A stretch of 64,000 nt of DNA from a virus, in IMG/VR virus record IMGVR_UViG_3300017963_000208, positions 43,566 to 107,565 of that record, one strand, 5' to 3'. A program made the position numbers and the translations under genes. The notes under the pieces were generated by a model. It saw nothing but the letters and a program-made list of their open reading frames with translations, searched no databases and was not told the DNA's origin. Position 1 is the stretch's first letter, and each line of letters starts with the position of its first letter. Below are positions 1 through 64,000 of the stretch, piece by piece.

Positions 1-639
1 CTATATGTATTTGATGTTTCCGCAGCTCCGAAGGGCGTATTAGGTAAGTTTTTTGGAAAAGGTGCGGCAGCCGCAGGTGGAGCCGGGAGTCAGATGAGTT
101 TATTCGGAGGAGCAGCGGCTGGCGGAATAATGGGCAAAATGGCTGCCTTCATGATGACTAGTGTGGGAGCTGCTTCTTGGACAGCTATTGCTGGAGTGGT
201 TATTGCGGGTCTTTTGGCTGGTGGAATAATTGGAATTCTGATAGATCACGTAATGTCCAAAATCACTGGAGAAAAGTCCTACTGGATGACAGGAGATGTC
301 GGTCCTACTGGCAGTAGAGTCTCTTTGGAGGGAATGACTCCTGAGCAAAGAAAAAGAATGCATGCTGGTATAGGCCAGGGAGAGGTAAGTATTGCTGGTC
401 GAAAGGTAGACACCTCTGAACTTACTGAACAAACCAAGGAAAGATTTAGAAATCTAGTTTCTCAGGGAGGTATGGTTTCTACAGCTCAGTTGGAGCGGAT
501 ATTGTCAGATATGAAGCTGACAAACGAGGAATTACTAGAAGTCAATAAGATGATGGAGAGGGACTTGAGTAAAGAACCTTTTCAGTCTGTTAATGACAAA
601 CCCAATCAGTGGTCTAATTTTATGGGGCCTAAGACTTAA
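1..639 (+). CDS. Tail tape measure protein, C-terminal end (5' truncated by window)
   Basis: The frame is open from the first base, so this is the 3' end of a longer gene; the ATG at 94 is internal to an uninterrupted frame and is probably not the start. The visible 212 residues contain Gly/Ala-rich hydrophobic stretches between about residues 17 and 80, then a charged, helical tail. Hydrophobic segments near the end, and a position directly before the tube, hub and spike genes, fit the tape measure protein that sets tail length and enters the host membrane during injection. The family call rests on position and composition, not on a diagnostic motif. The next gene starts 2 bases after its stop. 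Confidence 0.55.
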   Translation, partial: LYVFDVSAAPKGVLGKFFGKGAAAAGGAGSQMSLFGGAAAGGIMGKMAAFMMTSVGAASWTAIAGVVIAGLLAGGIIGILIDHVMSKITGEKSYWMTGDVGPTGSRVSLEGMTPEQRKRMHAGIGQGEVSIAGRKVDTSELTEQTKERFRNLVSQGGMVSTAQLERILSDMKLTNEELLEVNKMMERDLSKEPFQSVNDKPNQWSNFMGPKT

Positions 640-641
640 TT

Positions 642-1364
642 ATGCGAAAATTTACCTCATACACTTCTAAGCCTTCCCTTCTAAAAGCCTTCCTAGTTCC
701 AGTAGAGGCTAAGAATAATAGGATTCCTGTCAATCGTCAGGACCAAAATATCCTCGAATTGGGACAGTTTTATCTTAATCCAACTACTTGGAATGACAGT
801 AAAGAAACCAAGTGGGTAAAACATATGGTTCCAGGTATGAGTGACCCTCATCAACAGTGGGTTGCTGGTGGTCCCAGAACTATTACGTTTGAGGCTCTAG
901 TGACTCGGGATGTATCATCTAGTGAATCCAAGAACAAAAAAGATAAAACTTCAGTAATTAATACCAGTAGAAAAAACTCAGTAGTTGCGGGTATTGCTTC
1001 AGCAGTACAGCAGATAGAAGGACTTACATCCTCAGAGGCTATCTTACAGCAGGGCGAGCGAGAAGGTTCCTTTTTGAACCTCGATATTACTGAAAAACTT
1101 AATTATTATCGTAGTTTACTTTATCCTAATGTGGTTTCTTCTGCGAATAGAGTTTCTAGTCCACCCAATCTGGTAAGACTTATAGTGGGAAGTACTTTGG
1201 GACAGAGAACCCAAACAGCCCGATTTGTAGTAGACAAAATAGAAATTAGAGTAACCAAACAGTTTCCGGACCTTAGACCCATGGAAGCTGTGGTTGTGTT
1301 TACTCTCACCGAGTTTGTTGATAGACCTTTATCTTCTAAAAATGATATTCTTACGGACGTATAA
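642..1364 (+). CDS. Contractile tail tube-end / LysM-type baseplate protein
   Basis: This 240-residue protein resembles the N-terminal domain of contractile injection system tube-end proteins, which connect the tail tube to the hub. The supporting pattern is an aliphatic start, LGQFYLNPTTWNDSK near residue 40, and GGPRTITFEALVTRD near residue 77, which matches the family's 'NPsxw..gg..xltfexlvd' layout. A short polar insert follows (about residues 92-110). The LysM-like part of the usual protein seems to be in the next gene, whose ATG overlaps this stop by one base (TAATG). It acts in the assembled virion between tube and baseplate hub. The family assignment is by pattern recognition only. 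Confidence 0.6.
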   Translation: MRKFTSYTSKPSLLKAFLVPVEAKNNRIPVNRQDQNILELGQFYLNPTTWNDSKETKWVKHMVPGMSDPHQQWVAGGPRTITFEALVTRDVSSSESKNKKDKTSVINTSRKNSVVAGIASAVQQIEGLTSSEAILQQGEREGSFLNLDITEKLNYYRSLLYPNVVSSANRVSSPPNLVRLIVGSTLGQRTQTARFVVDKIEIRVTKQFPDLRPMEAVVVFTLTEFVDRPLSSKNDILTDV

Positions 1365-1681
1365 TGGCAAATTTTAGACCTGGCTCTAGATATACCAATG
1401 GAACCTTCACTCTGAATCCAGAAGATGAAGAATTCTTAATACTTAGAGAAAACCTAGAAATCCCGGAATCTAGCGAAGACATATTCTTTGTCGTAGAAGG
1501 CGAGCACATTTACCGTCCTGAAACCATAGCGGTTGAGGTCTATGACCGTCCTGAACTGTGGTGGGTAATTGCAGACATCAATAATATTAGAGAGCCTTTA
1601 TTTGACCTAGAGGTAGGACAGGAACTTAGAATTCCTCCTTTGGCCGTTGTATTAGAAGCCTTAGATATTATCAATAAGTAA
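1364..1681 (+). CDS. Baseplate wedge protein, gp53-like with LysM-type end
   Basis: This 105-residue protein carries the signature of T4 gp53-like wedge proteins: a 'SRYTNG' start, an acidic middle, EHIYRPETIAVEVYDRPELW near residues 50-68, and a LysM-like end (GQELRIPPL, near residue 90). In this family the protein clamps the wedges around the hub. The single-base overlap with the upstream gene suggests coupled translation. Length is typical of the short phage versions. Confidence 0.75.
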   Translation: MANFRPGSRYTNGTFTLNPEDEEFLILRENLEIPESSEDIFFVVEGEHIYRPETIAVEVYDRPELWWVIADINNIREPLFDLEVGQELRIPPLAVVLEALDIINK

Positions 1682-1686
1682 GGATT

Positions 1687-3396
1687 ATGCTAGCTGATTT
1701 AAATGAAATGACAGCCCCTTATTTTGAGGTTAGAGTAGGTCCCCCCTACGCCACTAGCGACCAATTAGTGTTACTCCCTCCTTATCTTCACAAGCTCATT
1801 CATGTTTTTGAGTATAGGGAAGTAGTAGACGGAGGCAAGGAATCTGCTAGCCAAGTCCGTATTTTGGTATATGAAGATAAAAATCAATCTGGTTCAGTCT
1901 TAGATTTGACCTTTGATAATCAAGCTGGTGTTAAATCCCTGACCAAAGAAGAGGTTAGACAGGGTAGGGTACTAGCAGACAAAATTAGAGAAGAAGAAGA
2001 AATTCTTGCAAATATCTCTCTTGCTGACCAAAAAAAGAAAGAGGCTCAGGCTAAGAGAGTGGTAGAGCTTCGTAAAGAGCAGGCAGAACTAGCTTCCCAA
2101 GCCAGATTTGTTTTCCAAGAGAGAAATACTATAGAAGTTACCTGGGGTTACAGAAATACCGGTAAGCACGTTGACCTTAGCCCCAGAACTGCTAGAGGTG
2201 AAATACTTCAGATTAGGCAAAGATTCTCTAATGCTGATATCCCCGTTACTGAGGTACTGGCTGTAGACCAGGGCTTAGGAGAAATGTCAAAGATTTATCC
2301 CCAGGAAGCTGTAAATTTTACTGTAGGTAAGGTTAGACAGCTCTTAAAGGATAAGGTCATTCCTAATAGTGCTCAACCGGGGTCTAGTATAGATGAGGAC
2401 AAAAGAAAAGACACCGCTCCAGCACGAGTAGACCACCTTTTACAAGCTATCACCTATGGTGGATTCTTAAAAAATATAGACCTACGTTTATATTTGACTC
2501 CCGAGGAATTGAATCTGGACATCCAAGATGAGCGGAGTGGCAGAGTTTGGGGACTAGGTACTAACCTACACGGATTTATTAGTGAACTTGCTGAAAAGTT
2601 ATTTGCCCACTATTACATTACAACTGAGGGCAAAAATAACACTACCGTCATAAACTTTGTTTCTAGACGTAAATTTGAATCAGAGGCAGCTTTCCACTTT
2701 ATGTGGAAGGTGGGGCAAAGTGACCGAGGTATTGAGACCAAAGATAAACAGACTGTTTATAATACTGTCAAAAGTGTCGATTTGGCTCTTTATCCCAAGG
2801 GAGGTTCTGGAGCTAGTTCTTCCGGTATTTGTGGAATAACTAAGAAGCCTACAGGTCACATTGCTGGAGCTTCAGTGATTTTCTCGCCCAGGCACGGTGA
2901 ATTAAAGGAACTTAGAGAGCAGTTAAAAAGAGAGAACAAGAAGATAAAAGCCCAGCAAATGCAGGCTTCTGACCCAAAGAATGCAGAAGTCAATAATTCT
3001 ACAGGGCTATCTACTTATAAAGAAAACTGCGGGTCTAACGACCACGAAGCCTCTGTGGACAGACTAGCTGGTAGAATGGAGAGAAGCCTCAAACTGTCGT
3101 TTCAGACCATTGGAATACCACTTCTGACTCCAGGAACAATTAAAATGTCCAATATAGGTCTCAGGTATTCTGGAATCTATTATATGCTCTCTGTACACCA
3201 CAAAATCACTCCCCAAGAAGGATATATCTGTAACTGCGTGGGTGAATCTAACTCAGTCACCACCGGCGGCACTTCTGTTGAGGGTCCTCCGGTAAGAACA
3301 GATTTAGCGGGTAATGTTAAGCTTCAGCTTAGATCTGACCCTGGTGAAGTGCGTAAAGGTCTGCAACCATTATTCAAGAAAGCCACTAAAAAGTAA
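1687..3396 (+). CDS. Baseplate hub protein, gp27 / late control D-like
   Basis: A 569-residue protein preceded by AAGGATT. Its N-terminal part (about residues 10-170) has the hub-type beta-barrel layout, including 'IEVTWGYRN' at about 154-163. A Lys/Glu-rich helical insert lies at roughly residues 95-140. A second module begins near residue 255 and resembles the second barrel of gp27/GpD. Its place directly before the spike gene is diagnostic, because hub trimers seat the spike at the centre of the baseplate. The stop overlaps the spike ATG by one base. Confidence 0.75.
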   Translation: MLADLNEMTAPYFEVRVGPPYATSDQLVLLPPYLHKLIHVFEYREVVDGGKESASQVRILVYEDKNQSGSVLDLTFDNQAGVKSLTKEEVRQGRVLADKIREEEEILANISLADQKKKEAQAKRVVELRKEQAELASQARFVFQERNTIEVTWGYRNTGKHVDLSPRTARGEILQIRQRFSNADIPVTEVLAVDQGLGEMSKIYPQEAVNFTVGKVRQLLKDKVIPNSAQPGSSIDEDKRKDTAPARVDHLLQAITYGGFLKNIDLRLYLTPEELNLDIQDERSGRVWGLGTNLHGFISELAEKLFAHYYITTEGKNNTTVINFVSRRKFESEAAFHFMWKVGQSDRGIETKDKQTVYNTVKSVDLALYPKGGSGASSSGICGITKKPTGHIAGASVIFSPRHGELKELREQLKRENKKIKAQQMQASDPKNAEVNNSTGLSTYKENCGSNDHEASVDRLAGRMERSLKLSFQTIGIPLLTPGTIKMSNIGLRYSGIYYMLSVHHKITPQEGYICNCVGESNSVTTGGTSVEGPPVRTDLAGNVKLQLRSDPGEVRKGLQPLFKKATKK

Positions 3397-4253
3397 TGGC
3401 CATAAAGTTATTTGATTGGACAGGAGAAACTACTTATCTGGGCAAATCCAAAGGCCTAGTAGTAGATAATAGAGACCCAGACCACAAAGGTAGGATTAGG
3501 GTTCAGAGTCCAGTTTTTGGTATAACTGGTTGGATTCCTTATCTTTCTCCGGACGATGGGTTTTACTCAGTTCCAGACATAGGTAACGTGGTATATTTGG
3601 AGCCGGCTGGCGGAGACCTTAGATTTCCTATAGCAACTGCTCTAATTCATGGTGGAGAAAAAGGCAGTAGAGATATTCCTCCTGACTTTCAGAGAGATAT
3701 ACCTACTAACAGAGGTTGGTTCTCTCCGGGAGAATTGGGTAGTACTGGTAAACCCACTAGTTTGAATAGTGGCCATTCTCTGCAGTTTGATGATGGTTTA
3801 GCCGTACTGGACGATGGAAGTGTCACTCACAGTGCGGAATCTAGAGGGGTTCGTATGACCACTTCTGGAGGTCATGCTCTCCGTATGATGGAAGAGGCCT
3901 CAGATGGAAGTCAAGAAAATCGCGTAGATATTAAGACCTCCAAGGGATTGACTATAGAACTCATTGACGACACAGATGGCTCTGATCCCAATAGAATACG
4001 TATTAAAAATAGTGCTGGCACCATCTTTATCGATATTGATATGGAGAATGATATCATAGAGATAGACGCCAATAATGTGAAAATAGGTACCAATGCTGCG
4101 GAGGCTATTGTAAGAGGAGACACTTTTAGAACTCTCTTTAATAGTCACCGACATATATCGGGTGCTCCCGGAGTTCCTACAGACGTTCCTACTCAACAGA
4201 TGGACCCATCCAGTTCTAATACTCATTTAAGCTCTAAACACAAGGTAGAATAA
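3396..4253 (+). CDS. Baseplate central spike, gp5/gpV (VgrG OB-fold) family
   Basis: A 285-residue spike protein that punctures the host outer membrane. Residues about 15-90 form the OB fold, with VVDNRDPDHKGRIRVQSPVF as the family signature and GNVVYLEPAGGD following. Residues about 150-235 are rich in short alternating I/V/D/N strands that fit a triple-stranded beta-helix needle. The end has the usual HRHISGAP...HLSSKHKVE pattern of phage spikes. No lysozyme domain is present, unlike T4 gp5, so wall cleavage must come from elsewhere. Confidence 0.85.
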   Translation: MAIKLFDWTGETTYLGKSKGLVVDNRDPDHKGRIRVQSPVFGITGWIPYLSPDDGFYSVPDIGNVVYLEPAGGDLRFPIATALIHGGEKGSRDIPPDFQRDIPTNRGWFSPGELGSTGKPTSLNSGHSLQFDDGLAVLDDGSVTHSAESRGVRMTTSGGHALRMMEEASDGSQENRVDIKTSKGLTIELIDDTDGSDPNRIRIKNSAGTIFIDIDMENDIIEIDANNVKIGTNAAEAIVRGDTFRTLFNSHRHISGAPGVPTDVPTQQMDPSSSNTHLSSKHKVE

Positions 4254-4255
4254 TT

Positions 4256-4477
4256 ATGGCTATGACCAAGAGTGATATGGCAGATTCCATTGAAGATGCT
4301 TTGACAGCAGCGGGTATACCTTTTAATATGAGTGCCACTACGGAAAGTGGTAAGAGTATGAGAGAAGTGTTGGAGGCTTTCTGTCAAGGACTTATTGATG
4401 GAATAGTAAATAAGGCTGAAATTACAACCACTTCTGGTGCTCCCGATAGTGAGCACACCGGGAATGTGACAGGATAA
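4256..4477 (+). CDS. Small baseplate-module protein, unknown
   Basis: A 73-residue protein between the spike and the gp25 homologue. It begins with an acidic helix (about residues 5-22) and has a polar Thr/Ser/Gly-rich tail. No domain is recognised. Its stop overlaps the next ATG by one base, so it is translated with the baseplate genes and is likely a minor virion part or assembly factor. That role is inferred from position only. Confidence 0.6.
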   Translation: MAMTKSDMADSIEDALTAAGIPFNMSATTESGKSMREVLEAFCQGLIDGIVNKAEITTTSGAPDSEHTGNVTG

Positions 4478-4866
4478 TGGCTACTAAAAAGTATTTAGGA
4501 AAAGCTTTAAAATTTCCCATAGATACGAAATTCGTACCTGAGGACGGAGTAGACCTAGTTTTACAGGATGTACAACTTTTGTTGCTAACTCGTCCCGGAG
4601 AGAGGGTAATGAGACCGACTTTTGGATGCGGTATAAATACCCGTCTTTTCGATAATTTAGATACAGTAGCTAGCGTAGGTGCGGTAGATATAGCAGAAGC
4701 CATACGGGAGTTCGAACCTAGAGTTAATCTCCTAGAGGTGGTTCCAGTTATAAATAGATCACAAGGTATTGTCTTGTTTAGAGTCAGAATGCTTATTAGA
4801 GACGCAAATGTAGAGACGAACCTAGTCTTTCCTTTTAAGCCTGCATCTGAACTAAGTAACAGATAA
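4477..4866 (+). CDS. Baseplate wedge protein, gp25-like
   Basis: A 129-residue member of the GPW/gp25 family. The diagnostic stretch is LLLTRPGERVMRPTFGCGIN (about residues 37-56), followed by LFD and a helix with AIREFEPRV (about 78-88). gp25 homologues nucleate sheath assembly and join the wedges. It is followed closely by the gp6-like wedge gene, the conserved order in contractile tails. Confidence 0.88.
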   Translation: MATKKYLGKALKFPIDTKFVPEDGVDLVLQDVQLLLLTRPGERVMRPTFGCGINTRLFDNLDTVASVGAVDIAEAIREFEPRVNLLEVVPVINRSQGIVLFRVRMLIRDANVETNLVFPFKPASELSNR

Positions 4867-4876
4867 GGAATAAGAC

Positions 4877-7762
4877 ATGGCTAATTCTTCAATAGATTAT
4901 ATTGCCAAGGACTTTGATTCCATTGTTGACGCTCTGATCACTTTTGCTACAGTCAACTTTGGAGAGGACTCGGCAGGAAACCGACAGTGGACCAACTTCA
5001 ATGAGGACGATTTTAGTCGTACCTGGTTGGAAATAGTGGCCTACGTCGGAGACCTAATTTTCTATTATCTAGATGTTCAAGCTACTCAAAGTAACCTAGA
5101 AACGGCCACCATTCGTTCGGCAGTTCTAGATATAGCTAAACAATTCGGATATATTGTTCCCACAGCTTCTTCGGCTTCTGGTTTAGCTACTTTTACTTTG
5201 AATACTAGCGATACCATTCCCGTGGGATTTAGAGTTTCTGCAGACAATGGGGCAGAGTTTTTCACTACTAGTAGCTCTCCGCAGGCTGGGTCTACTACGT
5301 TAAGTGTGATTCTCCCCGTTATCCAAGGTGAGCAGAGGTCTGAGACCTTTACAGCTAAGGGTGTTCAAAATGAGGAAGTAGTGCTTGGTTTCACTCCTCT
5401 CGTTATTGATACCACTAACTCGGTATCCACTCTCAGGTCTCCAAGGATCACTGTTAATGGCAACTCCTATGATCTAGTAAATACCTTTATTGACAGTTTA
5501 CCCACAGATAGGCATTATAGAGTTGTTACTAATGAGGACGGACAAACAGTAATTCGTTTTGGAGATGGTATTTTTGGAGAGGCTTTGGCTCCCAACGATA
5601 CTATCGTAGTGAGCTACCGCACAGGTGGGGGCACGGTAGGAAATATTCCAGCAAGTACTCTTAATACATTAGTAGACGAAGCCACCTTTATTGATTCTGT
5701 TATAAATACAGAGTCTTTCAGTGGTGGAGCGGATGACCCAACTATTGATAGGTTAAGAGAACTGATTCCGGCTTCTCTTCAAACTTTAGAGAGAGCTGTG
5801 GCCGTAGACGATTATGGTGACATCATTGTTGCCAATTTTAGTAACGTTCTAAAGGCTGCTGCAGAAGAGAATATAACGGACAGCGGAGTAGACGTGGATA
5901 TCTATGTGGTACCGTCTGGAACGACTATCACTCCGATTACCACGAATTTATCTCTTTTTAACAGTATAACTGATTACATAGATAAACGGAAGACAGTCAC
6001 AACCACCTTTAGACTGTTGGATGCGAATGGTGTGGACGTTGACCTTAAGTTAACGGCCTTTCTCCTAGAGGGAGCTTCACGGACTGAGGTAGCTCAGGAT
6101 ATCACCACCGCGTTTACGACCTTCTTTGACCTCTCTGAAGGAGATACTGACGGAGCAGGTACGAAGTTTGGTCAACGAGTACTGCTTAATGACCTCTACG
6201 CTCTACTGGATGATATTGAGGGCATTGAGCGGTTTGAAATCACTAAGTTTAACTATATCCCAAGAATAGAACCCACTACAGCGTCTGGTACTAATTATTT
6301 GCAAAGTGAGGTTGAGGTTCTGACTCCCTCTGAACCGTCTGAATGGTTGGTGGCCTCTGAATACAATGCTGCTTCCCCGGACTACAACCCCTTTACCGTA
6401 TATAAGAGACTTACCGGAACTGTTTCTAACCTGAGTGCGGACAGTTTGGCTGATGATGATTTGAATTTGGCCGTGGTAGAAAGTACAACTTCTGCAGTAA
6501 ATACAGAAGGTTCTAACAACGTAGTTTTTGATAACAGTCGCACCTTCGTAGTAGATGAGTTTGTTGGAGGAGGTTTTCTCCTAGTAGACTCTTCCAACAA
6601 TATTTGGAATATCACTGATAATGATGCTCATTCTATCATATTGGGAGCGAACGCTATTAACAATACTGTGGTTTCGGACGTATCTTCAGGCAGTTACAAA
6701 ATCGTTCGAAGCATGATAGGCCAGAACCTAATCTTTCGTAACTTAGTGTTTTCTAATATAGATTTTAATACACACAATACCCTATATCGAATAGGCTCCA
6801 GTTTTGACCTTGTGGGAACCATCGGAGATGAGTTCAAAATCTCTATTCCCCAAACAAATATTGGAAACTTTGGGGCTCCTGTAACAATTACTGCTTTCAC
6901 GTCAAGTACTCCCACAGCGGGGACAGGAAGAGTGACCTTAGCGGGTAACCCGGACTTGTCATCTGTAACTGTTGGACCCTCTAGCAACTATCTATTAATT
7001 GATAGTAATTCCAATGTATTTGAAGTAATTGCAGTCGATGATATCAATAAAACTGTTGATATTATTCATCAGGCTGGGGTTACTACGGCTCCTACAGTGT
7101 CTGGAGGAAAGCCTGCTTCTTTGGCTCCCAGGTATTATAGTGATGATTCCGAAGTGACCTTTGTCATAGGACAGGGAAATAGAGAGACTGGTATAGGTTT
7201 TCAGGCACGGGGCAATATTCAGACAGTTGACCCGGCTAATATTAGTGACGCTGAAACATTTGTATTGAACGACGGCTCTAACCCTGCGGTTACCTTTGAG
7301 TTCGAAAAGACCGGTGGAGTCGGTGGAGGCAACGTAGCGGTAGACATATCTTCGGCTACGGATGCAGAGGATGTAAGAGATATTATAGTTTCTGCCGTTA
7401 ATGGAGCACCTCTATTAGCTATTACTGCTACTCCTGGTACAGCCACTAATATGGTGATTTTACAAAATGATGCTGTAGGAAGCCAAGGCAATCAGACCAT
7501 AATTAACGGTGTTGCCGATGCAGGGTTTATTACTACGGGCATGACTGGAGGTTTGGATTCGGGTAGTTTGCCTACTCCGGTAATTCCAGCTTCTGGGAAA
7601 ACTTCTACAGACTTAGGTCTGGACACAGACGGCAATGTTATTGATATTTTCGTCTTTAGAGTGTCCGGATATGTTGACGATATTATAAATCTGAGAAAAA
7701 GCGAAATTCCTGAATTTTCAGAAGATAATTTAGAATTAGACCTTAGAGGGGGCGTAGCCTAA
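4877..7762 (+). CDS. Baseplate wedge protein, gp6 / J-like, extended
   Basis: A 961-residue protein with an AAGGAAT ribosome binding site. The N-terminal half (to about residue 490) is a baseplate J / gp6-like protein: YIAKDFDSIVDALI at the start, then a Trp- and Tyr-rich segment, VVSYRTGGGTVGNIPASTL near residue 244, and LERAVAVDDY near residue 305. The C-terminal half adds beta-rich Ser/Thr/Asn/Val segments not present in small J proteins, which may carry surface domains or dock the fibres encoded next. Wedges built from this protein form the baseplate ring. The stop overlaps the next ATG by one base. Confidence 0.85.
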   Translation: MANSSIDYIAKDFDSIVDALITFATVNFGEDSAGNRQWTNFNEDDFSRTWLEIVAYVGDLIFYYLDVQATQSNLETATIRSAVLDIAKQFGYIVPTASSASGLATFTLNTSDTIPVGFRVSADNGAEFFTTSSSPQAGSTTLSVILPVIQGEQRSETFTAKGVQNEEVVLGFTPLVIDTTNSVSTLRSPRITVNGNSYDLVNTFIDSLPTDRHYRVVTNEDGQTVIRFGDGIFGEALAPNDTIVVSYRTGGGTVGNIPASTLNTLVDEATFIDSVINTESFSGGADDPTIDRLRELIPASLQTLERAVAVDDYGDIIVANFSNVLKAAAEENITDSGVDVDIYVVPSGTTITPITTNLSLFNSITDYIDKRKTVTTTFRLLDANGVDVDLKLTAFLLEGASRTEVAQDITTAFTTFFDLSEGDTDGAGTKFGQRVLLNDLYALLDDIEGIERFEITKFNYIPRIEPTTASGTNYLQSEVEVLTPSEPSEWLVASEYNAASPDYNPFTVYKRLTGTVSNLSADSLADDDLNLAVVESTTSAVNTEGSNNVVFDNSRTFVVDEFVGGGFLLVDSSNNIWNITDNDAHSIILGANAINNTVVSDVSSGSYKIVRSMIGQNLIFRNLVFSNIDFNTHNTLYRIGSSFDLVGTIGDEFKISIPQTNIGNFGAPVTITAFTSSTPTAGTGRVTLAGNPDLSSVTVGPSSNYLLIDSNSNVFEVIAVDDINKTVDIIHQAGVTTAPTVSGGKPASLAPRYYSDDSEVTFVIGQGNRETGIGFQARGNIQTVDPANISDAETFVLNDGSNPAVTFEFEKTGGVGGGNVAVDISSATDAEDVRDIIVSAVNGAPLLAITATPGTATNMVILQNDAVGSQGNQTIINGVADAGFITTGMTGGLDSGSLPTPVIPASGKTSTDLGLDTDGNVIDIFVFRVSGYVDDIINLRKSEIPEFSEDNLELDLRGGVA

Positions 7763-10700
7763 TGTCTACTTTGACCATCACTAGACCGCCACAATTTTTA
7801 GATCCCTGGTTTGCAGAAATTGAGCAAGTATGGGACGAACTTGAAGCGGCTACTAACGACCAAGAGACGAGGATTGGGAATCTAGAGATAGCTATAGTCT
7901 CAGATGTGGTCACCTCTCTGTCTGCTCAAGGGGAACCTGCTCTTACAGGTCCTGTTGTTCTAGATAAGGGAGATGATATTACTCTCACACAGGTGGGCAA
8001 TACTATTACCATCGGTGGAGGTACTTTAGACCACGGAAATCTGACTCCTGCTACTCTTTTAGATGATGACCATACCATCTATCTGCTTGCAGATGGTACG
8101 AGATCTCTTACTGGAAATATGAGTCATGGTTTAACCCAGGCTCTAAACTTTAGAGTTGAAGGATTTGCAGTTCCTCCCGCAGCAGGTAACCAGGGACGTT
8201 TAATATTTAACCAAACGACTGGTAGATTAATGATAGACGATGGGTCTGCTTTCATTGATTCTGGTGTTACGGTCCATGCTGACTTGACTGGATTAGGTGC
8301 AGACGACCACACCCAGTACGCAAGAACAGACGGTACCAGAGATATTACTGGAGACCAGACCTATTTACAAGACATTATAGTTACTGGCCAATACCAAGCT
8401 CCCGCCACAGAGACCTGGGAAGCCTATTCACAAGAAGATGATGGAGGTTCTGCTCTAGCATTTCTTATGGATACAGCTAACCTCATGGATACGGCTGGAT
8501 CGCAGGTACTGGCAGTTAGAAATGCAGGAAATGAATTTTTTGCTATACTTAGAGATTCTGACCCGAGCCCCCTGGGGACCTTCTCTGATGAGCATGTAAT
8601 TAAACTTACTGAAAAGACAGGTTCTGATGTAGGTTATTTAGCAATGACTACCGACCCAGCACTGGTTCTACTAGGTGTGGATGGGGTTGCTGTCAATGCT
8701 ATCTCAGTAGATGCTTCTGGTGATTATCTGGGCGCAGTTCAGTTGGATGGTGATGGTCCCACCCACGCTGCTCTTTTGGCTCAAGATTTAGATGGTTCCG
8801 GTTCTCCCAAAGCTGAGGTATCGGCAGAAGATACTATTGGTGGTGGAGAAAAAGCTGAGTTTACAGCTAGTTTAGCTGCTGGCGTTGACCCTCTCGGAAG
8901 GGTTAGAGCTACAAATGGTGCGGTAACTGCTTATGCTGACCATGTATCTCAGCTCGATGGAATTAATCCAGAGGCTTGGGTAAAAAGTACTTCTGGATCA
9001 GAAACTGCTAAAACAGAAGCTAGTTTTGATGGCTCGACGGTCCCTTTTGTGGAGTTAGAAGTCGCAGCCACTGCCGGTACAGATAAGCTTCTGATAAAGA
9101 ACGCTGAATTTGATTTTCAAGTAGATTCTAATTCTGAACTACAGATTAGAGCTGGAGAAGTAGAGGTTTTTGGTACCTTAATTGGTGGCTCTTCCCCATT
9201 CTTAATCGAGTCTAAGGAAACAGACGGAGCTTCGGCTATTGCATTCACCCTAGATACTCAAAACGCTATAGCCAATGACGACGCTAAATTGTTGAGTTTA
9301 CAGACAAATAGCGTTGAGAAAGCATATATAGGTGAGGATGGTAAAGCATGGCTTCCCGGAATTGTCTTGGGACGTCAGACAGGAGATCCTATAAGCAATA
9401 CCGAAGGTGAGGGACTTTATGTAGATAACAACGGTGATCTTCAGTATCATGGACCAAATGATAATCTGGTACAGATAACGGATGGGGATGACCTAGTTAG
9501 TAGCCTAACCTCGGATACCTCTCTTTCGGCTTTTATCGACAGAGATGACGACTCGACTACAGAAACTTTTACTATTTATCATAATACTTTGACTCCCAAT
9601 CCTGGTGACGAATTGCTCCAGGTTAGAGAGAATGGTGAAGTTGAAATATATGGAGGTCCTCTGATTGGTGGTTCGTCTACTTTTGAACTACGGTCGAAAG
9701 AAGCAGATGGAGCCTCAGCGGTTGGATTTACACTAAATACTCAGAATAACTTAGCAAATGCTGCCGCAAAGATTCTTAGCCTCCAGAATAACTCTTCGGA
9801 GAAAGCATATTTCGGAGAAGATGGGAAAGCCTGGGTGCCAGCAGTTGTTTTAGACAGACAATCTAGTGATCCTATTGGCGCTGCAGAAGGGGAGGGTATA
9901 TACTCTGATTCTTCTGGAGACCTTTACTATCACGGGCCTAATGATAATACCGTCCAAATTACTGACGGAGATATCATGGCTGGCAGCTTTGTAACCATCG
10001 TTCAGCCTGGTTCTTCAGCCAGTTCTGAAATACTAGCAGCCATAAACGCTGCAGGAACGGCTGGCGGAGGTATCGTACAACTCCTCGCTGGTACTTACGA
10101 AATTGATAGTGTCATGAATGTGGCAGTAGGAACTAGCAACGTTACTCTACAAGGTGTGGGAGATGCCACAGTACTGGAACACGATGGAGTAATTACGGGC
10201 AACCTATTGCAGTTCACAAGTTTGACAATAGCTAACAATATTAGTATTAACAACGTCACCAAAGGTGACACTTCTATTTACGCTACCACACCAGCCCAAG
10301 CAGGATCAGTTCAAACAGGAGATATCATTTTCTTGAAGGGTACGGATTCTGGCACAGAGATAGACGCAGAAGCACATGAAGCAGCAGCTAATGGTAATGG
10401 TACTACGGGCGAGATTCAATTAAAACGGAATGTACAAAGAACCATGACCTCAGTAACTACTCAGATTTATAGAGGCGGTGAGGGTATAAAGATTCGAGAT
10501 CTCAAATTTACGACCTCTGGAGCAGTTGCAGGCACGGCAGCTATTGAACTAGACCAAACCAAAGATGCTGTTATTGAGAATATAACCATTCAGGATTGGA
10601 TGCTAGCACAAACCAGTGATATGATTACTATGGGTAGTCACGGCATCAACAATTCCTTGCAGGGATGTAAATTTATTGGATGTAATGATGATTGTATTTT

Positions 10701-11460
10701 AACGTCTGATCAGATTGATATGAAAGTCAAAGATTGTCTGTTTCAGGACGTAGCCCAATCTAAATCTATCGGCATCGCGGCCCTGAATCTAAGCGGAATC
10801 TGTGTGGATACTGAGATTATTAGAAATGAATTCAAAACCGTTGGTGGAATTGGGGTGAAAATCTTCGCAGCCAATCAAAGAAGGACAGCTATCTCAGCTA
10901 ATCAGTTCTATGATATCTGGGAAACCGGTATTTATGCAGAGAAAGAAGCTGTGATTGCTAATAACTATATGGAGAGTCTTGGGGCCGCTTCTGGAACCCA
11001 GGGAGCCATAACAGTTAACGGCAACGGAAATGATGTAGTCATTCAAGGCAACCATATTAAGGATTTTAATCTAGGAATTCTGGTTGGAGCTTTAGCCTCT
11101 AGTATAGTTGTAGATGGAAATGTCTTACGTACCGGTACCGACACCGGAATTTCCTGTGATGGTACTTTCTGTACTGTGACTGGAAATACTGTTCAGGGGG
11201 CTTACTTCGGAATGTTGGTGGCCAGAGTAGGAAATGTTGTCTCTGGTAATATCTGTAGAAGTAGTGGCTTAGATGGTATTTTAGTTTCCGGAACAGCAGA
11301 TACTTGTGTTATTTCAAATAACGTTTGTCAAAGCAACGGTGATAATGGTATTGAATTACAAGCGTCATCGGTTGATTGTATCGTTTCAGGCAATAACTGC
11401 AACGGAGATGGTATTACTAACAACGGTACAGGCAACAACTTAGCTAATAATATGGAGTAA
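7762..11460 (+). CDS. Large tail fibre / tailspike with beta-helix C-terminal region
   Basis: A 1232-residue fibre. The N-terminus (about 1-60) is a helical attachment region. Two fibre repeats with 'DDHTIY' and 'DDHTQY' followed by 'DGTR' lie at about residues 93-118 and 176-195. A direct duplication of about 103 residues occupies residues 474-576 and 635-737 (starting IGGSS, ending QITDGD). From about residue 745 the sequence becomes a right-handed beta-helix with repeating N/G/I turns, as in polysaccharide-binding or depolymerising spikes. The beta-helix part is paralogous to the next two genes. No catalytic residues can be assigned from sequence alone. Confidence 0.75.
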   Translation: MSTLTITRPPQFLDPWFAEIEQVWDELEAATNDQETRIGNLEIAIVSDVVTSLSAQGEPALTGPVVLDKGDDITLTQVGNTITIGGGTLDHGNLTPATLLDDDHTIYLLADGTRSLTGNMSHGLTQALNFRVEGFAVPPAAGNQGRLIFNQTTGRLMIDDGSAFIDSGVTVHADLTGLGADDHTQYARTDGTRDITGDQTYLQDIIVTGQYQAPATETWEAYSQEDDGGSALAFLMDTANLMDTAGSQVLAVRNAGNEFFAILRDSDPSPLGTFSDEHVIKLTEKTGSDVGYLAMTTDPALVLLGVDGVAVNAISVDASGDYLGAVQLDGDGPTHAALLAQDLDGSGSPKAEVSAEDTIGGGEKAEFTASLAAGVDPLGRVRATNGAVTAYADHVSQLDGINPEAWVKSTSGSETAKTEASFDGSTVPFVELEVAATAGTDKLLIKNAEFDFQVDSNSELQIRAGEVEVFGTLIGGSSPFLIESKETDGASAIAFTLDTQNAIANDDAKLLSLQTNSVEKAYIGEDGKAWLPGIVLGRQTGDPISNTEGEGLYVDNNGDLQYHGPNDNLVQITDGDDLVSSLTSDTSLSAFIDRDDDSTTETFTIYHNTLTPNPGDELLQVRENGEVEIYGGPLIGGSSTFELRSKEADGASAVGFTLNTQNNLANAAAKILSLQNNSSEKAYFGEDGKAWVPAVVLDRQSSDPIGAAEGEGIYSDSSGDLYYHGPNDNTVQITDGDIMAGSFVTIVQPGSSASSEILAAINAAGTAGGGIVQLLAGTYEIDSVMNVAVGTSNVTLQGVGDATVLEHDGVITGNLLQFTSLTIANNISINNVTKGDTSIYATTPAQAGSVQTGDIIFLKGTDSGTEIDAEAHEAAANGNGTTGEIQLKRNVQRTMTSVTTQIYRGGEGIKIRDLKFTTSGAVAGTAAIELDQTKDAVIENITIQDWMLAQTSDMITMGSHGINNSLQGCKFIGCNDDCILTSDQIDMKVKDCLFQDVAQSKSIGIAALNLSGICVDTEIIRNEFKTVGGIGVKIFAANQRRTAISANQFYDIWETGIYAEKEAVIANNYMESLGAASGTQGAITVNGNGNDVVIQGNHIKDFNLGILVGALASSIVVDGNVLRTGTDTGISCDGTFCTVTGNTVQGAYFGMLVARVGNVVSGNICRSSGLDGILVSGTADTCVISNNVCQSNGDNGIELQASSVDCIVSGNNCNGDGITNNGTGNNLANNME
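9181..9972 (+). repeat. Internal duplication in the fibre gene
   Basis: Two in-frame copies of a roughly 309-base unit (about 9181-9489 and 9664-9972) encode matching protein segments that start IGGSS, pass through SKE-DGAS-x-F-TL-TQN and YHGPNDN, and end QITDGD. The copies differ at many positions, so the duplication is not recent. It looks like elongation of a fibre shaft or knob. Confidence 0.8.
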
Positions 11461-11462
11461 AT

Positions 11463-13136
11463 ATGGCAGATCAACCTATTAAAAATATTAGCGGAGAAGT
11501 AGACGGGGCTAGTACAGAAGGTCACGTTTTCGATACCGAAGAGACCTATACTACTCCAGGTGCTAAAGTTGCAGTATTTAAAACCGGGGGCAACACGGTC
11601 GCGTCTATCGCTAGAGATGGAACTATTAGTTCTGCAAATGAAGTCTTGGTTTCTCCTGACGAGGGATTTGCAGGCATCGATTCCGCCGTAACATCCCTAA
11701 ACGCTTCAGGTGGAGGTAAGATTGTTCTTCTGGATGGGGAATATAGTATGGGATCTTCTCTATATACCTGGACAGAAATAGAGAATATTGAAATAGTAGG
11801 AAAGGGTGACGCTACAAAAATAATGCTGGATACCTCCCCAGGAGTTCCTTTGTTCATTACTGGAACAGTCAAGGGAACTACCAGTGTACCAGTCAATGAT
11901 ACGACCGCAGGAGATACCAGCATTACCTTCACTACCCCGGCTAACGCAGGAACTTACTTAAAAGGATACTGGATTAGTCTCGCTCTAACAGATGATGAGA
12001 CTGGGGATAGTCAGTGTGAGTTAGTTAAGGTAGCGGCTGATGGAAACCCCGGCACAGGGGTAGTTGACTTAGAGTGGCCAGTGGGTAGAGACGGAACCAG
12101 TGTTACTGCGTGGGGCTGCAAACCTGCAGAAAATATTAAGATTAGTAATCTAAGATTCATTAGAGAGAATGCTCCTGGCGGTACTGAAAGATTTATGGAT
12201 CTTCAATATCTATTCAATTTTACTCTAGATAGTGTATCCTTTGAGACAGACGATGCTACTGGAGCGAGTGATCATGCTTTTAGGTCTACGGGTTACAGCG
12301 GATTTTGGCATGTGCATAGAAATAGAATTGTTAATACCACTCGAATGGGAATGCACATAACAGGTACCTCCTATTCAGAGTTTACTAACAATTATTTTAT
12401 GAATTCCTGTCAATCAGATTTTTCCGACAGTTCTTGTATATGGATTTCGGGCAGAGTTCGACATACTCTTGTAAAAAATAATCAATTTGTATATTCCAAA
12501 CAGTATGGGGTACGTTTTGATGCTACTTCAGGATACTCTCCTTACTTCATGACTATCAAAGATAATGAATTTTTAGGTATCGAAAACACAGCTATAAACA
12601 TAGGAGCTACCAAAGATACTATAATCGAGGGAAATAAAGGAGATTGGGGAGGCTTTCAAAAATCTGGCAGCGGGGTAGGCGTCTCCATGGCCGGAGCAGA
12701 AAGATGTCGCATCACTAATAATACTTTTGTAGGATGTGCGTTCGGTATCGGAGTGTCTACGGCCTCCAAATGTACCATAAACCACAATACTATATATGGT
12801 AGATATTATGGAGACGGTATCTCCTGTGGTGGAAATGGAAATAACATTTCAAATAACGTTATTACTAATGTGGGTTATGGAATTACTGTAGGAAGTGACG
12901 CTCAACGCAATGTCATTTCTAGTAATACAGTAGTAGATGTAGGGAGTACTCATGCAATCCGAGTTAATACGACAGCACATAATAACGTTTTTATAGGAAA
13001 TGTTCTGATGGGTTGCAACAATGCAATTAATTTGGCCGCAACAACCTATGATAATATAATGATAGGTAACCAAGGTGGGGAAGAAGGTATTGTTGACGCC
13101 GGAACTAACAATCAACAAATAGGGAACTTTGTATAA
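11463..13136 (+). CDS. Beta-helix tail spike/fibre, second of three paralogues
   Basis: A 557-residue protein starting 2 bases after the previous stop. The N-terminal 70 residues are a short adaptor ending in an 'AVFKTGG..VASIARDGTI' segment, shared in outline with the next gene. An insert with AGDTSITFTTPANAGTYLKG at about residues 141-160 is shared by all three paralogues. Residues about 225-555 are a right-handed beta-helix with repeated 'NNxF' and 'ISNNxI' turns. It is likely a receptor-binding or capsule-degrading virion protein. No active site is visible. The stop overlaps the next ATG. Confidence 0.75.
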   Translation: MADQPIKNISGEVDGASTEGHVFDTEETYTTPGAKVAVFKTGGNTVASIARDGTISSANEVLVSPDEGFAGIDSAVTSLNASGGGKIVLLDGEYSMGSSLYTWTEIENIEIVGKGDATKIMLDTSPGVPLFITGTVKGTTSVPVNDTTAGDTSITFTTPANAGTYLKGYWISLALTDDETGDSQCELVKVAADGNPGTGVVDLEWPVGRDGTSVTAWGCKPAENIKISNLRFIRENAPGGTERFMDLQYLFNFTLDSVSFETDDATGASDHAFRSTGYSGFWHVHRNRIVNTTRMGMHITGTSYSEFTNNYFMNSCQSDFSDSSCIWISGRVRHTLVKNNQFVYSKQYGVRFDATSGYSPYFMTIKDNEFLGIENTAINIGATKDTIIEGNKGDWGGFQKSGSGVGVSMAGAERCRITNNTFVGCAFGIGVSTASKCTINHNTIYGRYYGDGISCGGNGNNISNNVITNVGYGITVGSDAQRNVISSNTVVDVGSTHAIRVNTTAHNNVFIGNVLMGCNNAINLAATTYDNIMIGNQGGEEGIVDAGTNNQQIGNFV

Positions 13137-15088
13137 TGGCTAATAAACCAGTAGAAATTAAAGGGGGATTCCCGGATGGGGCGTTGGCCGAAGCTGTATC
13201 GGTGGATACCAACACTACCTATTCGGATGATGACTCAAAAATATTAGTAATTAAAAATAATGGGAGCGAAGTAGCCCATTTTAAGAAAGATGGTTCCCTT
13301 TCAAATGCTGCCGTGGTGACTGTCCTTCCCGGAGAGGGCGGAGCAGGTATTCAGGCAGCCATCAATACCGTACATGCTACAGGGGGTGGAATTGTACAGT
13401 TATTAGAGGGAACCTATAACGTTACTTCCAATATTATTCCTACTTTAGGGGCAAGCAATATTGATATACGTGGGATGGGTGATTCTACCGTTCTTAAAGT
13501 ATTCGGGGCTAGCGTTAGTTGTTTTAATTTTCAACCCCTAAATGGTGGAAACTGGCCATTAAATAACCCAACCGCTGCAGATACTAGCATATATACTACT
13601 ACCGCTTCTCATGCAGGGTCTACTTTAGAGGGAGAGTGGGTTATTTTATTCGGCACTGATTCAAGTGGAAATCCAGTTCGTGAATGGAACTTTGCAGCAG
13701 CCGATGGTAATCCCGCCACAGGTGAGATTCAATTAGTGAATCCAGTTGTTACGACCATGACTTCTGTTACTTTGTATAGTGGGACTGGGAATATAAATAA
13801 CTCATTTAGTAATATGAAAATTTTAGCGGATACTGCTACATATCCATCTGCTATTACCAACGTAAACCCTATTAGACACCGTTATGAAAACATAAACTTT
13901 GTTGGAAATTTTGAACACGGTCTTCGCTTGGTAAGTCCTGGTTTTAGTAATGTTATTTCTCGCTGTCTAATGAATGATGTTGACAAAAACCCTATTCAAT
14001 TAGTTAGTCAATTTCAGGTTATTATTGAAAAGTGTTGGATTAGAGATTGTGCTGCTTTAAACCTCGAAAATAGTCACGATGTTGATGTTGAAAAGTGCTT
14101 TATTATTGATAGTAGAGGTTCTGGTATTGATGCTACTGGTCTTAATCGTCGCTCTAAAATACGTGGTTGCAGCATTGTAAATCCTGCGGGGATTTTGATA
14201 GAAGCTGGCGATTTAGAATGTACTATTGCAGACTGTCACTTTGTAGATGGAACTAATATATCTTGTAGTGCTGGTAAGCATATCGATATTGTCGGTAATA
14301 TGTTCCTTCGCTGTACAAGCATGGTGAGTGGTCAGACCGCAGAATATATAACTGCAGTAGGGAATACTGGAAAAGAGATTTCAGGATCTGCCTTTGTTGG
14401 AGGCACAAATTATTTTGTAGTCAAAGGAAATAATGTTGATCTTGGTGGCGATGCGTATGAAGGCTCTTGCGATTATTTAATTTTCGAGGGAAATACCATT
14501 CAAGGTGGTTTTAGAGGTGTTCGCCTTTTGGGCGATTATGCAATGGTTCAGGGAAATACCTTTATTGGAAATACACAAGATGTTACGGTTGTATCTGGTG
14601 TAGGTCATTATATTGGTCCTAACCAATTTGGTACCACTAGAAATTTTGTAAATCAAGGCCAGGTAGATGTTGCTCAAGTAACCACTAAACGAGTTACTAA
14701 GGCATTCGATGAAACAGATTTTGCAGCGGCTGCTCTAACTAATGATATTGAAATATTCTCTCTTCCAGCTAAAGCAAGTTTAGTGGATATTTATGCAGAA
14801 GTTACACAGAGATTCTTGGGTGGTTCCATATCTTCATACACTATTTCGGTAGGAATTTCTGGGTCATTGACTAAGTATATGTTAGCAAATGATTGCTATA
14901 CTGCAACGACTATGCATGAAGATTCTACTAAAAAAGGTACAGCTCTCACAACTACTGGAAATTCTAATGTTGAAAGCTCATCTGCGGCCACGAGTATTAG
15001 AGCACAAGCCACTAGTGTTGGAGATAATTTAGATCAAGCAACTGGTGGTACAATTAAATTTTATATAACCTATAGAGACATAGTGTAA
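13136..15088 (+). CDS. Beta-helix tail spike/fibre, third of three paralogues
   Basis: A 650-residue protein with the same plan: adaptor (1-65), start of the beta-helix with VQLLEGTYNV near residue 90, insert with TAADTSIYTTTASHAGSTLE near residue 145, beta-helix to about residue 505, then a C-terminal beta-sandwich-like domain (about 525-650). That last domain is not found in the other two and may be a trimerisation or receptor tip. Bases from about 13,800 to 14,650 look more T-rich than the flanks, which may mean the helix was acquired separately; this is an impression, not a measurement. Confidence 0.75.
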   Translation: MANKPVEIKGGFPDGALAEAVSVDTNTTYSDDDSKILVIKNNGSEVAHFKKDGSLSNAAVVTVLPGEGGAGIQAAINTVHATGGGIVQLLEGTYNVTSNIIPTLGASNIDIRGMGDSTVLKVFGASVSCFNFQPLNGGNWPLNNPTAADTSIYTTTASHAGSTLEGEWVILFGTDSSGNPVREWNFAAADGNPATGEIQLVNPVVTTMTSVTLYSGTGNINNSFSNMKILADTATYPSAITNVNPIRHRYENINFVGNFEHGLRLVSPGFSNVISRCLMNDVDKNPIQLVSQFQVIIEKCWIRDCAALNLENSHDVDVEKCFIIDSRGSGIDATGLNRRSKIRGCSIVNPAGILIEAGDLECTIADCHFVDGTNISCSAGKHIDIVGNMFLRCTSMVSGQTAEYITAVGNTGKEISGSAFVGGTNYFVVKGNNVDLGGDAYEGSCDYLIFEGNTIQGGFRGVRLLGDYAMVQGNTFIGNTQDVTVVSGVGHYIGPNQFGTTRNFVNQGQVDVAQVTTKRVTKAFDETDFAAAALTNDIEIFSLPAKASLVDIYAEVTQRFLGGSISSYTISVGISGSLTKYMLANDCYTATTMHEDSTKKGTALTTTGNSNVESSSAATSIRAQATSVGDNLDQATGGTIKFYITYRDIV

Positions 15089-15099
15089 GGAGACACACG

Positions 15100-15393
15100 A
15101 TGGCTTTAGAAAAAACCTTAACCACTCCTGAGGCACAACCTAGTCTGACTAAGGTTCGGATGTATATTAAGGAAGTTAATCCAGATAAGAAACTCCTTAA
15201 AGTGGAACTTCACAAAGGTTTTCTAGATGAAAGTATCTTCAAAACTGTTAAAATTATTCCTGTATTTATTGTAAAGGACGAATATGATTCTGTAATGGAT
15301 ACTGAAGGTGCTACTGGCACAGCCGTAAGAGAGACCTTAGCAGAAGCTATTTGGACTTGGTTACAGACAAACGGTCATATTGACGTACAATAA
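15100..15393 (+). CDS. Small tail-module protein, unknown
   Basis: A 97-residue protein with a strong AAGGAGA site 9 bases before the ATG. It alternates short strands with a C-terminal helix (about residues 75-92). No family is recognised. It lies between the last beta-helix spike and the gpI-like protein, so a fibre chaperone or adaptor is possible; that is inference. Confidence 0.6.
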   Translation: MALEKTLTTPEAQPSLTKVRMYIKEVNPDKKLLKVELHKGFLDESIFKTVKIIPVFIVKDEYDSVMDTEGATGTAVRETLAEAIWTWLQTNGHIDVQ

Positions 15394-15406
15394 TAAGGAG
15401 TAGTTT

Positions 15407-17431
15407 ATGTCCGGTTGGGGAACAGGACCATGGGGCGGTGGACCCTGGGGCGGAGGAGTTTCTGACCTCAGTCTCGTAAGAGAATTTACTGCCCGAAATT
15501 CTAATCCAAATGAAATATCCTTGACATGGAAAAAACCTCTAGGTTTTCCCAGCGATCAGGAGATAGTAGTTGTTCGACGTAAAGATTCATTTCCTATGGA
15601 ACTTTACAACGACGACCCTCTCTTTTCTGCTAAGGTAAACGTCTCTGGCTTCACAGATGTAGTTCAGGTGGAGATATTCCGGGGGTCGTTAATTCGAGGT
15701 AGTAACGGAGTGGGTACCGAAGGCAAGCTCACGGATGCTCTGATGTCTTTTCCTACTTCCCCTTCCCTAAAAGGACGGATATTAAGAGATTCTTATAGTA
15801 AAAACTACCGAATAATCAGTAATACAGCCACAGAGATTTTTATCGATGGGAATGACATCCCAGCAGACGGACAATATGTAGTTTTGGTTGATTTTCCAAA
15901 CTCCAATGAAGCTGCTATTAGTGGCACCTCCACATCTGTAGGCTCTGGATTTTTAAGAGATACTAGTCAAAGTTTCGAGTTAGAGTCTCTCAGAGATCGT
16001 ATACTGGTTGATCAGGCAGGTAACAGATTTGTTATTATTAATAATACCTTAGACTATATCTCTGTTTCAGGAACTCCCGCGTCGGGGGACTATACCATTT
16101 TACAAGAGTTTGCCGACTTTGTTAGTCCCTCGGAGACAGTTAAAGGTCAGTTCAGTTACGTGGATATTTATGTTAATAGTACAGAAGCAGCAGCTCGTAC
16201 AGGAACTGGTCTAGAGGATAGTCAATTCTATTATTATACTGCTTTTACTCATAAAACTGGTGAAAATGTTGCTCAGTCTGTGTTCTCTACGTTCGGCACT
16301 GCAGACGCTACTCAAAGTGCTGCTTTGTCTACATTTGATAGAGAGTTCAAAGAGATTCTTCTAAGATATTGGCCTAATGTGTTTAAATTAGGTGACCAGA
16401 CTGGAGATTTCGAAGACTTGATGGCAGTATTCGGCTTCGGATTCAACGAGATATATGGTTTTGTTCATACATTTAATTTGACAAATCCTGACCGGATGTA
16501 CCATACGATTCTACCAAGTTTTACAGAACAATTAGGTATATCAGTAAGGCAGGTGGGGATAGATACTAATCGACGTATTATTTCAGACCTTCTTCCTACA
16601 CTTAAACAGAAGGGCTCTAAAGAAGGTATTGTAGATTTTATAAGAATTATAACTACTTGGGATTGCACTAATGGTACTAAGGATGCCAGCTCTATTGTAG
16701 ATGATGCCCCAAACCTTAATTCTTTAAGATTCTATAGTGACACTTTGGGGTCTGATAATACGCGGTTATTTGGTTTTCAACAGGCTTTTTTAAATGACCC
16801 TTTTGTTTCCTACACCTATACTTCAGGAACAGGTGTAATTCAATGGTCTGCTACAGTGGATTTATCCAACGTAGTTGTGGGAGACTTTTTCATTGACGGA
16901 GCAGGGTCGTTTTTCGATATTCTAGGAGTAGACAATAGTTCAAATAATATAACTATCGACGTAGGCCAAACAGTAGATACGTCTTCAGGTGGGGATATAT
17001 ATAAGAAGACGCCTCTCACAGATGTGGGCACATTCTTCGATACTTTACCCGGCATCATTATTCCTGGGTTCTTTACCTTTAGGGAATTTGTGGTAGAAGT
17101 TGAGGACATAGCCTTATTTGTTGGTGAGAGCACAAATATAGAGCTTTTTGAAGATATTAGCCGGTTGACAGATTCTACGGCTAACTTCGGCGGTATTAAT
17201 AATCTCGTAGGTAACTTCTTGATTCCTAAACAGGGTCAAGTTAATGATATCTTTGAGATTATTTCTAACACCGCAACTACGATTACAGTATCAGGGGTAG
17301 CTAGAGACCCAGAACCCGTAGGAGACTATGTAGTTCTTTCACCCCTGAATACAGCACGATTTAGGGTTATTTTATCTTTGATGCGTTCATTCGCACCATC
17401 CAATTCAAGAATGGGAATACAATTTACGTAA
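15407..17431 (+). CDS. Tail protein gpI-like, with Gly/Trp-rich N-terminus
   Basis: A 674-residue protein with an AAGGAG site. It opens with a low-complexity Gly/Trp segment (GWGTGPWGGGPWGGG, residues 3-17), common in phage tail proteins that join baseplate and fibres. The core at about residues 305-425 resembles P2 gpI/phage tail-like proteins: LLRYWPNVFKLGDQTGDFED, then SFTEQLGI and KGSKEGIVDFIRI. The flanks are beta-rich. P2 gpI joins the fibres to the baseplate; the same job is likely here. Confidence 0.7.
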   Translation: MSGWGTGPWGGGPWGGGVSDLSLVREFTARNSNPNEISLTWKKPLGFPSDQEIVVVRRKDSFPMELYNDDPLFSAKVNVSGFTDVVQVEIFRGSLIRGSNGVGTEGKLTDALMSFPTSPSLKGRILRDSYSKNYRIISNTATEIFIDGNDIPADGQYVVLVDFPNSNEAAISGTSTSVGSGFLRDTSQSFELESLRDRILVDQAGNRFVIINNTLDYISVSGTPASGDYTILQEFADFVSPSETVKGQFSYVDIYVNSTEAAARTGTGLEDSQFYYYTAFTHKTGENVAQSVFSTFGTADATQSAALSTFDREFKEILLRYWPNVFKLGDQTGDFEDLMAVFGFGFNEIYGFVHTFNLTNPDRMYHTILPSFTEQLGISVRQVGIDTNRRIISDLLPTLKQKGSKEGIVDFIRIITTWDCTNGTKDASSIVDDAPNLNSLRFYSDTLGSDNTRLFGFQQAFLNDPFVSYTYTSGTGVIQWSATVDLSNVVVGDFFIDGAGSFFDILGVDNSSNNITIDVGQTVDTSSGGDIYKKTPLTDVGTFFDTLPGIIIPGFFTFREFVVEVEDIALFVGESTNIELFEDISRLTDSTANFGGINNLVGNFLIPKQGQVNDIFEIISNTATTITVSGVARDPEPVGDYVVLSPLNTARFRVILSLMRSFAPSNSRMGIQFT

Positions 17432-17446
17432 GTAGGAGATTAATCG

Positions 17447-20400
17447 ATGGCTCTGCCTACCAATACATTTAGACCACTGAGGTATTTTCGGAGCAAATTT
17501 CGGGAAGGTAAATACTTACTCGCTGCTGAAGCTACCGATATACAATTAGAGACTTTTGAGGATCTTAGGCGGTTTATTCTAAATACCTACGGCGATGTTG
17601 CTGTTGGTCCCGCCTTTAGACCCGACCAGATATCTACGACTGAAATTCGACTTCGCCCCGGTGAAGCGTGGGACGGAGGAGTTCCGTTTCAGCTTAAATC
17701 AGGTACCGACGCTAGAGTTGTAGCTGGAGTTTTACCCACTGGGGTAACTTTAGTTGACACTTCGGCTGGAGCTTTGGACACTGGAGGTAAAAGTCTAGAC
17801 CTGTCCGGAGGGCTCACAGACGGTTCTTATTCCGTTGTTATGGAAGCTTATGAAGAGATTGTTAAAGAAGCTGGTGCTGGAGCAGTAGACGGCTTTCTGG
17901 AAGGCGTAAACGTTGGGGAAGGTACTCAACATAAGTTTAGGTTAGTCTATAAGGTTAATGTGGTCGAAACCTCGGACTTAACTCAAACTCCTACCTACCC
18001 TCTATCTGGAGCAGGTATTGATTATCATTACGTAAATGAAATTAATCTTACTCCTTCGGCTTCTGAAAATTACCTGGTTTCATCCATCGATATTACACCA
18101 GACGTTAATGGAGCTGATAGGCGGATTGTTCTTAATAACTCCGCAAGCAATATCCCATTCTCAGTAGATGCCGAGGATTTCATCTTCGGTACGTTAGAAG
18201 ACTCTGATGGAAATCTCTTTACAATTACAAGTATTTCCACGAGTGATGGTGGTGCGACGGTCACTATGTTGTTGGACCGCGAGGTGGACATCAACACCAA
18301 CGTACCTAAAGCTGGCCTCCCAGTAATAACCAATGGCGTTGATTATAAGATTAAGAAGAGAGACTTCTTTGTAACAGACGCAACTGGAGTTCCGGAAGGC
18401 AAACGATTCTTTAGAGTGGCAGACTTTACCTTTGCTACTGGGGCTCTTACAGGCCTCACAGACCTTAGAACCGTAACTGAAATTAACAGTTTTGGGACTG
18501 ACCCTAATGCTAGACTCTCCGGTGGTGGAGAGATTTCTTGGAGCCTGGTTACTAACGCCTTGACTCATAGTCAGGATTTTGACATAAGTCTGCCTGGATT
18601 AGCCTATTTGGGCAGCGTTCCAACTCCTCCAGGAAGTATTACTCTAGCCAGTGATGGAGATGTGGCTTATATTCTACTGGATAGGGAAGCCACTGCCGAT
18701 TACAGTGCTACAGCTACAGTGGTTCCTAAAGCAGATGTACCTAGTAGCGTAGATGTCTACGTTGTGGCTGAGCGTAGAGGAAGTCGAGTATACTTCCCTC
18801 ACAATGGTTCTATTGGAGATGGAGAAACGGGTATTTTGGGAGCGTTCGGAGCAGCCTTTAATAAAGACTTGTCTCTGGACCTATTAACTGACGCCATTAC
18901 GGAAAACCAGGTAGACGAGGTCTTCGCAGAGACCTTTGATACTCAGAACTACGTAGATTCTGGGGCTACTATCGGTATGAATTTTGAGCCGTTTCTCAAG
19001 AGGTACGTGTCTACGACCTCTGCTAGATTTGTAGATTATGATGCTGACGTGCTTCCAGCAGCCGACCCGCAAGACCCATGGACCAAGGTGGGGGCTCAGG
19101 TAGAAGCTGTTGCAGCAGGCATCCTAACACTTACAGATAGCTCCATAGGCGACCAAATCGCTTATACTCGCACTGAGTCAAACCTAGTACCAGATTCTCA
19201 AAATGTGGGCAAAATGAGAGCCAGGATTACCGCTGAAGGTGGTACTGGTAACCCATTTACCTATGAGGTGAGAGATGGAACTAGTGGAAAACATTTTGGA
19301 TTTGCCCTAAGTACTACCGCAGTTGACCTAATTGATGGCTCTGGAGCTTCCTTGGCTACTTACGCTTTGGACGGTACTCTATTCCATACCTATGAACTTC
19401 AAAAAATAGGTCAGTTAGCAGTTCAGTTATGGGTCGATGGTGAGCTCGTAGCAACTCAAGATTATTCAAGTATTTCCACAGGTTCTGGTGGAAGTAGTGA
19501 TATTGCTTGGGGAACTACAGTTACAGCTACGGCTACAGTTGAGTTAGATTGGGTAATTTTCAATATCTATCAGTCCATTCTTCAGACTGTAGATATCTTT
19601 AAAACCGTAAGCGTGTTCTATCCTGGCGATACCGTTCCAGCTTCTGATCCAGACAATCCCTGGACAGTACAAGATGGTGGAGGAGGCATCTCCGAAGCGA
19701 CATCGGGTGGTAGACTAACTATTACCGATAATATAGGAACGAACCGAATCGCTTACGAGCGGTCAGAGGCTAAATTAGCCCGTCATGGTAATCTTGAAGT
19801 TGAAATGAGAGTAGAGATTGAGACCGGCGGATTATCTAGTTTTGATACCTTTGGCCTGCGTTTTGCGGATGGAGCTAAAGACATCGCAGCCTACATTAGA
19901 GATGTTGCTGGACAGTTAAAGGTGGGTCTCTATGATGGTTCTAGCGTAGTCCTGAGAAGCTCTGAAATCGACCTTAATAATGACGAAGAGTATGTTATTA
20001 AGATCGTTAAGACTAGAGATGAAGAATGCGCTTTATATGTGGACGGAGTTCTCCGAGACCAGGCTTCCTATGATTCCTTCAAGGACATAACCACAGATAA
20101 GAAGATTTATTTTGGTGGATTCACTGTTGCTTCCCAGTATGTGGCTAATATTGATTGGGTTCAATATGCTCTTCCTGGAGATGGTAGTCTAGCCAAAACC
20201 CCAGTGATTGAGTTGCTGGCTTCTATCAGTGGAGATGACCCTGCCTACTCAGTGTTTCTAAGTACTGATGGAGGTACAACCTGGTTTGAGGCTCCCGAAC
20301 GAGAGTTCATAGAAATTGCGGATAAGACTAAATCGGGCGCAAGTCTTATAGCTAGAATAGCTCTCTCAACCATTAGTTCTACCCTGACAGATTTTGGTGT

Positions 20401-20731
20401 CTACTATAATAGAACCGACTTAGCTCAGGTAGAAGCTCTAGATGTTGGGCAGATTATCTATCGAAAAGTAGTTAGTAATTCTAGCCCCATTCCAACTGGA
20501 GCCACATATATTGAAGTTTCTGGTTCAGGTACCAGAGCTTTAGATGATGGCGCTACTGCTGGACAAATGCTAATCCTTACGGGAGAAACTGGAGGTGGTA
20601 CTGCTATCACTATCCAGGCAGCAGGAACTAATGTTCAAATGCCGTCTGATGTTACTTTAAATGAATATGATTCCATTGGGTTTATTTGGAATGGAACCTA
20701 CTGGGTTGAACTTCATAGATCTAATAATTAA
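17447..20731 (+). CDS. Large baseplate/fibre protein with two LamG-like domains
   Basis: A 1094-residue protein with an AGGAG site. The N-terminal 350 residues resemble phage proteins that begin 'TFRPLRYF..F' and hold repeated adaptor strands. Two concanavalin/LamG-like jelly rolls follow, at about residues 530-710 and 720-905; each opens with a 'P-x-x-DP-x-x-PWT' segment and contains an 'ALYVDG'- or 'QLWVDGELV'-type strand. LamG folds often bind glycans, so a host surface contact is plausible. The end is a short beta domain (about 995-1094). The family of the N-terminal part is uncertain. Confidence 0.6.
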   Translation: MALPTNTFRPLRYFRSKFREGKYLLAAEATDIQLETFEDLRRFILNTYGDVAVGPAFRPDQISTTEIRLRPGEAWDGGVPFQLKSGTDARVVAGVLPTGVTLVDTSAGALDTGGKSLDLSGGLTDGSYSVVMEAYEEIVKEAGAGAVDGFLEGVNVGEGTQHKFRLVYKVNVVETSDLTQTPTYPLSGAGIDYHYVNEINLTPSASENYLVSSIDITPDVNGADRRIVLNNSASNIPFSVDAEDFIFGTLEDSDGNLFTITSISTSDGGATVTMLLDREVDINTNVPKAGLPVITNGVDYKIKKRDFFVTDATGVPEGKRFFRVADFTFATGALTGLTDLRTVTEINSFGTDPNARLSGGGEISWSLVTNALTHSQDFDISLPGLAYLGSVPTPPGSITLASDGDVAYILLDREATADYSATATVVPKADVPSSVDVYVVAERRGSRVYFPHNGSIGDGETGILGAFGAAFNKDLSLDLLTDAITENQVDEVFAETFDTQNYVDSGATIGMNFEPFLKRYVSTTSARFVDYDADVLPAADPQDPWTKVGAQVEAVAAGILTLTDSSIGDQIAYTRTESNLVPDSQNVGKMRARITAEGGTGNPFTYEVRDGTSGKHFGFALSTTAVDLIDGSGASLATYALDGTLFHTYELQKIGQLAVQLWVDGELVATQDYSSISTGSGGSSDIAWGTTVTATATVELDWVIFNIYQSILQTVDIFKTVSVFYPGDTVPASDPDNPWTVQDGGGGISEATSGGRLTITDNIGTNRIAYERSEAKLARHGNLEVEMRVEIETGGLSSFDTFGLRFADGAKDIAAYIRDVAGQLKVGLYDGSSVVLRSSEIDLNNDEEYVIKIVKTRDEECALYVDGVLRDQASYDSFKDITTDKKIYFGGFTVASQYVANIDWVQYALPGDGSLAKTPVIELLASISGDDPAYSVFLSTDGGTTWFEAPEREFIEIADKTKSGASLIARIALSTISSTLTDFGVYYNRTDLAQVEALDVGQIIYRKVVSNSSPIPTGATYIEVSGSGTRALDDGATAGQMLILTGETGGGTAITIQAAGTNVQMPSDVTLNEYDSIGFIWNGTYWVELHRSNN

Positions 20732-20742
20732 GAGGGCTTAAT

Positions 20743-21651
20743 ATGGCAATTGTTAAAGGTTCGGGGCAAAATTTCAGTAAAAAGCCCACTAATATTGGCA
20801 TTCCGGTTGTCACTCAGCCCAAGGAATTGATTACTGCTTTGGCATTAACCGGCAACGGAGATATGGACGAAAATACTCCAGAAACTCTATACTTTCACGT
20901 ATTTGGAGGAGTGCCTGGAGACATACGTCTATATATCTATGGGGAAGAATTTAGTCCTTTCCACTATTCCGAGTTACCTCAGCATAATCATGGGCCGGGA
21001 AGTTACCAATCAAGTAACGTAAACTCGGGGTCAACCACGCATGCTCATGGAAATACTTTTTCCATTAATAACACTAACCTGTCTCATGGTCATAGTTACT
21101 CTATGGGATCAGACAGTCACAGACATAGAGTTTGGTCTATTCCCAACACCCCCACTGCTTTAGGTGTTCTTTTAAGTAGTGGTAGTCAGGGATGGTATGA
21201 TGCTGCTCCTGGTAATGGTCATCAGTTGTTAGAAAATGATAGTCACTCTCATAGTTTGACTATTTACAATAACTTAGGGAACCATAGTCATGGTATTAGC
21301 GGTGGGATAACCAACAATAGTATTAATAGTCACCAACATGCTGTAAGTAGTGGTAGTTCTTCCAACACTGGTTTGGTTGGACCAGCAGCCTTAAACACAG
21401 TAGCCGTCAAAGACTATTTTGATGATTTGCAGATTGAGGTGGATGGTGTAGACCGTACAGCTACTCTTAAAACTCAAGCAGGCGTAGCTAAATTTGGTGA
21501 CGGTACGGCTGGACATTCTATAGTGACCACAGGTATCGAGTTACAACTAGGTTCATTTATTTCCACTCCGGGACAACATAAGATTGTATTTAGTCTTGGT
21601 GGTTCTCAGAATGGTGGTAAATTGAGGTATAATCTTTATCTATTAGCGTAA
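20743..21651 (+). CDS. His-rich tail fibre tip protein (HxH motifs)
   Basis: A 302-residue protein. Between about residues 80 and 205 there are seven H-x-H motifs (HNH, HAH, HGH, HRH, HSH, HSH, HQH) in a Gly/Ser/Asn-rich background. In the T4 long tail fibre tip and in collar-type fibres such motifs bind iron along the trimer axis, so a thin metal-stabilised needle is likely. The C-terminal third is a beta domain with GTAGHSIVTTGIELQLG. It is probably a receptor-binding tip or short fibre; as the last structural gene before lysis this fits well. Confidence 0.65.
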   Translation: MAIVKGSGQNFSKKPTNIGIPVVTQPKELITALALTGNGDMDENTPETLYFHVFGGVPGDIRLYIYGEEFSPFHYSELPQHNHGPGSYQSSNVNSGSTTHAHGNTFSINNTNLSHGHSYSMGSDSHRHRVWSIPNTPTALGVLLSSGSQGWYDAAPGNGHQLLENDSHSHSLTIYNNLGNHSHGISGGITNNSINSHQHAVSSGSSSNTGLVGPAALNTVAVKDYFDDLQIEVDGVDRTATLKTQAGVAKFGDGTAGHSIVTTGIELQLGSFISTPGQHKIVFSLGGSQNGGKLRYNLYLLA

Positions 21652-21655
21652 GACA

Positions 21656-21826
21656 ATGAATAAAGCAAAAGTAGAAGAACAATTAAAAATACTAGAAAAT
21701 TTAGTTGAAGAAGATCTTTCTAATGGCCGTGCAGTTCAAAAACGACTTAGAGAGAAAATCACTAAAAAAGGTAAGTGTCCTCTAACTATAGTGGAAGAAT
21801 TAAAAGACCTTAAGAAAGAGAGCTAA
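21656..21826 (+). CDS. Short helical protein upstream of the lysis genes
   Basis: A 56-residue ORF that begins 4 bases after the fibre stop. It is charged and helical (Lys/Glu-rich, with KILENLVEEDLSNG near residue 11) and has a single Cys. No family is recognised. Spacing to both neighbours (4 bases each) and a clean ATG support it as a real gene. It could be a fibre chaperone or part of the lysis cassette. Confidence 0.6.
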   Translation: MNKAKVEEQLKILENLVEEDLSNGRAVQKRLREKITKKGKCPLTIVEELKDLKKES

Positions 21827-21830
21827 TCCT

Positions 21831-22109
21831 ATGATTGTGACTTGGCCGGTAGCCGTAGGAGTAGTGTGCTCTGTGGGCACCATCTGCTTGACAATTTTAA
21901 AAATTATTCAAATGAGAAAGCCAACTGTGGAGGAATCTCCTGTAACTAAGTGTGAAAAATTGCAGGATAGGCTTGCAGAAGTTGAGAAAAAGCTAGCTGT
22001 TCTACAGGCACATATGGAAGAGTGCCGGCGAGATAGAGAAGAATTTGGAGAACATCTAGAAAAAGTAAATGACCTATTAATTAAGATACTTACAGACCAG
22101 AGAGATTAA
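21831..22109 (+). CDS. Membrane-anchored coiled-coil protein, putative holin or i-spanin
   Basis: A 92-residue protein with one N-terminal membrane segment (about residues 5-24, VAVGVVCSVGTICLTILKII) and then a charged coiled coil (about 38-88) with heptad Leu. That layout fits an inner-membrane spanin subunit; a class III-type holin is the alternative. Position directly before the endolysin supports a lysis role. No o-spanin lipoprotein is seen next to it on this strand. Confidence 0.5.
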   Translation: MIVTWPVAVGVVCSVGTICLTILKIIQMRKPTVEESPVTKCEKLQDRLAEVEKKLAVLQAHMEECRRDREEFGEHLEKVNDLLIKILTDQRD

Positions 22110-22152
22110 ATTTTCCTACGACGAGGCCTCTTTTTAGTTTTAGGGAGGAATT

Positions 22153-22737
22153 ATGGACCTTCTCAAAATCATTATAAAAATTATAACCAGTTTTTTCAAA
22201 AAAGATATTCCCGAACCTAAAGAGCCAGAAATCATAGAACTTGGTTATACCAACGAGGAGAGAGAAGTGAAGTGGGTAAAAAGCCCAAACTATAGCGTGA
22301 AGGCAGACAGAGAAATCTCTGCCATAATCTTACATCACACAGCCAGTTGGAACTTTGAGAACACTGTAACCTGGTTAGCTGACCCTGCTGCTAAAGCCTC
22401 TGCTCATTACGTGATTAGCCGAAAGGGTGAGATAGTCCAAATGGTACTGGATAAGCACAGAGCATGGCATGCTGGTGTCTCAGAACTTGACGGACGCAAG
22501 CACGTAAATAACTTCTCTATTGGTATCGAACTAATGGGAAATACGTGTGAGAAACCTCTGACAGAAGAACAGTGGAAGGCTATGGTGTGGTTAGTAAAGA
22601 AGTTGATGGCTGAATATGATATTCCAGCCCACCGAGTAGTAGACCACCGAAAGGTGTCCCCTGGACGCAAGGTAGACTTAGACCCTACTAACTTTGACTG
22701 GACTCAGTTCTATAAAGATATTGGGGCCATAGAATAA
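22153..22737 (+). CDS. Endolysin, N-acetylmuramoyl-L-alanine amidase (Amidase_2)
   Basis: A 194-residue enzyme with a strong AGGGAGGA site. It cleaves the amide bond between MurNAc and L-Ala in peptidoglycan. The Zn site is visible: His61 (in HHT), His165 and Asp175 or Asp177 (in DHRKVSPGRKVDLDP). Glu126 (GIEL) and Lys173 are further expected active-site residues. Residues 3-17 form a hydrophobic or amphipathic helix with basic residues that may act as a membrane anchor; the amidase domain starts near residue 40. It closes the late operon and is followed by the convergent terminator. Confidence 0.9.
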   Translation: MDLLKIIIKIITSFFKKDIPEPKEPEIIELGYTNEEREVKWVKSPNYSVKADREISAIILHHTASWNFENTVTWLADPAAKASAHYVISRKGEIVQMVLDKHRAWHAGVSELDGRKHVNNFSIGIELMGNTCEKPLTEEQWKAMVWLVKKLMAEYDIPAHRVVDHRKVSPGRKVDLDPTNFDWTQFYKDIGAIE

Positions 22738-22768
22738 AAAAGGGAGCTAGAGATTAACCCTAGCCCCC
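22736..22768 (-). terminator. Rho-independent terminator for the minus-strand operon
   Basis: The inverted repeat 22742-22750 / 22760-22768 (GGGAGCTAG and CTAGCCCCC, one mismatch, 9-base loop) is followed on the minus strand by six T (22736-22741). This is a classical terminator at the end of the minus-strand operon, just past the endolysin stop. Confidence 0.75.
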
Positions 22769-22776
22769 TAAGTGTT

Positions 22777-22803
22777 GCGGAGATTGTTAGATTTATTCTC
22801 CGC
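22777..22803 (+). terminator. Second hairpin in the convergent junction
   Basis: A 7-bp stem GCGGAGA / TCTCCGC (22777-22783 / 22797-22803) with a T-rich loop. It lies downstream of the plus-strand late genes and abuts the stop of the first minus-strand gene. There is no strong T run on the + side, so its role in ending late transcription is less certain than that of the neighbouring hairpin. Confidence 0.4.
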
Positions 22804-22804
22804 A

Positions 22805-23293
22805 CTATCCTCCGAACTCCTCTTTCAAGAAATCTCTTAAATCCTCGAAAGACTTAAATACCTCGTCACAGCACCCCCTAGCCCAAGCAGGCAAAGGAGC
22901 TGACTGAACGCAATAAACAGGTTTACCTGCCCTATAAGCGATAGTCATTTCGCTATGGGTACCTGCCCCACTCTTACATCCCTTATCCCATAAAACGATA
23001 ACTGCATCCGTCTTATTTTGCACTAGGTCGCAATCGAAGTCTATGACTTTTCTCATATACCTGACGCCCCGTTCTACGTGCAGAGGGTCTTCTGAGTCGA
23101 GTAGGTCATACCAGTGAGTCATTCCCTCGGGAAGTCTTCCTGGCCGCAAGCCTTTAAGTTGTAACGGCTCTAATTTATAAGGATTTAAAACCGTGAATCC
23201 TAGTTCTTCCAGAAAGGGAGTAATGTCTTCCCTCCACTGAGCATCGTGAGGATTCTTACCCATACGGCCTGCTAAGTAAACTTTAGTTTTCAT
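22805..23293 (-). CDS. Nucleoside 2-deoxyribosyltransferase-like protein
   Basis: A 162-residue protein with the Rossmann-like plan of nucleoside deoxyribosyltransferase-like proteins: MKTKVYLAGRM at the start, an aliphatic strand ending in VIVLWDKG, and GAGTHSEMTIAYRAGKPVYC near residues 109-128, which holds the conserved Glu of the 'SGTxxE' loop. The family exchanges or removes bases on (deoxy)nucleosides; the exact substrate cannot be read. A role in nucleotide scavenging fits the other nucleotide genes on this strand. Confidence 0.65.
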   Translation of the reverse strand: MKTKVYLAGRMGKNPHDAQWREDITPFLEELGFTVLNPYKLEPLQLKGLRPGRLPEGMTHWYDLLDSEDPLHVERGVRYMRKVIDFDCDLVQNKTDAVIVLWDKGCKSGAGTHSEMTIAYRAGKPVYCVQSAPLPAWARGCCDEVFKSFEDLRDFLKEEFGG

Positions 23294-23312
23294 TACGTGT
23301 ATCTAACCCCGT

Positions 23313-23456
23313 CTAAAAGGTGAAATAAAGATACATTAAGCCCATCTGGGATAACATACCCATTAGTTTAGCGACTAAGAATCCCAACCCACCGAACACT
23401 CCACACACAAAAGCGGTAACCGCTAAACCTGCCAATGATTTAATAGTCTTTTTCAT
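23313..23456 (-). CDS. Small membrane protein (47 aa)
   Basis: Starts MKKTIKSLAGLAVTAFVCGV and is almost wholly hydrophobic with a basic N-terminus, so one or two membrane segments. The ATG overlaps the upstream stop (TAATG), which supports coupled translation. No function can be given. Confidence 0.6.
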   Translation of the reverse strand: MKKTIKSLAGLAVTAFVCGVFGGLGFLVAKLMGMLSQMGLMYLYFTF

Positions 23457-23800
23457 TAATCCTCCTTAGATACGAACCGAGTTTTAAACAGAACCAAAAT
23501 TAGGGCTACGGGCGGTAAAAACAAAGCCCAAAAGATGAGCCAGCCAATTGACCCTTTATATTTCAATTTAGATTCTTTCATTTCGTTCTCCTTTTTTACC
23601 CAATCTTCATCATAGTATTCGTCCAAAGCTGATTGAACCAAGGCATAATCCTCATCTGAGAAATAATAATTCCTCTTACATTTCAACCATACAAATAGAG
23701 AGCACCACCGATCTTCCTCTTCTGGGGCATTCGGATCAACTTCTATTTCTGAGTTATGTAGAAGGTTTATTAATTCCCGAGCTGTGAGTTTCTTGTTCAT
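23456..23800 (-). CDS. Acidic protein with C-terminal membrane segment
   Basis: A 114-residue protein. The first 85 residues are polar and acidic, with 'DPNAPEEEDRW' and a Tyr-rich stretch; residues about 86-107 are hydrophobic (WLIFWALFLPPVALILVLF), so it is a tail-anchored membrane protein with a cytoplasmic domain. It overlaps its upstream neighbour by 4 bases (ATGA). No family is recognised. Confidence 0.65.
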   Translation of the reverse strand: MNKKLTARELINLLHNSEIEVDPNAPEEEDRWCSLFVWLKCKRNYYFSDEDYALVQSALDEYYDEDWVKKENEMKESKLKYKGSIGWLIFWALFLPPVALILVLFKTRFVSKED

Positions 23801-24057
23801 TTACACACCACCGACACTTGCATATAAATTCTGCCTACCTCTATGGGCGTAATATCCACAGATATCTTCTTAGGGGACACATACCCATTTTGTCTACAGG
23901 CTATAGTAGCCGATTTAACAATAGTAAAAGAGTCCATCTCTTTAAGGGCCATGTTTAGCCTTGCTTTTTCTGGGCCTGTCAGATTAACCTTAGTTTCATA
24001 ACATCCAGCAAATCCTACAGAGATAGCTAGCAGCCCTAAAACCAGTAGCCTTTTCAT
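23797..24057 (-). CDS. Putative lipoprotein
   Basis: An 86-residue protein with a short basic N-terminus, hydrophobic core and a lipobox-like end (SVGFAGC, Cys19). The mature part is about 67 residues with two further Cys near the middle and end. It is a candidate o-spanin or superinfection-exclusion lipoprotein, but neither can be shown. It overlaps both neighbours by 4 bases. Confidence 0.6.
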   Translation of the reverse strand: MKRLLVLGLLAISVGFAGCYETKVNLTGPEKARLNMALKEMDSFTIVKSATIACRQNGYVSPKKISVDITPIEVGRIYMQVSVVCK

Positions 24058-24239
24058 TCTCCTAACCTCTCAGCCTCTTTCTTATTCATCTTATATAGAA
24101 ATACATACAAAGGAACTAGTAGAGCGTCTAGAATAGCCCAGTGCCAGAATCCTTTGCTGGCCATTCCTATTGCTAGGCCGCCAAACATAATAGCCATAAC
24201 CAGAAAGAAACGGCTAAAGAACGTAAATTGCTTTTTCAC
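24054..24239 (-). CDS. Small membrane protein (61 aa)
   Basis: Two hydrophobic segments (about residues 10-28 and 32-49) separated by a short loop, with a Lys/Glu-rich end. It is encoded in a run of four envelope proteins. Function unknown. Confidence 0.6.
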   Translation of the reverse strand: MKKQFTFFSRFFLVMAIMFGGLAIGMASKGFWHWAILDALLVPLYVFLYKMNKKEAERLGE

Positions 24240-24247
24240 CTACCACC

Positions 24248-25219
24248 TCACGTATTAGTGTAATATAAACTCTTATTGGTTTCTATTCTTTTATCTGAGT
24301 TCTTAGCTAGGTGTCTCTTGTCCAAGAACTCTGAAAATTCCATTTTCTTAATCAGGTTGGGCTGATTGCACCAGCTAGCCAGGTCCACGTAGAAGGGGTT
24401 GTGTTCTGATTCCCAACACTTGATGTCCCGCATTAAGTACGGAAGACACTGTTTACTTCTCAAATACTCTACTCTTTTGACCACATTATCTAGGGGCATA
24501 TCTGGATGACAGTAAACGAAGAACTTGAGTCTCCAGGGCTTTCGCCAGGAAAGGAGAGGTAGCTTTTGTTCTATTTGGGTTAGGTACCGCCAATCGTCAA
24601 AAGCAAAAATGTACTCTCCCAGATAGTTCATCTGAGACAGTAAATCAGAGTTCTCCTTATCTAACAACCTTATGTCTAATCCCTGATTAAACTGACACCG
24701 TATCTTCTTATCTACTAACTCTTTCAAGATGACCTTATGGTTAGGTAGAGCTAAGATATTGTTATCTAAGAACTTTACCTTCTTATGCTTAACGATACGG
24801 TCTACGTTATTGACGTGCCTAATGCCTCCCTCTTTCTTAGGGACCTTACAAAACTTACACTTCCTAATACAACCTCTTGATATAAACCCATAAGAGGTAT
24901 CATTCTCTGGATATAGACTATAGTCTGGGTCTAAGGCTTCTACTTCTGGGGGTAACTCCACCGAAAGAGAGTGTCCAGTACCTCCAAAAATAATATTTTT
25001 ACCAGTAATCCAATCCTTAGTTCCCTCGAAGATTACACTACAGTACACTTTGTCGTGGGTATTGGGTATCCTTCTTGTCTTCTTCTTTCTTGAGGGATAG
25101 TAGGGGATATGGAGCTGACGTAGACGAACTTCGTCCCCCAGGGCTTTGTGATAGGTAGAAAGCTTCATCAGAGCCAGGTTCGGAATAGTTGAATCCGCAT
25201 CTACCAACAGGACTCTCAC
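24248..25219 (-). CDS. Radical SAM protein
   Basis: A 323-residue protein with the radical SAM cluster motif C-x3-C-x2-C (Cys117, 121, 124 in RGCIRKCKFC). Upstream of it, residues 1-100 look like a small Rossmann-type domain (MRVLLVDADS, then IIFGGTGHS), as in B12-binding radical SAM proteins, though the usual D-x-H-x-x-G is not seen. The rest fits a TIM barrel (FAFDDWRYLT near residue 206). The substrate is unknown; protein, tRNA or nucleotide modification are all possible. It overlaps the next upstream gene by 4 bases, so the two are probably co-translated. Confidence 0.7.
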   Translation of the reverse strand: MRVLLVDADSTIPNLALMKLSTYHKALGDEVRLRQLHIPYYPSRKKKTRRIPNTHDKVYCSVIFEGTKDWITGKNIIFGGTGHSLSVELPPEVEALDPDYSLYPENDTSYGFISRGCIRKCKFCKVPKKEGGIRHVNNVDRIVKHKKVKFLDNNILALPNHKVILKELVDKKIRCQFNQGLDIRLLDKENSDLLSQMNYLGEYIFAFDDWRYLTQIEQKLPLLSWRKPWRLKFFVYCHPDMPLDNVVKRVEYLRSKQCLPYLMRDIKCWESEHNPFYVDLASWCNQPNLIKKMEFSEFLDKRHLAKNSDKRIETNKSLYYTNT

Positions 25220-25638
25220 TTCCCTCTCCTTTTCTTATCTCTAGCCCTCCACTCCTTAATCTCAAAATACCTATCCTCAGACTTATAGAACTCTTCTAAT
25301 TCGTCTAATTTTTCTTGGTACTTATCTTCACAATCAGGACAGTGCTCTACTACTTTTCGAGCTACAATCCCTATATCCTGCCACCACATATCACTTCCGG
25401 TAGCCACTTCATAACACTGGTTATATACGTCTAAAAACTTCTGTGGGTCTAGGTTAGGACCTATATGAAAGGCCAGACAACTAGCATCTTCAGCTCTCAG
25501 AGCCTTATAATAACTAACCACCTCCCCGAAGTGGGCGAAATCGACCCCCGGAAGTCCTACCGAAGGATTGTCAGAGTCCCAGACCAGCTCATAAGGCTTA
25601 ACCATATAATTAGGAGTGTAAATTACTATTTCTCTCAT
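25216..25638 (-). CDS. Unknown protein coupled to the radical SAM gene
   Basis: A 140-residue protein with a mixed alpha/beta start and a strongly charged C-terminal helix (about residues 100-140). It contains C-P-x-C (CPDC, near residue 95). It overlaps dut and the radical SAM gene by 4 bases each. The neighbourhood suggests a partner or substrate of the radical SAM protein, but no motif proves it. Confidence 0.55.
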   Translation of the reverse strand: MREIVIYTPNYMVKPYELVWDSDNPSVGLPGVDFAHFGEVVSYYKALRAEDASCLAFHIGPNLDPQKFLDVYNQCYEVATGSDMWWQDIGIVARKVVEHCPDCEDKYQEKLDELEEFYKSEDRYFEIKEWRARDKKRRGK

Positions 25639-26069
25639 TGACCAGTGCTCCCAAACCCTCCCGAACCTCTTCGAGTAGGATTAAGATTTTCAACCTCTTT
25701 AATAGCTAACGGCCTAGAAACCTTAGCCAATATCAATTGAGCAATTCTAGTACCTGGTTCTAAGGGAACTTCATTATGACATGCAGTAGTTAGGAGTACT
25801 TTAATCTCTCCTCTATAATCAGAATCAATGGTGCCCGGAGAGTTAACTACCATAACGCCACGGTCTCTAGCCAGTCCTGACCTAGCTCTCACCTGGAGTT
25901 CATACCCCTGTGGTATTTCAACTGCTAAACCAGTGGAAACTTCTGTTACCCTCCCATGACCAACCATGGTGTGTTTTAGATTACAAATATCCATTCCCGA
26001 AGCTCCCATAGATTTATACTCCGGAATCTTGGCTTCTGGGTCCAACTTTTTAAAGCATAGAATTGCCAT
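25635..26069 (-). CDS. dut: dUTPase (dUTP diphosphatase)
   Basis: A 144-residue trimeric-type dUTPase converting dUTP to dUMP and PPi. All five motifs are present: GASGMDI (motif 1), RARSGLA (2), NSPGTIDSDYRGEI (3), GTRIAQLIL (4) and the P-loop-like end RRGSGGFGSTG (5). It feeds dUMP to ThyX and keeps uracil out of DNA, in line with the dCMP deaminase and uracil-DNA glycosylase encoded further up. It is the first gene after a 95-base gap. Confidence 0.95.
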   Translation of the reverse strand: MAILCFKKLDPEAKIPEYKSMGASGMDICNLKHTMVGHGRVTEVSTGLAVEIPQGYELQVRARSGLARDRGVMVVNSPGTIDSDYRGEIKVLLTTACHNEVPLEPGTRIAQLILAKVSRPLAIKEVENLNPTRRGSGGFGSTGQ

Positions 26070-26164
26070 TCCTAACCTCTTAAAAATAGTCCTCTCAGAA
26101 CAGGTAAACGCAATATTTGGGGGCTATTTTGAGCTAAAACAGGTCAACCCACCCCCAGGTATAC
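26070..26164 (-). promoter_or_regulatory. Intergenic gap upstream of dut, candidate promoter region
   Basis: One of the few gaps on this strand. On the minus strand it holds TTGACCTGTTTTAG and, 37 bases later, TTTACCTGTTCTGAG, which share the core TTKACCTGTTYT, so it may be a pair of operator or promoter half-elements. A TGGGGG/CCCCCA pair could also form a hairpin. No clear -10 box at normal spacing is visible. The ribosome site AAGAGGTTAGGA precedes dut. Confidence 0.35.
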
Positions 26165-26371
26165 CTACTTTTTCTTAATGAGCATCCGACAAGCAGTTAA
26201 CTCATTGTTTTTCTTAGTTCTTCCGACTATAATCTTGTGTCCTCCCGCTACGTTAACCGTCTGGAAATCATCGGGTTTAAAATCGTCTGATTTGATTCCT
26301 GGGAAGGAGTAGTGTAAATAGTTATCGGTCTCATGGACCAGCTCTAATTCGTCTTTTCTACGTCTAGCCAT
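26165..26371 (-). CDS. Small basic protein, unknown
   Basis: A 68-residue protein starting MARRRKDELELVHETDNYLH. It is mixed in charge with a basic end and looks like a small beta domain. It begins 2 bases after the methyltransferase stop and overlaps the end of the alternative frame in that gene. No family is recognised. Confidence 0.55.
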   Translation of the reverse strand: MARRRKDELELVHETDNYLHYSFPGIKSDDFKPDDFQTVNVAGGHKIIVGRTKKNNELTACRMLIKKK

Positions 26372-27041
26372 TGTTATTTTCCTTCTTCTGCTCTTTTAAT
26401 TCTTTCTCCGATCCAACCCACGACTTGAGGGACAACTGAGTTACCGAGGCATTTAAGTCGGTCCACCCTAGAGGATACCCCTGAAGCCACTCGACCCACG
26501 TTGGGCTCAGACTTCCACCAGCCGATGGATTGGATTCTTTTACTGCTGTCTGTAGATTTGGTCCTCCCTCTCTGCCACTTCTTCCCGGCCCTGTATGGCA
26601 ATTGGCATGAGGAGTAGGCCATAAGTTCTTCTTCGCCATTGTCTGTAGGCTGTGTCTGACTTTGCCCGTTCTTCCTGCTCCCCCTCCCTGATTTGAGCCG
26701 TAACTCCTCGCCGTGGGAGTAGGCAACAATCCAGATGCGGTCCCTCTGGTGAGGCGCACCAAAGGCGGAAGCTGGTAAACATTGCCATTCAACAGTATAC
26801 CCGCTCTCGGCAAAGAACTTGAGTATTTCTTTAAGTCCCCTTTTTTTAAGTGTGGGCACATTTTCCAAGAGGACCCACTTAGGCTTGCAATCTTCAATGA
26901 GTCTTGCGAGTTCCCACCAAAGACCAGACCGATCTCCTCCGAGTCCTCCTCCCTTTCCTGCACAGGAGATGTCTTGGCAGGGGAATCCACCACAGAGGAT
27001 GTCTGCTCCTTTGATATCTTTGACCTCTTTAATGTCGCCAT
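26364..27041 (-). CDS. Alternative-frame ORF inside the methyltransferase gene
   Basis: A 225-residue frame, +1 relative to the methyltransferase, open from 27041 to 26364. Its product has two LPTPT/WPTPH repeats, NGNVYQLPPL, and a conserved-looking GGSLSPTWVEWLQGYPLGWT segment. From memory, very similar proteins exist in many phage and bacterial records, usually next to or over C5 methyltransferase genes. Either the frame is truly translated or it mirrors codon constraints of motif VIII and the C-terminal region of the enzyme. The long open stretch in moderately AT-rich DNA is hard to explain by chance. I give it low confidence as a protein. Confidence 0.3.
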   Translation of the reverse strand: MATLKRSKISKEQTSSVVDSPAKTSPVQEREEDSEEIGLVFGGNSQDSLKIASLSGSSWKMCPHLKKGDLKKYSSSLPRAGILLNGNVYQLPPLVRLTRGTASGLLPTPTARSYGSNQGGGAGRTGKVRHSLQTMAKKNLWPTPHANCHTGPGRSGREGGPNLQTAVKESNPSAGGSLSPTWVEWLQGYPLGWTDLNASVTQLSLKSWVGSEKELKEQKKENNNG

Positions 27042-27186
27042 CTAAGTTCTCTCCAAATCTCTTCTTATAAACCTGGCGGGCGTACCCGTCAATCTCACAG
27101 CCCCCAACGCACTCAAACCCCACGCTCTCTAGGCCTAGCCTGAATCCTCCGATGCCAGCAAAAGCATCATAAAACGTAAGGGTCAT
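26374..27186 (-). CDS. DNA cytosine-5 methyltransferase
   Basis: A 270-residue C5-cytosine methyltransferase. Motif I is at residues 7-15 (DAFAGIGGF, AdoMet site), the catalytic Cys70 is in GGFPCQDIS (motif IV), ENV at 108-110 (VI), QRDRIW at 147-152 (VIII) and GNSVVPQV near residue 248 (X). The segment between VIII and X is short and unlike standard recognition domains, so the target site is unknown. Its likely job is protecting phage DNA from host restriction. A second frame is open across most of the gene (see findings). No cognate endonuclease is seen nearby. Confidence 0.9.
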   Translation of the reverse strand: MTLTFYDAFAGIGGFRLGLESVGFECVGGCEIDGYARQVYKKRFGENLDGDIKEVKDIKGADILCGGFPCQDISCAGKGGGLGGDRSGLWWELARLIEDCKPKWVLLENVPTLKKRGLKEILKFFAESGYTVEWQCLPASAFGAPHQRDRIWIVAYSHGEELRLKSGRGSRKNGQSQTQPTDNGEEELMAYSSCQLPYRAGKKWQRGRTKSTDSSKRIQSIGWWKSEPNVGRVASGVSSRVDRLKCLGNSVVPQVVGWIGERIKRAEEGK

Positions 27187-27428
27187 TATGTAAACCTCTT
27201 TACAGACTTCATGGTTTCTAAAACCTGAACTTTAAAGTAATCTTCATCTTCTAAAGCCTCTTTACTCCATAGTCTTGTGGCTACCTCATTTTCTCCATCA
27301 AACTGTACTGTTACTAAATACGCTTGTGATTCATATTTGAATCCAAGAACAGTAAATCTAGCCCACCTATCTGGACCAGTTCCTAACATATTCAGAACTG
27401 TTCCTTTTGTATATTTAGGCTTTTCCAC
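27186..27428 (-). CDS. Small SH3-like protein with C-terminal tag (80 aa)
   Basis: Starts at GTG; a Shine-Dalgarno-like AGGAAA lies inside the C-terminal codons of the upstream gene. The product has a small beta-barrel look (KYTKGTVLNML, then ARFTVLGF and YLVTVQFDG) and ends VLETMKSVKRFT, the tag described in findings. One of four tandem genes of this type. Function unknown. Confidence 0.7.
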   Translation of the reverse strand: MEKPKYTKGTVLNMLGTGPDRWARFTVLGFKYESQAYLVTVQFDGENEVATRLWSKEALEDEDYFKVQVLETMKSVKRFT

Positions 27429-27669
27429 TTTTCCTAGATCTCATAGTTTTTATGGTACACACTGAAAAGATAGTACTTTCTATATAACCAGCCGCAAACT
27501 TCTCAACTCCGCTATAGTCTCCCCTCTCTCCCATCATTTCTACCTTATAGACGTACTCATCCTCTAGACACTCAAGTATATGAAAGTACTTACAAGGAGA
27601 CCCATCAAGGGCGTGCTTAAACTCCAAAACAGTACCTTTAGGATATTTTAACTTAAAACACGTTTTCAT
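27415..27669 (-). CDS. Small beta-barrel-like protein with C-terminal tag (84 aa)
   Basis: Starts MKTCFKLKYPKGTVLEF, has short strands (KYFHILECL, YVYKVEMMG) and ends TIKTMRSRKSGKA. It overlaps its upstream neighbour by 17 bases and the downstream one by 14. The overlap lies in the tag codons of both neighbours. Unknown function. Confidence 0.7.
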   Translation of the reverse strand: MKTCFKLKYPKGTVLEFKHALDGSPCKYFHILECLEDEYVYKVEMMGERGDYSGVEKFAAGYIESTIFSVCTIKTMRSRKSGKA

Positions 27670-27940
27670 CTTTAATATTCTTCATAGTTTTTATTACGTC
27701 TACCGAACATCGTTCTTCTAGAAACTCTCTAGGAACTTCCTCAACCTTTTTCTTTTCCTTTACCTGACCATTAAGTGTTTTCAGTATGTTAACTATGTAG
27801 TTCTCTCCAGCTTCGTCGAACGCCACAATTTCTATAAGAATACAAAAGTCAATCAGGGTGGGCTTGTATCTCTGCCTAGTTACTAGATTTTCCAAAGGCA
27901 TTTTGAGCACTTGTCCCGGTAAGTATTTGGGCTCTTTCAT
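27653..27940 (-). CDS. Small beta-barrel-like protein with C-terminal tag (95 aa)
   Basis: The start is set at 27940 (MKEPKYLPGQVL), because its ATG overlaps the upstream stop as ATGA and the family-like 'PKYxxGxVL' begins there; the longer frame upstream is a shadow of the neighbouring gene. The protein holds strands with ENYIVNIL and ends VIKTMKNIKDENVF. Unknown function. Confidence 0.7.
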   Translation of the reverse strand: MKEPKYLPGQVLKMPLENLVTRQRYKPTLIDFCILIEIVAFDEAGENYIVNILKTLNGQVKEKKKVEEVPREFLEERCSVDVIKTMKNIKDENVF

Positions 27941-28158
27941 GTTTTCCTGTTTTTCATGGTTCTTATTATGTTGGGCTTGAAAATCTCTTCCAAAGTTTCT
28001 TCGTTCCAGCCCCGTCTTACTGCCTCTCCCCAAAAAGTCCGGCACTTACACTTATAAATACCTCTGTGAGGCATAACTTCGTAGATTCTTACGTGCTGTA
28101 TGTCATTGTCCCAACGTTTTTCTTTGGCTATGAAACAGTCTCCTACTTTGTACCGCAT
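27937..28158 (-). CDS. Small SH3-like protein with C-terminal tag (73 aa)
   Basis: Begins MRYKVGDCFIAKEKRW and ends NIIRTMKNRKT. The 'YKVGD' opening is typical of small SH3-like barrels. It overlaps the HNH protein gene by 16 bases upstream and the next tagged gene by 4. Unknown function. Confidence 0.7.
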   Translation of the reverse strand: MRYKVGDCFIAKEKRWDNDIQHVRIYEVMPHRGIYKCKCRTFWGEAVRRGWNEETLEEIFKPNIIRTMKNRKT

Positions 28159-28655
28159 TTCAATAACCTGATATACTTAGTTAAGTACTTGATTTTTATC
28201 TCATCTAGGTTTATCTCAAAATGCAGTTCAAAATTGAACTCCCCTATCCGGTGTATAGCGTTACTACCCAAGGTATGATGGTCAGCACAAAGAGGAATAC
28301 AAGAGTAATCTGAGCCCTTAGTGCCCATTCCGCCCACGTCCGTGTGGTGGGGATGAGAACCTTCTATGCCACACACGCAACAGGGCTGTGAACGGATGAA
28401 CTCAAGATAATGGTCGTCCTTCTCTCTGGTCTTTTTCTTCTTGTAGACCCTGGACTCCCCTATGTCTACCTCTACCTTTTTGGGAAGGAAACGTTTATAA
28501 TCAAACTCCTGTTCCTCTGGCTCAGGCATTTCAACAGTCTCGTTCTTATACAAAAGATAGCACGTTTGACCACAAAAGTAGTGCAACCCATGCCTAAAGG
28601 TTTTGTGGGCCGCTACTACTTGTCCGCAGTATTTACACCTTGTTTTCAGAGCCAT
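28143..28655 (-). CDS. HNH-type nuclease-like protein, Ref/YbcO-like, next to recA
   Basis: A 170-residue protein with two Cys/His parts. An N-terminal zinc knuckle uses Cys7, 10, 28, 32. The C-terminal half has a Cys92/Cys93/Cys95 cluster, His101, 103 and 104, GGMGTKGSDYSCIPLC and His126-127, then an 'AIH' His135. This is the layout of HNH proteins of the Ref/YbcO type. P1 Ref is a RecA-dependent nuclease, and here the gene overlaps recA by 23 bases, so a RecA-directed DNA cleavage or recombination role is a good hypothesis. The exact subfamily is not certain. Confidence 0.6.
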   Translation of the reverse strand: MALKTRCKYCGQVVAAHKTFRHGLHYFCGQTCYLLYKNETVEMPEPEEQEFDYKRFLPKKVEVDIGESRVYKKKKTREKDDHYLEFIRSQPCCVCGIEGSHPHHTDVGGMGTKGSDYSCIPLCADHHTLGSNAIHRIGEFNFELHFEINLDEIKIKYLTKYIRLLKCGTK

Positions 28656-29610
28656 TAAGCTCCTCCATCACTTGAGTTAACCACTCTTCGTTGTTGGCTA
28701 GAGTCTCACAAGCATTGTTTCTACCTTGACCCAACTTCTCCCCTTTATAGGAATACCAAGCTCCTGCCTTGTCTACAATCTTGTTGCTTACGGCCAAGTC
28801 AAACAAATCACCAATAATATCAACACCTTTGCCATAGAGTAAATTAAACTTGGCTAAAGTGCCAGGAGCTGACAATTTGTTCTTCTTAACAACTACCTTC
28901 ATTTCGTGGCCTATAACACTATCACTATTCTTTAGCTGCTGTACTCGGCGGACATCCAACCGCATAGTGGCATAATATTTCAATGCATTACCACCAGTAG
29001 TAGTTTCTGGGTTACCAAACATAACTCCTATTTTCATACGTAGTTGGTTAATCCAGATAAGAGAAGTGTTGGTCTCACTTAGGATAGAAGTGAGCTTCCT
29101 ACAGGCTTGGGACATTAACCGTGCAGTCAAACCTATATGAGATTGGCCCATATCACCTTCTATCTCTGCCTGGGGGGTTAAAGCAGCAATGGAATCCAAA
29201 ACGATTACACTGACTTTTCCACTTTTAGCCAAATACTCAATAATACCCAGAGCCTTTTCTGCCGTGTCTGGTTGAGAGATAAGTAACTCTTCTACATTAA
29301 CACCGAGGATTTCTGCCAAACTTAGGTCTAAAGAGTGCTCTGTGTCCACGTAGGCTACCACGCCTCCCTGTTCTTGAGCCTGGGCTGCCACATAAAGAGC
29401 TAGGGTGGTTTTACCCGTAGACTCAGGCCCGAAAATCTCAATCATACGCCCTCGGGGGATACCACCAATACCCAGAGCTTTATCTAAAGACATAATACCA
29501 GTGGGGATAACATCTACGTCGGTACGGGTATCTTCCCCATATAATAGAACAGAGCCTTCACCAAAATGCTTATTGGCAGCTTTCTGTAGGTCTTTTAAGT
29601 CCTTGCTCAT
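28633..29610 (-). CDS. recA: RecA-type recombinase
   Basis: A 325-residue bacterial-type RecA that forms filaments on ssDNA and catalyses strand exchange. Walker A is GPESTGKT (residues 61-68); DTEHSLD follows; loop L1 is EGDMGQSHIGLTARLMSQA; loop L2 region is NPETTTGGNALKYYA. It lacks the long acidic C-terminal tail of E. coli RecA. It is much closer to cellular RecA than to T4 UvsX in these motifs. It shares an operon with the Ref-like HNH protein and two short upstream genes. Confidence 0.95.
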   Translation of the reverse strand: MSKDLKDLQKAANKHFGEGSVLLYGEDTRTDVDVIPTGIMSLDKALGIGGIPRGRMIEIFGPESTGKTTLALYVAAQAQEQGGVVAYVDTEHSLDLSLAEILGVNVEELLISQPDTAEKALGIIEYLAKSGKVSVIVLDSIAALTPQAEIEGDMGQSHIGLTARLMSQACRKLTSILSETNTSLIWINQLRMKIGVMFGNPETTTGGNALKYYATMRLDVRRVQQLKNSDSVIGHEMKVVVKKNKLSAPGTLAKFNLLYGKGVDIIGDLFDLAVSNKIVDKAGAWYSYKGEKLGQGRNNACETLANNEEWLTQVMEELNGSENKV

Positions 29611-29969
29611 TATGATCCCTTTGAAACTGTACGTTCAGTTGCCATAATACTTCTACGTGCCTCAAATGCGTTTGACCAAGCATCCATGTTGTTCTTGGCT
29701 TCTAACATCTTTGAAGTAGCGTCATTGTAGTCGTCTATAAACTGTTTCCAGTCTTTACTAGCATAAGCTGCTTCTTCTAAATCATCTCTTGTCCAGGTTT
29801 TCTTACCACTGGGAGGAGTAGTTTGTCGGATAGTCTGCTTAATCGTAGCCAATTTATGTTTCTCTCCCACCTGAAACCGGTGGTGAAGAGTCTTAGCAGC
29901 TACCCACTTCTCCCCAGCCTTGAAGAGCTTGTCTACAATTTCTTCTATGCTTAGAACTTTATCCGCCAT
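29610..29969 (-). CDS. Helical protein upstream of recA, unknown
   Basis: A 119-residue, mostly helical protein with Trp-rich spots (KTWTRDDLEEAAYASKDWKQ). Its stop overlaps the recA ATG by one base. A recombination accessory role is possible from position. No family is recognised. Confidence 0.6.
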   Translation of the reverse strand: MADKVLSIEEIVDKLFKAGEKWVAAKTLHHRFQVGEKHKLATIKQTIRQTTPPSGKKTWTRDDLEEAAYASKDWKQFIDDYNDATSKMLEAKNNMDAWSNAFEARRSIMATERTVSKGS

Positions 29970-30375
29970 TGGTCATTACTCCTACGAAAATATTTAAGAT
30001 ATTCCACAACACCACTATAGATAGTAGGTAGGTGGCGTATCTTAACACAAGGTATCGTTTTTTCCTTATAAAATAAAGGGTTACTAAAATTCCTATTAAT
30101 AGTTTAACTACTATGAACCAGATAGGTCCGGCCTCCAGTAGAGCTTTCATAAGAGGGTTTACCTCTATAGCCCCTAAATGCATGGTGGCCATTAAAGTTA
30201 GTAATGCATCAGCAACATTAAAGTAGTTGAATCCGAAAACCCAAATCCGTCTATTTCTTGCTTCTTTTTCGTTTTGCGCTTTTACCTTTGATTCTAAACT
30301 CCGACCAAAAGACCTTACCCTCTTGTACCAATTTTTTAATCTTTTTTTGATTGTATGATAGATGGCTTTTACCAC
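29959..30375 (-). CDS. Multi-pass membrane protein, DUF5658-like
   Basis: A 138-residue protein; residues about 45-135 hold three or four membrane segments with FNVADALLTL and IEVNPLMKALLEAGP, the pattern of DUF5658. The start at 30375 is GTG with an AGAGGT site 5 bases before it, which gives a 125-base overlap with the end of the upstream nuclease gene. No downstream ATG, GTG or TTG lies in frame before the first membrane segment. The basic N-terminal 44 residues are therefore encoded by the same DNA as the nuclease's C-terminus. Confidence 0.6.
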   Translation of the reverse strand: MVKAIYHTIKKRLKNWYKRVRSFGRSLESKVKAQNEKEARNRRIWVFGFNYFNVADALLTLMATMHLGAIEVNPLMKALLEAGPIWFIVVKLLIGILVTLYFIRKKRYLVLRYATYLLSIVVLWNILNIFVGVMTNGG

Positions 30376-30799
30376 TTTTTACCTCTATGAAGTAGATGCC
30401 TTCGTCCTCAAAGGCAATATAATCAATAGGTTGTCCCAACCATTTCATGTTTCTTGGGTTGTACTTATCCATCATTAGTGGGGCTAAATGTTCTACTACG
30501 TGCCCCGTGCGAATCTCTGAGCTTTTCTTCATGCTCAGTATTTTTCGATTGTTCTCCACCTCTTGTTCTAATAGAGCCTGTTTTTCTTTTAGCTGTCTAC
30601 TGTTATTATCTAGCTCTTTTTCTTTTCCACCAAGGAGTGTCTGCAAGCCTCCAACGGTTTCCCGTAATGTGCCGACTTCATACCTTAGTTGGTTATTTTC
30701 ATTTTCTAAATGAGATGGAGAAGATCGCCTTAGTATCAGAGATGCGATTAGGCCTAAAAGAAAACCTACCGCCAAAACTCCTACAGTTTCTAGTAACAT
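30251..30799 (-). CDS. Membrane-anchored Holliday junction resolvase-like nuclease
   Basis: A 182-residue protein with an N-terminal membrane segment (about 4-23), a coiled coil (about 28-90) and a PD-(D/E)XK nuclease-like domain of the archaeal-resolvase-related type: Glu103 (in VVEHLAP), Asp126 (PIDYI), Glu139 and Lys141 (FIEVKSGKS). All expected catalytic residues are present. The protein is likely bound to the inner membrane with the nuclease inside. Possible roles are junction cutting, host DNA degradation or exclusion of other phages. Confidence 0.75.
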   Translation of the reverse strand: MLLETVGVLAVGFLLGLIASLILRRSSPSHLENENNQLRYEVGTLRETVGGLQTLLGGKEKELDNNSRQLKEKQALLEQEVENNRKILSMKKSSEIRTGHVVEHLAPLMMDKYNPRNMKWLGQPIDYIAFEDEGIYFIEVKSGKSHLSYNQKKIKKLVQEGKVFWSEFRIKGKSAKRKRSKK

Positions 30800-30808
30800 C
30801 TTCTCTCC

Positions 30809-31198
30809 TTAATTTGCTGCTCCTAACGCAAATCCGGCCCCCACCGTAAGGCCAATACCCAACAGTAGATAGAAAAATCTATTTCTATTTAAGGCCTTAG
30901 TGGTTTTAAGTAAGCTATTCTCGGTTTCTTCCCAAGCTGTCTTGTAGCGTTCTTCAATTTCTATATGAAACTTTATCTGGTCCTGGTAGTTCAAAATCAG
31001 ATTGTCCTTGAGTTGTATCTGCTGTTTCAAATATTTTAACTCAATTAAGTCTGTCCTGAGCTTCTGCTCCTGGTCTATCGTGAACAGGTAGCCATCATAA
31101 GGAGCGGGTTCTCCTTTTTTGAGCTTGACAGGTCCTCCCGCAAACGCGGAGGTACTGACCATGAAGAACAACGCAATTGTAGCAATTAACTTCTTCAT
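30809..31198 (-). CDS. Exported coiled-coil protein with C-terminal membrane segment
   Basis: A 129-residue protein with a signal peptide (MKKLIATIALFFMVSTSAFA, cleavage likely after Ala20), a KKGEPAPYDGYLFT segment, a coiled coil (about 45-100) and a hydrophobic end (about 110-128). The 'APYDGYLF' segment followed by a coiled coil is known in phage proteins near spanin-like genes. It would sit in the periplasm, anchored by its C-terminus. Confidence 0.6.
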   Translation of the reverse strand: MKKLIATIALFFMVSTSAFAGGPVKLKKGEPAPYDGYLFTIDQEQKLRTDLIELKYLKQQIQLKDNLILNYQDQIKFHIEIEERYKTAWEETENSLLKTTKALNRNRFFYLLLGIGLTVGAGFALGAAN

Positions 31199-31199
31199 A

Positions 31200-31802
31200 T
31201 TATTTACCTTTTAGTAGAATCCCTAACATTTTATCCGCCTTTTCTACTTTTGTTCTGTTCTTGTAAGTTAAAGTCATGGTTAGTTCAGCGTTAGACTGAC
31301 CCAGGTCTATGGTATATATTCCATTGTCTCTGGGGGCAAAGGATAACTCACTAATTACACAATCTTCCAGAGTGTATAAATACTGTTTAGTATCCTTATT
31401 TTCTACTACATGGATTGAGCCTACCTTTTGGCCTATGGTTAGGTTATCGAAGTCTATGTTATCCACGTTGAATCTTACAGTTTTTTCCTGGGCAGTTTCG
31501 GTAATAAGCATACCACTGGGATGTACAGTAGGAAAATCATCGGCCATAATATACAACTCAAACCTGGGACTAAGGCTCCAAGTATTTGTGATATTTGTGG
31601 TTATGTTAGTATGCACGGGGTTCAATGCTCCATAGTTGCCGGGAGAACTGTATGTCTGGTTATTGGGAATTGTGTGGGTGTGGTTGTTGGTTACTCCCGT
31701 ATTACCCGCCGTGCTTCCGCTACTTTTGGGGGCAGAAGTACCACTAGAGCCTCCAATAGAAAACCAGTTTCTGACATTAAACTTACCCACTGAAATATCC
31801 AT
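31200..31802 (-). CDS. Putative tail-tube-like virion protein on the non-structural strand
   Basis: A 200-residue protein with a Ser/Gly/Thr/Asn-rich N-terminal 65 residues, then a beta domain containing FELYIMADDFP, LYTLEDCVISELSF near residue 145 and ELTMTLTYKN near residue 178. This ending resembles tail tube (gp19-like) proteins, which also finish with a 'TL..C..' strand and a 'vtf.Y' strand. No signal peptide is visible. Position among membrane and exported proteins, on the opposite strand to the tail genes, is odd. The family call is tentative. Confidence 0.4.
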   Translation of the reverse strand: MDISVGKFNVRNWFSIGGSSGTSAPKSSGSTAGNTGVTNNHTHTIPNNQTYSSPGNYGALNPVHTNITTNITNTWSLSPRFELYIMADDFPTVHPSGMLITETAQEKTVRFNVDNIDFDNLTIGQKVGSIHVVENKDTKQYLYTLEDCVISELSFAPRDNGIYTIDLGQSNAELTMTLTYKNRTKVEKADKMLGILLKGK

Positions 31803-32082
31803 CCCAAAAGTCTTTAATTTCTTCCTCTGTAGCTTCCTTCGCTTTCTTCTTTTCTTCTCTCATTTTTTCCGCTAACTCAACTAACTTATCTTCTTCTGCT
31901 GCGGCTTCTTCTTCCGTTAGATGTAATTTGTCCTTGATCTCCTTTACATCATCCTGAACTTTCTTCTTCCTGAGAAGAGATTTGAGGTTTGCTATGGTAT
32001 TCTGGTCCCGAAGAACCATGGCTACAAAGATAATAGCCAAACCAATCACCCCAATCCAAAAATACTCTTTAATTTTGGACAT
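31783..32082 (-). CDS. Membrane protein with charged C-terminal helix
   Basis: A 99-residue protein: membrane segment at about residues 8-24, then a long Lys/Glu-rich helix (about 30-90), probably cytoplasmic or periplasmic coiled coil. It overlaps its neighbours by 14 and 20 bases. Layout resembles i-spanin or holin partners; function unknown. Confidence 0.6.
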   Translation of the reverse strand: MSKIKEYFWIGVIGLAIIFVAMVLRDQNTIANLKSLLRKKKVQDDVKEIKDKLHLTEEEAAAEEDKLVELAEKMREEKKKAKEATEEEIKDFWDGYFSG

Positions 32083-32815
32083 TGTATTTCCTCAATGGGT
32101 TAGTGACTACATTGCCGCCTTGCTCTTCCGGATTAAAGAAGAAAATGCCTCTACGCATGGACGGAAAAGGTTCGGCGGTGTAATAGAGTTCGTTGAGCAC
32201 ACCGTCTACGACTCCATATTTAGCTGCTTCTTCAGCCGTAAGCCACCAATTCTTTTTAGCCATATATTGGTAACTGTGAGTGGAAATACCCATTTGGTGA
32301 GCCACGTCTGCATCCACATTATCTAAGTATTTGGTAATAAACTGAACTACTTGGTAGATGCGTGCTGCTGAATCATATGGAATACTATATGAGGCCTCAT
32401 GGAACATTACAGCCGCATGTTTGTGGATAAAGGTACGATAGCAGAACTGAGAGAGGATCGCCGCCATAGAATACGCCTCACTCTCAATAGCACAATAAAC
32501 TCTAGCGTCCAAGGCCTGTATAGTGTCTATCAGCTCCAGTCCATCTACCACAGAGCCACCCGGACTGTTGATGATAATGAATATGTCCTGGTGAGTCAAC
32601 TCGTTCATTCCTTTAATAGCTGAAATAATTGGTGCAACACTGGCCGCAGTTATGGGACCTTTCAGTACCACCGTCCTCTCATTATTGATTTTGAGATTAT
32701 AATTAATTACTTTCCCCGGCTTGTCTAGAGTAACCTTAGTCATATCCGAGGCCTGTACGTTGGTGGCTCCCAGAAGAAGAACCGCAGACAGAGTTCCCAA
32801 TAATTTCTTTAGCAT
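32069..32815 (-). CDS. Exported ClpP/SppA-like serine protease
   Basis: A 248-residue protein with a signal peptide (MLKKLLGTLSAVLLLGATNV, cut near Ala22), so the ClpP-fold domain should lie in the periplasm. NSPGG is at 83-87, Ser116 fits the catalytic Ser (EAYSMAA), and His139 fits the catalytic His (VMFHEA). The residue at the third position is Asn189 instead of Asp, judged by alignment of WWLTAEEAAKYGVVDG with the ClpP end. It may be a protease with altered triad or a binding protein. A second ClpP-like protein without signal peptide is encoded 1.3 kb upstream. Confidence 0.7.
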   Translation of the reverse strand: MLKKLLGTLSAVLLLGATNVQASDMTKVTLDKPGKVINYNLKINNERTVVLKGPITAASVAPIISAIKGMNELTHQDIFIIINSPGGSVVDGLELIDTIQALDARVYCAIESEAYSMAAILSQFCYRTFIHKHAAVMFHEASYSIPYDSAARIYQVVQFITKYLDNVDADVAHQMGISTHSYQYMAKKNWWLTAEEAAKYGVVDGVLNELYYTAEPFPSMRRGIFFFNPEEQGGNVVTNPLRKYNVQN

Positions 32816-33054
32816 TACTTCTTCTCCTTGCCATTGAGTTTCATATCACTATATTTACGCGCTGTGTAGGCAGCCACGGTCGGAGTAAGAATCGCAGCGT
32901 CAATGGCAGCTAGATGTTGAACAAAAGTAGAATTTCCGGTTAACCAGGCAGCCACGAAGCCAGCCACAGTCAAAATACCTGCCAAAATAAAGCCAGCTAC
33001 GGCTAAACTAAGCATGGTGTCAGGTTTTTCAGTTCTTGGATGCTTTAACCACAT
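32815..33054 (-). CDS. Small membrane protein, TARKYSD type
   Basis: A 79-residue protein with two hydrophobic segments (about 13-36 and 44-62) and the ending TPTVAAYTARKYSD, a pattern seen in short phage membrane proteins. A strong GGAGG site precedes the ATG. It could be holin-like, but lysis genes lie elsewhere. Confidence 0.65.
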   Translation of the reverse strand: MWLKHPRTEKPDTMLSLAVAGFILAGILTVAGFVAAWLTGNSTFVQHLAAIDAAILTPTVAAYTARKYSDMKLNGKEKK

Positions 33055-33301
33055 TACGTAATTTCCTCCTTAGTTTTTTCATGTAACTGATGGGCTCCTC
33101 TTCCTCCATAGTTACGGTCACTTTTACTATTCTAATTCTCTTAGGATTACATACAGCCTTTGCCTGTTCTTTTGTGGCATATATCCCGAATATCATACCA
33201 CTGTGAAGATGGATCTCTTCTCCAGTTAAGAAATTCGGATACTCCCCTTCCTTAATGTAGAATTGAGGCATCCAGCCGTGTAGTTCCTTTTTCCAACCCA
33301 T
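33029..33301 (-). CDS. Small protein with near-C-terminal tag motif (90 aa)
   Basis: Starts MGWKKELHGWMPQFYIKEGE and contains EEIHLHSGMIFGIYATKEQA, an ordered alpha/beta segment. PISYMKKLRRK near residue 70 matches the tag motif but is followed by 12 more basic residues. The ATG overlaps the resolvase stop (TAATG). Unknown function. Confidence 0.6.
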   Translation of the reverse strand: MGWKKELHGWMPQFYIKEGEYPNFLTGEEIHLHSGMIFGIYATKEQAKAVCNPKRIRIVKVTVTMEEEEPISYMKKLRRKLRNVVKASKN

Positions 33302-33915
33302 TACTTCAAGGCATCCTTATCCATCTTGAATGATTTACAATTATTTGGGTCTGCGGTAAACCACGCAAGGGCTAAACACAAGCTGTCGTACAAATCAGTA
33401 GGAGTAGCACGTTCCTTTTGAGTAATATTGGAAACCAGTTTGTCTGGTATCCGTTTGGGGAACAACTTGTCTACATGCTTCTTTGCCGGAGCTTTCCACG
33501 CGGCACTACCAGCCTTGGTTCTATCCTTTTTGATACCCAGGATAGACCGCCAGCTTTGGGGGAGCAGGGAATCAAAGGTTAGGGGCGGTTCCAGTTCGTG
33601 GCAAATAGATTTCACAGAGCCAGTCATCTCTGGAATCACCAGTACCCCACACATTCTCTTCCTGTTGACCATATAACCTTCTGCCACTATACCTTCTATG
33701 CCATAACACACATAGGCAATGTTGGCAATAAACTTATCCACATAGTTATATTTCTCTCCATGGTCCCATTTAGGATTGAACCAGAGAACCCCCGTCTTGT
33801 GGATGGTCATTTCCTTTTTGCCGATGTGCTGGCTAGCTACCGTCCAGCCACAGCAATTGGTGGACAGATCAAGAAATAGCAACTTGTTGTCCCCATAATT
33901 TTTAATATTACTCAT
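33301..33915 (-). CDS. RuvC-like Holliday junction resolvase / RNase H-fold nuclease
   Basis: A 204-residue protein with the RuvC-type acidic residues: Asp16 (LFLDLSTN), Glu79 (GIVAEG) and Asp174/Asp177 (PTDLYDSLCLALAW). PQSWRSILGI near residue 119 is a typical RuvC-type segment. Length is near that of phage RuvC homologues. It would cut recombination junctions before packaging. It overlaps its upstream neighbour by 8 bases. Confidence 0.75.
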   Translation of the reverse strand: MSNIKNYGDNKLLFLDLSTNCCGWTVASQHIGKKEMTIHKTGVLWFNPKWDHGEKYNYVDKFIANIAYVCYGIEGIVAEGYMVNRKRMCGVLVIPEMTGSVKSICHELEPPLTFDSLLPQSWRSILGIKKDRTKAGSAAWKAPAKKHVDKLFPKRIPDKLVSNITQKERATPTDLYDSLCLALAWFTADPNNCKSFKMDKDALK

Positions 33916-34174
33916 CAGATTCCTTTTTGTTTTTCATATACCCAATGGTGGTGTGCCTGACCCTAAAGCGATTAATTTCTGAGGTACGTCCATGTGAATA
34001 CAAAACCTCTTCCGTCCGTGTCTGTAGTTCTAGACCAGCCTTATCCATCAAAGTCTGTAGAATTTCAGCAAATATGTTATCACAAGCCCCGGAAGGGTAG
34101 GACCTAGCAAGCTCCAGTAAATCTTGGCTTTTCCAATCACCCTTCCAGTTACTTTTCGGTGTCTGTTTTTTCAT
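33908..34174 (-). CDS. Small helical protein with C-terminal tag (88 aa)
   Basis: A helical protein with no similarity to the SH3-like ones, yet it ends TTIGYMKNKKESDE, the same tag. It overlaps the ClpP-like gene by 26 bases. Its differing body is one of the reasons to think the tag moves independently of the fold. Confidence 0.65.
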   Translation of the reverse strand: MKKQTPKSNWKGDWKSQDLLELARSYPSGACDNIFAEILQTLMDKAGLELQTRTEEVLYSHGRTSEINRFRVRHTTIGYMKNKKESDE

Positions 34175-34985
34175 CTACCTGTCCCAACATCTCTAACTGC
34201 TCTACGTTGTCTGTTTTTGGTGGAAGCTCTGGTTCAAACTCTTCCTTTTTGACGCTAATCACCAGTTCTTCAGGCATCTCTAAGTGAATACGTTTATATA
34301 AAGATTTCACCAATGACTTCATTTTTGTCTCTGATGGAGGCTTGCCAAAAGTCTTTCTGCGTACCCCTCTCCTCAAATTACCCCGCTTGCGGGCGGGCAT
34401 AACTTGGTCAGCTAGACCTAAAGCTATAGTTTCTTCGGCTGATAGAAACACATCCCTGCTACAAATGGTCTTCCAAAAGGCAGCAGACATAAAGGAATTG
34501 TCGGCATACATTTTAAACAGCCTATCATCCAACCTTCTCTCTTCTTCACTGTTGATGGCCATGTCTACTCCAGTGCCTTCCCCTTCCCAAGAACCGCCGT
34601 GTACCATAACAGTGGTGTTTTCAGATAGATACCTTTCATCGCAGACAGCCATGATCCAGGTACCAGCACTCATAATAAAGCCGTAGCCCCTGAAAATGAA
34701 CTTACAAGAAGACTGTTGGATTTTATCAACTAGGGTGAGCATGGGGTAAGCATCCCCTCCGTATGAAGAGAATACCAACTCGATGGGCTCAGTCTCGTTT
34801 ATATCCAACATCTTGTCTATAGCTCTAACCGCATAGGATATTGTGCTAAAATCAACTTCGTCCCCGTCTGGGAAAGCCACATCTCCAAAGTAAATACGCC
34901 GCTTGTAGAGGTCTACCCCGTACCGTAGGTAATTCTCTAATGCGTCGTTTTCCTTTTTGATTTTTGCCTTGTCGCCTCTGTTCAT
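34149..34985 (-). CDS. ClpP-like serine protease, cytoplasmic
   Basis: A 278-residue ClpP-family protein with a full triad by pattern: Ser106 (GFIMSAGTW), His129 (VMVHGG) and Asp178 (CSRDVFLSAEE). SSYGGD at 73-78 corresponds to the 'NSPGG' loop. A C-terminal extension of about 75 residues (basic then acidic) is not in bacterial ClpP. It might pair with a host ATPase or process phage proteins. It overlaps the PhoH gene by 4 bases. Confidence 0.8.
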   Translation of the reverse strand: MNRGDKAKIKKENDALENYLRYGVDLYKRRIYFGDVAFPDGDEVDFSTISYAVRAIDKMLDINETEPIELVFSSYGGDAYPMLTLVDKIQQSSCKFIFRGYGFIMSAGTWIMAVCDERYLSENTTVMVHGGSWEGEGTGVDMAINSEEERRLDDRLFKMYADNSFMSAAFWKTICSRDVFLSAEETIALGLADQVMPARKRGNLRRGVRRKTFGKPPSETKMKSLVKSLYKRIHLEMPEELVISVKKEEFEPELPPKTDNVEQLEMLGQVDEKTDTEK

Positions 34986-35875
34986 AATTCCTCACTAGCC
35001 CATACCGCTAATCTGGACCTCTCTGATTTAAGTAAATGGATATGTCCAATAAAATCAGCATTTTTACCAGCTTCAACGGCTGTAACCAAGCCATTATTAG
35101 TGCTATCCAGCCCTTTTTCAAAGATTTGATCAGGGTCACCTACCATGATTATCTTAGAGTTCTCTGCGGGCCTAGAAAGCACCTGCTTAACAATCTCCCT
35201 ATCTAGGTTTTGAGCTTCGTCTACTATAATCACCGCGTTAGAAATACTACGGCCTTGAATAAAAGTTATAGGACTAAGCTCTATCCGCCCATTGTTGTAC
35301 TTGGTAAAATTCATATCCTCGTAATTGATAGTCATTTTATCCAACTCATACTCAGGAACTCCCAAGACCTCAAAGTTGTCGTAGAAAGAACCTAACCAGG
35401 GCCGTACCTTACTATACATATCTCCCGGCAAAAAGCCGATATCCCGACCAACGGGTACAAAGTTTTTACACAAAACTACTTTATTAATCTTACCCTGCTT
35501 TAACTGCTCCATAGCAAAGGCCATGGCTAGCAGAGTTTTACCACTACCCGCCCTACCCGTAATGGTAATCAAATCAATTTCAGGGTCCAACAAAAGGCTC
35601 ATAGCCATATACTGCTCTTTGTTTCTCGCCTTAATACCTGACATTTGGATATCTTGAGGAATTAGGCGGATGTCTTTTTCTTTGACTACTGCTAAAGCAC
35701 TCTGTTGTCCATCTTTAAGAACCAGTCCCATATTTGGGAAGGTGGTTTCGGTAACTTTAGATAAGGGCAATTTTTTATTTTTATATAAGTCTCCTACGTG
35801 TTGGAAATCATTGATTACTTTCACTCCCGTGTATAATCCTTTGGGCTTCTGGGACTTTTTTGACACTTTCTTCAT
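34982..35875 (-). CDS. phoH: PhoH-like ATPase
   Basis: A 297-residue protein of the PhoH type: Walker A GRAGSGKT (residues 107-114), GRDIGFLPGD near residue 139, and Walker B VIIVDEAQN (about 214-222). PhoH proteins are P-loop ATPases linked to RNA handling and are common in phages. The PIN domain of cellular PhoH2 is absent. The ATG at 35875 gives a 68-base overlap with the kinase gene; a GTG start near residue 18 would shorten it. Confidence 0.9.
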   Translation of the reverse strand: MKKVSKKSQKPKGLYTGVKVINDFQHVGDLYKNKKLPLSKVTETTFPNMGLVLKDGQQSALAVVKEKDIRLIPQDIQMSGIKARNKEQYMAMSLLLDPEIDLITITGRAGSGKTLLAMAFAMEQLKQGKINKVVLCKNFVPVGRDIGFLPGDMYSKVRPWLGSFYDNFEVLGVPEYELDKMTINYEDMNFTKYNNGRIELSPITFIQGRSISNAVIIVDEAQNLDREIVKQVLSRPAENSKIIMVGDPDQIFEKGLDSTNNGLVTAVEAGKNADFIGHIHLLKSERSRLAVWASEEL

Positions 35876-36533
35876 AGAACATCCTTGCCTTATCGTTTAA
35901 TTCTTCTAAGGTGCCATTATTTTCCACTACGTAATCATACTCTGATTCTTCTCCGAGAGAGTTTTCAGAGGGGTGAGCGTCTAGCGATTCCTTACCCGGT
36001 CTAACAATTCTTACTAGAATGGCCTCAAACTCTTCCTTCAATCTGCGGCGCTCATTCTCAAACCTAGCATCTGTAATCACCCAATTCTCTGGAGAGTTGG
36101 TAATACGTTGGAATAATACATCTACGTGGTAGGTGTCTATCAGACGCCGGCAGATGTCAGTGCCCACAAACTGTAATATTTCTCTTGCTGTAAAGAGCTC
36201 GGTGGGCTTTCCTGTCTGCTTAATAGGTCTATGAATATATTCCTCTTCTATCCGCCGACACTCCTCAGCAAGACCCGTCAGGTCGTGGGTGCGTCCCATC
36301 CATCTCCGGATCAGTAAAAAATGCTTGCTGGTGAACCTACGAGGTACTGAAAGCCTCATCTTCTTACCTTCGGGAGTGTTAATCATATGTTCAGTGAGAT
36401 TAAAGATACTTTTACACATCTCCTTGAGATTGTGGGCAAAAGAACCTTGTTGAAATCCCCGTTTGGTCAAGGAATTGGCAAACGCATCCTTACCCGCTTC
36501 TTTTTCTCCTGCAATAGCTATAACTTTCCTCAT
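35808..36533 (-). CDS. Deoxynucleoside monophosphate kinase (T4 gp1-like)
   Basis: A 241-residue kinase with the P-loop GEKEAGKD (residues 9-16) and VITDAR near residue 151 (conserved in phage dNMP kinases), ending in a charged helix. It phosphorylates dNMPs, allowing use of host breakdown products and, with ThyX, dTTP production. It overlaps phoH by up to 68 bases. Confidence 0.75.
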   Translation of the reverse strand: MRKVIAIAGEKEAGKDAFANSLTKRGFQQGSFAHNLKEMCKSIFNLTEHMINTPEGKKMRLSVPRRFTSKHFLLIRRWMGRTHDLTGLAEECRRIEEEYIHRPIKQTGKPTELFTAREILQFVGTDICRRLIDTYHVDVLFQRITNSPENWVITDARFENERRRLKEEFEAILVRIVRPGKESLDAHPSENSLGEESEYDYVVENNGTLEELNDKARMFYEESVKKVPEAQRIIHGSESNQ

Positions 36534-36536
36534 ATG

Positions 36537-37274
36537 TTACCCACTGATAATTTTGTCATTTAATCGACACTTATAGTTTACTATCCTATGAATATTGTGG
36601 AAAAATAAACCATTAGGCTTCACTACAGCCGTAGCGAATCCCAAAGACCAGTTAGAAAAGTCCTTGATATAATCGGCTTTGTTTTTATCACCTAACCAGC
36701 CGGGGGTGAAAGCTACGTGAGCCTCACCCATTTCATTCACTTTCAAGGCTTCCTCAATGGTGTGTACGTGGCCAAAACATACGGAGTGCTCATACTTATC
36801 TAACATTGCTCTAGATACGTTTTTACGAGCTATGGTCCCATGTACCACTACCAGCTTACCCAAGCGATGATGTTTACCATATGGATAGTATTTATAACCA
36901 CGCTCTTTGAGTCCTAGTAGGGTCTGGGTATCCACTAGACCAAACAATTCAGGAGCTTTGTTCTTGATAAAACTGTTCAGTCGTTCCTCATGGTTGCCTT
37001 CCATGAACACCTTCTCGGCTTTGGGAAACAGCTTATCTATTCTGTCCAGCACCCGATTAGCCTCTTCTACTTCCTGCTTCAGAAATCTATCTCTCTTAGG
37101 GTCCTTATCGTACCTACTGATAGAGTAGTTATCAATAAAATCCCCCAAGATGATTATGATATCTGGCTTGAACGCCCGTCCAGCCTTGAACACAAGTTCC
37201 AAAGCCTTTTGGTCGTGGTAGGGCACATGCACATCTGGGATAATTAATGCTTTCTTATCTTTTTTTCTGGACAT
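36537..37274 (-). CDS. Calcineurin-like metallophosphoesterase A
   Basis: A 245-residue protein with all metal-binding motifs: DVH (residues 14-16), GDFIDN, GNHEER, VVHGT and GHVHT. Substrate is unknown; such phage enzymes act on phosphodiesters of nucleic acids or nucleotides. It is one of three in the window and lies between DNA polymerase and the dNMP kinase. Confidence 0.85.
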   Translation of the reverse strand: MSRKKDKKALIIPDVHVPYHDQKALELVFKAGRAFKPDIIIILGDFIDNYSISRYDKDPKRDRFLKQEVEEANRVLDRIDKLFPKAEKVFMEGNHEERLNSFIKNKAPELFGLVDTQTLLGLKERGYKYYPYGKHHRLGKLVVVHGTIARKNVSRAMLDKYEHSVCFGHVHTIEEALKVNEMGEAHVAFTPGWLGDKNKADYIKDFSNWSLGFATAVVKPNGLFFHNIHRIVNYKCRLNDKIISG

Positions 37275-37285
37275 TTATCTTTCCT

Positions 37286-39442
37286 TTACTTAGTTTCTGA
37301 CAAAGCCTTGGCAATCTTAGGTTCAGCCACCAAGGGAACACTTAGCTTATAAGTGTTTTCCATCTTGTCTTTCATTATTTGAGCCACTTCCTGCGTATCT
37401 TCCTCCATACACTCACTTATTATCTCATCATGTATTTGCCCCAGGATGTAGGCTTTCAGACCTCTTTTTTTGAACTCCTTGTTAATGGCTATCATCGCCC
37501 GGTTAGTTATAGAGGCTGCCAAAGACTGAATAGGAAAATTTACTCCGAGATTTAGCAACTTGTTTAAAATTCTCTTGTCTGCTCTGGCGCGAGAAGTCTT
37601 TAAACGGTCAACACCATCCATTCTTCTCTTTCGTCCTGTCTCGTTAGCAATTTCTCCCTTTTTCAGGATACATCCATGACATCTAAGAACATACTCTTTT
37701 AGATTAGGGTATTTATTCCAGTAATGCTGCAATTTCTTTTGAGCTTCTTTTACATCACAGTCTAAAATCTTGGCTAGTTTCCACTGCTTCATACCATACG
37801 CAATCCCCAAACCAATCTCTTTAGCGTCTTGTCTCTTTTGGGGATGCTTCTTCTTGGCCTCATTTGCATCACATCTCAGTTCAAAAAAGTCTATGGCTAC
37901 AGTTCCATAGAAATCTAATCCCTTAACAAAAGCCTCAATAAGACGCTTCTCTCTGCTCATATGGGCAAAACATCTGGGCTCCAGTTGTGAATAGTCAGCT
38001 CCCACCAAAGCCATGTTTTTTCTGGCGATTATACCCCTTTTTATTCTTGTGTCTTCCCTGGGCAAGTTTTGGTAGTTGGGATTCTTGCAAGCAAATCGTC
38101 CCGACTCTGTACCAAACTGCATCCAATCCGGATGTATGACCCCATCTACATTCAATTCCAAAGCTGCTTTTACGTAAGTGTTCAACAACTTATTGGCCTT
38201 ACGCATCTGTACAATCTTACCCACAAAAGCATATTTGCTTTCAAATATCGCCAACACATCTTCATCTACCTGATAATTACCAGCCTCAGTTACCTTGATA
38301 GGCTTCTCTTTGAGGTGGGTAAACAAAATCTCCCCCAACTGTGGGTTACTATCTAAATTAATCAGGTATCTCTGATCCGCTTTTTTAGCCATCTGTATCC
38401 TGGCAGCATGAATTTTATTGCCTTCCAGAGCTATAAATTCCTCGTCTGTGAGCTGTCCAAGCTTCCATTTCAATAGATTACTCTCTGGATGATCTTCGAG
38501 AGTCTGTTCTATGACCTTCTTAGCAAAAGTAGGAGACCCTTTCTTGTTGTAAATAATAGGAAATCCCTCATCCACAAACATCTGTTTGAAGAGATTTCCT
38601 CCACTCTTCATGGGTGCTTTATCATTGAGTATGGCCTCTTCCATACCGTGATACATCTTAGAGTAATCTTTCTTGAGGTCGGCGTGAATCTCATCTTCAA
38701 TAGACTGGGCTTCTTGTTTCAACTCATCATGTAATTGTTGGTAGTACTCTAAATCTACTTGCATGCCTCTAGAGTGCATGGTAAGTACAATTTCCACCAG
38801 GGGCATGACTTCTTCATCATAAAAGAACTTGTATAACCCCTCTTGGTTAAGTAAGTCCTCAAATTTATAAAACAACTGAAGGGTCATATCTGCATCTGAA
38901 GCAGCATACTTACCTAGAATGATGGGATCGGCTTTGCCAAAGTCTTTCTCGTCCTTATTCCATTTACCACCATTCTTTTTCACCGACTCTTTAAGGTCAT
39001 TCTGAGGGGTATCCCACCCTTCCCCTAAATACTTGACTGCACAAGATTTCAGCTTGTGGGGCTTCTTCTCATCTAATGTGTGCTTCATCAAGATGGTATC
39101 TGCATGAAGGCGAGGAAGACAGTCTACTCCCATTGTATTCCTAAGAACCGAAATGTCAAATACACTATTGTGCATGACAATTTTTTTCTCAGGACTTTCT
39201 AGTAAGCCTATTAACTTAGCCCGGACCTCGAACAACTCCTCATCGTTCAAGCCCTGGGTTGTTATATAGAACGCTTCGCCCGCCCTCACACAGAGAGAAA
39301 TACCCAGGAGTTCGCAGGTGAAGCTATCTAAGCCGGTAGTCTCAGTATCTACCGCTATTATACCTCTAATTGGGGTAAGATAGTCAAAGACTTTTCTGCG
39401 CTTATCTTGGGTATCTGCTATATAATATTGTGAATTAATCAT
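37286..39442 (-). CDS. DNA polymerase I-type replicative polymerase (family A)
   Basis: A 718-residue family A DNA polymerase with a 3'-5' exonuclease. Exo I is VDTETTGLD (Asp32, Glu34), Exo II has Asp96, Exo III Asp183 after Tyr179. Polymerase motif A is DYSQLEPR (Asp483, Glu488), motif B has Lys541, Leu545 and Tyr549, motif C is HDE (671-673). Leu545 corresponds to position 762 of E. coli Pol I. No 5'-3' exonuclease domain is present. It should be the phage replicase, encoded with the primase-helicase (8-base overlap). Confidence 0.95.
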   Translation of the reverse strand: MINSQYYIADTQDKRRKVFDYLTPIRGIIAVDTETTGLDSFTCELLGISLCVRAGEAFYITTQGLNDEELFEVRAKLIGLLESPEKKIVMHNSVFDISVLRNTMGVDCLPRLHADTILMKHTLDEKKPHKLKSCAVKYLGEGWDTPQNDLKESVKKNGGKWNKDEKDFGKADPIILGKYAASDADMTLQLFYKFEDLLNQEGLYKFFYDEEVMPLVEIVLTMHSRGMQVDLEYYQQLHDELKQEAQSIEDEIHADLKKDYSKMYHGMEEAILNDKAPMKSGGNLFKQMFVDEGFPIIYNKKGSPTFAKKVIEQTLEDHPESNLLKWKLGQLTDEEFIALEGNKIHAARIQMAKKADQRYLINLDSNPQLGEILFTHLKEKPIKVTEAGNYQVDEDVLAIFESKYAFVGKIVQMRKANKLLNTYVKAALELNVDGVIHPDWMQFGTESGRFACKNPNYQNLPREDTRIKRGIIARKNMALVGADYSQLEPRCFAHMSREKRLIEAFVKGLDFYGTVAIDFFELRCDANEAKKKHPQKRQDAKEIGLGIAYGMKQWKLAKILDCDVKEAQKKLQHYWNKYPNLKEYVLRCHGCILKKGEIANETGRKRRMDGVDRLKTSRARADKRILNKLLNLGVNFPIQSLAASITNRAMIAINKEFKKRGLKAYILGQIHDEIISECMEEDTQEVAQIMKDKMENTYKLSVPLVAEPKIAKALSETK

Positions 39443-41423
39443 GTTCTAAGTGATGTCTCAATGCTTCTAAGGCCATTTCTTCTTCTTCTACTAAGTCCCT
39501 GATAATACCAGAGGGACCATGCCAAAATACATCCACTCTCTTACTTGGACCTAACCTGTTTTTTACCATCTTAATAGACATGGTGAAATCATGGTCGGGA
39601 TGAGTGAGTCCAAAAGGCCTCCAACAATTAATCTGTGTGGAAGCCTTCTCTTCCCAGGCCCCAGAACCTTTAGCTAGTACCTCGGCGTCTTTTCCCCCTC
39701 TAGGAGTCTGGGACAGACCCAGAATACAAACGCCTGTCTCTTTAGCTAAATTGGTTATCGCAATAGCATTTTCAGTATGCCTTGCGTATCCCTCTTTCTC
39801 TGAGTGGAGCAACTGCACATAGTCTACAATGACTAAGTGAGGCTTAGTTCCCTCCAGAGCTTCTTGAGCCTTGATCTCATCCCTAATGTTCTCCACAGAG
39901 ATTTGGGTATTGTAATCTATCAACACATTGTCGGATAGAGAATCAAATACCGCTTCCGCCTCTTCCACCAACGCCTCATTCTTTCTAGCATGGGCGATCA
40001 TAAAATCTTTACCGCTCCATTTTGGCCTGCCGTGTTCATCTCTTAATAATATAGGTGCAAATCTTTGGACTAACATCTCTTCGGCCATGTCCATGCTAAA
40101 GAATAGGGCCTTGATACCGGCTCTGCTAGCATTATCTAAAATGTTAAGCATCAAACTAGTTTTGCCTGTACCGGGCTTCCCTACAATGAGGTTGAAGGTG
40201 CCTTTAAATAGAGGCATTTCACCGTCCAAACCTTTTAAACCAGTTGGAACGATGTTACTGAAATACTCCCTGAAAAACGGTTTAGAACGTCTATAAGAAT
40301 CGGCTACAGAAACAACCCTCTTAGTACGACTCTTGCTTCTAGATAAATAACAACTATTATCACATACCTCAGATAGAATAGAATCGTTACATCCAAAATC
40401 GTAGTCATTACTGAGGGCCTGTTTAGCTATCCTCTCCAGGTCATACTCGCTCATAGGGTCCAGCTTGGCTTTCTCAGGATCAGCAGCATCCATCTTATCG
40501 AGAACGCCTCTGAGCTTACCAACGATAACTTCCAAGGGCATGCCTTGTTTCTTCTCATGGACGGCTATTCTGAGTAGTGAGCTGTCTCTGTACTGCGTCA
40601 CAGTGCCTTGGCAGAGCCTCCAGACACAAACCTTCTGTCCTCTAGGACATCGGCCTGAATCAGGCAGCCCTTCCGAGTTCATGGTAATTCCCGTGGACGC
40701 CGATTGACGAACTGCGTTTTGTATATCCTTAATGACTTTCTTGGCCAATTCGGATAACTTAGTGGTATCTGAAATAGAATCAAACTCTACCGGCACTCTC
40801 ATCTGGATGCAATACTTTTGGATTTCCTTAATAGATGAATCCCTAAGCATCTTGATGGGGAGGCTAGTTTTGAATAAGTGAACTTCATGGTTGTCAATTG
40901 TGGAGGCTTTCTGGTGTATAGACCCCACAATGCGGTACAACCTATTGTGGTTATATATAACCCTGTCAAAGCTTTCTAGCTCCTGCGCCAGACTAAGACA
41001 GAACCGCTTAATTACGTAGGGAATATTCTCGTTAAACTCATTGTCAATTCCCGAGATACCCTCTGTCTTTAGCTCTAGGGCAAACCCCTTACGTCCACTG
41101 AAAAATATTCCTACTTCAGAGTCTTTAATGTTGTACTCAGTTTTCAGCCTTTCTATGAGTTTCAAAGAGTCCTGTCTGGCTATCTCCAGGTCGTTGTTAT
41201 CAAAATCAAAAACCAACCGATCAATACCAGCCTTTCCACGGTACCCCGAAACGGTCCCTTTCTCCTTTACGTGGTCCAAGAAACTCTGGTCATAAAAGAA
41301 CAAGCTTCTATAACAATCCTCTTGGGGATCAAGGTGTTTCGGTAGGTCCGTGAGAGGAATAACGGTATTTCTCTTCTCGGCTTTCTGTGACAGTCCTTTT
41401 CTAAACTCAATAAAACGGGTCAT
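39435..41423 (-). CDS. Fused AEP-type primase and DnaB-like helicase
   Basis: A 662-residue protein. Residues 65-180 look like an archaeo-eukaryotic primase: DFD (73-75), SGRKGFAL (109-116) and RIVGSIHQK (164-172). The usual His after 'SGxxGx' is Ala115. A Cys-rich middle part has Cys259, 266, 271, 345, 354 and 358 and may hold a metal or Fe-S cluster. The C-terminal 280 residues are a DnaB-type helicase with Walker A GKPGTGKT (415-422), Walker B VIVDYVQLL and LSQTPRGG. It unwinds and primes for the polymerase. The AEP assignment is by motif order. Confidence 0.8.
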   Translation of the reverse strand: MTRFIEFRKGLSQKAEKRNTVIPLTDLPKHLDPQEDCYRSLFFYDQSFLDHVKEKGTVSGYRGKAGIDRLVFDFDNNDLEIARQDSLKLIERLKTEYNIKDSEVGIFFSGRKGFALELKTEGISGIDNEFNENIPYVIKRFCLSLAQELESFDRVIYNHNRLYRIVGSIHQKASTIDNHEVHLFKTSLPIKMLRDSSIKEIQKYCIQMRVPVEFDSISDTTKLSELAKKVIKDIQNAVRQSASTGITMNSEGLPDSGRCPRGQKVCVWRLCQGTVTQYRDSSLLRIAVHEKKQGMPLEVIVGKLRGVLDKMDAADPEKAKLDPMSEYDLERIAKQALSNDYDFGCNDSILSEVCDNSCYLSRSKSRTKRVVSVADSYRRSKPFFREYFSNIVPTGLKGLDGEMPLFKGTFNLIVGKPGTGKTSLMLNILDNASRAGIKALFFSMDMAEEMLVQRFAPILLRDEHGRPKWSGKDFMIAHARKNEALVEEAEAVFDSLSDNVLIDYNTQISVENIRDEIKAQEALEGTKPHLVIVDYVQLLHSEKEGYARHTENAIAITNLAKETGVCILGLSQTPRGGKDAEVLAKGSGAWEEKASTQINCWRPFGLTHPDHDFTMSIKMVKNRLGPSKRVDVFWHGPSGIIRDLVEEEEMALEALRHHLEHD

Positions 41424-41681
41424 TTATTCCTCTGGCATAAAAACTTTGAGCAACACATCGGGCTTCTTACTATCTTCCTCAGAATCGGTCTTAAAGGAGT
41501 TCTCAATAAGAATACAGTTGTTGTCACTTAATAGAAGCTCTGCTTGGTCCTCTTTACGTCTAAGAACGACCTCATACTTATCATCCTCGCGGTTTCCCGT
41601 GAACCTACATGAGGTATAGGAGAATCCGTTGTCGTTCACTTTTTCCCATCCTGCTGCTAGGACGATGCTCTTATCAGCCAT
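41424..41681 (-). CDS. Small acidic protein, unknown (85 aa)
   Basis: Starts MADKSIVLAAGWEKVNDNGF and has a beta-rich body (YEVVLRRKEDQAELLLSD) with an acidic end. Its stop abuts the helicase start. It lies in the recombination/replication operon and could be an ssDNA-binding or helicase accessory protein; nothing in the sequence proves this. Confidence 0.6.
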   Translation of the reverse strand: MADKSIVLAAGWEKVNDNGFSYTSCRFTGNREDDKYEVVLRRKEDQAELLLSDNNCILIENSFKTDSEEDSKKPDVLLKVFMPEE

Positions 41682-42132
41682 TTTTCTTTTCCTCCTTGGG
41701 GTTTTTCTTTGTCTTTTTCTTTGCTTTTTTTGGTTTTTCTTCTTTATCCTTCTTGTTCTTTTCGTGAACCGCGTCTAACATTAGAAAGAAACGAGCCATC
41801 TGAACTCTCTGAGCAATTGCAAATGCGTGAGTTTCCACTCCTGGTTGGACATCAACTTTGAGATCAGGCTCAGGAAATTGAAGAGTGGCTATGAGAACTC
41901 TTAGTAGACCTCTGGCACTTATCTTATTGCTACCACTACTCTTAATAGCAGTCTTTAGGTCTCTTTCAAGAGTTATCATTCCTCCATGGTAATCCCTAAG
42001 AGAGATTTGCTTCATCTCATCTTTGGAGATCGCAGGAACCTCTGACCCTTTTTCCTTTTCCTCTGCTAGAGAAGTAACATCTGTTACCTTTTCCTGGTTT
42101 TTGACTTTCTCTTCTTTTTTATCCTTGGTCAT
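41674..42132 (-). CDS. Lys/Glu-rich protein, unknown (152 aa)
   Basis: The ATG at 42132 is preferred (MTKDKKEEK, with GGAG upstream and a 14-base overlap with the annealase stop). The N-terminal third and C-terminal 30 residues are Lys-rich and disordered; the middle (about 45-120) is helical with ALELQ-like Leu spacing. It may tether to nucleic acid. It is encoded between annealase and helicase. Confidence 0.6.
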   Translation of the reverse strand: MTKDKKEEKVKNQEKVTDVTSLAEEKEKGSEVPAISKDEMKQISLRDYHGGMITLERDLKTAIKSSGSNKISARGLLRVLIATLQFPEPDLKVDVQPGVETHAFAIAQRVQMARFFLMLDAVHEKNKKDKEEKPKKAKKKTKKNPKEEKKNG

Positions 42133-42877
42133 TAAACGACACTCCATCGAAATTTTCACTTAACCCGCTCTCTGCGAATGAAGCTGTAGAATCCTCTGTT
42201 TCTGAGAAACTACTAAACCTATCAGAACCATTCCCTCCCTTGGGGGGCTCCTTAGCAGTCTTCGCCTCAGTCTTGGCCTCATTTTTGGGGGCTTCGGTCT
42301 TCGTTTTAAATCCGCCGCCACTATTACTAGGTTTCTTAAAACCTCCACTGTTAGTGCTCTTAGGCTTATTGGCTTTGAATCTAGAGTTGGAAACAGGTTC
42401 TACAGTTACGTCTGCCCCTGTGGAATCTAAAGTTCCCCTGTAAGCCTCATTACCAATAGAAAGAAGAGATAGTGACTTGCCTATAGCATCGGTGATAGCT
42501 CCTTTGATAGCATCAGCCATAGCTCCGTGGACAACAAAAGAACCTCCAGCGTGGGTTCCCGTTTCGTAGGCCACATTACCATTATCATCCATGAATTGTA
42601 GACTGACTAATGCAGTAACAGCAGTACGGGTTTTGTTTGATCCAGAAACCTCATACTCTAAAGCATCAATCTTGTAGTCATGGAGAACGTGTTTCCACTT
42701 ACCTGTACCAAAGGCTCCATTCATCGCATCAATGAGGTACTGGGACTTATAGCCTACGGGTGTAAAGCGTTGCTTCCCCGTATCGTTGCCCATTTTCTTG
42801 ATCTGAACAGCTTCTTTTCCAAAGCCTTTCAGAATCTCATTAGCTTTTTGGGCTTTCTCCGTCAAATTGAACGTCAT
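42119..42877 (-). CDS. Rad52/Sak-type single-strand annealing protein
   Basis: A 252-residue protein starting at 42877 (GAGG site in the stop-side of the upstream gene). Residues about 40-150 match the Rad52/22 pattern: LIDAMNGAFGTGKWKH, YETGTHAGGS and KGAITDAIGKSLSLLSIGNE. The C-terminal 90 residues are low-complexity Lys/Ser/Gly/Glu, as in many annealases. It anneals complementary ssDNA, in partnership with the exonuclease encoded just upstream. It forms a lambda Red-like pair. Confidence 0.75.
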   Translation of the reverse strand: MTFNLTEKAQKANEILKGFGKEAVQIKKMGNDTGKQRFTPVGYKSQYLIDAMNGAFGTGKWKHVLHDYKIDALEYEVSGSNKTRTAVTALVSLQFMDDNGNVAYETGTHAGGSFVVHGAMADAIKGAITDAIGKSLSLLSIGNEAYRGTLDSTGADVTVEPVSNSRFKANKPKSTNSGGFKKPSNSGGGFKTKTEAPKNEAKTEAKTAKEPPKGGNGSDRFSSFSETEDSTASFAESGLSENFDGVSFNDQG

Positions 42878-43979
42878 GTGTTTTTTCCTCCCTCGTCTTA
42901 GGAAAAATGTATTTATCTCTGTCATTATAGTGACATAAATGAAAATATGGGCAGAGGCCATAATCAAAACATCTGCGTAGATCCATATACCTTACGCCTT
43001 GAGTGGCCAACCTTGCCGTGCTAGCAAAACTTTTAATTCCCTGTTCTTGTTTCTCCTTACTTATTTCATCTACCATTACCTGGGTGTGTCCTTTACAATC
43101 TACGGTCCACTCTCCCCCGCACCGTTGACCTTTCTTTTCCACTGGGCAAGTACGATACCGTGAACCCTTTTTCTTTTTCTTTCCACACACAGAGCATTTA
43201 GAATCCTTCTTCATAAACTTGAGGAGAACTATAAATCCCACCAACTTCGTGTCTAAATCTTTACCGACCGCGTTCAAATAGAGCAAAAGTTGTTCAGAAA
43301 ACATGGTCTTGTCTTTGTCATAATAAGAAGCTGAGGTTTTCATATCAAAAACAACTGGTCGATCATACCCCTCAAACTCGCATATCAGGTCTATATAGCC
43401 TCCGATTCTTGCTATATTTCCTACCTTGCCTTTAATCTTATGTTGTATTGCTATGACCTTCTTGATTTTTGGTAACACCTCCAAGATAAAAGCATCCAAC
43501 ATCATTAGGCCTTTTCGTTTTAACGACAACCACGAAACTCTGTTGAACAGTTTTGTCTCATCAACGGTTAGTGGCTTCTTTCTAACCTTCTCGTCTTTGG
43601 TAACATAAGTTACCTTTGATTTGAGTTCTTTTTCCCACTGTTTTACCAACGTTTTGTCGGCTGGTTCAAGAACATCGAGGTCGTAGTCAGCCTTGGAGTA
43701 TTTCTGAGATAGGTCATCAAAATAGTTTTCCCATCCCGAGTCCTTATCTGATAAAAAGACATCTTTACAATCTCTTATACCTTCCTGTTCTTTTCCCTCT
43801 TGTTTTCTTTCGAGCAAATAACCTGCCGCAACATCCATAGCGATTCCAAAGGCTAGGGAAGCGCCAACCTCTTTAGGCTTCACTCTGGCAATATACTGCT
43901 GGTAGTGACGCTCGCCGCAATCCTTCCAAGTGGAGGCTGCTGAAAAGGACATCAAGGGTAGTTTTTTTCTATCACTCAT
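42840..43979 (-). CDS. RecB/Cas4-like PD-(D/E)XK exonuclease
   Basis: A 379-residue nuclease with FSAASTWKDC at the start, HK near 180, Asp197 (GGYIDL), Asp212 and Lys214 (VFDMKT) and Gln230 (motif QxxxY). Cys21 and C-terminal Cys (RRCFDYGLCPYFHLC) have the layout of Fe-S exonucleases. A zinc-ribbon-like insert (CSVCG ... CPVEKKGQRCGG) lies near residue 262. It degrades DNA ends and passes ssDNA to the annealase, which it overlaps by 38 bases. Confidence 0.8.
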   Translation of the reverse strand: MSDRKKLPLMSFSAASTWKDCGERHYQQYIARVKPKEVGASLAFGIAMDVAAGYLLERKQEGKEQEGIRDCKDVFLSDKDSGWENYFDDLSQKYSKADYDLDVLEPADKTLVKQWEKELKSKVTYVTKDEKVRKKPLTVDETKLFNRVSWLSLKRKGLMMLDAFILEVLPKIKKVIAIQHKIKGKVGNIARIGGYIDLICEFEGYDRPVVFDMKTSASYYDKDKTMFSEQLLLYLNAVGKDLDTKLVGFIVLLKFMKKDSKCSVCGKKKKKGSRYRTCPVEKKGQRCGGEWTVDCKGHTQVMVDEISKEKQEQGIKSFASTARLATQGVRYMDLRRCFDYGLCPYFHLCHYNDRDKYIFPKTREEKTHDVQFDGESPKS

Positions 43980-44203
43980 TTCAACAACGACTCTAAATCA
44001 GTTAGCATTTTTCGATAGGCTTCGGTTTTTGCCTTTATTTCCGGAAACTTGGTCATTTTTTGAAGAAGCTCTACCTTTAAATCCGGTGAGGATTTGCTTG
44101 TTAGCTTCATCATCTCCAAGTCTATTCGGAGTGTATCTAAAATCTTTTTGTACTCTTCGATTTTTTCTTCTATTTTTTCTTGAATCGAGATTTTTGTACT
44201 CAT
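43976..44203 (-). CDS. Coiled-coil protein overlapping the basic protein gene
   Basis: A 75-residue frame starting MSTKISIQEKIEEKIEEYKK, fully helical with heptad Ile/Leu and balanced charge. It lies inside the 3' end of the gene 43998-44582 in another frame (+1). Amino-acid composition here is more protein-like than the other frame in the shared part. It may be a separate overlapping gene or the C-terminal domain reached by frameshifting; see findings. Confidence 0.5.
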   Translation of the reverse strand: MSTKISIQEKIEEKIEEYKKILDTLRIDLEMMKLTSKSSPDLKVELLQKMTKFPEIKAKTEAYRKMLTDLESLLK

Positions 44204-44582
44204 TTGGATTCACCCATGTTCTCCAACCATTAGTACTCTCGAACAATTCCCAGTACTTGGTGATTGGTTTTGCTTTCAGAGGACCCTTGGGATTGCCTTC
44301 TCGGTCCTTGGGCTGAATAGCAGTAACAGCTATAATCTTGCCCACACATTCTTGTGGTAAGGTCTTATCTTCTGAATACTTAGTCTGTGTGAGCCTCAAG
44401 TGTCCTTGGGTTGGGTAAGTTTTACTAAAAAACTCCTGTTGAAAACCAGGATTAAGAATTACCCGCCTTTGCTTACTTTCGTCCAGCCATAGGACCTCTT
44501 CTACTTGAAAGCATCGTCTGAAAGTATCCCACTTCTTCTGTTCTGGTGTTTTTTCCTTAGTTCTTTCTCTGTTTTTGCTCAC
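43998..44582 (-). CDS. Basic protein at head of the recombination operon (up to 194 aa)
   Basis: Starts at GTG (44582) with a strong GGGAGGA site. The first about 130 residues are ordered, with 'CFQVEEVLWLDESKQRRVIL' and 'GKIIAVTAIQPKDREG'. After residue 130 the frame becomes Arg/Asn/Lys-rich and looks less natural, exactly where the coiled-coil frame begins. Its gene sits just downstream of the conserved regulatory element. The function is unknown; a basic nucleic acid-binding role is plausible. Confidence 0.6.
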   Translation of the reverse strand: MSKNRERTKEKTPEQKKWDTFRRCFQVEEVLWLDESKQRRVILNPGFQQEFFSKTYPTQGHLRLTQTKYSEDKTLPQECVGKIIAVTAIQPKDREGNPKGPLKAKPITKYWELFESTNGWRTWVNPNEYKNLDSRKNRRKNRRVQKDFRYTPNRLGDDEANKQILTGFKGRASSKNDQVSGNKGKNRSLSKNAN

Positions 44583-44586
44583 AATA

Positions 44587-44628
44587 TCCTCCCTCTACTA
44601 ATAGAGGACTACTTACCATTTGGTAAAT
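44587..44628 (-). promoter_or_regulatory. Conserved regulatory element, copy A
   Basis: On the minus strand: palindrome TTACCAAATGGTAA (44613-44626), then GTAAGTAG, 12 bases, AGAGGGAGGA. A 6-bp hairpin CCTCTA/TAGAGG (44592-44607) includes part of this. The GGTAAGTRG and AGAGGR parts have identical 12-base spacing in copies B and C. The position, just before the GTG of the recombination operon, suggests transcription or translation control. Confidence 0.55.
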
Positions 44629-44633
44629 AGTTT

Positions 44634-45062
44634 TTATTGTTTTTTCAATCTTTTTTTGAGAACCTTCATTATTTCTATAATGGGCAGATTGGGTACGATA
44701 TTCTCCTCAGAGTCCATGCCTTCAAAATAATTGTTTACTATATACCCTTCCCTTATATCTTGAATGACAGCACCTCTTATCTTACTGCCTATAATAGCTA
44801 TATTTTTGCAATTTCTTACCAAAAGACCATTGCTAACAAGGCTGCCCCCTAAATTATACCCCTTTCCTCCGACCAAGAATAAAGTTCCCTGCACATTACA
44901 GTCCTTTAATTCTACGCCGTGTCCTTCCCAAACTACCACATCTGATAAGAAGAGACATTCATTAAAAAAGGCTCTCTCACAATCTACCACAAATATGGGG
45001 GTTTTAAAAGTCTGGTTGTGGTGAACTATGCAGCTTTCTTCTACAAATGTGGTGGAACTCAT
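44634..45062 (-). CDS. Small beta-helix protein with C-terminal tag (142 aa)
   Basis: A 142-residue protein with short repeated turns (NCKNIAIIGSKIRG, NVQGTLFLVGGKG), resembling a small right-handed beta-helix. It lacks a signal peptide, so it should be cytoplasmic, unlike the fibres. It ends PIIEIMKVLKKRLKKQ, the tag motif. Function unknown. The fold assignment is from repeat periodicity only. Confidence 0.55.
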   Translation of the reverse strand: MSSTTFVEESCIVHHNQTFKTPIFVVDCERAFFNECLFLSDVVVWEGHGVELKDCNVQGTLFLVGGKGYNLGGSLVSNGLLVRNCKNIAIIGSKIRGAVIQDIREGYIVNNYFEGMDSEENIVPNLPIIEIMKVLKKRLKKQ

Positions 45063-45066
45063 CTGT

Positions 45067-45441
45067 TTACCTCTTAATGACTCTTCCGGCTAAAGATTTT
45101 ATCTTGTGCCAAATCTGGGGATTACTTTCAAAAAATCTCCGCAACTCTGTCATATCCAACTCTCGAATCTGATTCTCCAATTCCTTCCATTCATGGAATT
45201 TCTTGTGTTGGAGTTTAATCACCTTCATAGTTTTGGTTATGTCCATTTTCCAACTGGTGACAAATGCCGACGCAGTAAGTATGTAGTCTCTGCTGTCAGG
45301 GTAGCAGTAAAGAGCGCAATAACTATTCCTAAATTTACTTCCCCGATGAGACAATACAAAGTACGGAGCGGAACTAGTAAGAGTTCTACCACTACGATAC
45401 GTTCTGGTCACATAACATACTGAAAAAATAGGAGGTTTCAT
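45067..45441 (-). CDS. Unknown protein with internal tag motif (124 aa)
   Basis: Residues 1-64 are strand-rich with several Cys and aromatic residues; MDITKTMKVIKLQHKK (about residues 66-81) matches the tag, but here it is followed by a helical region and a basic end. A tag inside the chain indicates it can act as a linker helix. Unknown function. Confidence 0.55.
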   Translation of the reverse strand: MKPPIFSVCYVTRTYRSGRTLTSSAPYFVLSHRGSKFRNSYCALYCYPDSRDYILTASAFVTSWKMDITKTMKVIKLQHKKFHEWKELENQIRELDMTELRRFFESNPQIWHKIKSLAGRVIKR

Positions 45442-45731
45442 TTATGTTTCAAAAACTCGTTGGTTTCTTCCTTAGTTACTTGTTTTTGTAAATAAGCGCC
45501 CAATCCCCCCACTTGTTGAGGATCAAGCACAACCTCGGCAAAACACGCCTCTCCCTTGGTCAAAACCTTCCAAGCTAGTTTGATACGTTTCCACAGAGAA
45601 GTGTCTTTTTGTGAAGCTCCAATAGATATAAAGAAATCCGTACCATCCACAATAAGGTCTAAGTTATGTTCTGTCATCCCACAAGTACAGGGCAGCCTAT
45701 AATGATCTTCTCTTACTTTAAACATCTTCAT
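45438..45731 (-). CDS. Unknown small protein with CTCG motif (97 aa)
   Basis: Has LPCTCGMTEHNLDLIVDG near residue 13, then helices with LAWKVLTKGEACFAEVVL. The two Cys may bind metal. It overlaps the HAD-like gene by 14 bases. No family is recognised. Confidence 0.55.
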   Translation of the reverse strand: MKMFKVREDHYRLPCTCGMTEHNLDLIVDGTDFFISIGASQKDTSLWKRIKLAWKVLTKGEACFAEVVLDPQQVGGLGAYLQKQVTKEETNEFLKHK

Positions 45732-46143
45732 CCTCTCTTACGTAAAAGATGCCTCCAACCTTCTCTACCCACCCTTCTGGAAGCGGTAATTGGCGTCTGG
45801 GAGACCAGGTTGCCATAGAAAGGTCATCAAAGACCACTGAGGGCTTCTCAACCACATAATCAACTATTTTCTCTATTTTAAGGGCTTTTACTACCGATTG
45901 TGCCCAGTCCCAACCTCCCTGACTCCATACGATGATTATAGCACCTTTCTTCTTGTGCTGTTTTAGCTCATCTATGGCTGCTTGATTGACCGCCAGGGTA
46001 GACTCAGAGCTAAAGCCTCCATAAAGATTATTCTCGAACTTAATGGTAACTTTAGTTCCCGTATAATCCTCGGGAGCACGGTACAGTACCAAAGTGTCAT
46101 CCACATCACAAAAAAGAGTATAACGTCCCTTAACTACTTTCAT
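45718..46143 (-). CDS. HAD-superfamily phosphatase-like protein
   Basis: The start at 46143 (MKVVKGRYTLFCDVDDTLV) is chosen because it places the strand of motif I at the N-terminus and overlaps the upstream stop by 14 bases. Asp13 and Asp15 form the DxD of motif I, VWSQGGWDWA near residue 75 is motif II, and VVFDDLS near residue 106 supplies motif IV acids. Substrate unknown. A 3'-end phosphatase role in RNA repair is possible, as in phage polynucleotide kinase-phosphatases, but there is no kinase domain. Confidence 0.65.
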   Translation of the reverse strand: MKVVKGRYTLFCDVDDTLVLYRAPEDYTGTKVTIKFENNLYGGFSSESTLAVNQAAIDELKQHKKKGAIIIVWSQGGWDWAQSVVKALKIEKIVDYVVEKPSVVFDDLSMATWSPRRQLPLPEGWVEKVGGIFYVREDEDV

Positions 46144-46813
46144 ATAAATTGACCTCAATACATTTGTGGGCTACGGTATAGCTTTCATCCACAATAGCTG
46201 CGTTGGCGTAAGTTATACCGTCTTTTATCTTAATTCCCCGGTCACAATGAATATGACCGCAAACATGGAGTTGGGGTTTGACTATTTCAATTCTCTTGGC
46301 CAGCATCTCACACCCCGTATATCTACAACCGCGTTTTTTGTTAGGACGATTGTCTGCTATATTCCAACTATTCCATACCCTGTCCAGAATCTTATGGGGT
46401 GGACCATGGGTAAGAAGAATATCTGTGTCCTCGGGAATGAGAACCCAGTGTTTGTTAATTTCTTCTCCCCGAATACGGTTGAACGCCCAGTTACAAAACC
46501 AGGGCTGCACCGGAGAACCCCAAACTTTAAATCCTTCTACCGTTGCTCCAGAATCGTTTAAATAAATAATACCCCTATCCTTACACATTTGTTCCATTAG
46601 GGCCGGGTCTTTCTCTCCTAGCCAATCATGGTTTCCACAGATAAGAACCTTGTGTTTGTGGGGAAGAGCTGCCAACCAGTCAAGAAAGGGTTGCACCTCG
46701 GCTACGCGGCCCATCATAGAAAAATCCCCCGCATGGAGGATAACATCCCCTGGAGGGACAATCATTTGCTCATGTCGGCTATGAGTATCGGACATACAAA
46801 TGAACTTAGTCAT
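46130..46813 (-). CDS. Calcineurin-like metallophosphoesterase B
   Basis: The start at 46813 (MTKFICMSDTHSRH) is the one with an 8-base overlap to the upstream gene; the long upstream extension is a shadow. Motifs: DTH (9-11), HAGDFSMMG, GNHDW, LLTHGPPH and GHIH. It is a compact phosphodiesterase or phosphatase of the YfcE-like type. Substrate unknown. Confidence 0.8.
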   Translation of the reverse strand: MTKFICMSDTHSRHEQMIVPPGDVILHAGDFSMMGRVAEVQPFLDWLAALPHKHKVLICGNHDWLGEKDPALMEQMCKDRGIIYLNDSGATVEGFKVWGSPVQPWFCNWAFNRIRGEEINKHWVLIPEDTDILLTHGPPHKILDRVWNSWNIADNRPNKKRGCRYTGCEMLAKRIEIVKPQLHVCGHIHCDRGIKIKDGITYANAAIVDESYTVAHKCIEVNLYESS

Positions 46814-47033
46814 TGGTCTTTTCTTCCTTAGTTTCTTCTGGAGTAGGGAGAATATCAGAATTATCTCTGCCCGTAATCTCATTTAAAGTTTGAACTATGA
46901 TCCCTCTTCCAGCATTGGTGATATGAGAGGCACCACAGCGCAGTAATCCACGCAACCTTCCCTTCACAACATCCAGATTTTGTTGGAGAGTTTCTACCTG
47001 TTTCTTCATCTCTTGGTTTATTGCCTTATTCAT
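46806..47033 (-). CDS. Small helical protein, unknown (75 aa)
   Basis: Start at 47033 (MNKAINQEMKK) with GGAG 6 bases upstream. It has a coiled-coil start and a small domain with GLLRCGASHITNAGRG; the acidic end is Thr/Glu-rich. No family is recognised. Confidence 0.55.
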   Translation of the reverse strand: MNKAINQEMKKQVETLQQNLDVVKGRLRGLLRCGASHITNAGRGIIVQTLNEITGRDNSDILPTPEETKEEKTND

Positions 47034-47295
47034 ATACATCTCCATTACTCTGTATTTTACTGTTCTCATAAGGAGCCACTACTCTACGGTAAAACTCCAG
47101 CTTGGCTCCCTCTAACGCTCCCATAATATCGTTAATTTTTTGGTAATCTAGAGGGGCTTTACTATGACAAGCATAATGCTCAATTATCCGAGTTACAAGA
47201 TAGTTTAGCTCCCCCGGATTCCCCGGAGATTTGCGCCACAAGGTATCAACTATTTCGTCTAACCATTTTCTACGTTCTTTTTTTATGTATGGCAT
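47026..47295 (-). CDS. Conserved phage protein, DUF6899-like
   Basis: An 89-residue protein matching a widespread phage family by pattern: MPYIKKERRKWLDEI at the start, GELNYLVTRII, YQKINDIMGALEGAKLEFYR, and a 'NGDVY' end. Function is unknown. It overlaps the upstream gene by 13 bases. Confidence 0.75.
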   Translation of the reverse strand: MPYIKKERRKWLDEIVDTLWRKSPGNPGELNYLVTRIIEHYACHSKAPLDYQKINDIMGALEGAKLEFYRRVVAPYENSKIQSNGDVYE

Positions 47296-47645
47296 TTTTT
47301 ATTCCTCTTCATATAGTGAAGTGTATCGGGCTGCAAAGTGCCCTCTTTCACAAAATTGTTGATAATGTCCTTCGATATATAAAATAGGTCGTCACTTTCT
47401 GATATGTAGGTCTCTAGTACCTGTTGTACGTGAGAATCTCCCCCTCCTCTAGGGAAGTTTAAAAAAGGCAAGCCCTTAGCACCACCCACCCCTGTGTTAA
47501 AAATTTCTGGTGAGATTATATGTGCATACCCTTGCGGACAGGCCCACCTAAAAACACTGGTAGATACTCCATAGAACTTTGTGGTTTCGGCGCATATCTC
47601 AACAGAACACCCACAAGTGGCTTTATACCTCACCCTTCTTGCCAA
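47283..47645 (-). CDS. Small zinc-binding-type protein with C-terminal tag (120 aa)
   Basis: Has CGCSVEIC near residue 11 and a later 'FRWACPQGY', consistent with a metal site. It ends DTLHYMKRNKKCHT, the tag motif. The middle has a Gly-rich loop. Function unknown. Confidence 0.65.
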   Translation of the reverse strand: MARRVRYKATCGCSVEICAETTKFYGVSTSVFRWACPQGYAHIISPEIFNTGVGGAKGLPFLNFPRGGGDSHVQQVLETYISESDDLFYISKDIINNFVKEGTLQPDTLHYMKRNKKCHT

Positions 47646-48346
47646 TATCCCTCCAACATACTCATCTGCAATTTTTCAATCTTTGCTTGGTCTGCTCCAT
47701 ATTGAAGGTCTGACTTTACGTAGGCTTCATCAATCAAATGCTCTAGCCGTTCTGCTTCAGCCAGGACTTTAGCCAAATCCCACTCGCCGTTACGAATGGC
47801 TTTCAGTTGCTTCCTATGAGGGCAGGGGTAAATAAGCTGCTTTGCTACCATTATGTCCAGCCCTTCATAAAGGAGCCTCATCAGGTGCATAGCAAATTTT
47901 GTATCGTAGCCGTGCTTTTCGATGAGCGCAACTCGTTTACCCTCTGCCTCTTTCGTGAGGATTTTCCTCTTCTGCGAGTGAGCATACCCCCTGAACGTGT
48001 GATATGATTTCTTAGAAAGGAATAACTCCCTATTATCAATGATCTTTTGACCATATTCGTTCTTGAAAATAACATTTTTGTCTGGAGTATACAACAGACT
48101 CAGGATATTGGGATTATTATTCATGGCCAAGTGAATGTACTTAGGCAAAGTGTAACACGTATAGTCGGTATCGTCAGATTTTACCTGAACCTGGTCACAC
48201 CTGTGAAGCCCATAAACGTATTCCTTTGGCGGTACAAAAATACCCTGATAGTCCCTATCGGATTCTGGTGTTTCGGTACCATAGAGGTAAGAACCAGTTT
48301 CGACTTTCAAAATAAGATTGCTTTCTGCCAGGTCTTGTTCTTTCAT
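47630..48346 (-). CDS. RlaP-like predicted nucleotidyltransferase
   Basis: A 238-residue protein with the Pol-beta fold signature GSYLYGTETPESDRDYQGIF (residues 18-37): Gly18-Ser19 and metal-binding Asp30 and Asp32. This is the pattern of PF10127 (RlaP, RNA repair-linked) proteins. The rest is helical. It probably transfers a nucleotide to RNA or another acceptor. It forms a two-gene unit with the macro domain protein (4-base overlap). Confidence 0.75.
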   Translation of the reverse strand: MKEQDLAESNLILKVETGSYLYGTETPESDRDYQGIFVPPKEYVYGLHRCDQVQVKSDDTDYTCYTLPKYIHLAMNNNPNILSLLYTPDKNVIFKNEYGQKIIDNRELFLSKKSYHTFRGYAHSQKRKILTKEAEGKRVALIEKHGYDTKFAMHLMRLLYEGLDIMVAKQLIYPCPHRKQLKAIRNGEWDLAKVLAEAERLEHLIDEAYVKSDLQYGADQAKIEKLQMSMLEGYWQEG

Positions 48347-48777
48347 TTACCTATCACCCAAATTCTATCATCTAACAGACATTCTAAAATAGGTTTAACT
48401 TCTGTTTTCCAATCTAGCCCGCCATTTCCACACCCCGGTTTAGGCAGCACCACCGTTTCTATATTGGTCTGGTCCATAAGCAACATCAAATCTTTAGCAG
48501 ACTTTTCTATTAAGCATAAATCTGCTTTTTCCCACCAATTATGCTTGACTGGAAAAGTAATTATATCAAAGCACTGATATAAGGTGACCCAATTGCCACT
48601 TTTCTTTAAATTTTCTCCTAACAATTTGGGAAATTCTGGAAATCTTTGGGTGGCTTCATAAGCGCAGCCTCGACCCATAACCGCGAGACCATTCTTTTTT
48701 ACCGTGCCGTTGGTTGTTATGGCCACTGTAAAACCGTTGTCTAAAAATTCCCACAGATCACCTTTGATTTCTTTCAT
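48343..48777 (-). CDS. Macro domain protein (ADP-ribose-binding)
   Basis: A 144-residue macro domain: MKEIKGDLWEF at the start, MGRGCAYEATQRFP near residue 34, and VLPKPGCGNGGLDW near residue 110, the phosphate-binding loop. Family members bind ADP-ribose and can remove it from protein or RNA ends, or cut ADP-ribose-1''-phosphate. Together with the adjoining nucleotidyltransferase it suggests RNA end processing or reversal of host ADP-ribosylation. Confidence 0.8.
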   Translation of the reverse strand: MKEIKGDLWEFLDNGFTVAITTNGTVKKNGLAVMGRGCAYEATQRFPEFPKLLGENLKKSGNWVTLYQCFDIITFPVKHNWWEKADLCLIEKSAKDLMLLMDQTNIETVVLPKPGCGNGGLDWKTEVKPILECLLDDRIWVIGK

Positions 48778-48896
48778 AGACTTCCCGTAGCTAACATAAA
48801 AAGATATAATAGAAGAGCGATGGTGCCCACATAGACACTCCCGGCCATAAGTACCGCACCAGTTAAAACCAAAAATTCTATAAGCTTATCTTTCAT
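48774..48896 (-). CDS. Small membrane protein (40 aa)
   Basis: Encoded as MKDKLIEFLVLTGAVLMAGS and a hydrophobic rest; one or two membrane segments. Stop overlaps the macro gene ATG by 4 bases, and its own ATG overlaps the upstream small gene stop by 4, so the three are coupled. Function unknown. Confidence 0.55.
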   Translation of the reverse strand: MKDKLIEFLVLTGAVLMAGSVYVGTIALLLYLFMLATGSL

Positions 48897-49012
48897 TTGT
48901 ATTTCCACCTGTCGTGAATAATAAGAACAATTATGCCCACCATATTAACTAATAACACTAGTAGAGGTAAGGTTAGTAAAACTAATAAATATGCTTTTAT
49001 TAAAGTAATCAT
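48893..49012 (-). CDS. Small membrane protein (39 aa)
   Basis: Starts MITLIKAYLLVLLTLPLLVL; a single long hydrophobic stretch with a basic end (DRWKYK). It is the first gene after the regulatory gap at 49013-49091. Function unknown. Confidence 0.5.
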   Translation of the reverse strand: MITLIKAYLLVLLTLPLLVLLVNMVGIIVLIIHDRWKYK

Positions 49013-49048
49013 AAGTAATGAATATTATAAACTTTCTCTACCCAAATT

Positions 49049-49090
49049 AAAAAGTGATCCTCTTTTGAGAACTTTCCACTTACCAAATCG
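49049..49090 (-). promoter_or_regulatory. Conserved regulatory element, copy C
   Basis: On the minus strand: GATTTGGTAAGTGG, 12 bases, AGAGGATCAC. It keeps the 12-base spacing of copies A and B, but the left half of the palindrome is degenerate. It precedes the operon of two small membrane proteins, macro domain and nucleotidyltransferase. Confidence 0.45.
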
Positions 49091-49091
49091 T

Positions 49092-50738
49092 TTATTCTCC
49101 ACAACTTGAGCCTTTCGTGATCTCGCACACATCACTTGATTCCATAAATACTTCTCCCGTATGCTTTAAAGCCGTGTGGAACTTCACCGGAGTAAGAGGT
49201 TGTCCTGTTCTAGCCCCATCTGGATAGGCTGTCAGTCCTCTTAAATGGGGTAAGTACTTGATTAACATATTACCAAAACCTAACACCGTATCATCATTAT
49301 TAAATTCTGATCCCCATGCGGGTAAGTTTATGGTAGAGCTTATGCCATGGTCCACATACTTTTGTACCCACTCTTGGAATTGTACTCTTCGTTCTAGATC
49401 GTTAGACAAAGAAAAAGCATCTTCTATATCATCTGGAGATATGCCCTGGTTTACTAATTTGTGCGCCGTGGGATCTATCACATACTGGTAATGCCAGGTC
49501 TTGTGTTTCAGATACCGACGCTTGTATGAAGCACAAAAAATAGGTTCTATACCCGAAGTTGTTTCTCCCAAGATAGAAATAGAGCCCGTAGGAGCTATAG
49601 CCCTAGTTTTTATTGATTGGCTCAAATCCCACTTGTCTGCATATTTATGAGCAAAGTTAGTACTTTCTTTGTAAATTTCCAAATACTCTTCTAATTCCTC
49701 ATCTATACCATAAGGTTTTCCATGTGATAATAGCCACTCATGGATACCCATTAAGCCCAAACCAAGCCTTCTATTCTTAGTTCGTATAATATCCACTTTA
49801 GAATAGGGTACATCACTATATACTGTACCCGCCAATAAAAAAGCTGTAGAACACTCTACAACTTCGCGCATTTCTTCTAGGGTGGATATTTTTGCTAAAT
49901 TGATACTACCCAAGTTACATATATCTGAATCATCCTCTCCGGTCACTTCCGTACAAGCATTTCTCAAATCCTCTTTAGAATTTTCTCCGGTATTTATGGA
50001 AAAACCAGGTTCTCCTGTTTTCAACATTCTTTTTATAGTAGCCCAGTATACTGAGTGGGCATGAGCGTGTAATATGTGTTTTTCATCGTGGAAAGCTCTA
50101 AAAAACTCATCATCTAAGACTACAGAAATGTTTGTCCCATCTAGGGGTGCTGGAAAACTAAAATTCTTTTGTTTTAATTCTCGTACTTCCTTAGACCAGT
50201 CTTTAATATGTATAAATTTATGAATATCAGGGTGTTTCCAGCTTAATCCAGACCAAATAGCAGCACGACGGCTACCTCCCTGCATAATTCCTCTGGCGCT
50301 CTCATTCAACATCTGCATTAAACTTATGGGACCTGATGCAGACCCTCCCGTTTTTCTTATAGGTTTTCCTTCTGCGCGTATCGCACTATATTCGACCCCT
50401 ATTCCCGCCCCAGTCATCAACGCCAAAGCTGAGTGTTTTAGCAATGTAGCCCAACCCTCTCTACTATCGTCAGCCCGGAGTAACAAGCAGTTTTGTGTTT
50501 GGTGGTAAGGATTTCCAGAGGCATATAGATATCTGCCCCCCGGTATGAATTTTCGTTGGCGAATGAGTTTGCGTACATTTTTAACCAACTCCTTATCCGC
50601 GTCCACTGACCTCATAACATGGGTAGAGACTCTGCGGGCAATTTCATCCCAAGTTTCTTTACGCCCCGTTCTCTTAGTATGAGCATACTTTTGCTCCATC
50701 ACCGTTTCAGCAAAGGTTGACATTTTATTTTTGCTCAC
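49092..50738 (-). CDS. nrdJ: Class II (adenosylcobalamin-dependent) ribonucleotide reductase
   Basis: A protein of about 548 residues. The start at GTG 50738 has AGAGG 5 bases before it; a GTG 6 bases upstream is also possible. Residue numbers here count from that upstream GTG. Catalytic motif NACTE (Asn262, Cys264, Glu266), redox Cys86 and Cys276 (CNLGSINL) and a C-terminal Cys pair (Cys540, Cys548) are visible; PTGSISILGETTSGIEP follows. Motif order fits class II NrdJ. No small subunit gene is nearby, in line with class II. It reduces ribonucleotides for phage DNA; cobalamin would come from the host. Confidence 0.85.
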   Translation of the reverse strand: MSKNKMSTFAETVMEQKYAHTKRTGRKETWDEIARRVSTHVMRSVDADKELVKNVRKLIRQRKFIPGGRYLYASGNPYHQTQNCLLLRADDSREGWATLLKHSALALMTGAGIGVEYSAIRAEGKPIRKTGGSASGPISLMQMLNESARGIMQGGSRRAAIWSGLSWKHPDIHKFIHIKDWSKEVRELKQKNFSFPAPLDGTNISVVLDDEFFRAFHDEKHILHAHAHSVYWATIKRMLKTGEPGFSINTGENSKEDLRNACTEVTGEDDSDICNLGSINLAKISTLEEMREVVECSTAFLLAGTVYSDVPYSKVDIIRTKNRRLGLGLMGIHEWLLSHGKPYGIDEELEEYLEIYKESTNFAHKYADKWDLSQSIKTRAIAPTGSISILGETTSGIEPIFCASYKRRYLKHKTWHYQYVIDPTAHKLVNQGISPDDIEDAFSLSNDLERRVQFQEWVQKYVDHGISSTINLPAWGSEFNNDDTVLGFGNMLIKYLPHLRGLTAYPDGARTGQPLTPVKFHTALKHTGEVFMESSDVCEITKGSSCGE

Positions 50739-50746
50739 AGCCACCT

Positions 50747-50932
50747 CTAGTTAAGAAAATCACTACCTTCTGGGTCATCATCTGAATACGGGTCAGCCCA
50801 ATTGCTTGTATCTAGTTCTTGATTTCGATACTCTTCTTCAATTTGTTCTTCTAGGATAGTCTTTGCTTCGTCGAGAGTCTCTACAGTCTCCAACATCTCC
50901 AGAATATCCTCCAGCAGCTCTGCTCTAGTCAT
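50747..50932 (-). CDS. Small acidic protein upstream of the reductase (61 aa)
   Basis: Starts MTRAELLEDILEMLETVETL; a helical first half and an Asp/Glu-rich tail. It is the first gene after regulatory copy B, and its stop is 2 bases before the first possible start of the reductase. It may regulate or stabilise that enzyme; unproven. Confidence 0.55.
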   Translation of the reverse strand: MTRAELLEDILEMLETVETLDEAKTILEEQIEEEYRNQELDTSNWADPYSDDDPEGSDFLN

Positions 50933-50959
50933 GGGTTTTATGTCTCCTTATAATTGTTA

Positions 50960-51008
50960 TGGCCAATCTCCTCCTCTACTATTGGCCGCCTACTTACCAT
51001 TTGGTAAA
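50960..51008 (-). promoter_or_regulatory. Conserved regulatory element, copy B
   Basis: On the minus strand: palindrome TTACCAAATGGTAA (50994-51007), GTAAGTAG, 12 bases, AGAGGAGGAG. A 7-bp stem GGCCAAT/ATTGGCC (50961-50967 / 50981-50987) encloses the purine-rich part. It lies between the HTH regulator gene and the ribonucleotide reductase operon, so it likely controls the latter. Confidence 0.55.
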
Positions 51009-51025
51009 TAAAAACTATAACTTTT

Positions 51026-51685
51026 TTACTTTTTAAATTTCCCTATTAATTCTCTGGCCTTACGTAACCTATACCAAACTGCGTGCTTGATTATACCTCT
51101 TTTTTTAGCCATTTGCTCTATGCTTTGATACTCCATGTAGTACTCTTGCAGGGTTTCTGAGTAGAGCTTGGGAATGTATTGACCAAAGGCCTTGTACAAA
51201 TCCCGATATTCCTTGTAGTGCCTAAGAATATCTAAAGCCCCTTTACGTTTACCGTAGCCATGGACAATGTGATAGGCACGCCCCTTACTTATCCCATATT
51301 TTTTAGCAATTTCTTTGTAGGACTTGCCGTTTTGAAAATGGTCCAGTATTATATCTTTATTCCTCTGTGGTATAGCTCCCCACGGTATATCCTTGAGGTG
51401 TAACTTTTGTTTACGAGTATGTGTTTCCTCTTTCGGAGGGCTATAGTCATAAATGTCGTGGTACTTTACGGTCTTGGGCGACGTGCTGTGGCTCCTACCT
51501 AGATAGCTCTGCATTTGCCGGCAAAGGGAGGTACACTGATCTTTAATCTCACACACCATACAGGGGGTTACCAGGTCGCAAATAGAGTCTGCGTGAGAAC
51601 AAGGCAGTCGCTTAGGACAGCTTGAACACACGTCCACTCTTTTAATATTCTTAAAATCCTGTATTTCTTTAGCCGATTTTACCAC
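51026..51685 (-). CDS. Cys-rich regulator with two HTH domains, sigma region 4-like
   Basis: A 219-residue protein starting at GTG. Cysteines 20, 23, 29, 36, 42, 45, 51 and 55 suggest two metal or Fe-S sites. An HTH at about residues 108-142 (SYKEIAKKYGISKGRAYHIV) and a second at about 174-212 (SIEQMAKKRGIIKHAVWYRL) resemble sigma factor region 4 or similar regulators. It could switch transcription of phage operons, and the gene lies next to regulatory copy B. The sigma assignment is tentative. Confidence 0.6.
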   Translation of the reverse strand: MVKSAKEIQDFKNIKRVDVCSSCPKRLPCSHADSICDLVTPCMVCEIKDQCTSLCRQMQSYLGRSHSTSPKTVKYHDIYDYSPPKEETHTRKQKLHLKDIPWGAIPQRNKDIILDHFQNGKSYKEIAKKYGISKGRAYHIVHGYGKRKGALDILRHYKEYRDLYKAFGQYIPKLYSETLQEYYMEYQSIEQMAKKRGIIKHAVWYRLRKARELIGKFKK

Positions 51686-51699
51686 GCAATAAGCCCTTT

Positions 51700-51831
51700 T
51701 TACTTCCTACGCATCGCTTTCTTACGACCACTACGCTTCTGTTTTTTGCGATTCTTTTTATGTTTACCCTTCGCACTTCTAGCAGCCCGTTTGCGGCTAC
51801 CTAGCTTCCTTCTACCCTTTTTACGTTTCAT
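51700..51831 (-). CDS. Very basic small protein (43 aa), protamine-like
   Basis: The product starts MKRKKGRRKLGSRKRAARSA; 26 of 43 residues are Lys or Arg and none is acidic. Its ATG overlaps the upstream membrane protein gene by 11 bases and has AGGAGAG as ribosome site. Likely a nucleic acid binder, for example DNA compaction or RNA polymerase modulation. It resembles no family I know. Confidence 0.55.
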   Translation of the reverse strand: MKRKKGRRKLGSRKRAARSAKGKHKKNRKKQKRSGRKKAMRRK

Positions 51832-52057
51832 TAATCTCTCCTATGTTGATTTGATTAATGATATCTTCTTGACCATTCTGGAATCCCTCTTTATAACAAT
51901 GTTCAAGATGGTCCCAGGAATAGCTGCCAAATCCCCAGTATTCTATAGAATCTCGCTTACCTCGTTCGTAATAATCCTGTCGTTCCCATCTATGGGCCAT
52001 CCAAACCATCCCTAGAATGGCGATCATAAAAAAAGCTGATATAGCCAACTCAATCAT
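51821..52057 (-). CDS. Membrane-anchored small protein (78 aa)
   Basis: An N-terminal membrane segment (about residues 4-21) then a polar, aromatic-rich domain with SIEYWGFGSYSWDHLEHCYK. Unknown function. It sits between thyX and the basic peptide. Confidence 0.6.
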   Translation of the reverse strand: MIELAISAFFMIAILGMVWMAHRWERQDYYERGKRDSIEYWGFGSYSWDHLEHCYKEGFQNGQEDIINQINIGEINET

Positions 52058-52058
52058 C

Positions 52059-52805
52059 CTAAATCCTCCAACCTAATGATTCTAGCTCTTCTATGGCTAC
52101 TGGGCAAATATTCGCTGCCTTGACTGCTTCTAACATCCTCTGGGCGGCATACCGAATCTCTGGTTGAGCGTGTTCTGAATTGCGAAGGCGCTGATAATTT
52201 GCAAACGACCGCAAATTCATGGTAGTGACTCTTTCAGTTAAGCCTCCGACAGGGAGTTGTCCTCGCCAAAACTCTCTGGTTCTCTTATATTCTTCCTCAG
52301 ATATGAGGCTGTCTTTCACGGCCTCTTTCATAAAACGTATCCCCGATTGATAGTTATGGTAAGCCATCTCACAGGAATTGTAGTACATCTCCATAAGCTC
52401 AAGTGTTGGGGGAGATGAACGATGTCCTAAAGCCCTCTGCCAACGGTCCTCTGTGTCTCTGCTTTGAGCTTTGTTCAAAATATCGTAAACATCGTCTGGA
52501 ATATCATAATACTCTCTAGGCATAGTTCGATATCTGCCTGATAGTCCGTTGTGGCTCATAGTCCGGTGTGTCATGTGCTGACGGTCCGTGAACAGAGGCC
52601 ATCTGAACCAAAATCTAAAAACCACCGATTCAAACGGAGTACCATGTCCATCCCTAGCCAACTGCCTAACCAAAGACTCAACCTCGAAATCAGTTTTCTT
52701 GGCTCTGGTGGCTTTGTTATAAGAAGATACCCAGGCAGTCTCAGCTATACTGCGGTCCGATCCTAGATGTCCCTGTAACTCTACTTCAATCTGTTCAAAA
52801 CCCAT
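52059..52805 (-). CDS. thyX: Flavin-dependent thymidylate synthase
   Basis: The start at 52805 (MGFEQIEVELQGHLGS) overlaps the upstream stop by one base; the upstream extension is a shadow. The ThyX motif is THRTMSHNGLSGRY (residues 79-92); the first Arg of the canonical R-H-R is Thr79. LRSFANYQRLRNSEHAQPEI near residue 201 is the dUMP-binding region. It methylates dUMP to dTMP with FAD. It works with dUTPase, dCMP deaminase and dNMP kinase. Confidence 0.95.
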   Translation of the reverse strand: MGFEQIEVELQGHLGSDRSIAETAWVSSYNKATRAKKTDFEVESLVRQLARDGHGTPFESVVFRFWFRWPLFTDRQHMTHRTMSHNGLSGRYRTMPREYYDIPDDVYDILNKAQSRDTEDRWQRALGHRSSPPTLELMEMYYNSCEMAYHNYQSGIRFMKEAVKDSLISEEEYKRTREFWRGQLPVGGLTERVTTMNLRSFANYQRLRNSEHAQPEIRYAAQRMLEAVKAANICPVAIEELESLGWRI

Positions 52806-53059
52806 TAGATAAACTCCAGCCAAACTCTCACACAGCCGCTGTTCCAAGAACTGGCAAATTCCCATTCTATCTCATTTCTATCTAGATAGGCAAGAACTGC
52901 GTCCTTTATTTTCCCATGGCCCACAATAAGTTCTAGAGCCATGGTGTCATCTAGGGCTAGGGAGTTTTCCAGGTCTGCTATAGCCTGGTCCACTGTAAGC
53001 CCGTGATAGTCCCTAACTGTCGTGGTTATCCTTTGCATCTTCTTGCACTTTCTCCGCAT
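52805..53059 (-). CDS. Smr-domain-like small protein
   Basis: An 84-residue protein with DYHGLTVDQAIADLENSL near residue 17 and LELIVGHGKIKDAVLAYLDR near residue 42, the pattern of the Smr domain (D-x-H-G, then G-x-G). The end has CVRVWLE. Smr proteins are nucleases or nucleic acid binders; here a tiny version could act on nicked DNA or RNA. A start at residue 8 (53038) is also possible. Confidence 0.6.
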   Translation of the reverse strand: MRRKCKKMQRITTTVRDYHGLTVDQAIADLENSLALDDTMALELIVGHGKIKDAVLAYLDRNEIEWEFASSWNSGCVRVWLEFI

Positions 53060-53291
53060 AACCTTCCTCCAAATAACTGTCAGGCTGCGAACGTATATAG
53101 TTTACTAAGGTATCGACGTTTTCAACCCCTACCAAGATTTCAGCCAAAGATTCTGTCTTGGTGTGTTGGGCTAACAAGTCCTCAAACTCTTCTTCCGACA
53201 TTTTATTAATACTATCAACTGCTTCCGCTACAGCTTCTGGTAAACTAAGCCTTATTCCTAGCTTTCTTTTTATTTTTCTTATTAGTCGCAT
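53013..53291 (-). CDS. Unknown small helical protein (92 aa)
   Basis: Starts MRLIRKIKRKLGIRLSLPEA (basic) and continues acidic-helical with EEFEDLLAQHTKTESLAEIL. It overlaps the tagged gene by 47 bases without a better in-frame start. Unknown function. Confidence 0.5.
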   Translation of the reverse strand: MRLIRKIKRKLGIRLSLPEAVAEAVDSINKMSEEEFEDLLAQHTKTESLAEILVGVENVDTLVNYIRSQPDSYLEEGYAEKVQEDAKDNHDS

Positions 53292-53577
53292 TTTTACGTT
53301 CCTTCATTTCTAAGATTACATCTTCTCTTAAACGTTCCAGGGGTATCCTTGCCCATTTCTTACTTGTCCAGCTTGTATCAAGCCGCATAAGGAAACTCCC
53401 AAAGCTTTTCCACTTATAAGGTTCTACATAGTAATACTCCGTGTCACCTGAGAAATCCCGTCTTTTGACTTTAACGGGCAAACCATTCAATCTCTGGTAC
53501 AGAGAGCGGTCCTCCGTCAGATTTAATCTAACAATCTGTCCTGCTCTAAACTTGAATTTTAGTGGATTATCAATCAT
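53245..53577 (-). CDS. Small SH3-like protein with C-terminal tag (110 aa)
   Basis: Begins with KFKFRAGQIVRLNLTEDRSL, strands with EYYYVEPYKW, and VILEMKERKNATNKKNKKKA as tag plus basic extension. Overlaps the zinc-ribbon gene by 8 bases. Unknown function. Confidence 0.65.
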   Translation of the reverse strand: MIDNPLKFKFRAGQIVRLNLTEDRSLYQRLNGLPVKVKRRDFSGDTEYYYVEPYKWKSFGSFLMRLDTSWTSKKWARIPLERLREDVILEMKERKNATNKKNKKKARNKA

Positions 53578-53770
53578 CTTCTAACTCTATTATATGAAAT
53601 CCAAAAGGGTCCTCTTCGTCGCTGCTAGCGACTATCTTTTTCTTGGGCTTTTCTTTAGCCCCTGTCCCCTCGCACTGAGGACACCACCTTGAGCGCCCCG
53701 AACCAAAAATAGGCTGAGTTTGCCCACCGCACTTATTACATATTTCATTCGTGTCGTTTATCTTGCCCAT
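53570..53770 (-). CDS. Zinc-ribbon small protein (66 aa)
   Basis: CNKCGG near residue 11 and CPQCEGTG near residue 30 form a C4 site, then a Lys cluster and an acidic end (HIIELEDD). Probably a nucleic acid or protein binder. It overlaps neighbours by 26 and 8 bases. Confidence 0.6.
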   Translation of the reverse strand: MGKINDTNEICNKCGGQTQPIFGSGRSRWCPQCEGTGAKEKPKKKIVASSDEEDPFGFHIIELEDD

Positions 53771-54068
53771 ACTTCATCTGCTTAATTTGTTCTACCAGGT
53801 CTCTTACAAGAACCGAGTGGTGAAAACTTATCCACTTGCCTCTGGTTTTGACCACGTAAGGGTGGATATACTGACCTGGAAAAGGCTCAAAGTAAATGTA
53901 ACCTCCACTATAGGCAGCACGTCGCTTGACTACTCCCTTCAAACCTATACATGCCTTGTATGCCTCTTGAACTGAGTCTACGCAGCAATCCCAATAGGGA
54001 CCGCCAACAACTCTAACTACATCTCCTACTTTAAATCTTGTCTGTCCATGATATTTCAAAACTGACAT
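53745..54068 (-). CDS. Small SH3-like protein with C-terminal tag (107 aa)
   Basis: RFKVGDVVRVVGGPYWDC near residue 11, then strands with GGYIYFEPFPGQYIHP, and QIKQMKYGQDKRHE as a weaker tag. It overlaps the lipoprotein gene by 13 bases. Unknown function. Confidence 0.65.
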   Translation of the reverse strand: MSVLKYHGQTRFKVGDVVRVVGGPYWDCCVDSVQEAYKACIGLKGVVKRRAAYSGGYIYFEPFPGQYIHPYVVKTRGKWISFHHSVLVRDLVEQIKQMKYGQDKRHE

Positions 54069-54505
54069 CTCCAGAAAATCTCATAAAACTCCTCACAGGC
54101 TTCTTCGCTTTCATCATGGCTTATGCCTATCAGGTGTAGAATCTCATGGGGAATGGTCTCATATACCTTACACCCATCATTGTAGTACACGTCCGGGTCC
54201 AAATAAATCACGTTGTCGTTTAAGATGGCCTGTCCACATACTTTAACTGGCATTATACGTTGAATATGTCTTACTCGGATATCTTTTTGAAGCAGAATTA
54301 ATTTCCTAAATGCTTCAGGATAATGAGTCTGAAGGTGCTCACAATTCAATAGATTGTCGAACCCCAGGTAAAGGCTGTCAACTATGGCCTCGGCTTCAAA
54401 CTTGGTCGCACTAGTTTCTATATGAATGTTGAGGCGGGGAGGGATTTTAGTACCACATCCGAACAAAAACATAGCTGTAAACAAGATAATAGCTAACTTT
54501 TTCAT
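54056..54505 (-). CDS. Metzincin-like zinc protease lipoprotein
   Basis: Start at 54505 (TAATG-type overlap with the RNA ligase stop). Residues 1-16 are a lipoprotein signal ending FLFGC (Cys17). HExxHxxGxxH is complete: His120, Glu121, His124, Gly127, His130 (HEILHLIGISH). So it is an exported, lipid-anchored metalloprotease of the metzincin (matrixin-like) type. It may act on cell envelope proteins of the host or of incoming phages. Confidence 0.7.
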   Translation of the reverse strand: MKKLAIILFTAMFLFGCGTKIPPRLNIHIETSATKFEAEAIVDSLYLGFDNLLNCEHLQTHYPEAFRKLILLQKDIRVRHIQRIMPVKVCGQAILNDNVIYLDPDVYYNDGCKVYETIPHEILHLIGISHDESEEACEEFYEIFWRCQF

Positions 54506-55449
54506 TATAACCCCACAATTTGTTTTGTTTTTATAATACAAAGCTGATTCAACACTTTAAAATTAATGCTCTTTATCTTATTCTTCTGTACAAATCGCCA
54601 CAGCTCTTCCGTAAAAACGTCGTAGTAGGTACGTCCTAGAAGTTCCCCAATGTATTGGGATTTCCACCCGCTGTTCTTTTCTGTCATTATTTTCTGTTTA
54701 ATCTTCTCTATACGCCCCGGAGTAACGTATTCATTTACAAATAACTCTTCTGGCTCTACCTTGAGGTTCTTTTCTGGGCTACCCATAGCCAGATAGTTCT
54801 TCTCTTTGAACTCCTGACGTACAATTTTACCCCACGTAGTACGCCCATAACGATTAACAAAGGGCTCTCCGTTTTCATGGAAAGCCTTGATTACCACGCC
54901 CTCGCCTACTTTGTTCTTGTCATCAATTAGATAATTATTATTGTTGGCGTACCAATGTAGCTGTTCCATGTGGGCTTCGGTGACCAATGGACCCTTCAGC
55001 TTACAAATAGGTGGTACTGTATTAATTTCAAACTCCATCAGCATCTCTACACGCTTATCTGGAGAGTAAAATTTACCTGTATTCAGATTTAAGATATCAA
55101 AAGCATAAAACTGGTTCCAGGCAGAAAGACGATACCAAGTAATAGTGTGCTTAACTAACCATTCGCCATAAATTATATGATTAGGATATTTTTCAAAGAA
55201 ATCTAAGAACTTTTGTTGATTCTCATAGATATGGGCAGTTAAACCCCGAAAATCATCTCCTTGACCCAATACCTGACTACGTTTGGCTCCCCTCAATACC
55301 CCGTCTTTGTCGATTAGTACACTAGCATTAGCTCCATCTATCTTGGGCTCGACCCAGATATGAGGTAAATGCAATAATCCATCCACCTCCGTAGTGTCTA
55401 TACGTTCCAAGTGCGGGTACTTATACCAAACTTTCTGTTCGTTATCCAA
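54505..55449 (-). CDS. RNA ligase, T4 Rnl2-like
   Basis: A 314-residue ligase. Motif I is KIDGAN (Lys36 forms the AMP adduct), YGEWL near residue 94 is motif III, GEGVVIK (182-188) motif IV, and WGKIVRQEFKEK (206-217) motif V. The first codon is TTG, with GGAG 9 bases upstream. It seals 3'-OH/5'-P RNA ends. With the nucleotidyltransferase and macro proteins it may rebuild tRNAs cut by host defence nucleases. Confidence 0.8.
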   Translation of the reverse strand: MDNEQKVWYKYPHLERIDTTEVDGLLHLPHIWVEPKIDGANASVLIDKDGVLRGAKRSQVLGQGDDFRGLTAHIYENQQKFLDFFEKYPNHIIYGEWLVKHTITWYRLSAWNQFYAFDILNLNTGKFYSPDKRVEMLMEFEINTVPPICKLKGPLVTEAHMEQLHWYANNNNYLIDDKNKVGEGVVIKAFHENGEPFVNRYGRTTWGKIVRQEFKEKNYLAMGSPEKNLKVEPEELFVNEYVTPGRIEKIKQKIMTEKNSGWKSQYIGELLGRTYYDVFTEELWRFVQKNKIKSINFKVLNQLCIIKTKQIVGL

Positions 55450-55600
55450 TGACTCTATCTCCTATTCCGTAAAAGATGAACAGGGATATCCACCCAACCA
55501 GTACAAGGGGATGAATCCAACAAAGGAATATGGCGAAGGCAAAAGGAAGTCCCACCGCAAAGATTCCCACCAAAACTTTATATAGAAACTCTCCCATCAT
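55442..55600 (-). CDS. Small membrane protein (52 aa)
   Basis: Starts MMGEFLYKVLVGIFAVGLPF; two hydrophobic segments. Its ATG overlaps the upstream stop by 4 bases (ATGA), and its stop lies within the first bases before the RNA ligase start. Function unknown. Confidence 0.55.
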   Translation of the reverse strand: MMGEFLYKVLVGIFAVGLPFAFAIFLCWIHPLVLVGWISLFIFYGIGDRVIG

Positions 55601-55809
55601 TCGTCTGTGCTGTTGGCAATGGTTATTCCGTGATTGTTAAACCAATCATCTGATACTTCGGGCACTGTCTCCGTATCTAAAGTGATGCCTCTAGTGGTCC
55701 ACTGGTATTTGACCACCATAGACTCTGATCCATCAAACATGGTGATAAACTTGTCATAGATCAAATCTTCTACTTCTTTCTTTGTTAGTTTAATCTTAAT
55801 CTTGGCCAT
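55597..55809 (-). CDS. Small protein, unknown (70 aa)
   Basis: Starts MAKIKIKLTKKEVEDLIYDK, with a helical first half and a strand-rich second half ending NSTDE. Overlaps its upstream neighbour by 14 bases. No family is recognised. Confidence 0.55.
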   Translation of the reverse strand: MAKIKIKLTKKEVEDLIYDKFITMFDGSESMVVKYQWTTRGITLDTETVPEVSDDWFNNHGITIANSTDE

Positions 55810-56236
55810 TGCCTTGCTCCTTTAATAAATGCCACGCTTCTTTGTACTGTTCATACTTACCAGTGGAATCTTTTTTATAAGTATAAAAATTTAATGTCTT
55901 GGCTCCTTGTGTGGCCTCCCAAGGCAGCACGTACCAAATATCTAGGGGGATTATGTGACAAGCAAAGAAATCTACTTCCTTGGCTTTGTACCCTATCTTA
56001 TTTCGGCCACCTCTAGCAGCCATAACTTTGTAGCTTGGTGCCCCTTTCTTGCGCCCCCTGCTTTGAAGGTCACTGGTTGATTTTATCTGAACCTTAAACA
56101 ATGTAGATCCATTATCAACTATTCTGTCATACGGCGCACTATCGCCCAAAGGCTCAGACACTATTAAACCATGCTCTACTGCTTTAACAGCAAATCTAGC
56201 TTCGGCCAACTCTCCCTGTTCTTTAACTGTGTTCAT
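55796..56236 (-). CDS. PD-(D/E)XK endonuclease-like protein (PDDEXK_5 type)
   Basis: A 146-residue protein with KEQGELAEARFAVKAVEHGL at the start (catalytic Glu of the first helix), APYDRIVDNG and KVQIKST near residue 50 (D...(E/Q)xK core). It matches the small endonuclease family related to cyanobacterial intron endonucleases. It might be a free-standing homing or restriction-like nuclease. No intron or repeat is seen next to it. Confidence 0.6.
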   Translation of the reverse strand: MNTVKEQGELAEARFAVKAVEHGLIVSEPLGDSAPYDRIVDNGSTLFKVQIKSTSDLQSRGRKKGAPSYKVMAARGGRNKIGYKAKEVDFFACHIIPLDIWYVLPWEATQGAKTLNFYTYKKDSTGKYEQYKEAWHLLKEQGNGQD

Positions 56237-56457
56237 ATTATATATGACTTCATCTCTCTAACTAAATTCTCGTTGTTTCTTGCTTCTGCTTCTTCTACCA
56301 TCCTATCTCTTATTCTAACATACTTTTGTCGTTTTGTCCAAACTTTTTCTGCTGTTTCCATATTTTTTAAACCAATATGCCTGTCTATCTGAGTCTCTAA
56401 GTCACTGATATATTTGACACACTCATAGAAATCAGCTAAGAGCTCGAAATCACTCAT
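56233..56457 (-). CDS. Small helical protein (74 aa)
   Basis: Start set at 56457 (MSDFELLADFYECVKYISD), because its ATG overlaps the upstream stop by 8 bases. Helical with a Lys/Arg-rich middle. It ends 'LVREMKSYII', only a partial match to the tag motif. Unknown. Confidence 0.55.
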   Translation of the reverse strand: MSDFELLADFYECVKYISDLETQIDRHIGLKNMETAEKVWTKRQKYVRIRDRMVEEAEARNNENLVREMKSYII

Positions 56458-57223
56458 CTTTGTCAGATTCTTGGGTCTCATCGAATATATCCTCCAAAGA
56501 TACTGTTTTTAGATTACCAGAATCAATCTCTTTTTTAGCTTCTTCCCAACTGTCCATAAGTTCTTTTTCTTGCTTGTCTCGGCTCTCTGGACCTCCGTGG
56601 AAGGATAGTTCCCAAATAATTCCATAAAGTAACTCGAACAACGTAGGCTGACGAATATCTACCTCAAAAAGTACTTCCTGTCCAGCCTTCAAATCTTTAC
56701 ACTCGCAAATATCTTTATAGATTTTAAACTCAGGATTAACTTTGATGGGATACTGGGCTAAATCATTGGCTGACATGAACATAACACTGTAGTTCATAGG
56801 ATCATCTGCCTTCATACCAATATCCGGTTCATCTTTGCCATTAACTCCCTTAATGTGGACATCCATAAACTTAGCCCAACAGACATACACCCCATCATCT
56901 TCGTGGGAAGTCTCACAGGACCAGTAAGTTTCAATATAGTGTAGGTTAGCGTCTTTTGGCTTAGAAGGAGCCTTCATCCCCTCGATTAAGTACTCATCGC
57001 ACCAATTACCCAACATCATATGCCAGTAATTCGGATTACGATTCATATAAGTAAAGATATCTTTAAGAATCAAACCATCTTCCAGGCTACAACCCACTTC
57101 ATGTAGCCATTTGGGAGAAATGAACATCTCATCGGAGATATCCTTATCTAACCACTTTTCTTGGCTCTCGTCGTAGTAGGTCTTTATTAGATGACCACCT
57201 TTTTTCAATATTAATTTATCCAT
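56450..57223 (-). CDS. Conserved-looking protein, unknown (257 aa)
   Basis: A larger acidic protein with ordered alpha/beta content, Trp- and Cys-containing stretches (LHYIETYWSCETSHEDDGVY) and an acidic C-terminus. No domain is recognised. It is encoded between lipoprotein and helical genes. Confidence 0.55.
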   Translation of the reverse strand: MDKLILKKGGHLIKTYYDESQEKWLDKDISDEMFISPKWLHEVGCSLEDGLILKDIFTYMNRNPNYWHMMLGNWCDEYLIEGMKAPSKPKDANLHYIETYWSCETSHEDDGVYVCWAKFMDVHIKGVNGKDEPDIGMKADDPMNYSVMFMSANDLAQYPIKVNPEFKIYKDICECKDLKAGQEVLFEVDIRQPTLFELLYGIIWELSFHGGPESRDKQEKELMDSWEEAKKEIDSGNLKTVSLEDIFDETQESDKDE

Positions 57224-57590
57224 TACAGGCTCCTACGTAATCTCCGTGCTTTAGATGTCCTTTCAAGGCATTGACTGGAATTTCCATAGTTTTTTCAGCC
57301 GGCGTTCCAGGTTTATGACAAATAGTTATCCGTAAAGGTGATATAGGCTCTTCTGGTGGAGTTGGTTCTGTGACCTCTTCTTCGTGGTCACCAACTTCAA
57401 AGTTTGTTTGTGCTTCATTGGGTATCATGGCTTGGGTTCCATCCGGGCACGTAATCATTAACCCGGAACCTATATCAGACACAGTACAGGGTAAAATTGT
57501 TCCGCGCTCTGCTTTGCCATGAATAGTATTCTCTACCCCACATGATAGGAAAATTCCTAAAAACACGCCTATAAACAACAAATACTTCAT
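57216..57590 (-). CDS. Lipoprotein with HGD-type Cys-rich end (124 aa)
   Basis: Start at 57590, giving a lipoprotein signal MKYLLFIGVFLGIFLSC (Cys17). The end has ITICHKPGTPAEKTMEIPVN and HLKHGDYVGAC, a pattern common in secreted proteins of many bacteria. An acidic Pro-rich linker (about 70-90) precedes it. Presumably an outer-surface or periplasmic protein made during infection. Confidence 0.65.
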   Translation of the reverse strand: MKYLLFIGVFLGIFLSCGVENTIHGKAERGTILPCTVSDIGSGLMITCPDGTQAMIPNEAQTNFEVGDHEEEVTEPTPPEEPISPLRITICHKPGTPAEKTMEIPVNALKGHLKHGDYVGACNG

Positions 57591-57598
57591 AGATACCT

Positions 57599-57859
57599 CT
57601 AAAAATTCATCCAACCTTTTTCAGTGGTGGGAACATGAGCATCCTCTCTATTAACCGTGAGAAACTGTCCTCGGTAATAGATAATAAATACTTTTGTCCT
57701 GAAATGTTCCTCGCTCCTGACTCCCCTCATCTTCTCTTTTGTGTCATCGGGCAGATAATCCCACTCGATAGTATTTATACGAGTACCTCTAGGGATTACA
57801 AACCCCTTTTCTCTACCATCGCCTCTCCATTGTACTTCTACTTTAAGCTCAATAATCAT
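57599..57859 (-). CDS. Small beta-rich protein (86 aa)
   Basis: Starts MIIELKVEVQWRGDGREKGF; strand-rich with FIIYYRGQFLTV. It could be a small barrel but lacks the tag. Unknown. Confidence 0.55.
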   Translation of the reverse strand: MIIELKVEVQWRGDGREKGFVIPRGTRINTIEWDYLPDDTKEKMRGVRSEEHFRTKVFIIYYRGQFLTVNREDAHVPTTEKGWMNF

Positions 57860-58074
57860 TACAATTTACCTATAAGGTTCGGTAATTGACGATCCGACTC
57901 CATTAATTCAAATTCTAAGATATCTACCAACTCTTCTCTGGAATATTTCTCCAAATAAGGTCTTTCCAAAAGTTCGGTCTTGAGCATAGAGTCTGCATGT
58001 TTGTTTGCTTCCTCCAAATTAGTGAAGGCTTGGCGACTCACCTCAATGTCGATAACTGGTACATAAACTTTCAT
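57859..58074 (-). CDS. Small protein, unknown (71 aa)
   Basis: Starts MKVYVPVIDIEVSRQAFTNL (strand then helix), continuing to a Leu-rich acidic helix. Its stop overlaps the next ATG by one base. Unknown. Confidence 0.55.
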   Translation of the reverse strand: MKVYVPVIDIEVSRQAFTNLEEANKHADSMLKTELLERPYLEKYSREELVDILEFELMESDRQLPNLIGKL

Positions 58075-58075
58075 C

Positions 58076-58615
58076 TTAGTCTCCTACCGCCGTCGATAGT
58101 TTGTGGGCCATCTCTATATCTTGTTTGAGTAAGGGCTTTTTCACCCTGTTTCGTAATATATAAGCCGGATGAAAGGCAGGAACCACTACAAAATCATGTA
58201 ACTCAAAGGCTCTGCCCCTCAATCTGGTTATACTTTCTTGTTTTCCGGTGAGCACCTGTGCAGCAAAAGTGCCGAGAGCTATAATCACTTTGGGTCGTAT
58301 CAGTTCTATTTGAGTACGGAGATAAGGAAAACAGGCATCTACTTCTTCTACTTCTGGATTTCTATTACTGGGAGGTCTACATTTGACTATGTTGGTGATA
58401 TACACTTGCTCCCTTTCTAGTCCTACCTCCGCTAATAATTCGTTCAATAATTGTCCAGACCTTCCGATGAAGGGCCTACCTTGTAAATCCTCATTCTTAC
58501 CTGGAGCCTCGCCCACAACCATAATAGTAGCGTCTGTTGAACCTTCGCCCACAATGGGTTGTTGACAAGTACTAATTAACTCACAGAGAGTACAGGTTTT
58601 AATCTGGTCAATCAT
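58076..58615 (-). CDS. Uracil-DNA glycosylase, family 4 (Fe-S)
   Basis: A 179-residue family 4 UDG: Cys8, Cys11, Cys79 and Cys95 can hold a 4Fe-4S cluster; GEAPG (35-39) and HPAY (149-152) are the catalytic and DNA-binding motifs. It removes uracil from DNA, so phage DNA should contain thymine, in agreement with dUTPase. It overlaps its upstream neighbour by 8 bases. Confidence 0.9.
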   Translation of the reverse strand: MIDQIKTCTLCELISTCQQPIVGEGSTDATIMVVGEAPGKNEDLQGRPFIGRSGQLLNELLAEVGLEREQVYITNIVKCRPPSNRNPEVEEVDACFPYLRTQIELIRPKVIIALGTFAAQVLTGKQESITRLRGRAFELHDFVVVPAFHPAYILRNRVKKPLLKQDIEMAHKLSTAVGD

Positions 58616-58832
58616 AAAATAGATAATCCTTCAACTGGGGGTAGACAGCCTCAATAAGCCACAGCATTTGGGCAGCGGTAAACTCCTTGTTACCTCCCAT
58701 CCAAAATTTCAACTCATCTTCCTCATTCTGGTAGATTACACAAATTCCCTTAATATCATCCCTTTTCTCATTGAGTTTAGTTAGAATATGCCCCGGTCCT
58801 CTACCATCTTTTAACCTAGTCACTTTGCCCAT
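58608..58832 (-). CDS. Small protein, unknown (74 aa)
   Basis: Starts MGKVTRLKDGRGPGHILTKL; body has ICVIYQNEEDELKFWMGG and a helical end. Might be a small regulator. Unknown. Confidence 0.55.
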   Translation of the reverse strand: MGKVTRLKDGRGPGHILTKLNEKRDDIKGICVIYQNEEDELKFWMGGNKEFTAAQMLWLIEAVYPQLKDYLFYD

Positions 58833-59421
58833 TGATAATCCTCTCTATCTCTGAGATGTGTACGGGCGTGTAATCCCAATTCTCCACAGATACATTTATC
58901 ATATTTTCCTGAATTTTCCAGGTGCTATGGTTGTGCCCGTGGATTAGCCATAAACCTTCGTTCTTGGGCCTAGACGCTATGAACATATTCTTATACTTCT
59001 CGCCTCTGTTCTTGAGGAACTCCAAATTCTCTGTAACCAGGTAAGGGTAATGGCAGAGAAGCACTTTCTGGCCAGCAATGGTTAGTTCTAATCTGTCATA
59101 AACTTCCGTAAATCCTATGTCTCTCATTCTTGTAGCACTACCGTCATGGTTGCCTTTGATTAGGAACTTAACTCCGTTTAGTTGATCGAGTAGGTTCTTC
59201 TCCCAACTCTTCCCACACATGGCGAAATCGCCCAAGTGGTAGATAATATCTCCCGGTTTAACCACTCGATTCCAATTCTCAATCATGGTTTTATTCATCT
59301 CATAAACATTCTCAAAAGGACGGTCCTCATATTTCATCACGTTTTTGTGATAGAAATGGGTATCCGCTATAAACCAGATATCTCTCTGGGTTCCTTCCGT
59401 GAAGTCATAATTATCTTGCAT
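58816..59421 (-). CDS. Calcineurin-like metallophosphoesterase C
   Basis: A 201-residue protein with DTH (residues 20-22), HLGDFAM, KGNHDG, LCHYPY and HGHNH, the full metal set of small phosphoesterases. Substrate unknown; such enzymes hydrolyse cyclic phosphodiesters or nucleotides. It overlaps the tagged gene upstream by 11 bases. Confidence 0.85.
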   Translation of the reverse strand: MQDNYDFTEGTQRDIWFIADTHFYHKNVMKYEDRPFENVYEMNKTMIENWNRVVKPGDIIYHLGDFAMCGKSWEKNLLDQLNGVKFLIKGNHDGSATRMRDIGFTEVYDRLELTIAGQKVLLCHYPYLVTENLEFLKNRGEKYKNMFIASRPKNEGLWLIHGHNHSTWKIQENMINVSVENWDYTPVHISEIERIINGQSD

Positions 59422-59695
59422 TTTTTCGAGCTTTCATAGTTTTTAGTATGTCTAAACGTAAATACCGGATATCCGCTACCGAGGAAGTACCGTTCTTATG
59501 CTTGACTAAATAAAGACCGTCCCGGTTCCAAGGTGCCCATTGTGGATCTTCCTTAGTTAGTTTTTTAATAATTTCTACCTCATCTTCTCGCCAGGTGCAA
59601 TTAATAACCAGATCATCCTGCACTTCTCCTTTTTGAGAAATGTCTAAATACGATAAGACGCCTCTATCTCCTGTTTTCAATTTAGGCTTTTTCAT
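59411..59695 (-). CDS. Small SH3-like protein with C-terminal tag (94 aa)
   Basis: Start at 59695 (MKKPKLKTGDRGVLSYLD); a GTG 9 bases upstream is also possible. It has strands with YLVKHKNGTSSVADI and ends LDILKTMKARKNAR. Overlaps its upstream neighbour by 14 bases. Confidence 0.7.
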   Translation of the reverse strand: MKKPKLKTGDRGVLSYLDISQKGEVQDDLVINCTWREDEVEIIKKLTKEDPQWAPWNRDGLYLVKHKNGTSSVADIRYLRLDILKTMKARKNAR

Positions 59696-59921
59696 TCTTT
59701 CCACGTTTCATGTACTTTAAAGTTTCCAATCTCATATTTTGTTCAGCAGCATAAAATACATCCACCTCATCAACTAGTATTCTATAACCATATTGGGGAG
59801 TATCAGATATATAGTCTTTTGAGTATGCTATTTCTACTCCAATTATGTGTCCAGTATAGCTATCTCCTGCATGACAAATAAAAGTTACTACCTCCCCTAT
59901 TTGAAACTTAGGCTGTTTCAT
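59682..59921 (-). CDS. Small SH3-like protein with C-terminal tag (79 aa)
   Basis: Start at 59921 (MKQPKFQIGEVVTFICHAGD), giving the usual 14-base overlap; the upstream extension is a shadow. It ends LETLKYMKRGKNEKA. Very similar in outline to the neighbour but with little sequence in common. Unknown. Confidence 0.7.
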   Translation of the reverse strand: MKQPKFQIGEVVTFICHAGDSYTGHIIGVEIAYSKDYISDTPQYGYRILVDEVDVFYAAEQNMRLETLKYMKRGKNEKA

Positions 59922-60759
59922 CCAAAATGTTCTTTCCTTTAACGTGGAAGCCAGCAGCAGCCTTATGTCCTCCCCCTCCATTAGCTTTTGCAACCTCACT
60001 AACATCGAAATCGCCTCTTGACCTTAGTGAAACAACCCAAGTACCTTTTTCTAGCTCAAAGAACGAAGCTGAGAATGGAGAATCAGGGTATTCTTCTAGC
60101 AGCAAGTGACATACATCAGAAACGTTTTGATTAGCATTTACAACAGGAACGATGTGGCCATCAATCTCGGTTAAATAGGCGCTCAAAACTGTTTGTTTAG
60201 TCTGTTGCTTCCTAAAACGCATGATAGCTTCTCCTCTGTCAACGACTCTGTAAAAATCTCCACTGTCTATGTTGTGTATTTCGTGCTCTAAACTCTCCCA
60301 TTCACCAAAATCTTTATCATAACTCCATATTAGAGCTGAAACCTCTTCTGAGTGGGGAAGTTTCCATTCCCATAAATCCCTATCCTGCACATACTGTAAC
60401 AACTTCGGTAAGTCCATGTCTGGGTGAAAATATTCCCAAGCCAACACAGCTCCCGATTTGTGCATATCGAAGTAAGCAAAGTCTAAATCTTTTAAGGCAG
60501 CCTCGGAGGTCTTGTGATGGTCTCTAACCACTACTTTCTTCATGCGTTGGTTCAATTCTACCAATATGTCTTTAGGATAAGACATATCGAGAATGTAGAC
60601 CTCAGAGTTGTCTCTCATCTGTGGTAGATGTTCGTGGTAAGCTACAGCTATGTATTTTGCCTTATCCCCAAATTTTTGCCAAGCGGCGTAGGCAGCTCCA
60701 AAGCCGTCCGCACAATTTGCATGATAAAGCACATATATTCTTCCTTGTCTGGGTGGCAT
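59908..60759 (-). CDS. DHH-family phosphoesterase
   Basis: A 283-residue protein: HANCADGFGAA (His13, Asp18), DMSYP, RDHHK (near 80) and the DHHA1-type end GGGGHKAAAGF near 265. DHH enzymes cut short RNAs (nanoRNases) or cyclic dinucleotides. Either role is useful in infection: RNA turnover or removal of defence signals. Substrate not determined by sequence. Confidence 0.8.
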   Translation of the reverse strand: MPPRQGRIYVLYHANCADGFGAAYAAWQKFGDKAKYIAVAYHEHLPQMRDNSEVYILDMSYPKDILVELNQRMKKVVVRDHHKTSEAALKDLDFAYFDMHKSGAVLAWEYFHPDMDLPKLLQYVQDRDLWEWKLPHSEEVSALIWSYDKDFGEWESLEHEIHNIDSGDFYRVVDRGEAIMRFRKQQTKQTVLSAYLTEIDGHIVPVVNANQNVSDVCHLLLEEYPDSPFSASFFELEKGTWVVSLRSRGDFDVSEVAKANGGGGHKAAAGFHVKGKNILDETA

Positions 60760-60971
60760 TATAGTTTAGTCTCCCCTCTGAGAATACGCCTTCTCATCCG
60801 TTTATTCACCTTGACCAAAATATTGTTCTCATATCTACAATCCATTTTTGTGCAAGAGTATCGAACTATTACCAGTTTCGGCCATGGTCCCTTGCACTGT
60901 AGGTGTTCGCTACGAATTATAGAACCATTTCCACATTTCGGGCACCAAGTTGTTTTACTTACCAGACTCAT
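60759..60971 (-). CDS. Zinc-binding small protein (70 aa)
   Basis: CPKCG near residue 10 and the later CKGPWPKLVIVRYSCTKMDC have a two-site or single C4 layout, with a basic Arg-rich end. Its stop overlaps the DHH gene ATG by one base. Probably nucleic acid-binding. Confidence 0.6.
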   Translation of the reverse strand: MSLVSKTTWCPKCGNGSIIRSEHLQCKGPWPKLVIVRYSCTKMDCRYENNILVKVNKRMRRRILRGETKL

Positions 60972-61408
60972 AGTTTTCTGACCTCTATTCCTGCCTTCTC
61001 AAGTAATTCAACTGATAGGGTCTCCTGGTTGTAGTCCTCTGCGTAGACTACTCTTTTAATTCCACCATTTATAATCATTTTTGTACAGGTTAGACAGGGG
61101 TAAAGAGTACTATACAGAGTTGACCCTGCGACTGCTGTTCCATGATAGGCTGCCTGAATTATTGCATTTTCCTCTGCGTGGGAGCACAAACACTTATCCA
61201 AATCCTTTCCGGAGGGAGTACTAGAGTTACATCTGGGGCAGCCTCCTTCGTCGCAGTTTGTGAGTCCAGAGGGAGTACCGTTATAACCTGTCGAAATTAT
61301 ACGCCGGCCTTTGACAAGCACGGCGGCCACTTGCCTCGAAACGCAGTTTGAGCGCCTCGCAACGGTCTGGGCTATACCCATGAAGTATTCATCCCAATCA
61401 GGTCTCAT
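60968..61408 (-). CDS. dCMP deaminase
   Basis: The start at 61408 (MRPDWDEYFMGIAQTVARRS) overlaps the upstream stop (TAATG); the long upstream extension is a shadow of a membrane ORF. Zn site: His77-Ala-Glu79 (HAEENAI) and PC-x2-C (Cys105, Cys108); a second Cys cluster (CDEGGCPRC) follows the usual insert. It makes dUMP for thymidylate synthesis. Confidence 0.93.
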   Translation of the reverse strand: MRPDWDEYFMGIAQTVARRSNCVSRQVAAVLVKGRRIISTGYNGTPSGLTNCDEGGCPRCNSSTPSGKDLDKCLCSHAEENAIIQAAYHGTAVAGSTLYSTLYPCLTCTKMIINGGIKRVVYAEDYNQETLSVELLEKAGIEVRKL

Positions 61409-61524
61409 TAATTGTCCTTGTTGCGGATTCTTGTGTCTTGAACCGAATAGTAACATAGGCACCAAATAGCAAAACTTCCAAAAGCTAGTACGCCTAAAAT
61501 AACACATGCTGTAGGCCAACCCAT
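61408..61524 (-). CDS. Small membrane protein (38 aa)
   Basis: Starts MGWPTACVILGVLAFGSFAI with one long hydrophobic stretch and a charged end. Both its ATG and its stop overlap neighbours (TAATG), so it fits exactly between the tagged gene and dCMP deaminase. Function unknown. Confidence 0.55.
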   Translation of the reverse strand: MGWPTACVILGVLAFGSFAIWCLCYYSVQDTRIRNKDN

Positions 61525-61733
61525 TACTTACTCTCCTTCTGTCTCTTCATATAACTGATAGTGTCTAATTCCCACAATCTTGGTGAAATAAATCCACTCC
61601 ACATATCTCCGTCCCAGTACATATCGTGGGTTGCTATAACTTTATTACCCTTAACCCAGGTCACAACCCCTTTAAGAACCTGACCATCTTTTAGTTTTCG
61701 TTCTATCTTATCTCCAACCTTAAACTTCGCCAT
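61524..61733 (-). CDS. Small SH3-like protein with C-terminal tag (69 aa)
   Basis: The clearest member: AKFKVGDKIERKLKDGQVLK at the start, VVTWVKGNKVIATHD, and the end LDTISYMKRQKESK. The whole protein is little more than a barrel plus the tag. It overlaps the zinc protein gene by 14 bases. Confidence 0.75.
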   Translation of the reverse strand: MAKFKVGDKIERKLKDGQVLKGVVTWVKGNKVIATHDMYWDGDMWSGFISPRLWELDTISYMKRQKESK

Positions 61734-61941
61734 TATCCTTCCCTACCTGCATGTACTCTATTATATTTAAGTACCTACGCCCCTCACATTGAGGGCACAC
61801 TCTTGTTTCAATATAATTAACCGTAATGGGGCCTAGAGCTTGATGCAGATAGTCCTCTCCGCAAATAACATTTTCTACTGGAATTTGTACGTCTATTGTA
61901 CCTGAACCGTTACAAAATTCGCATTTATATAGCTCGGCCAT
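61720..61941 (-). CDS. DnaJ-type zinc-finger protein with C-terminal tag (73 aa)
   Basis: CEFCNGSG near residue 7 and CPQCEGRR near residue 49 are the two halves of a DnaJ-like zinc finger. It ends LNIIEYMQVGKDNGEV, a tag variant (Gln for Lys). The fold differs from the SH3-like proteins. Unknown function. Confidence 0.65.
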   Translation of the reverse strand: MAELYKCEFCNGSGTIDVQIPVENVICGEDYLHQALGPITVNYIETRVCPQCEGRRYLNIIEYMQVGKDNGEV

Positions 61942-62138
61942 TACTTAAAAATCACTTTCAGGCCAACTATGGCCCCAATAATAAGAACAAAAAGGGCTAG
62001 AGGAATCCACAGGGGGCATAGGACCCACCACCAAGACCAGGTAATCTTACCCAGTAACTTGAGCGTGATGAACACCAAAGCCAATAGCCCTGGAAATCCA
62101 ATGTTCAATTTAGCTTCTGCTTTTCCTGACTGACTCAT
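61941..62138 (-). CDS. Membrane protein, Fragile-X-F/TMEM185-like (65 aa)
   Basis: Two hydrophobic segments with FPGLLALVFITLKLLGKITW and WSWWWVLCPLWIPL, typical of a short phage membrane family (transmembrane Fragile-X-F type). GGGAGG precedes the ATG. Its stop overlaps the next ATG. Function unknown. Confidence 0.7.
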   Translation of the reverse strand: MSQSGKAEAKLNIGFPGLLALVFITLKLLGKITWSWWWVLCPLWIPLALFVLIIGAIVGLKVIFK

Positions 62139-62343
62139 TGTTGCCTCCCTACTATTATCCTAACGTCTATACATCCGTAAACACTAACTATCTAATCTAT
62201 GGAATTGCTTTAACAATTCTAACTATACTCCGAAAGGTACAAGCAATTCTTTATTAGCACTACCATATCTAGGTTATTGTTTTATACTACATAATGCTAG
62301 TTATAATTGCTATAGCACTATATAGTATTATATAATAAGAATA
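62139..62343 (-). promoter_or_regulatory. Intergenic region with AT-rich tracts and inverted repeats
   Basis: The largest gap on this strand (205 bases). The half facing 62343 is a run of TATA-like tracts. The other half has GAATTGCTT (62202-62210) paired with AAGCAATTC (62241-62249), plus an internal CAATTC (62214-62219). It is a candidate promoter and operator for the operon starting at 62138. No tRNA or ORF is visible, and no strong -35/-10 pair could be fixed. Confidence 0.4.
62202..62249. repeat. Nested inverted repeat GAATTGCTT / AAGCAATTC
   Basis: A perfect 9-bp inverted repeat with a 30-base spacer. A shorter GAATTG/CAATTC pair (62202-62207 / 62214-62219) shares the left arm, so two alternative hairpins are possible. 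It may be an operator or a switch-like leader. Confidence 0.5.
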
Positions 62344-62646
62344 TTATATAGTCTCCTTTTTCTTCTTCATATACTCTAGTGGATAAATTTTAAACTCACC
62401 TTCTTTAGGCATTTCTGTAAGAACGGCCCAGTTTAGTCCGGCGTCATCCCAAAAACATACCCTCAAGTCCGGTAAGAGCCATCCAAAAGCCTGTGGCATT
62501 ATGTTTATCACAGGAGAGTATTCATGGCTATAGTTTTTTACATTTTTAACACTGGACAGAGTAGTGGTAGAAATTCGTACCCCATAAGTATTACAGTAGT
62601 AATCCATCTCCTCAACGGATTTCTGTAACAATTTACTCAGCTTCAC
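62344..62646 (-). CDS. Unknown small protein with C-terminal tag (100 aa)
   Basis: A mixed alpha/beta protein with INIMPQAFGWLLPDLRVCFW. It ends YPLEYMKKKKETI. It is the last gene before the 205-base gap, so the tag cannot be explained here by a ribosome site for a following gene. Unknown function. Confidence 0.65.
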   Translation of the reverse strand: MKLSKLLQKSVEEMDYYCNTYGVRISTTTLSSVKNVKNYSHEYSPVINIMPQAFGWLLPDLRVCFWDDAGLNWAVLTEMPKEGEFKIYPLEYMKKKKETI

Positions 62647-62890
62647 GTTCTTGCTCCATTGTTTTTATTGTATCTAACGTAATGCTTTCTTCTGCTACTT
62701 CAGCTATAAACTCCCTACCAGCCTCTTTGTCAAAATAATTAACAAGATACATTGGAAATTCCTCAACGCCATAATCGGTATGATAGAATCTTCTTACCAC
62801 TTCTCCCACCTGAGTTACAACCTTCTTGCATCCCCAATCAAGTGACCGAAAGTATACGATATCTCCCACTCTATACTTAAATACACTCAT
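62633..62890 (-). CDS. Small SH3-like protein with C-terminal tag (85 aa)
   Basis: MSVFKYRVGDIVYFRSLDWG, strands with EFPMYLVNYFDKEAG, end LDTIKTMEQEREAE (tag with Glu for Lys). Overlaps neighbours by 14 bases each. Unknown. Confidence 0.65.
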   Translation of the reverse strand: MSVFKYRVGDIVYFRSLDWGCKKVVTQVGEVVRRFYHTDYGVEEFPMYLVNYFDKEAGREFIAEVAEESITLDTIKTMEQEREAE

Positions 62891-63182
62891 CCTTTTTACG
62901 GCCCTTCATAGATTCGATTGTATTGACCACAGGGATTTTTCCGTAACTGGGGTGAATTTCCCTGTGAAACCTAGAATATTCTTGGAAATAAAAGTTACCC
63001 ACAACCTCACTTCTGTGGGCTGTTTCACAATGCTTAGTCAGCTCAAGCTCAACCATGATTCTAGAAGATTCGGGGTGGTGAATATCCAGATCAGCAAAAA
63101 TATCTTTGACTCGGATTGTACAACCACAGGTAAGGTCAAAAGCGACCCCAACTAACTTGTCATTATCCCCCGGTCTTTTCAT
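62877..63182 (-). CDS. Small protein with Cys-Gly-Cys and C-terminal tag (101 aa)
   Basis: AFDLTCGCTIRVKDIF near residue 14 and a later His/Cys may bind metal. It ends VNTIESMKGRKKDECI. Overlaps both neighbours. It resembles the 47283-47645 protein in the 'CGC' plus tag layout. Unknown. Confidence 0.65.
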   Translation of the reverse strand: MKRPGDNDKLVGVAFDLTCGCTIRVKDIFADLDIHHPESSRIMVELELTKHCETAHRSEVVGNFYFQEYSRFHREIHPSYGKIPVVNTIESMKGRKKDECI

Positions 63183-63549
63183 TCTGTGCCTCTAGTTCTT
63201 TCTTTTTAAGTTCAGCTAACTCTTTCAGTTCTTCCTTCCGCTTGCGCTTGATTCGCAGGATTCCATCGGTAAAGCTCTCACGCAGTTTCATGGTAGCAAT
63301 CACATCCACTTCTAAATACCTGGTATCAAACTCTCTAGAACGATGTAGATGAAATACTTTAGTATCATCAGAAAAATTAAAGAAGGCTACTTCAGCGATA
63401 TAATAGGTTTCTTGGCCCTCATGGTAATCTTTAATTTCCCGACTGCCATGTACCATCACAGGAATACCGTTTAATTCAGCGAGGTTATGGTCATCGGGGT
63501 AAGAGATTCTAGCAATAGTCCGTTGTTCTATATTCTTTATTTCATTCAT
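63163..63549 (-). CDS. Small beta-rich protein with tag followed by helical tail (128 aa)
   Basis: Residues 1-80 are strand-rich (TIARISYPDDHNLAELNG, YYIAEVAFFNFSD), VDVIATMKLRESF near residue 83 matches the tag, and a charged helix of about 35 residues follows. So the tag here is not terminal. Unknown function. Confidence 0.6.
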   Translation of the reverse strand: MNEIKNIEQRTIARISYPDDHNLAELNGIPVMVHGSREIKDYHEGQETYYIAEVAFFNFSDDTKVFHLHRSREFDTRYLEVDVIATMKLRESFTDGILRIKRKRKEELKELAELKKKELEAQNEKTGG

Positions 63550-63561
63550 ACTTAGATCCTA

Positions 63562-64000
63562 TCACTTATTCTCAGCTTTGTCAAGCTGGATATCCTCTTC
63601 TTTTATGAAACTATCTAAGGAGCTTCCTGCGTAGGGATTTCCCTGACTCTGTTCTCTAATATCCTGAATTTCCTCACACTTGTCTGTGAAGAGAATACCG
63701 TCAAGATGATCTATTTCATGCTGAATAATAAAAGATTCTATGTCGTAGGCCATCCCTGTGATATTATTGTTGTTCAAGTCAAGAAACTGTACTTTGATTT
63801 CTTTATGCCGCTTCACTTTACCATACTTATATGGCACAGAAAAGCAAGCCTCATCACTATCCACCAACTCTTCTGATTTTTCTACAATCACAGGATTGAT
63901 CATTACCTGTGCTGCTTTTTCCTTGTCCGGTTTGACAACTATAATTCTGTAGTGCTCATTAATTTGAATGGCAGATAAACCTACTCCATTACTGGCAACT
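63562..64000 (-). CDS. def: Peptide deformylase (5' end outside window)
   Basis: The frame stays open to the window edge (first full codon at 63999), and the part beyond the apparent ATG at 63903 contains GVGLSAIQI, the first deformylase motif, so the true start lies outside. DEACFSVP is the second motif (Cys metal ligand) and QHEIDHLDG the third (two His, catalytic Glu). It removes N-formyl groups from new proteins. Phage and organelle versions often lack the C-terminal extension; here an acidic tail of about 50 residues follows. Confidence 0.9.
   Translation of the reverse strand, partial: VASNGVGLSAIQINEHYRIIVVKPDKEKAAQVMINPVIVEKSEELVDSDEACFSVPYKYGKVKRHKEIKVQFLDLNNNNITGMAYDIESFIIQHEIDHLDGILFTDKCEEIQDIREQSQGNPYAGSSLDSFIKEEDIQLDKAENK

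Follow-up and report, generated by a model that had tools for sequence, protein, structure and literature searches.

The window analysed here is a stretch of 64,000 nucleotides, positions 43566-107565 of a 107,565-base virus record (107.6 kb). Gene calls were mechanical, and by our own gene chain non-coding DNA accounts for 3.8% of the record. A short two-block pattern, GGTAAGTRG-N12-AGAGGR, had been proposed as a regulatory unit in this stretch, and it does match exactly three times, on the minus strand only and each time with 12 bases between the blocks: at 44591-44617 (C), 49058-49084 (B) and 50972-50998 (A). The features that surround these matches, together with those found later in the text, are listed below in window coordinates unless stated otherwise.

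37286-39442, DNA polymerase A; 39435-41423, primase-helicase; 42840-43979, PD-(D/E)XK exonuclease: the genes that come after 43998-44582
43998-44582, minus strand: first gene after copy C, 194 aa, no family
44591-44641, minus strand: copy C, leader of 43998-44582, with the AT-rich tract AACAATAAAAAC, the box TATTTACCAAATGGTAAGTA at 44629-44610, the -10-like TATTAG at 44603-44598 and AGAGGG at 44596-44591
49058-49084, minus strand: reported copy B, which fits the first pattern and has no left half-box and no -10
49092-50744, minus strand: ribonucleotide reductase (RNR), second gene after copy A
50747-50932, minus strand: small ORF of 61 aa, first gene after copy A
50972-51022, minus strand: copy A, leader of the small ORF and RNR, with the box TATTTACCAAATGGTAAGTA at 51010-50991, a poor -10 (CAATAG) at 50984-50979 and AGAGGA at 50977-50972
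51026-51685, minus strand: candidate reader protein, with a cysteine-rich N-terminus and then two HTH segments
62149-62195 (window position 62169), minus strand: candidate copy H in a 205-base non-coding gap, with TGTTTACGGATGTATAGACG at 62183-62164, GATAAT at 62159-62154 and then AGTAGGGAGG
Record positions 10,697 (copy D), 12,312 (copy E) and 15,040 (copy F), plus strand, outside the window

For a pattern that was picked after all three copies had been seen, 0.01 matches are expected per shuffled window, and three matches occurred in none of 100 shuffles. The search of the full record that the original prediction had proposed returned the same three matches in 107.6 kb, all in the window, and no others. 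None was present in 34 related viral records, and when up to three mismatches were allowed there was no excess (9 found versus 6.4 expected). The perfect palindrome claimed for the first block proved to be an inverted repeat with perfect arms, TTACCA-AA-TGGTAA, which only A and C carry among the three matches and which, owing to its 2-base centre, is no strict palindrome. No direct repeat on that strand of the contig is longer than the 21-mer TATTTACCAAATGGTAAGTAG that these two copies have in common. Among the viral_contigs, the half-palindrome pattern was found in 23 stretches, several of them recognisably one shared coding site, and GGTAAGTAG-N9-AGTAGAGG in one stretch only (L110), at a TTGACA-17-TATAAT promoter; the named phages that were searched gave weak partial matches only.

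All three matches had been placed in operon leaders, and for A and C this holds. Copy C occupies a 51-base gap before 43998-44582, which has a GTG start at 44582, and copy A lies inside the 93 bases that separate the HTH gene from the small ORF before RNR. The leader position of B was not confirmed: it stands directly after the RNR stop codon and before a 38-codon membrane-protein-like ORF starting at 49011, and not immediately before the macro/RlaP genes. By our own count on the alignment, B agrees with 14 of the 21 positions at which A and C are identical within the 27-base core, and random genomes score 14-17 on the A/C core consensus. With its score in the noise and both the left half-box and the -10 absent, B was rejected as a real copy and is probably a chance match or a decayed copy.

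The consensus of A and C was then run over the whole record, and a plus-strand site near 12,326 matched at 17 of 21 positions, a level that alone is at the edge of chance. This site carries TTTAACTATGTATAAGTA, which is present three times, in D, E and F. As read from the sequence, A and C and at least four copies outside the window are one control element of about 50 bases that precedes gene groups of a bacterial virus. The proposed unit is thus real for A and C, although the pattern first noted was too small, taking in no more than the element's right half; comparison with the remainder of the contig and with the sister contigs resolved the window-level pattern into the larger one. In A, C, D, E and F the layout consists of an AT-rich tract, the box TATTTA-N8-TAAGTA, 6-7 bases, a TATAAT-like hexamer in most copies, and AGAGG or AGGGAG; the left half-box of F reads TGTTTA. 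TAAGTA is invariant across these five copies and copy I, which is found on a related contig. The box occurs in two forms with the same outer halves. The first has a CCAAATGG centre (A, C and I) and precedes the RNR, replication and post-RtcB genes; the second has a ACTATGTA centre (D, E and F) and precedes an HNH gene, a small-gene cluster and the packaging genes. In addition, CAATAAAAACTATTTA is common to C and D. All five copies in the record fall within its small non-coding share, in leaders on either strand. They score 42.8-53.0 compared with at most 20.6 in 20 random genomes, values that are inflated as the copies themselves trained the matrix; the independent support for the element is copy I and the copies in the sister species. 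Between the HNH gene and E lies about 1.1 kb of AT-rich, apparently non-coding DNA (L004:11240-12350), a possible origin region.

Related contigs were reached through a capsid protein search; RNR, exonuclease, helicase and polymerase queries yielded no useful relatives. Contig G002 is 99.99% identical to the record over 14.3 kb and extends 10.5 kb beyond its left end. Since G002 (L206, L207) runs on past base 1, the record is incomplete, and the extra part contains an RtcB-like ORF and copy I. Like D, E and F, copy I sits outside the window; it reads TATTTACCAAATGGTAAGTA-cgagcct-TACAAT-AGGAG and is located between the putative RtcB ORF, as read from its sequence, and the next gene. The 20-bp box is identical in A, C and I, and the next 6-7 bases are wholly different (GTCCTC, GGCGGC and CGAGCCT), which argues that the box is under constraint and not the product of recent block copying. 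In the sister-species contigs, G003 and G006, F is retained with few changes. The E of G003 retains TATGTATAAGTACGCTACTAT-AGTAGAGG except for one change, and about 6 changes are found in the 23 bases just upstream, which have diverged more than any other stretch in the vicinity. Neither D nor its HNH gene is present in the sister species. G007-G009 are more distantly related; in these, the orthologues of the gene that follows C adjoin their neighbours directly without such a leader, and in G007 and G008 the small ORF directly follows the HTH gene, again without one. One relative has a canonical TTGACT-17-TATAAT-AGAGGGG of the same layout close to an ATG. In G009, TATTATAGAGGG precedes a tRNA gene, a place in which a ribosome site would serve no purpose.

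Candidate copy H is the best genome match outside the training set, with a score that taken alone is at background level. It lies 31 bases before the start of 61941-62138, compared with 32-38 for C, D and E, and is possibly a further copy of the element.

We favour, with somewhat better than even confidence, the reading that the element represents a class of phage-specific promoters that is recognised as DNA. The data show a repeated element, its layout, its restriction to leaders, its two versions and its persistence in a sister species; its promoter nature, and with it the position of the start, the factor that binds and the timing, is what we infer. The box of about 20 bp (TATTTA-N8-TAAGTA) would replace a normal -35, with its centre near -28 if the hexamer is the -10. 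A phage or phage-recruited factor would probably bind the box, host-type RNA polymerase would contact the TATAAT-like hexamer 6-7 bp beyond it, and the transcript would start at or just after AGAGG. The two versions of the 8-bp centre might each have a factor of their own or might differ in the timing that they impose. The hexamer at the -10 place, which falls within the N12 of the first pattern, is TATAAT in D, TATAAG in E, TATTAT in F, TACAAT in I and TATTAG in C, all at a fixed position, whereas that of A is poor and B has none. Among all positions, and with each rank taken as the best of several offsets, the sigma-70 score places D in the top 0.008%, F in the top 0.16%, H in the top 0.18%, E in the top 0.28%, A in the top 0.75% and C in the top 0.98%. 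The -35 is poor, with 4/6 TTGACA matches at 16-18 bp in most copies, and the -35-like TTAACT is not kept in the sister's E, where it has become TCAATT. A poor, unkept -35 combined with a box near -30 and a -10-like hexamer is consistent with a promoter whose -35 is replaced in function by a bound factor. A role as ribosome site does not fully account for the AGAGG, which is misplaced for the gene in A and F; in G009, moreover, TATTATAGAGGG precedes a tRNA gene. The poor hexamer of A and the change to TCAATT count against the promoter reading. So does the position of the -10 in C, D and H: a start 7 bases past it would leave little of the Shine-Dalgarno sequence in the transcript and give near-leaderless mRNAs, although the transcripts of these copies may start further upstream.

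In the T4 middle promoters, a MotA box near -30 takes the place of the -35 and is combined with a sigma-70 -10; the MotA consensus is (a/t)(a/t)(a/t)TGCTTtA, 12 +/- 1 bp before the -10 (PMC2988021). The element resembles this class in having a phage-specific box near -30 for the -35, followed by a TATAAT-like -10, and in preceding nucleotide-metabolism and replication genes. There are also differences. The first is the box itself, which is unrelated to the MotA consensus. The second is the distance from the box to the -10, which is 6-7 bp here rather than 12 bp. Furthermore, there are two box forms and AGAGG follows directly after the -10. The box sequence and the spacing rule out a MotA-dependent middle promoter. 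The MotA domain PF09114 had no match in the virus's own genome or its relatives, a search in which the control genomes gave none either. Canonical sigma-70 promoters share the TATAAT-like -10 and the AT-rich upstream tract, but the element differs from them in its poor -35 and in the invariant TAAGTA inside the spacer.

The protein encoded at 51026-51685, just upstream of copy A, is a reasonable candidate reader of the box. Its first HTH matches sigma-70 region 4, and it is the one transcription-factor-like match among the 25 families listed, of 42 that matched, for 105 smaller proteins, so that there may be others. The structure model is confident only from about residue 95, and the structure matches are weak and mostly to sigma factors and UPF0122. 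The link is only a lead, since three relatives keep the protein without the box at the matching sites. A bolder version of the promoter reading, which we regard as unlikely, would have one frame (TATTTA-N8-TAAGTA, -10, AGAGG) with exchangeable 8-bp centres that assign a factor or stage to each block, read by this cysteine-rich, sigma-region-4-like protein, which would displace host reading of the -35. If the element is a promoter class, sequence alone would reveal how an uncultured phage group organises part of its transcription, with blocks carrying one of two box forms, and would point to a testable candidate phage transcription factor.

Of the three functions that had been offered for the pattern, promoter and operator are strongly backed by D, E, F and I, whereas a leader structure has lost support as its hairpin is not kept. 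According to the leader reading, transcription would start upstream of the box, from TATAAT/TATAGT/GATAGT/AATAAA-like hexamers 23 bases before TAAGTA, and the 5' leader RNA would form hairpin P1 and then P2, with AGAGG as the ribosome site, thereby controlling stability or translation. Several features of individual copies agree with this: C folds far better than its shuffles (z -4.2), A, C and I all have a strong P1, the upstream hexamers TATAAT, TATAGT and GATAGT are found in the same register in E, A and H, respectively, and in C, D, E and H the AGAGG stands at a suitable position to act as a Shine-Dalgarno sequence. However, P1 has an energy close to zero in E, in F and in the two sister copies, covariation is no better than in shuffles, and in the sister's E one P1 pair is disrupted and the upstream TATAAT is lost, with TAAGTA retained; moreover, A and F have retained AGAGG although it does not serve there as the ribosome site of the gene. 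Folding of P1 in H was not significant. Since neither E and F nor the sister retain the A/C hairpin, we consider such a leader unlikely, and folding, covariation and the sister species all stand against RNA structure as the defining feature. In the window, Rfam gave no match above the gathering score and no relevant weak match near the elements, and the idea of CsrA acting on GGA loops found no CsrA gene in the virus's own genome or three relatives. A scan for double-hairpin leaders returned A, C, one unrelated leader in G008 and chance sites; the G008 leader, at oriented position 17750 (L173), has two hairpins and a ribosome site, and its sequence is unrelated to A/C.

Rather unlikely, in our view, is an operator, in which a phage or host repressor would sit on the box over an ordinary sigma-70 promoter and the CCAAATGG form would be the dyad TTACCA-AA-TGGTAA of a dimeric HTH protein. 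The dyad symmetry of A, C and I and the overlap of the box with the -35 to spacer region speak for it, but the form in D-F has little symmetry, no separate repressor gene appears among the families listed for the 105 smaller phage proteins, and a promoter with so poor a -35 seems to need help and not blocking. The 18-mer TTTACCAAATGGTAAGTA occurs in a similar intergenic site in three Oceanospirillum-group genomes (L212, L214 and L224), which indicates that the sequence can be a regulatory site, and the dyad may be a natural regulator site in those genomes. Overall, the 18-mer has 16 single matches in bacterial genomes, about the chance number by our own estimate.

It is improbable, although compatible with the promoter reading and not exclusive of it, that the element is a mobile regulatory cassette, a short repeat that spreads with the genes it precedes and helps the shuffling of modules, as has been suggested for PeSL cassettes. 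PeSL mobile regulatory cassettes of T4-type phages were reportedly described by Arbiol in 2010 and Comeau in 2014. A PeSL cassette is a terminator stem-loop together with an early promoter. In one account, PeSL cassettes are short repeated promoter/stem-loop units in intergenic sites, tied to variable gene content (PMC4503421). The element is likewise a short repeat in intergenic sites, and the gene content around it varies: the relatives have neither A nor C at the matching sites, where the downstream genes follow directly, and D is missing from the sister species along with its HNH gene. The RNR after A is closer to the RNRs of unrelated phages (60-69% identity) than to the RNR-like gene that occupies this place in G007 and G008 (21-34%, in short stretches), which suggests a gene swap at 49092-50744. 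In contrast to PeSL cassettes, A and C lack a terminator-like stem with a T run, and the stem-loop of the element is not common to all copies. Only the box and AGAGG are alike, not the flanks or the spacer, with no sign of recent block copying, and neither E nor F has changed its location in the sister. Chance likeness of Shine-Dalgarno and AT-rich leader sequence, which applies to B and fits H on score alone, is very improbable as a general account and is refuted for A, C, D, E, F and I, as five to six copies with 18-20 identical bases score far above random genomes.

The distant relative G009 carries a 25-base repeat of its own, TTTCGTTATAAATACTATAATAATC, at 9149 and 18452 (L174 and L179). 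One copy spans the end of the HTH orthologue, at the site matching A and just before a tRNA gene, and the other lies shortly before an ATG.
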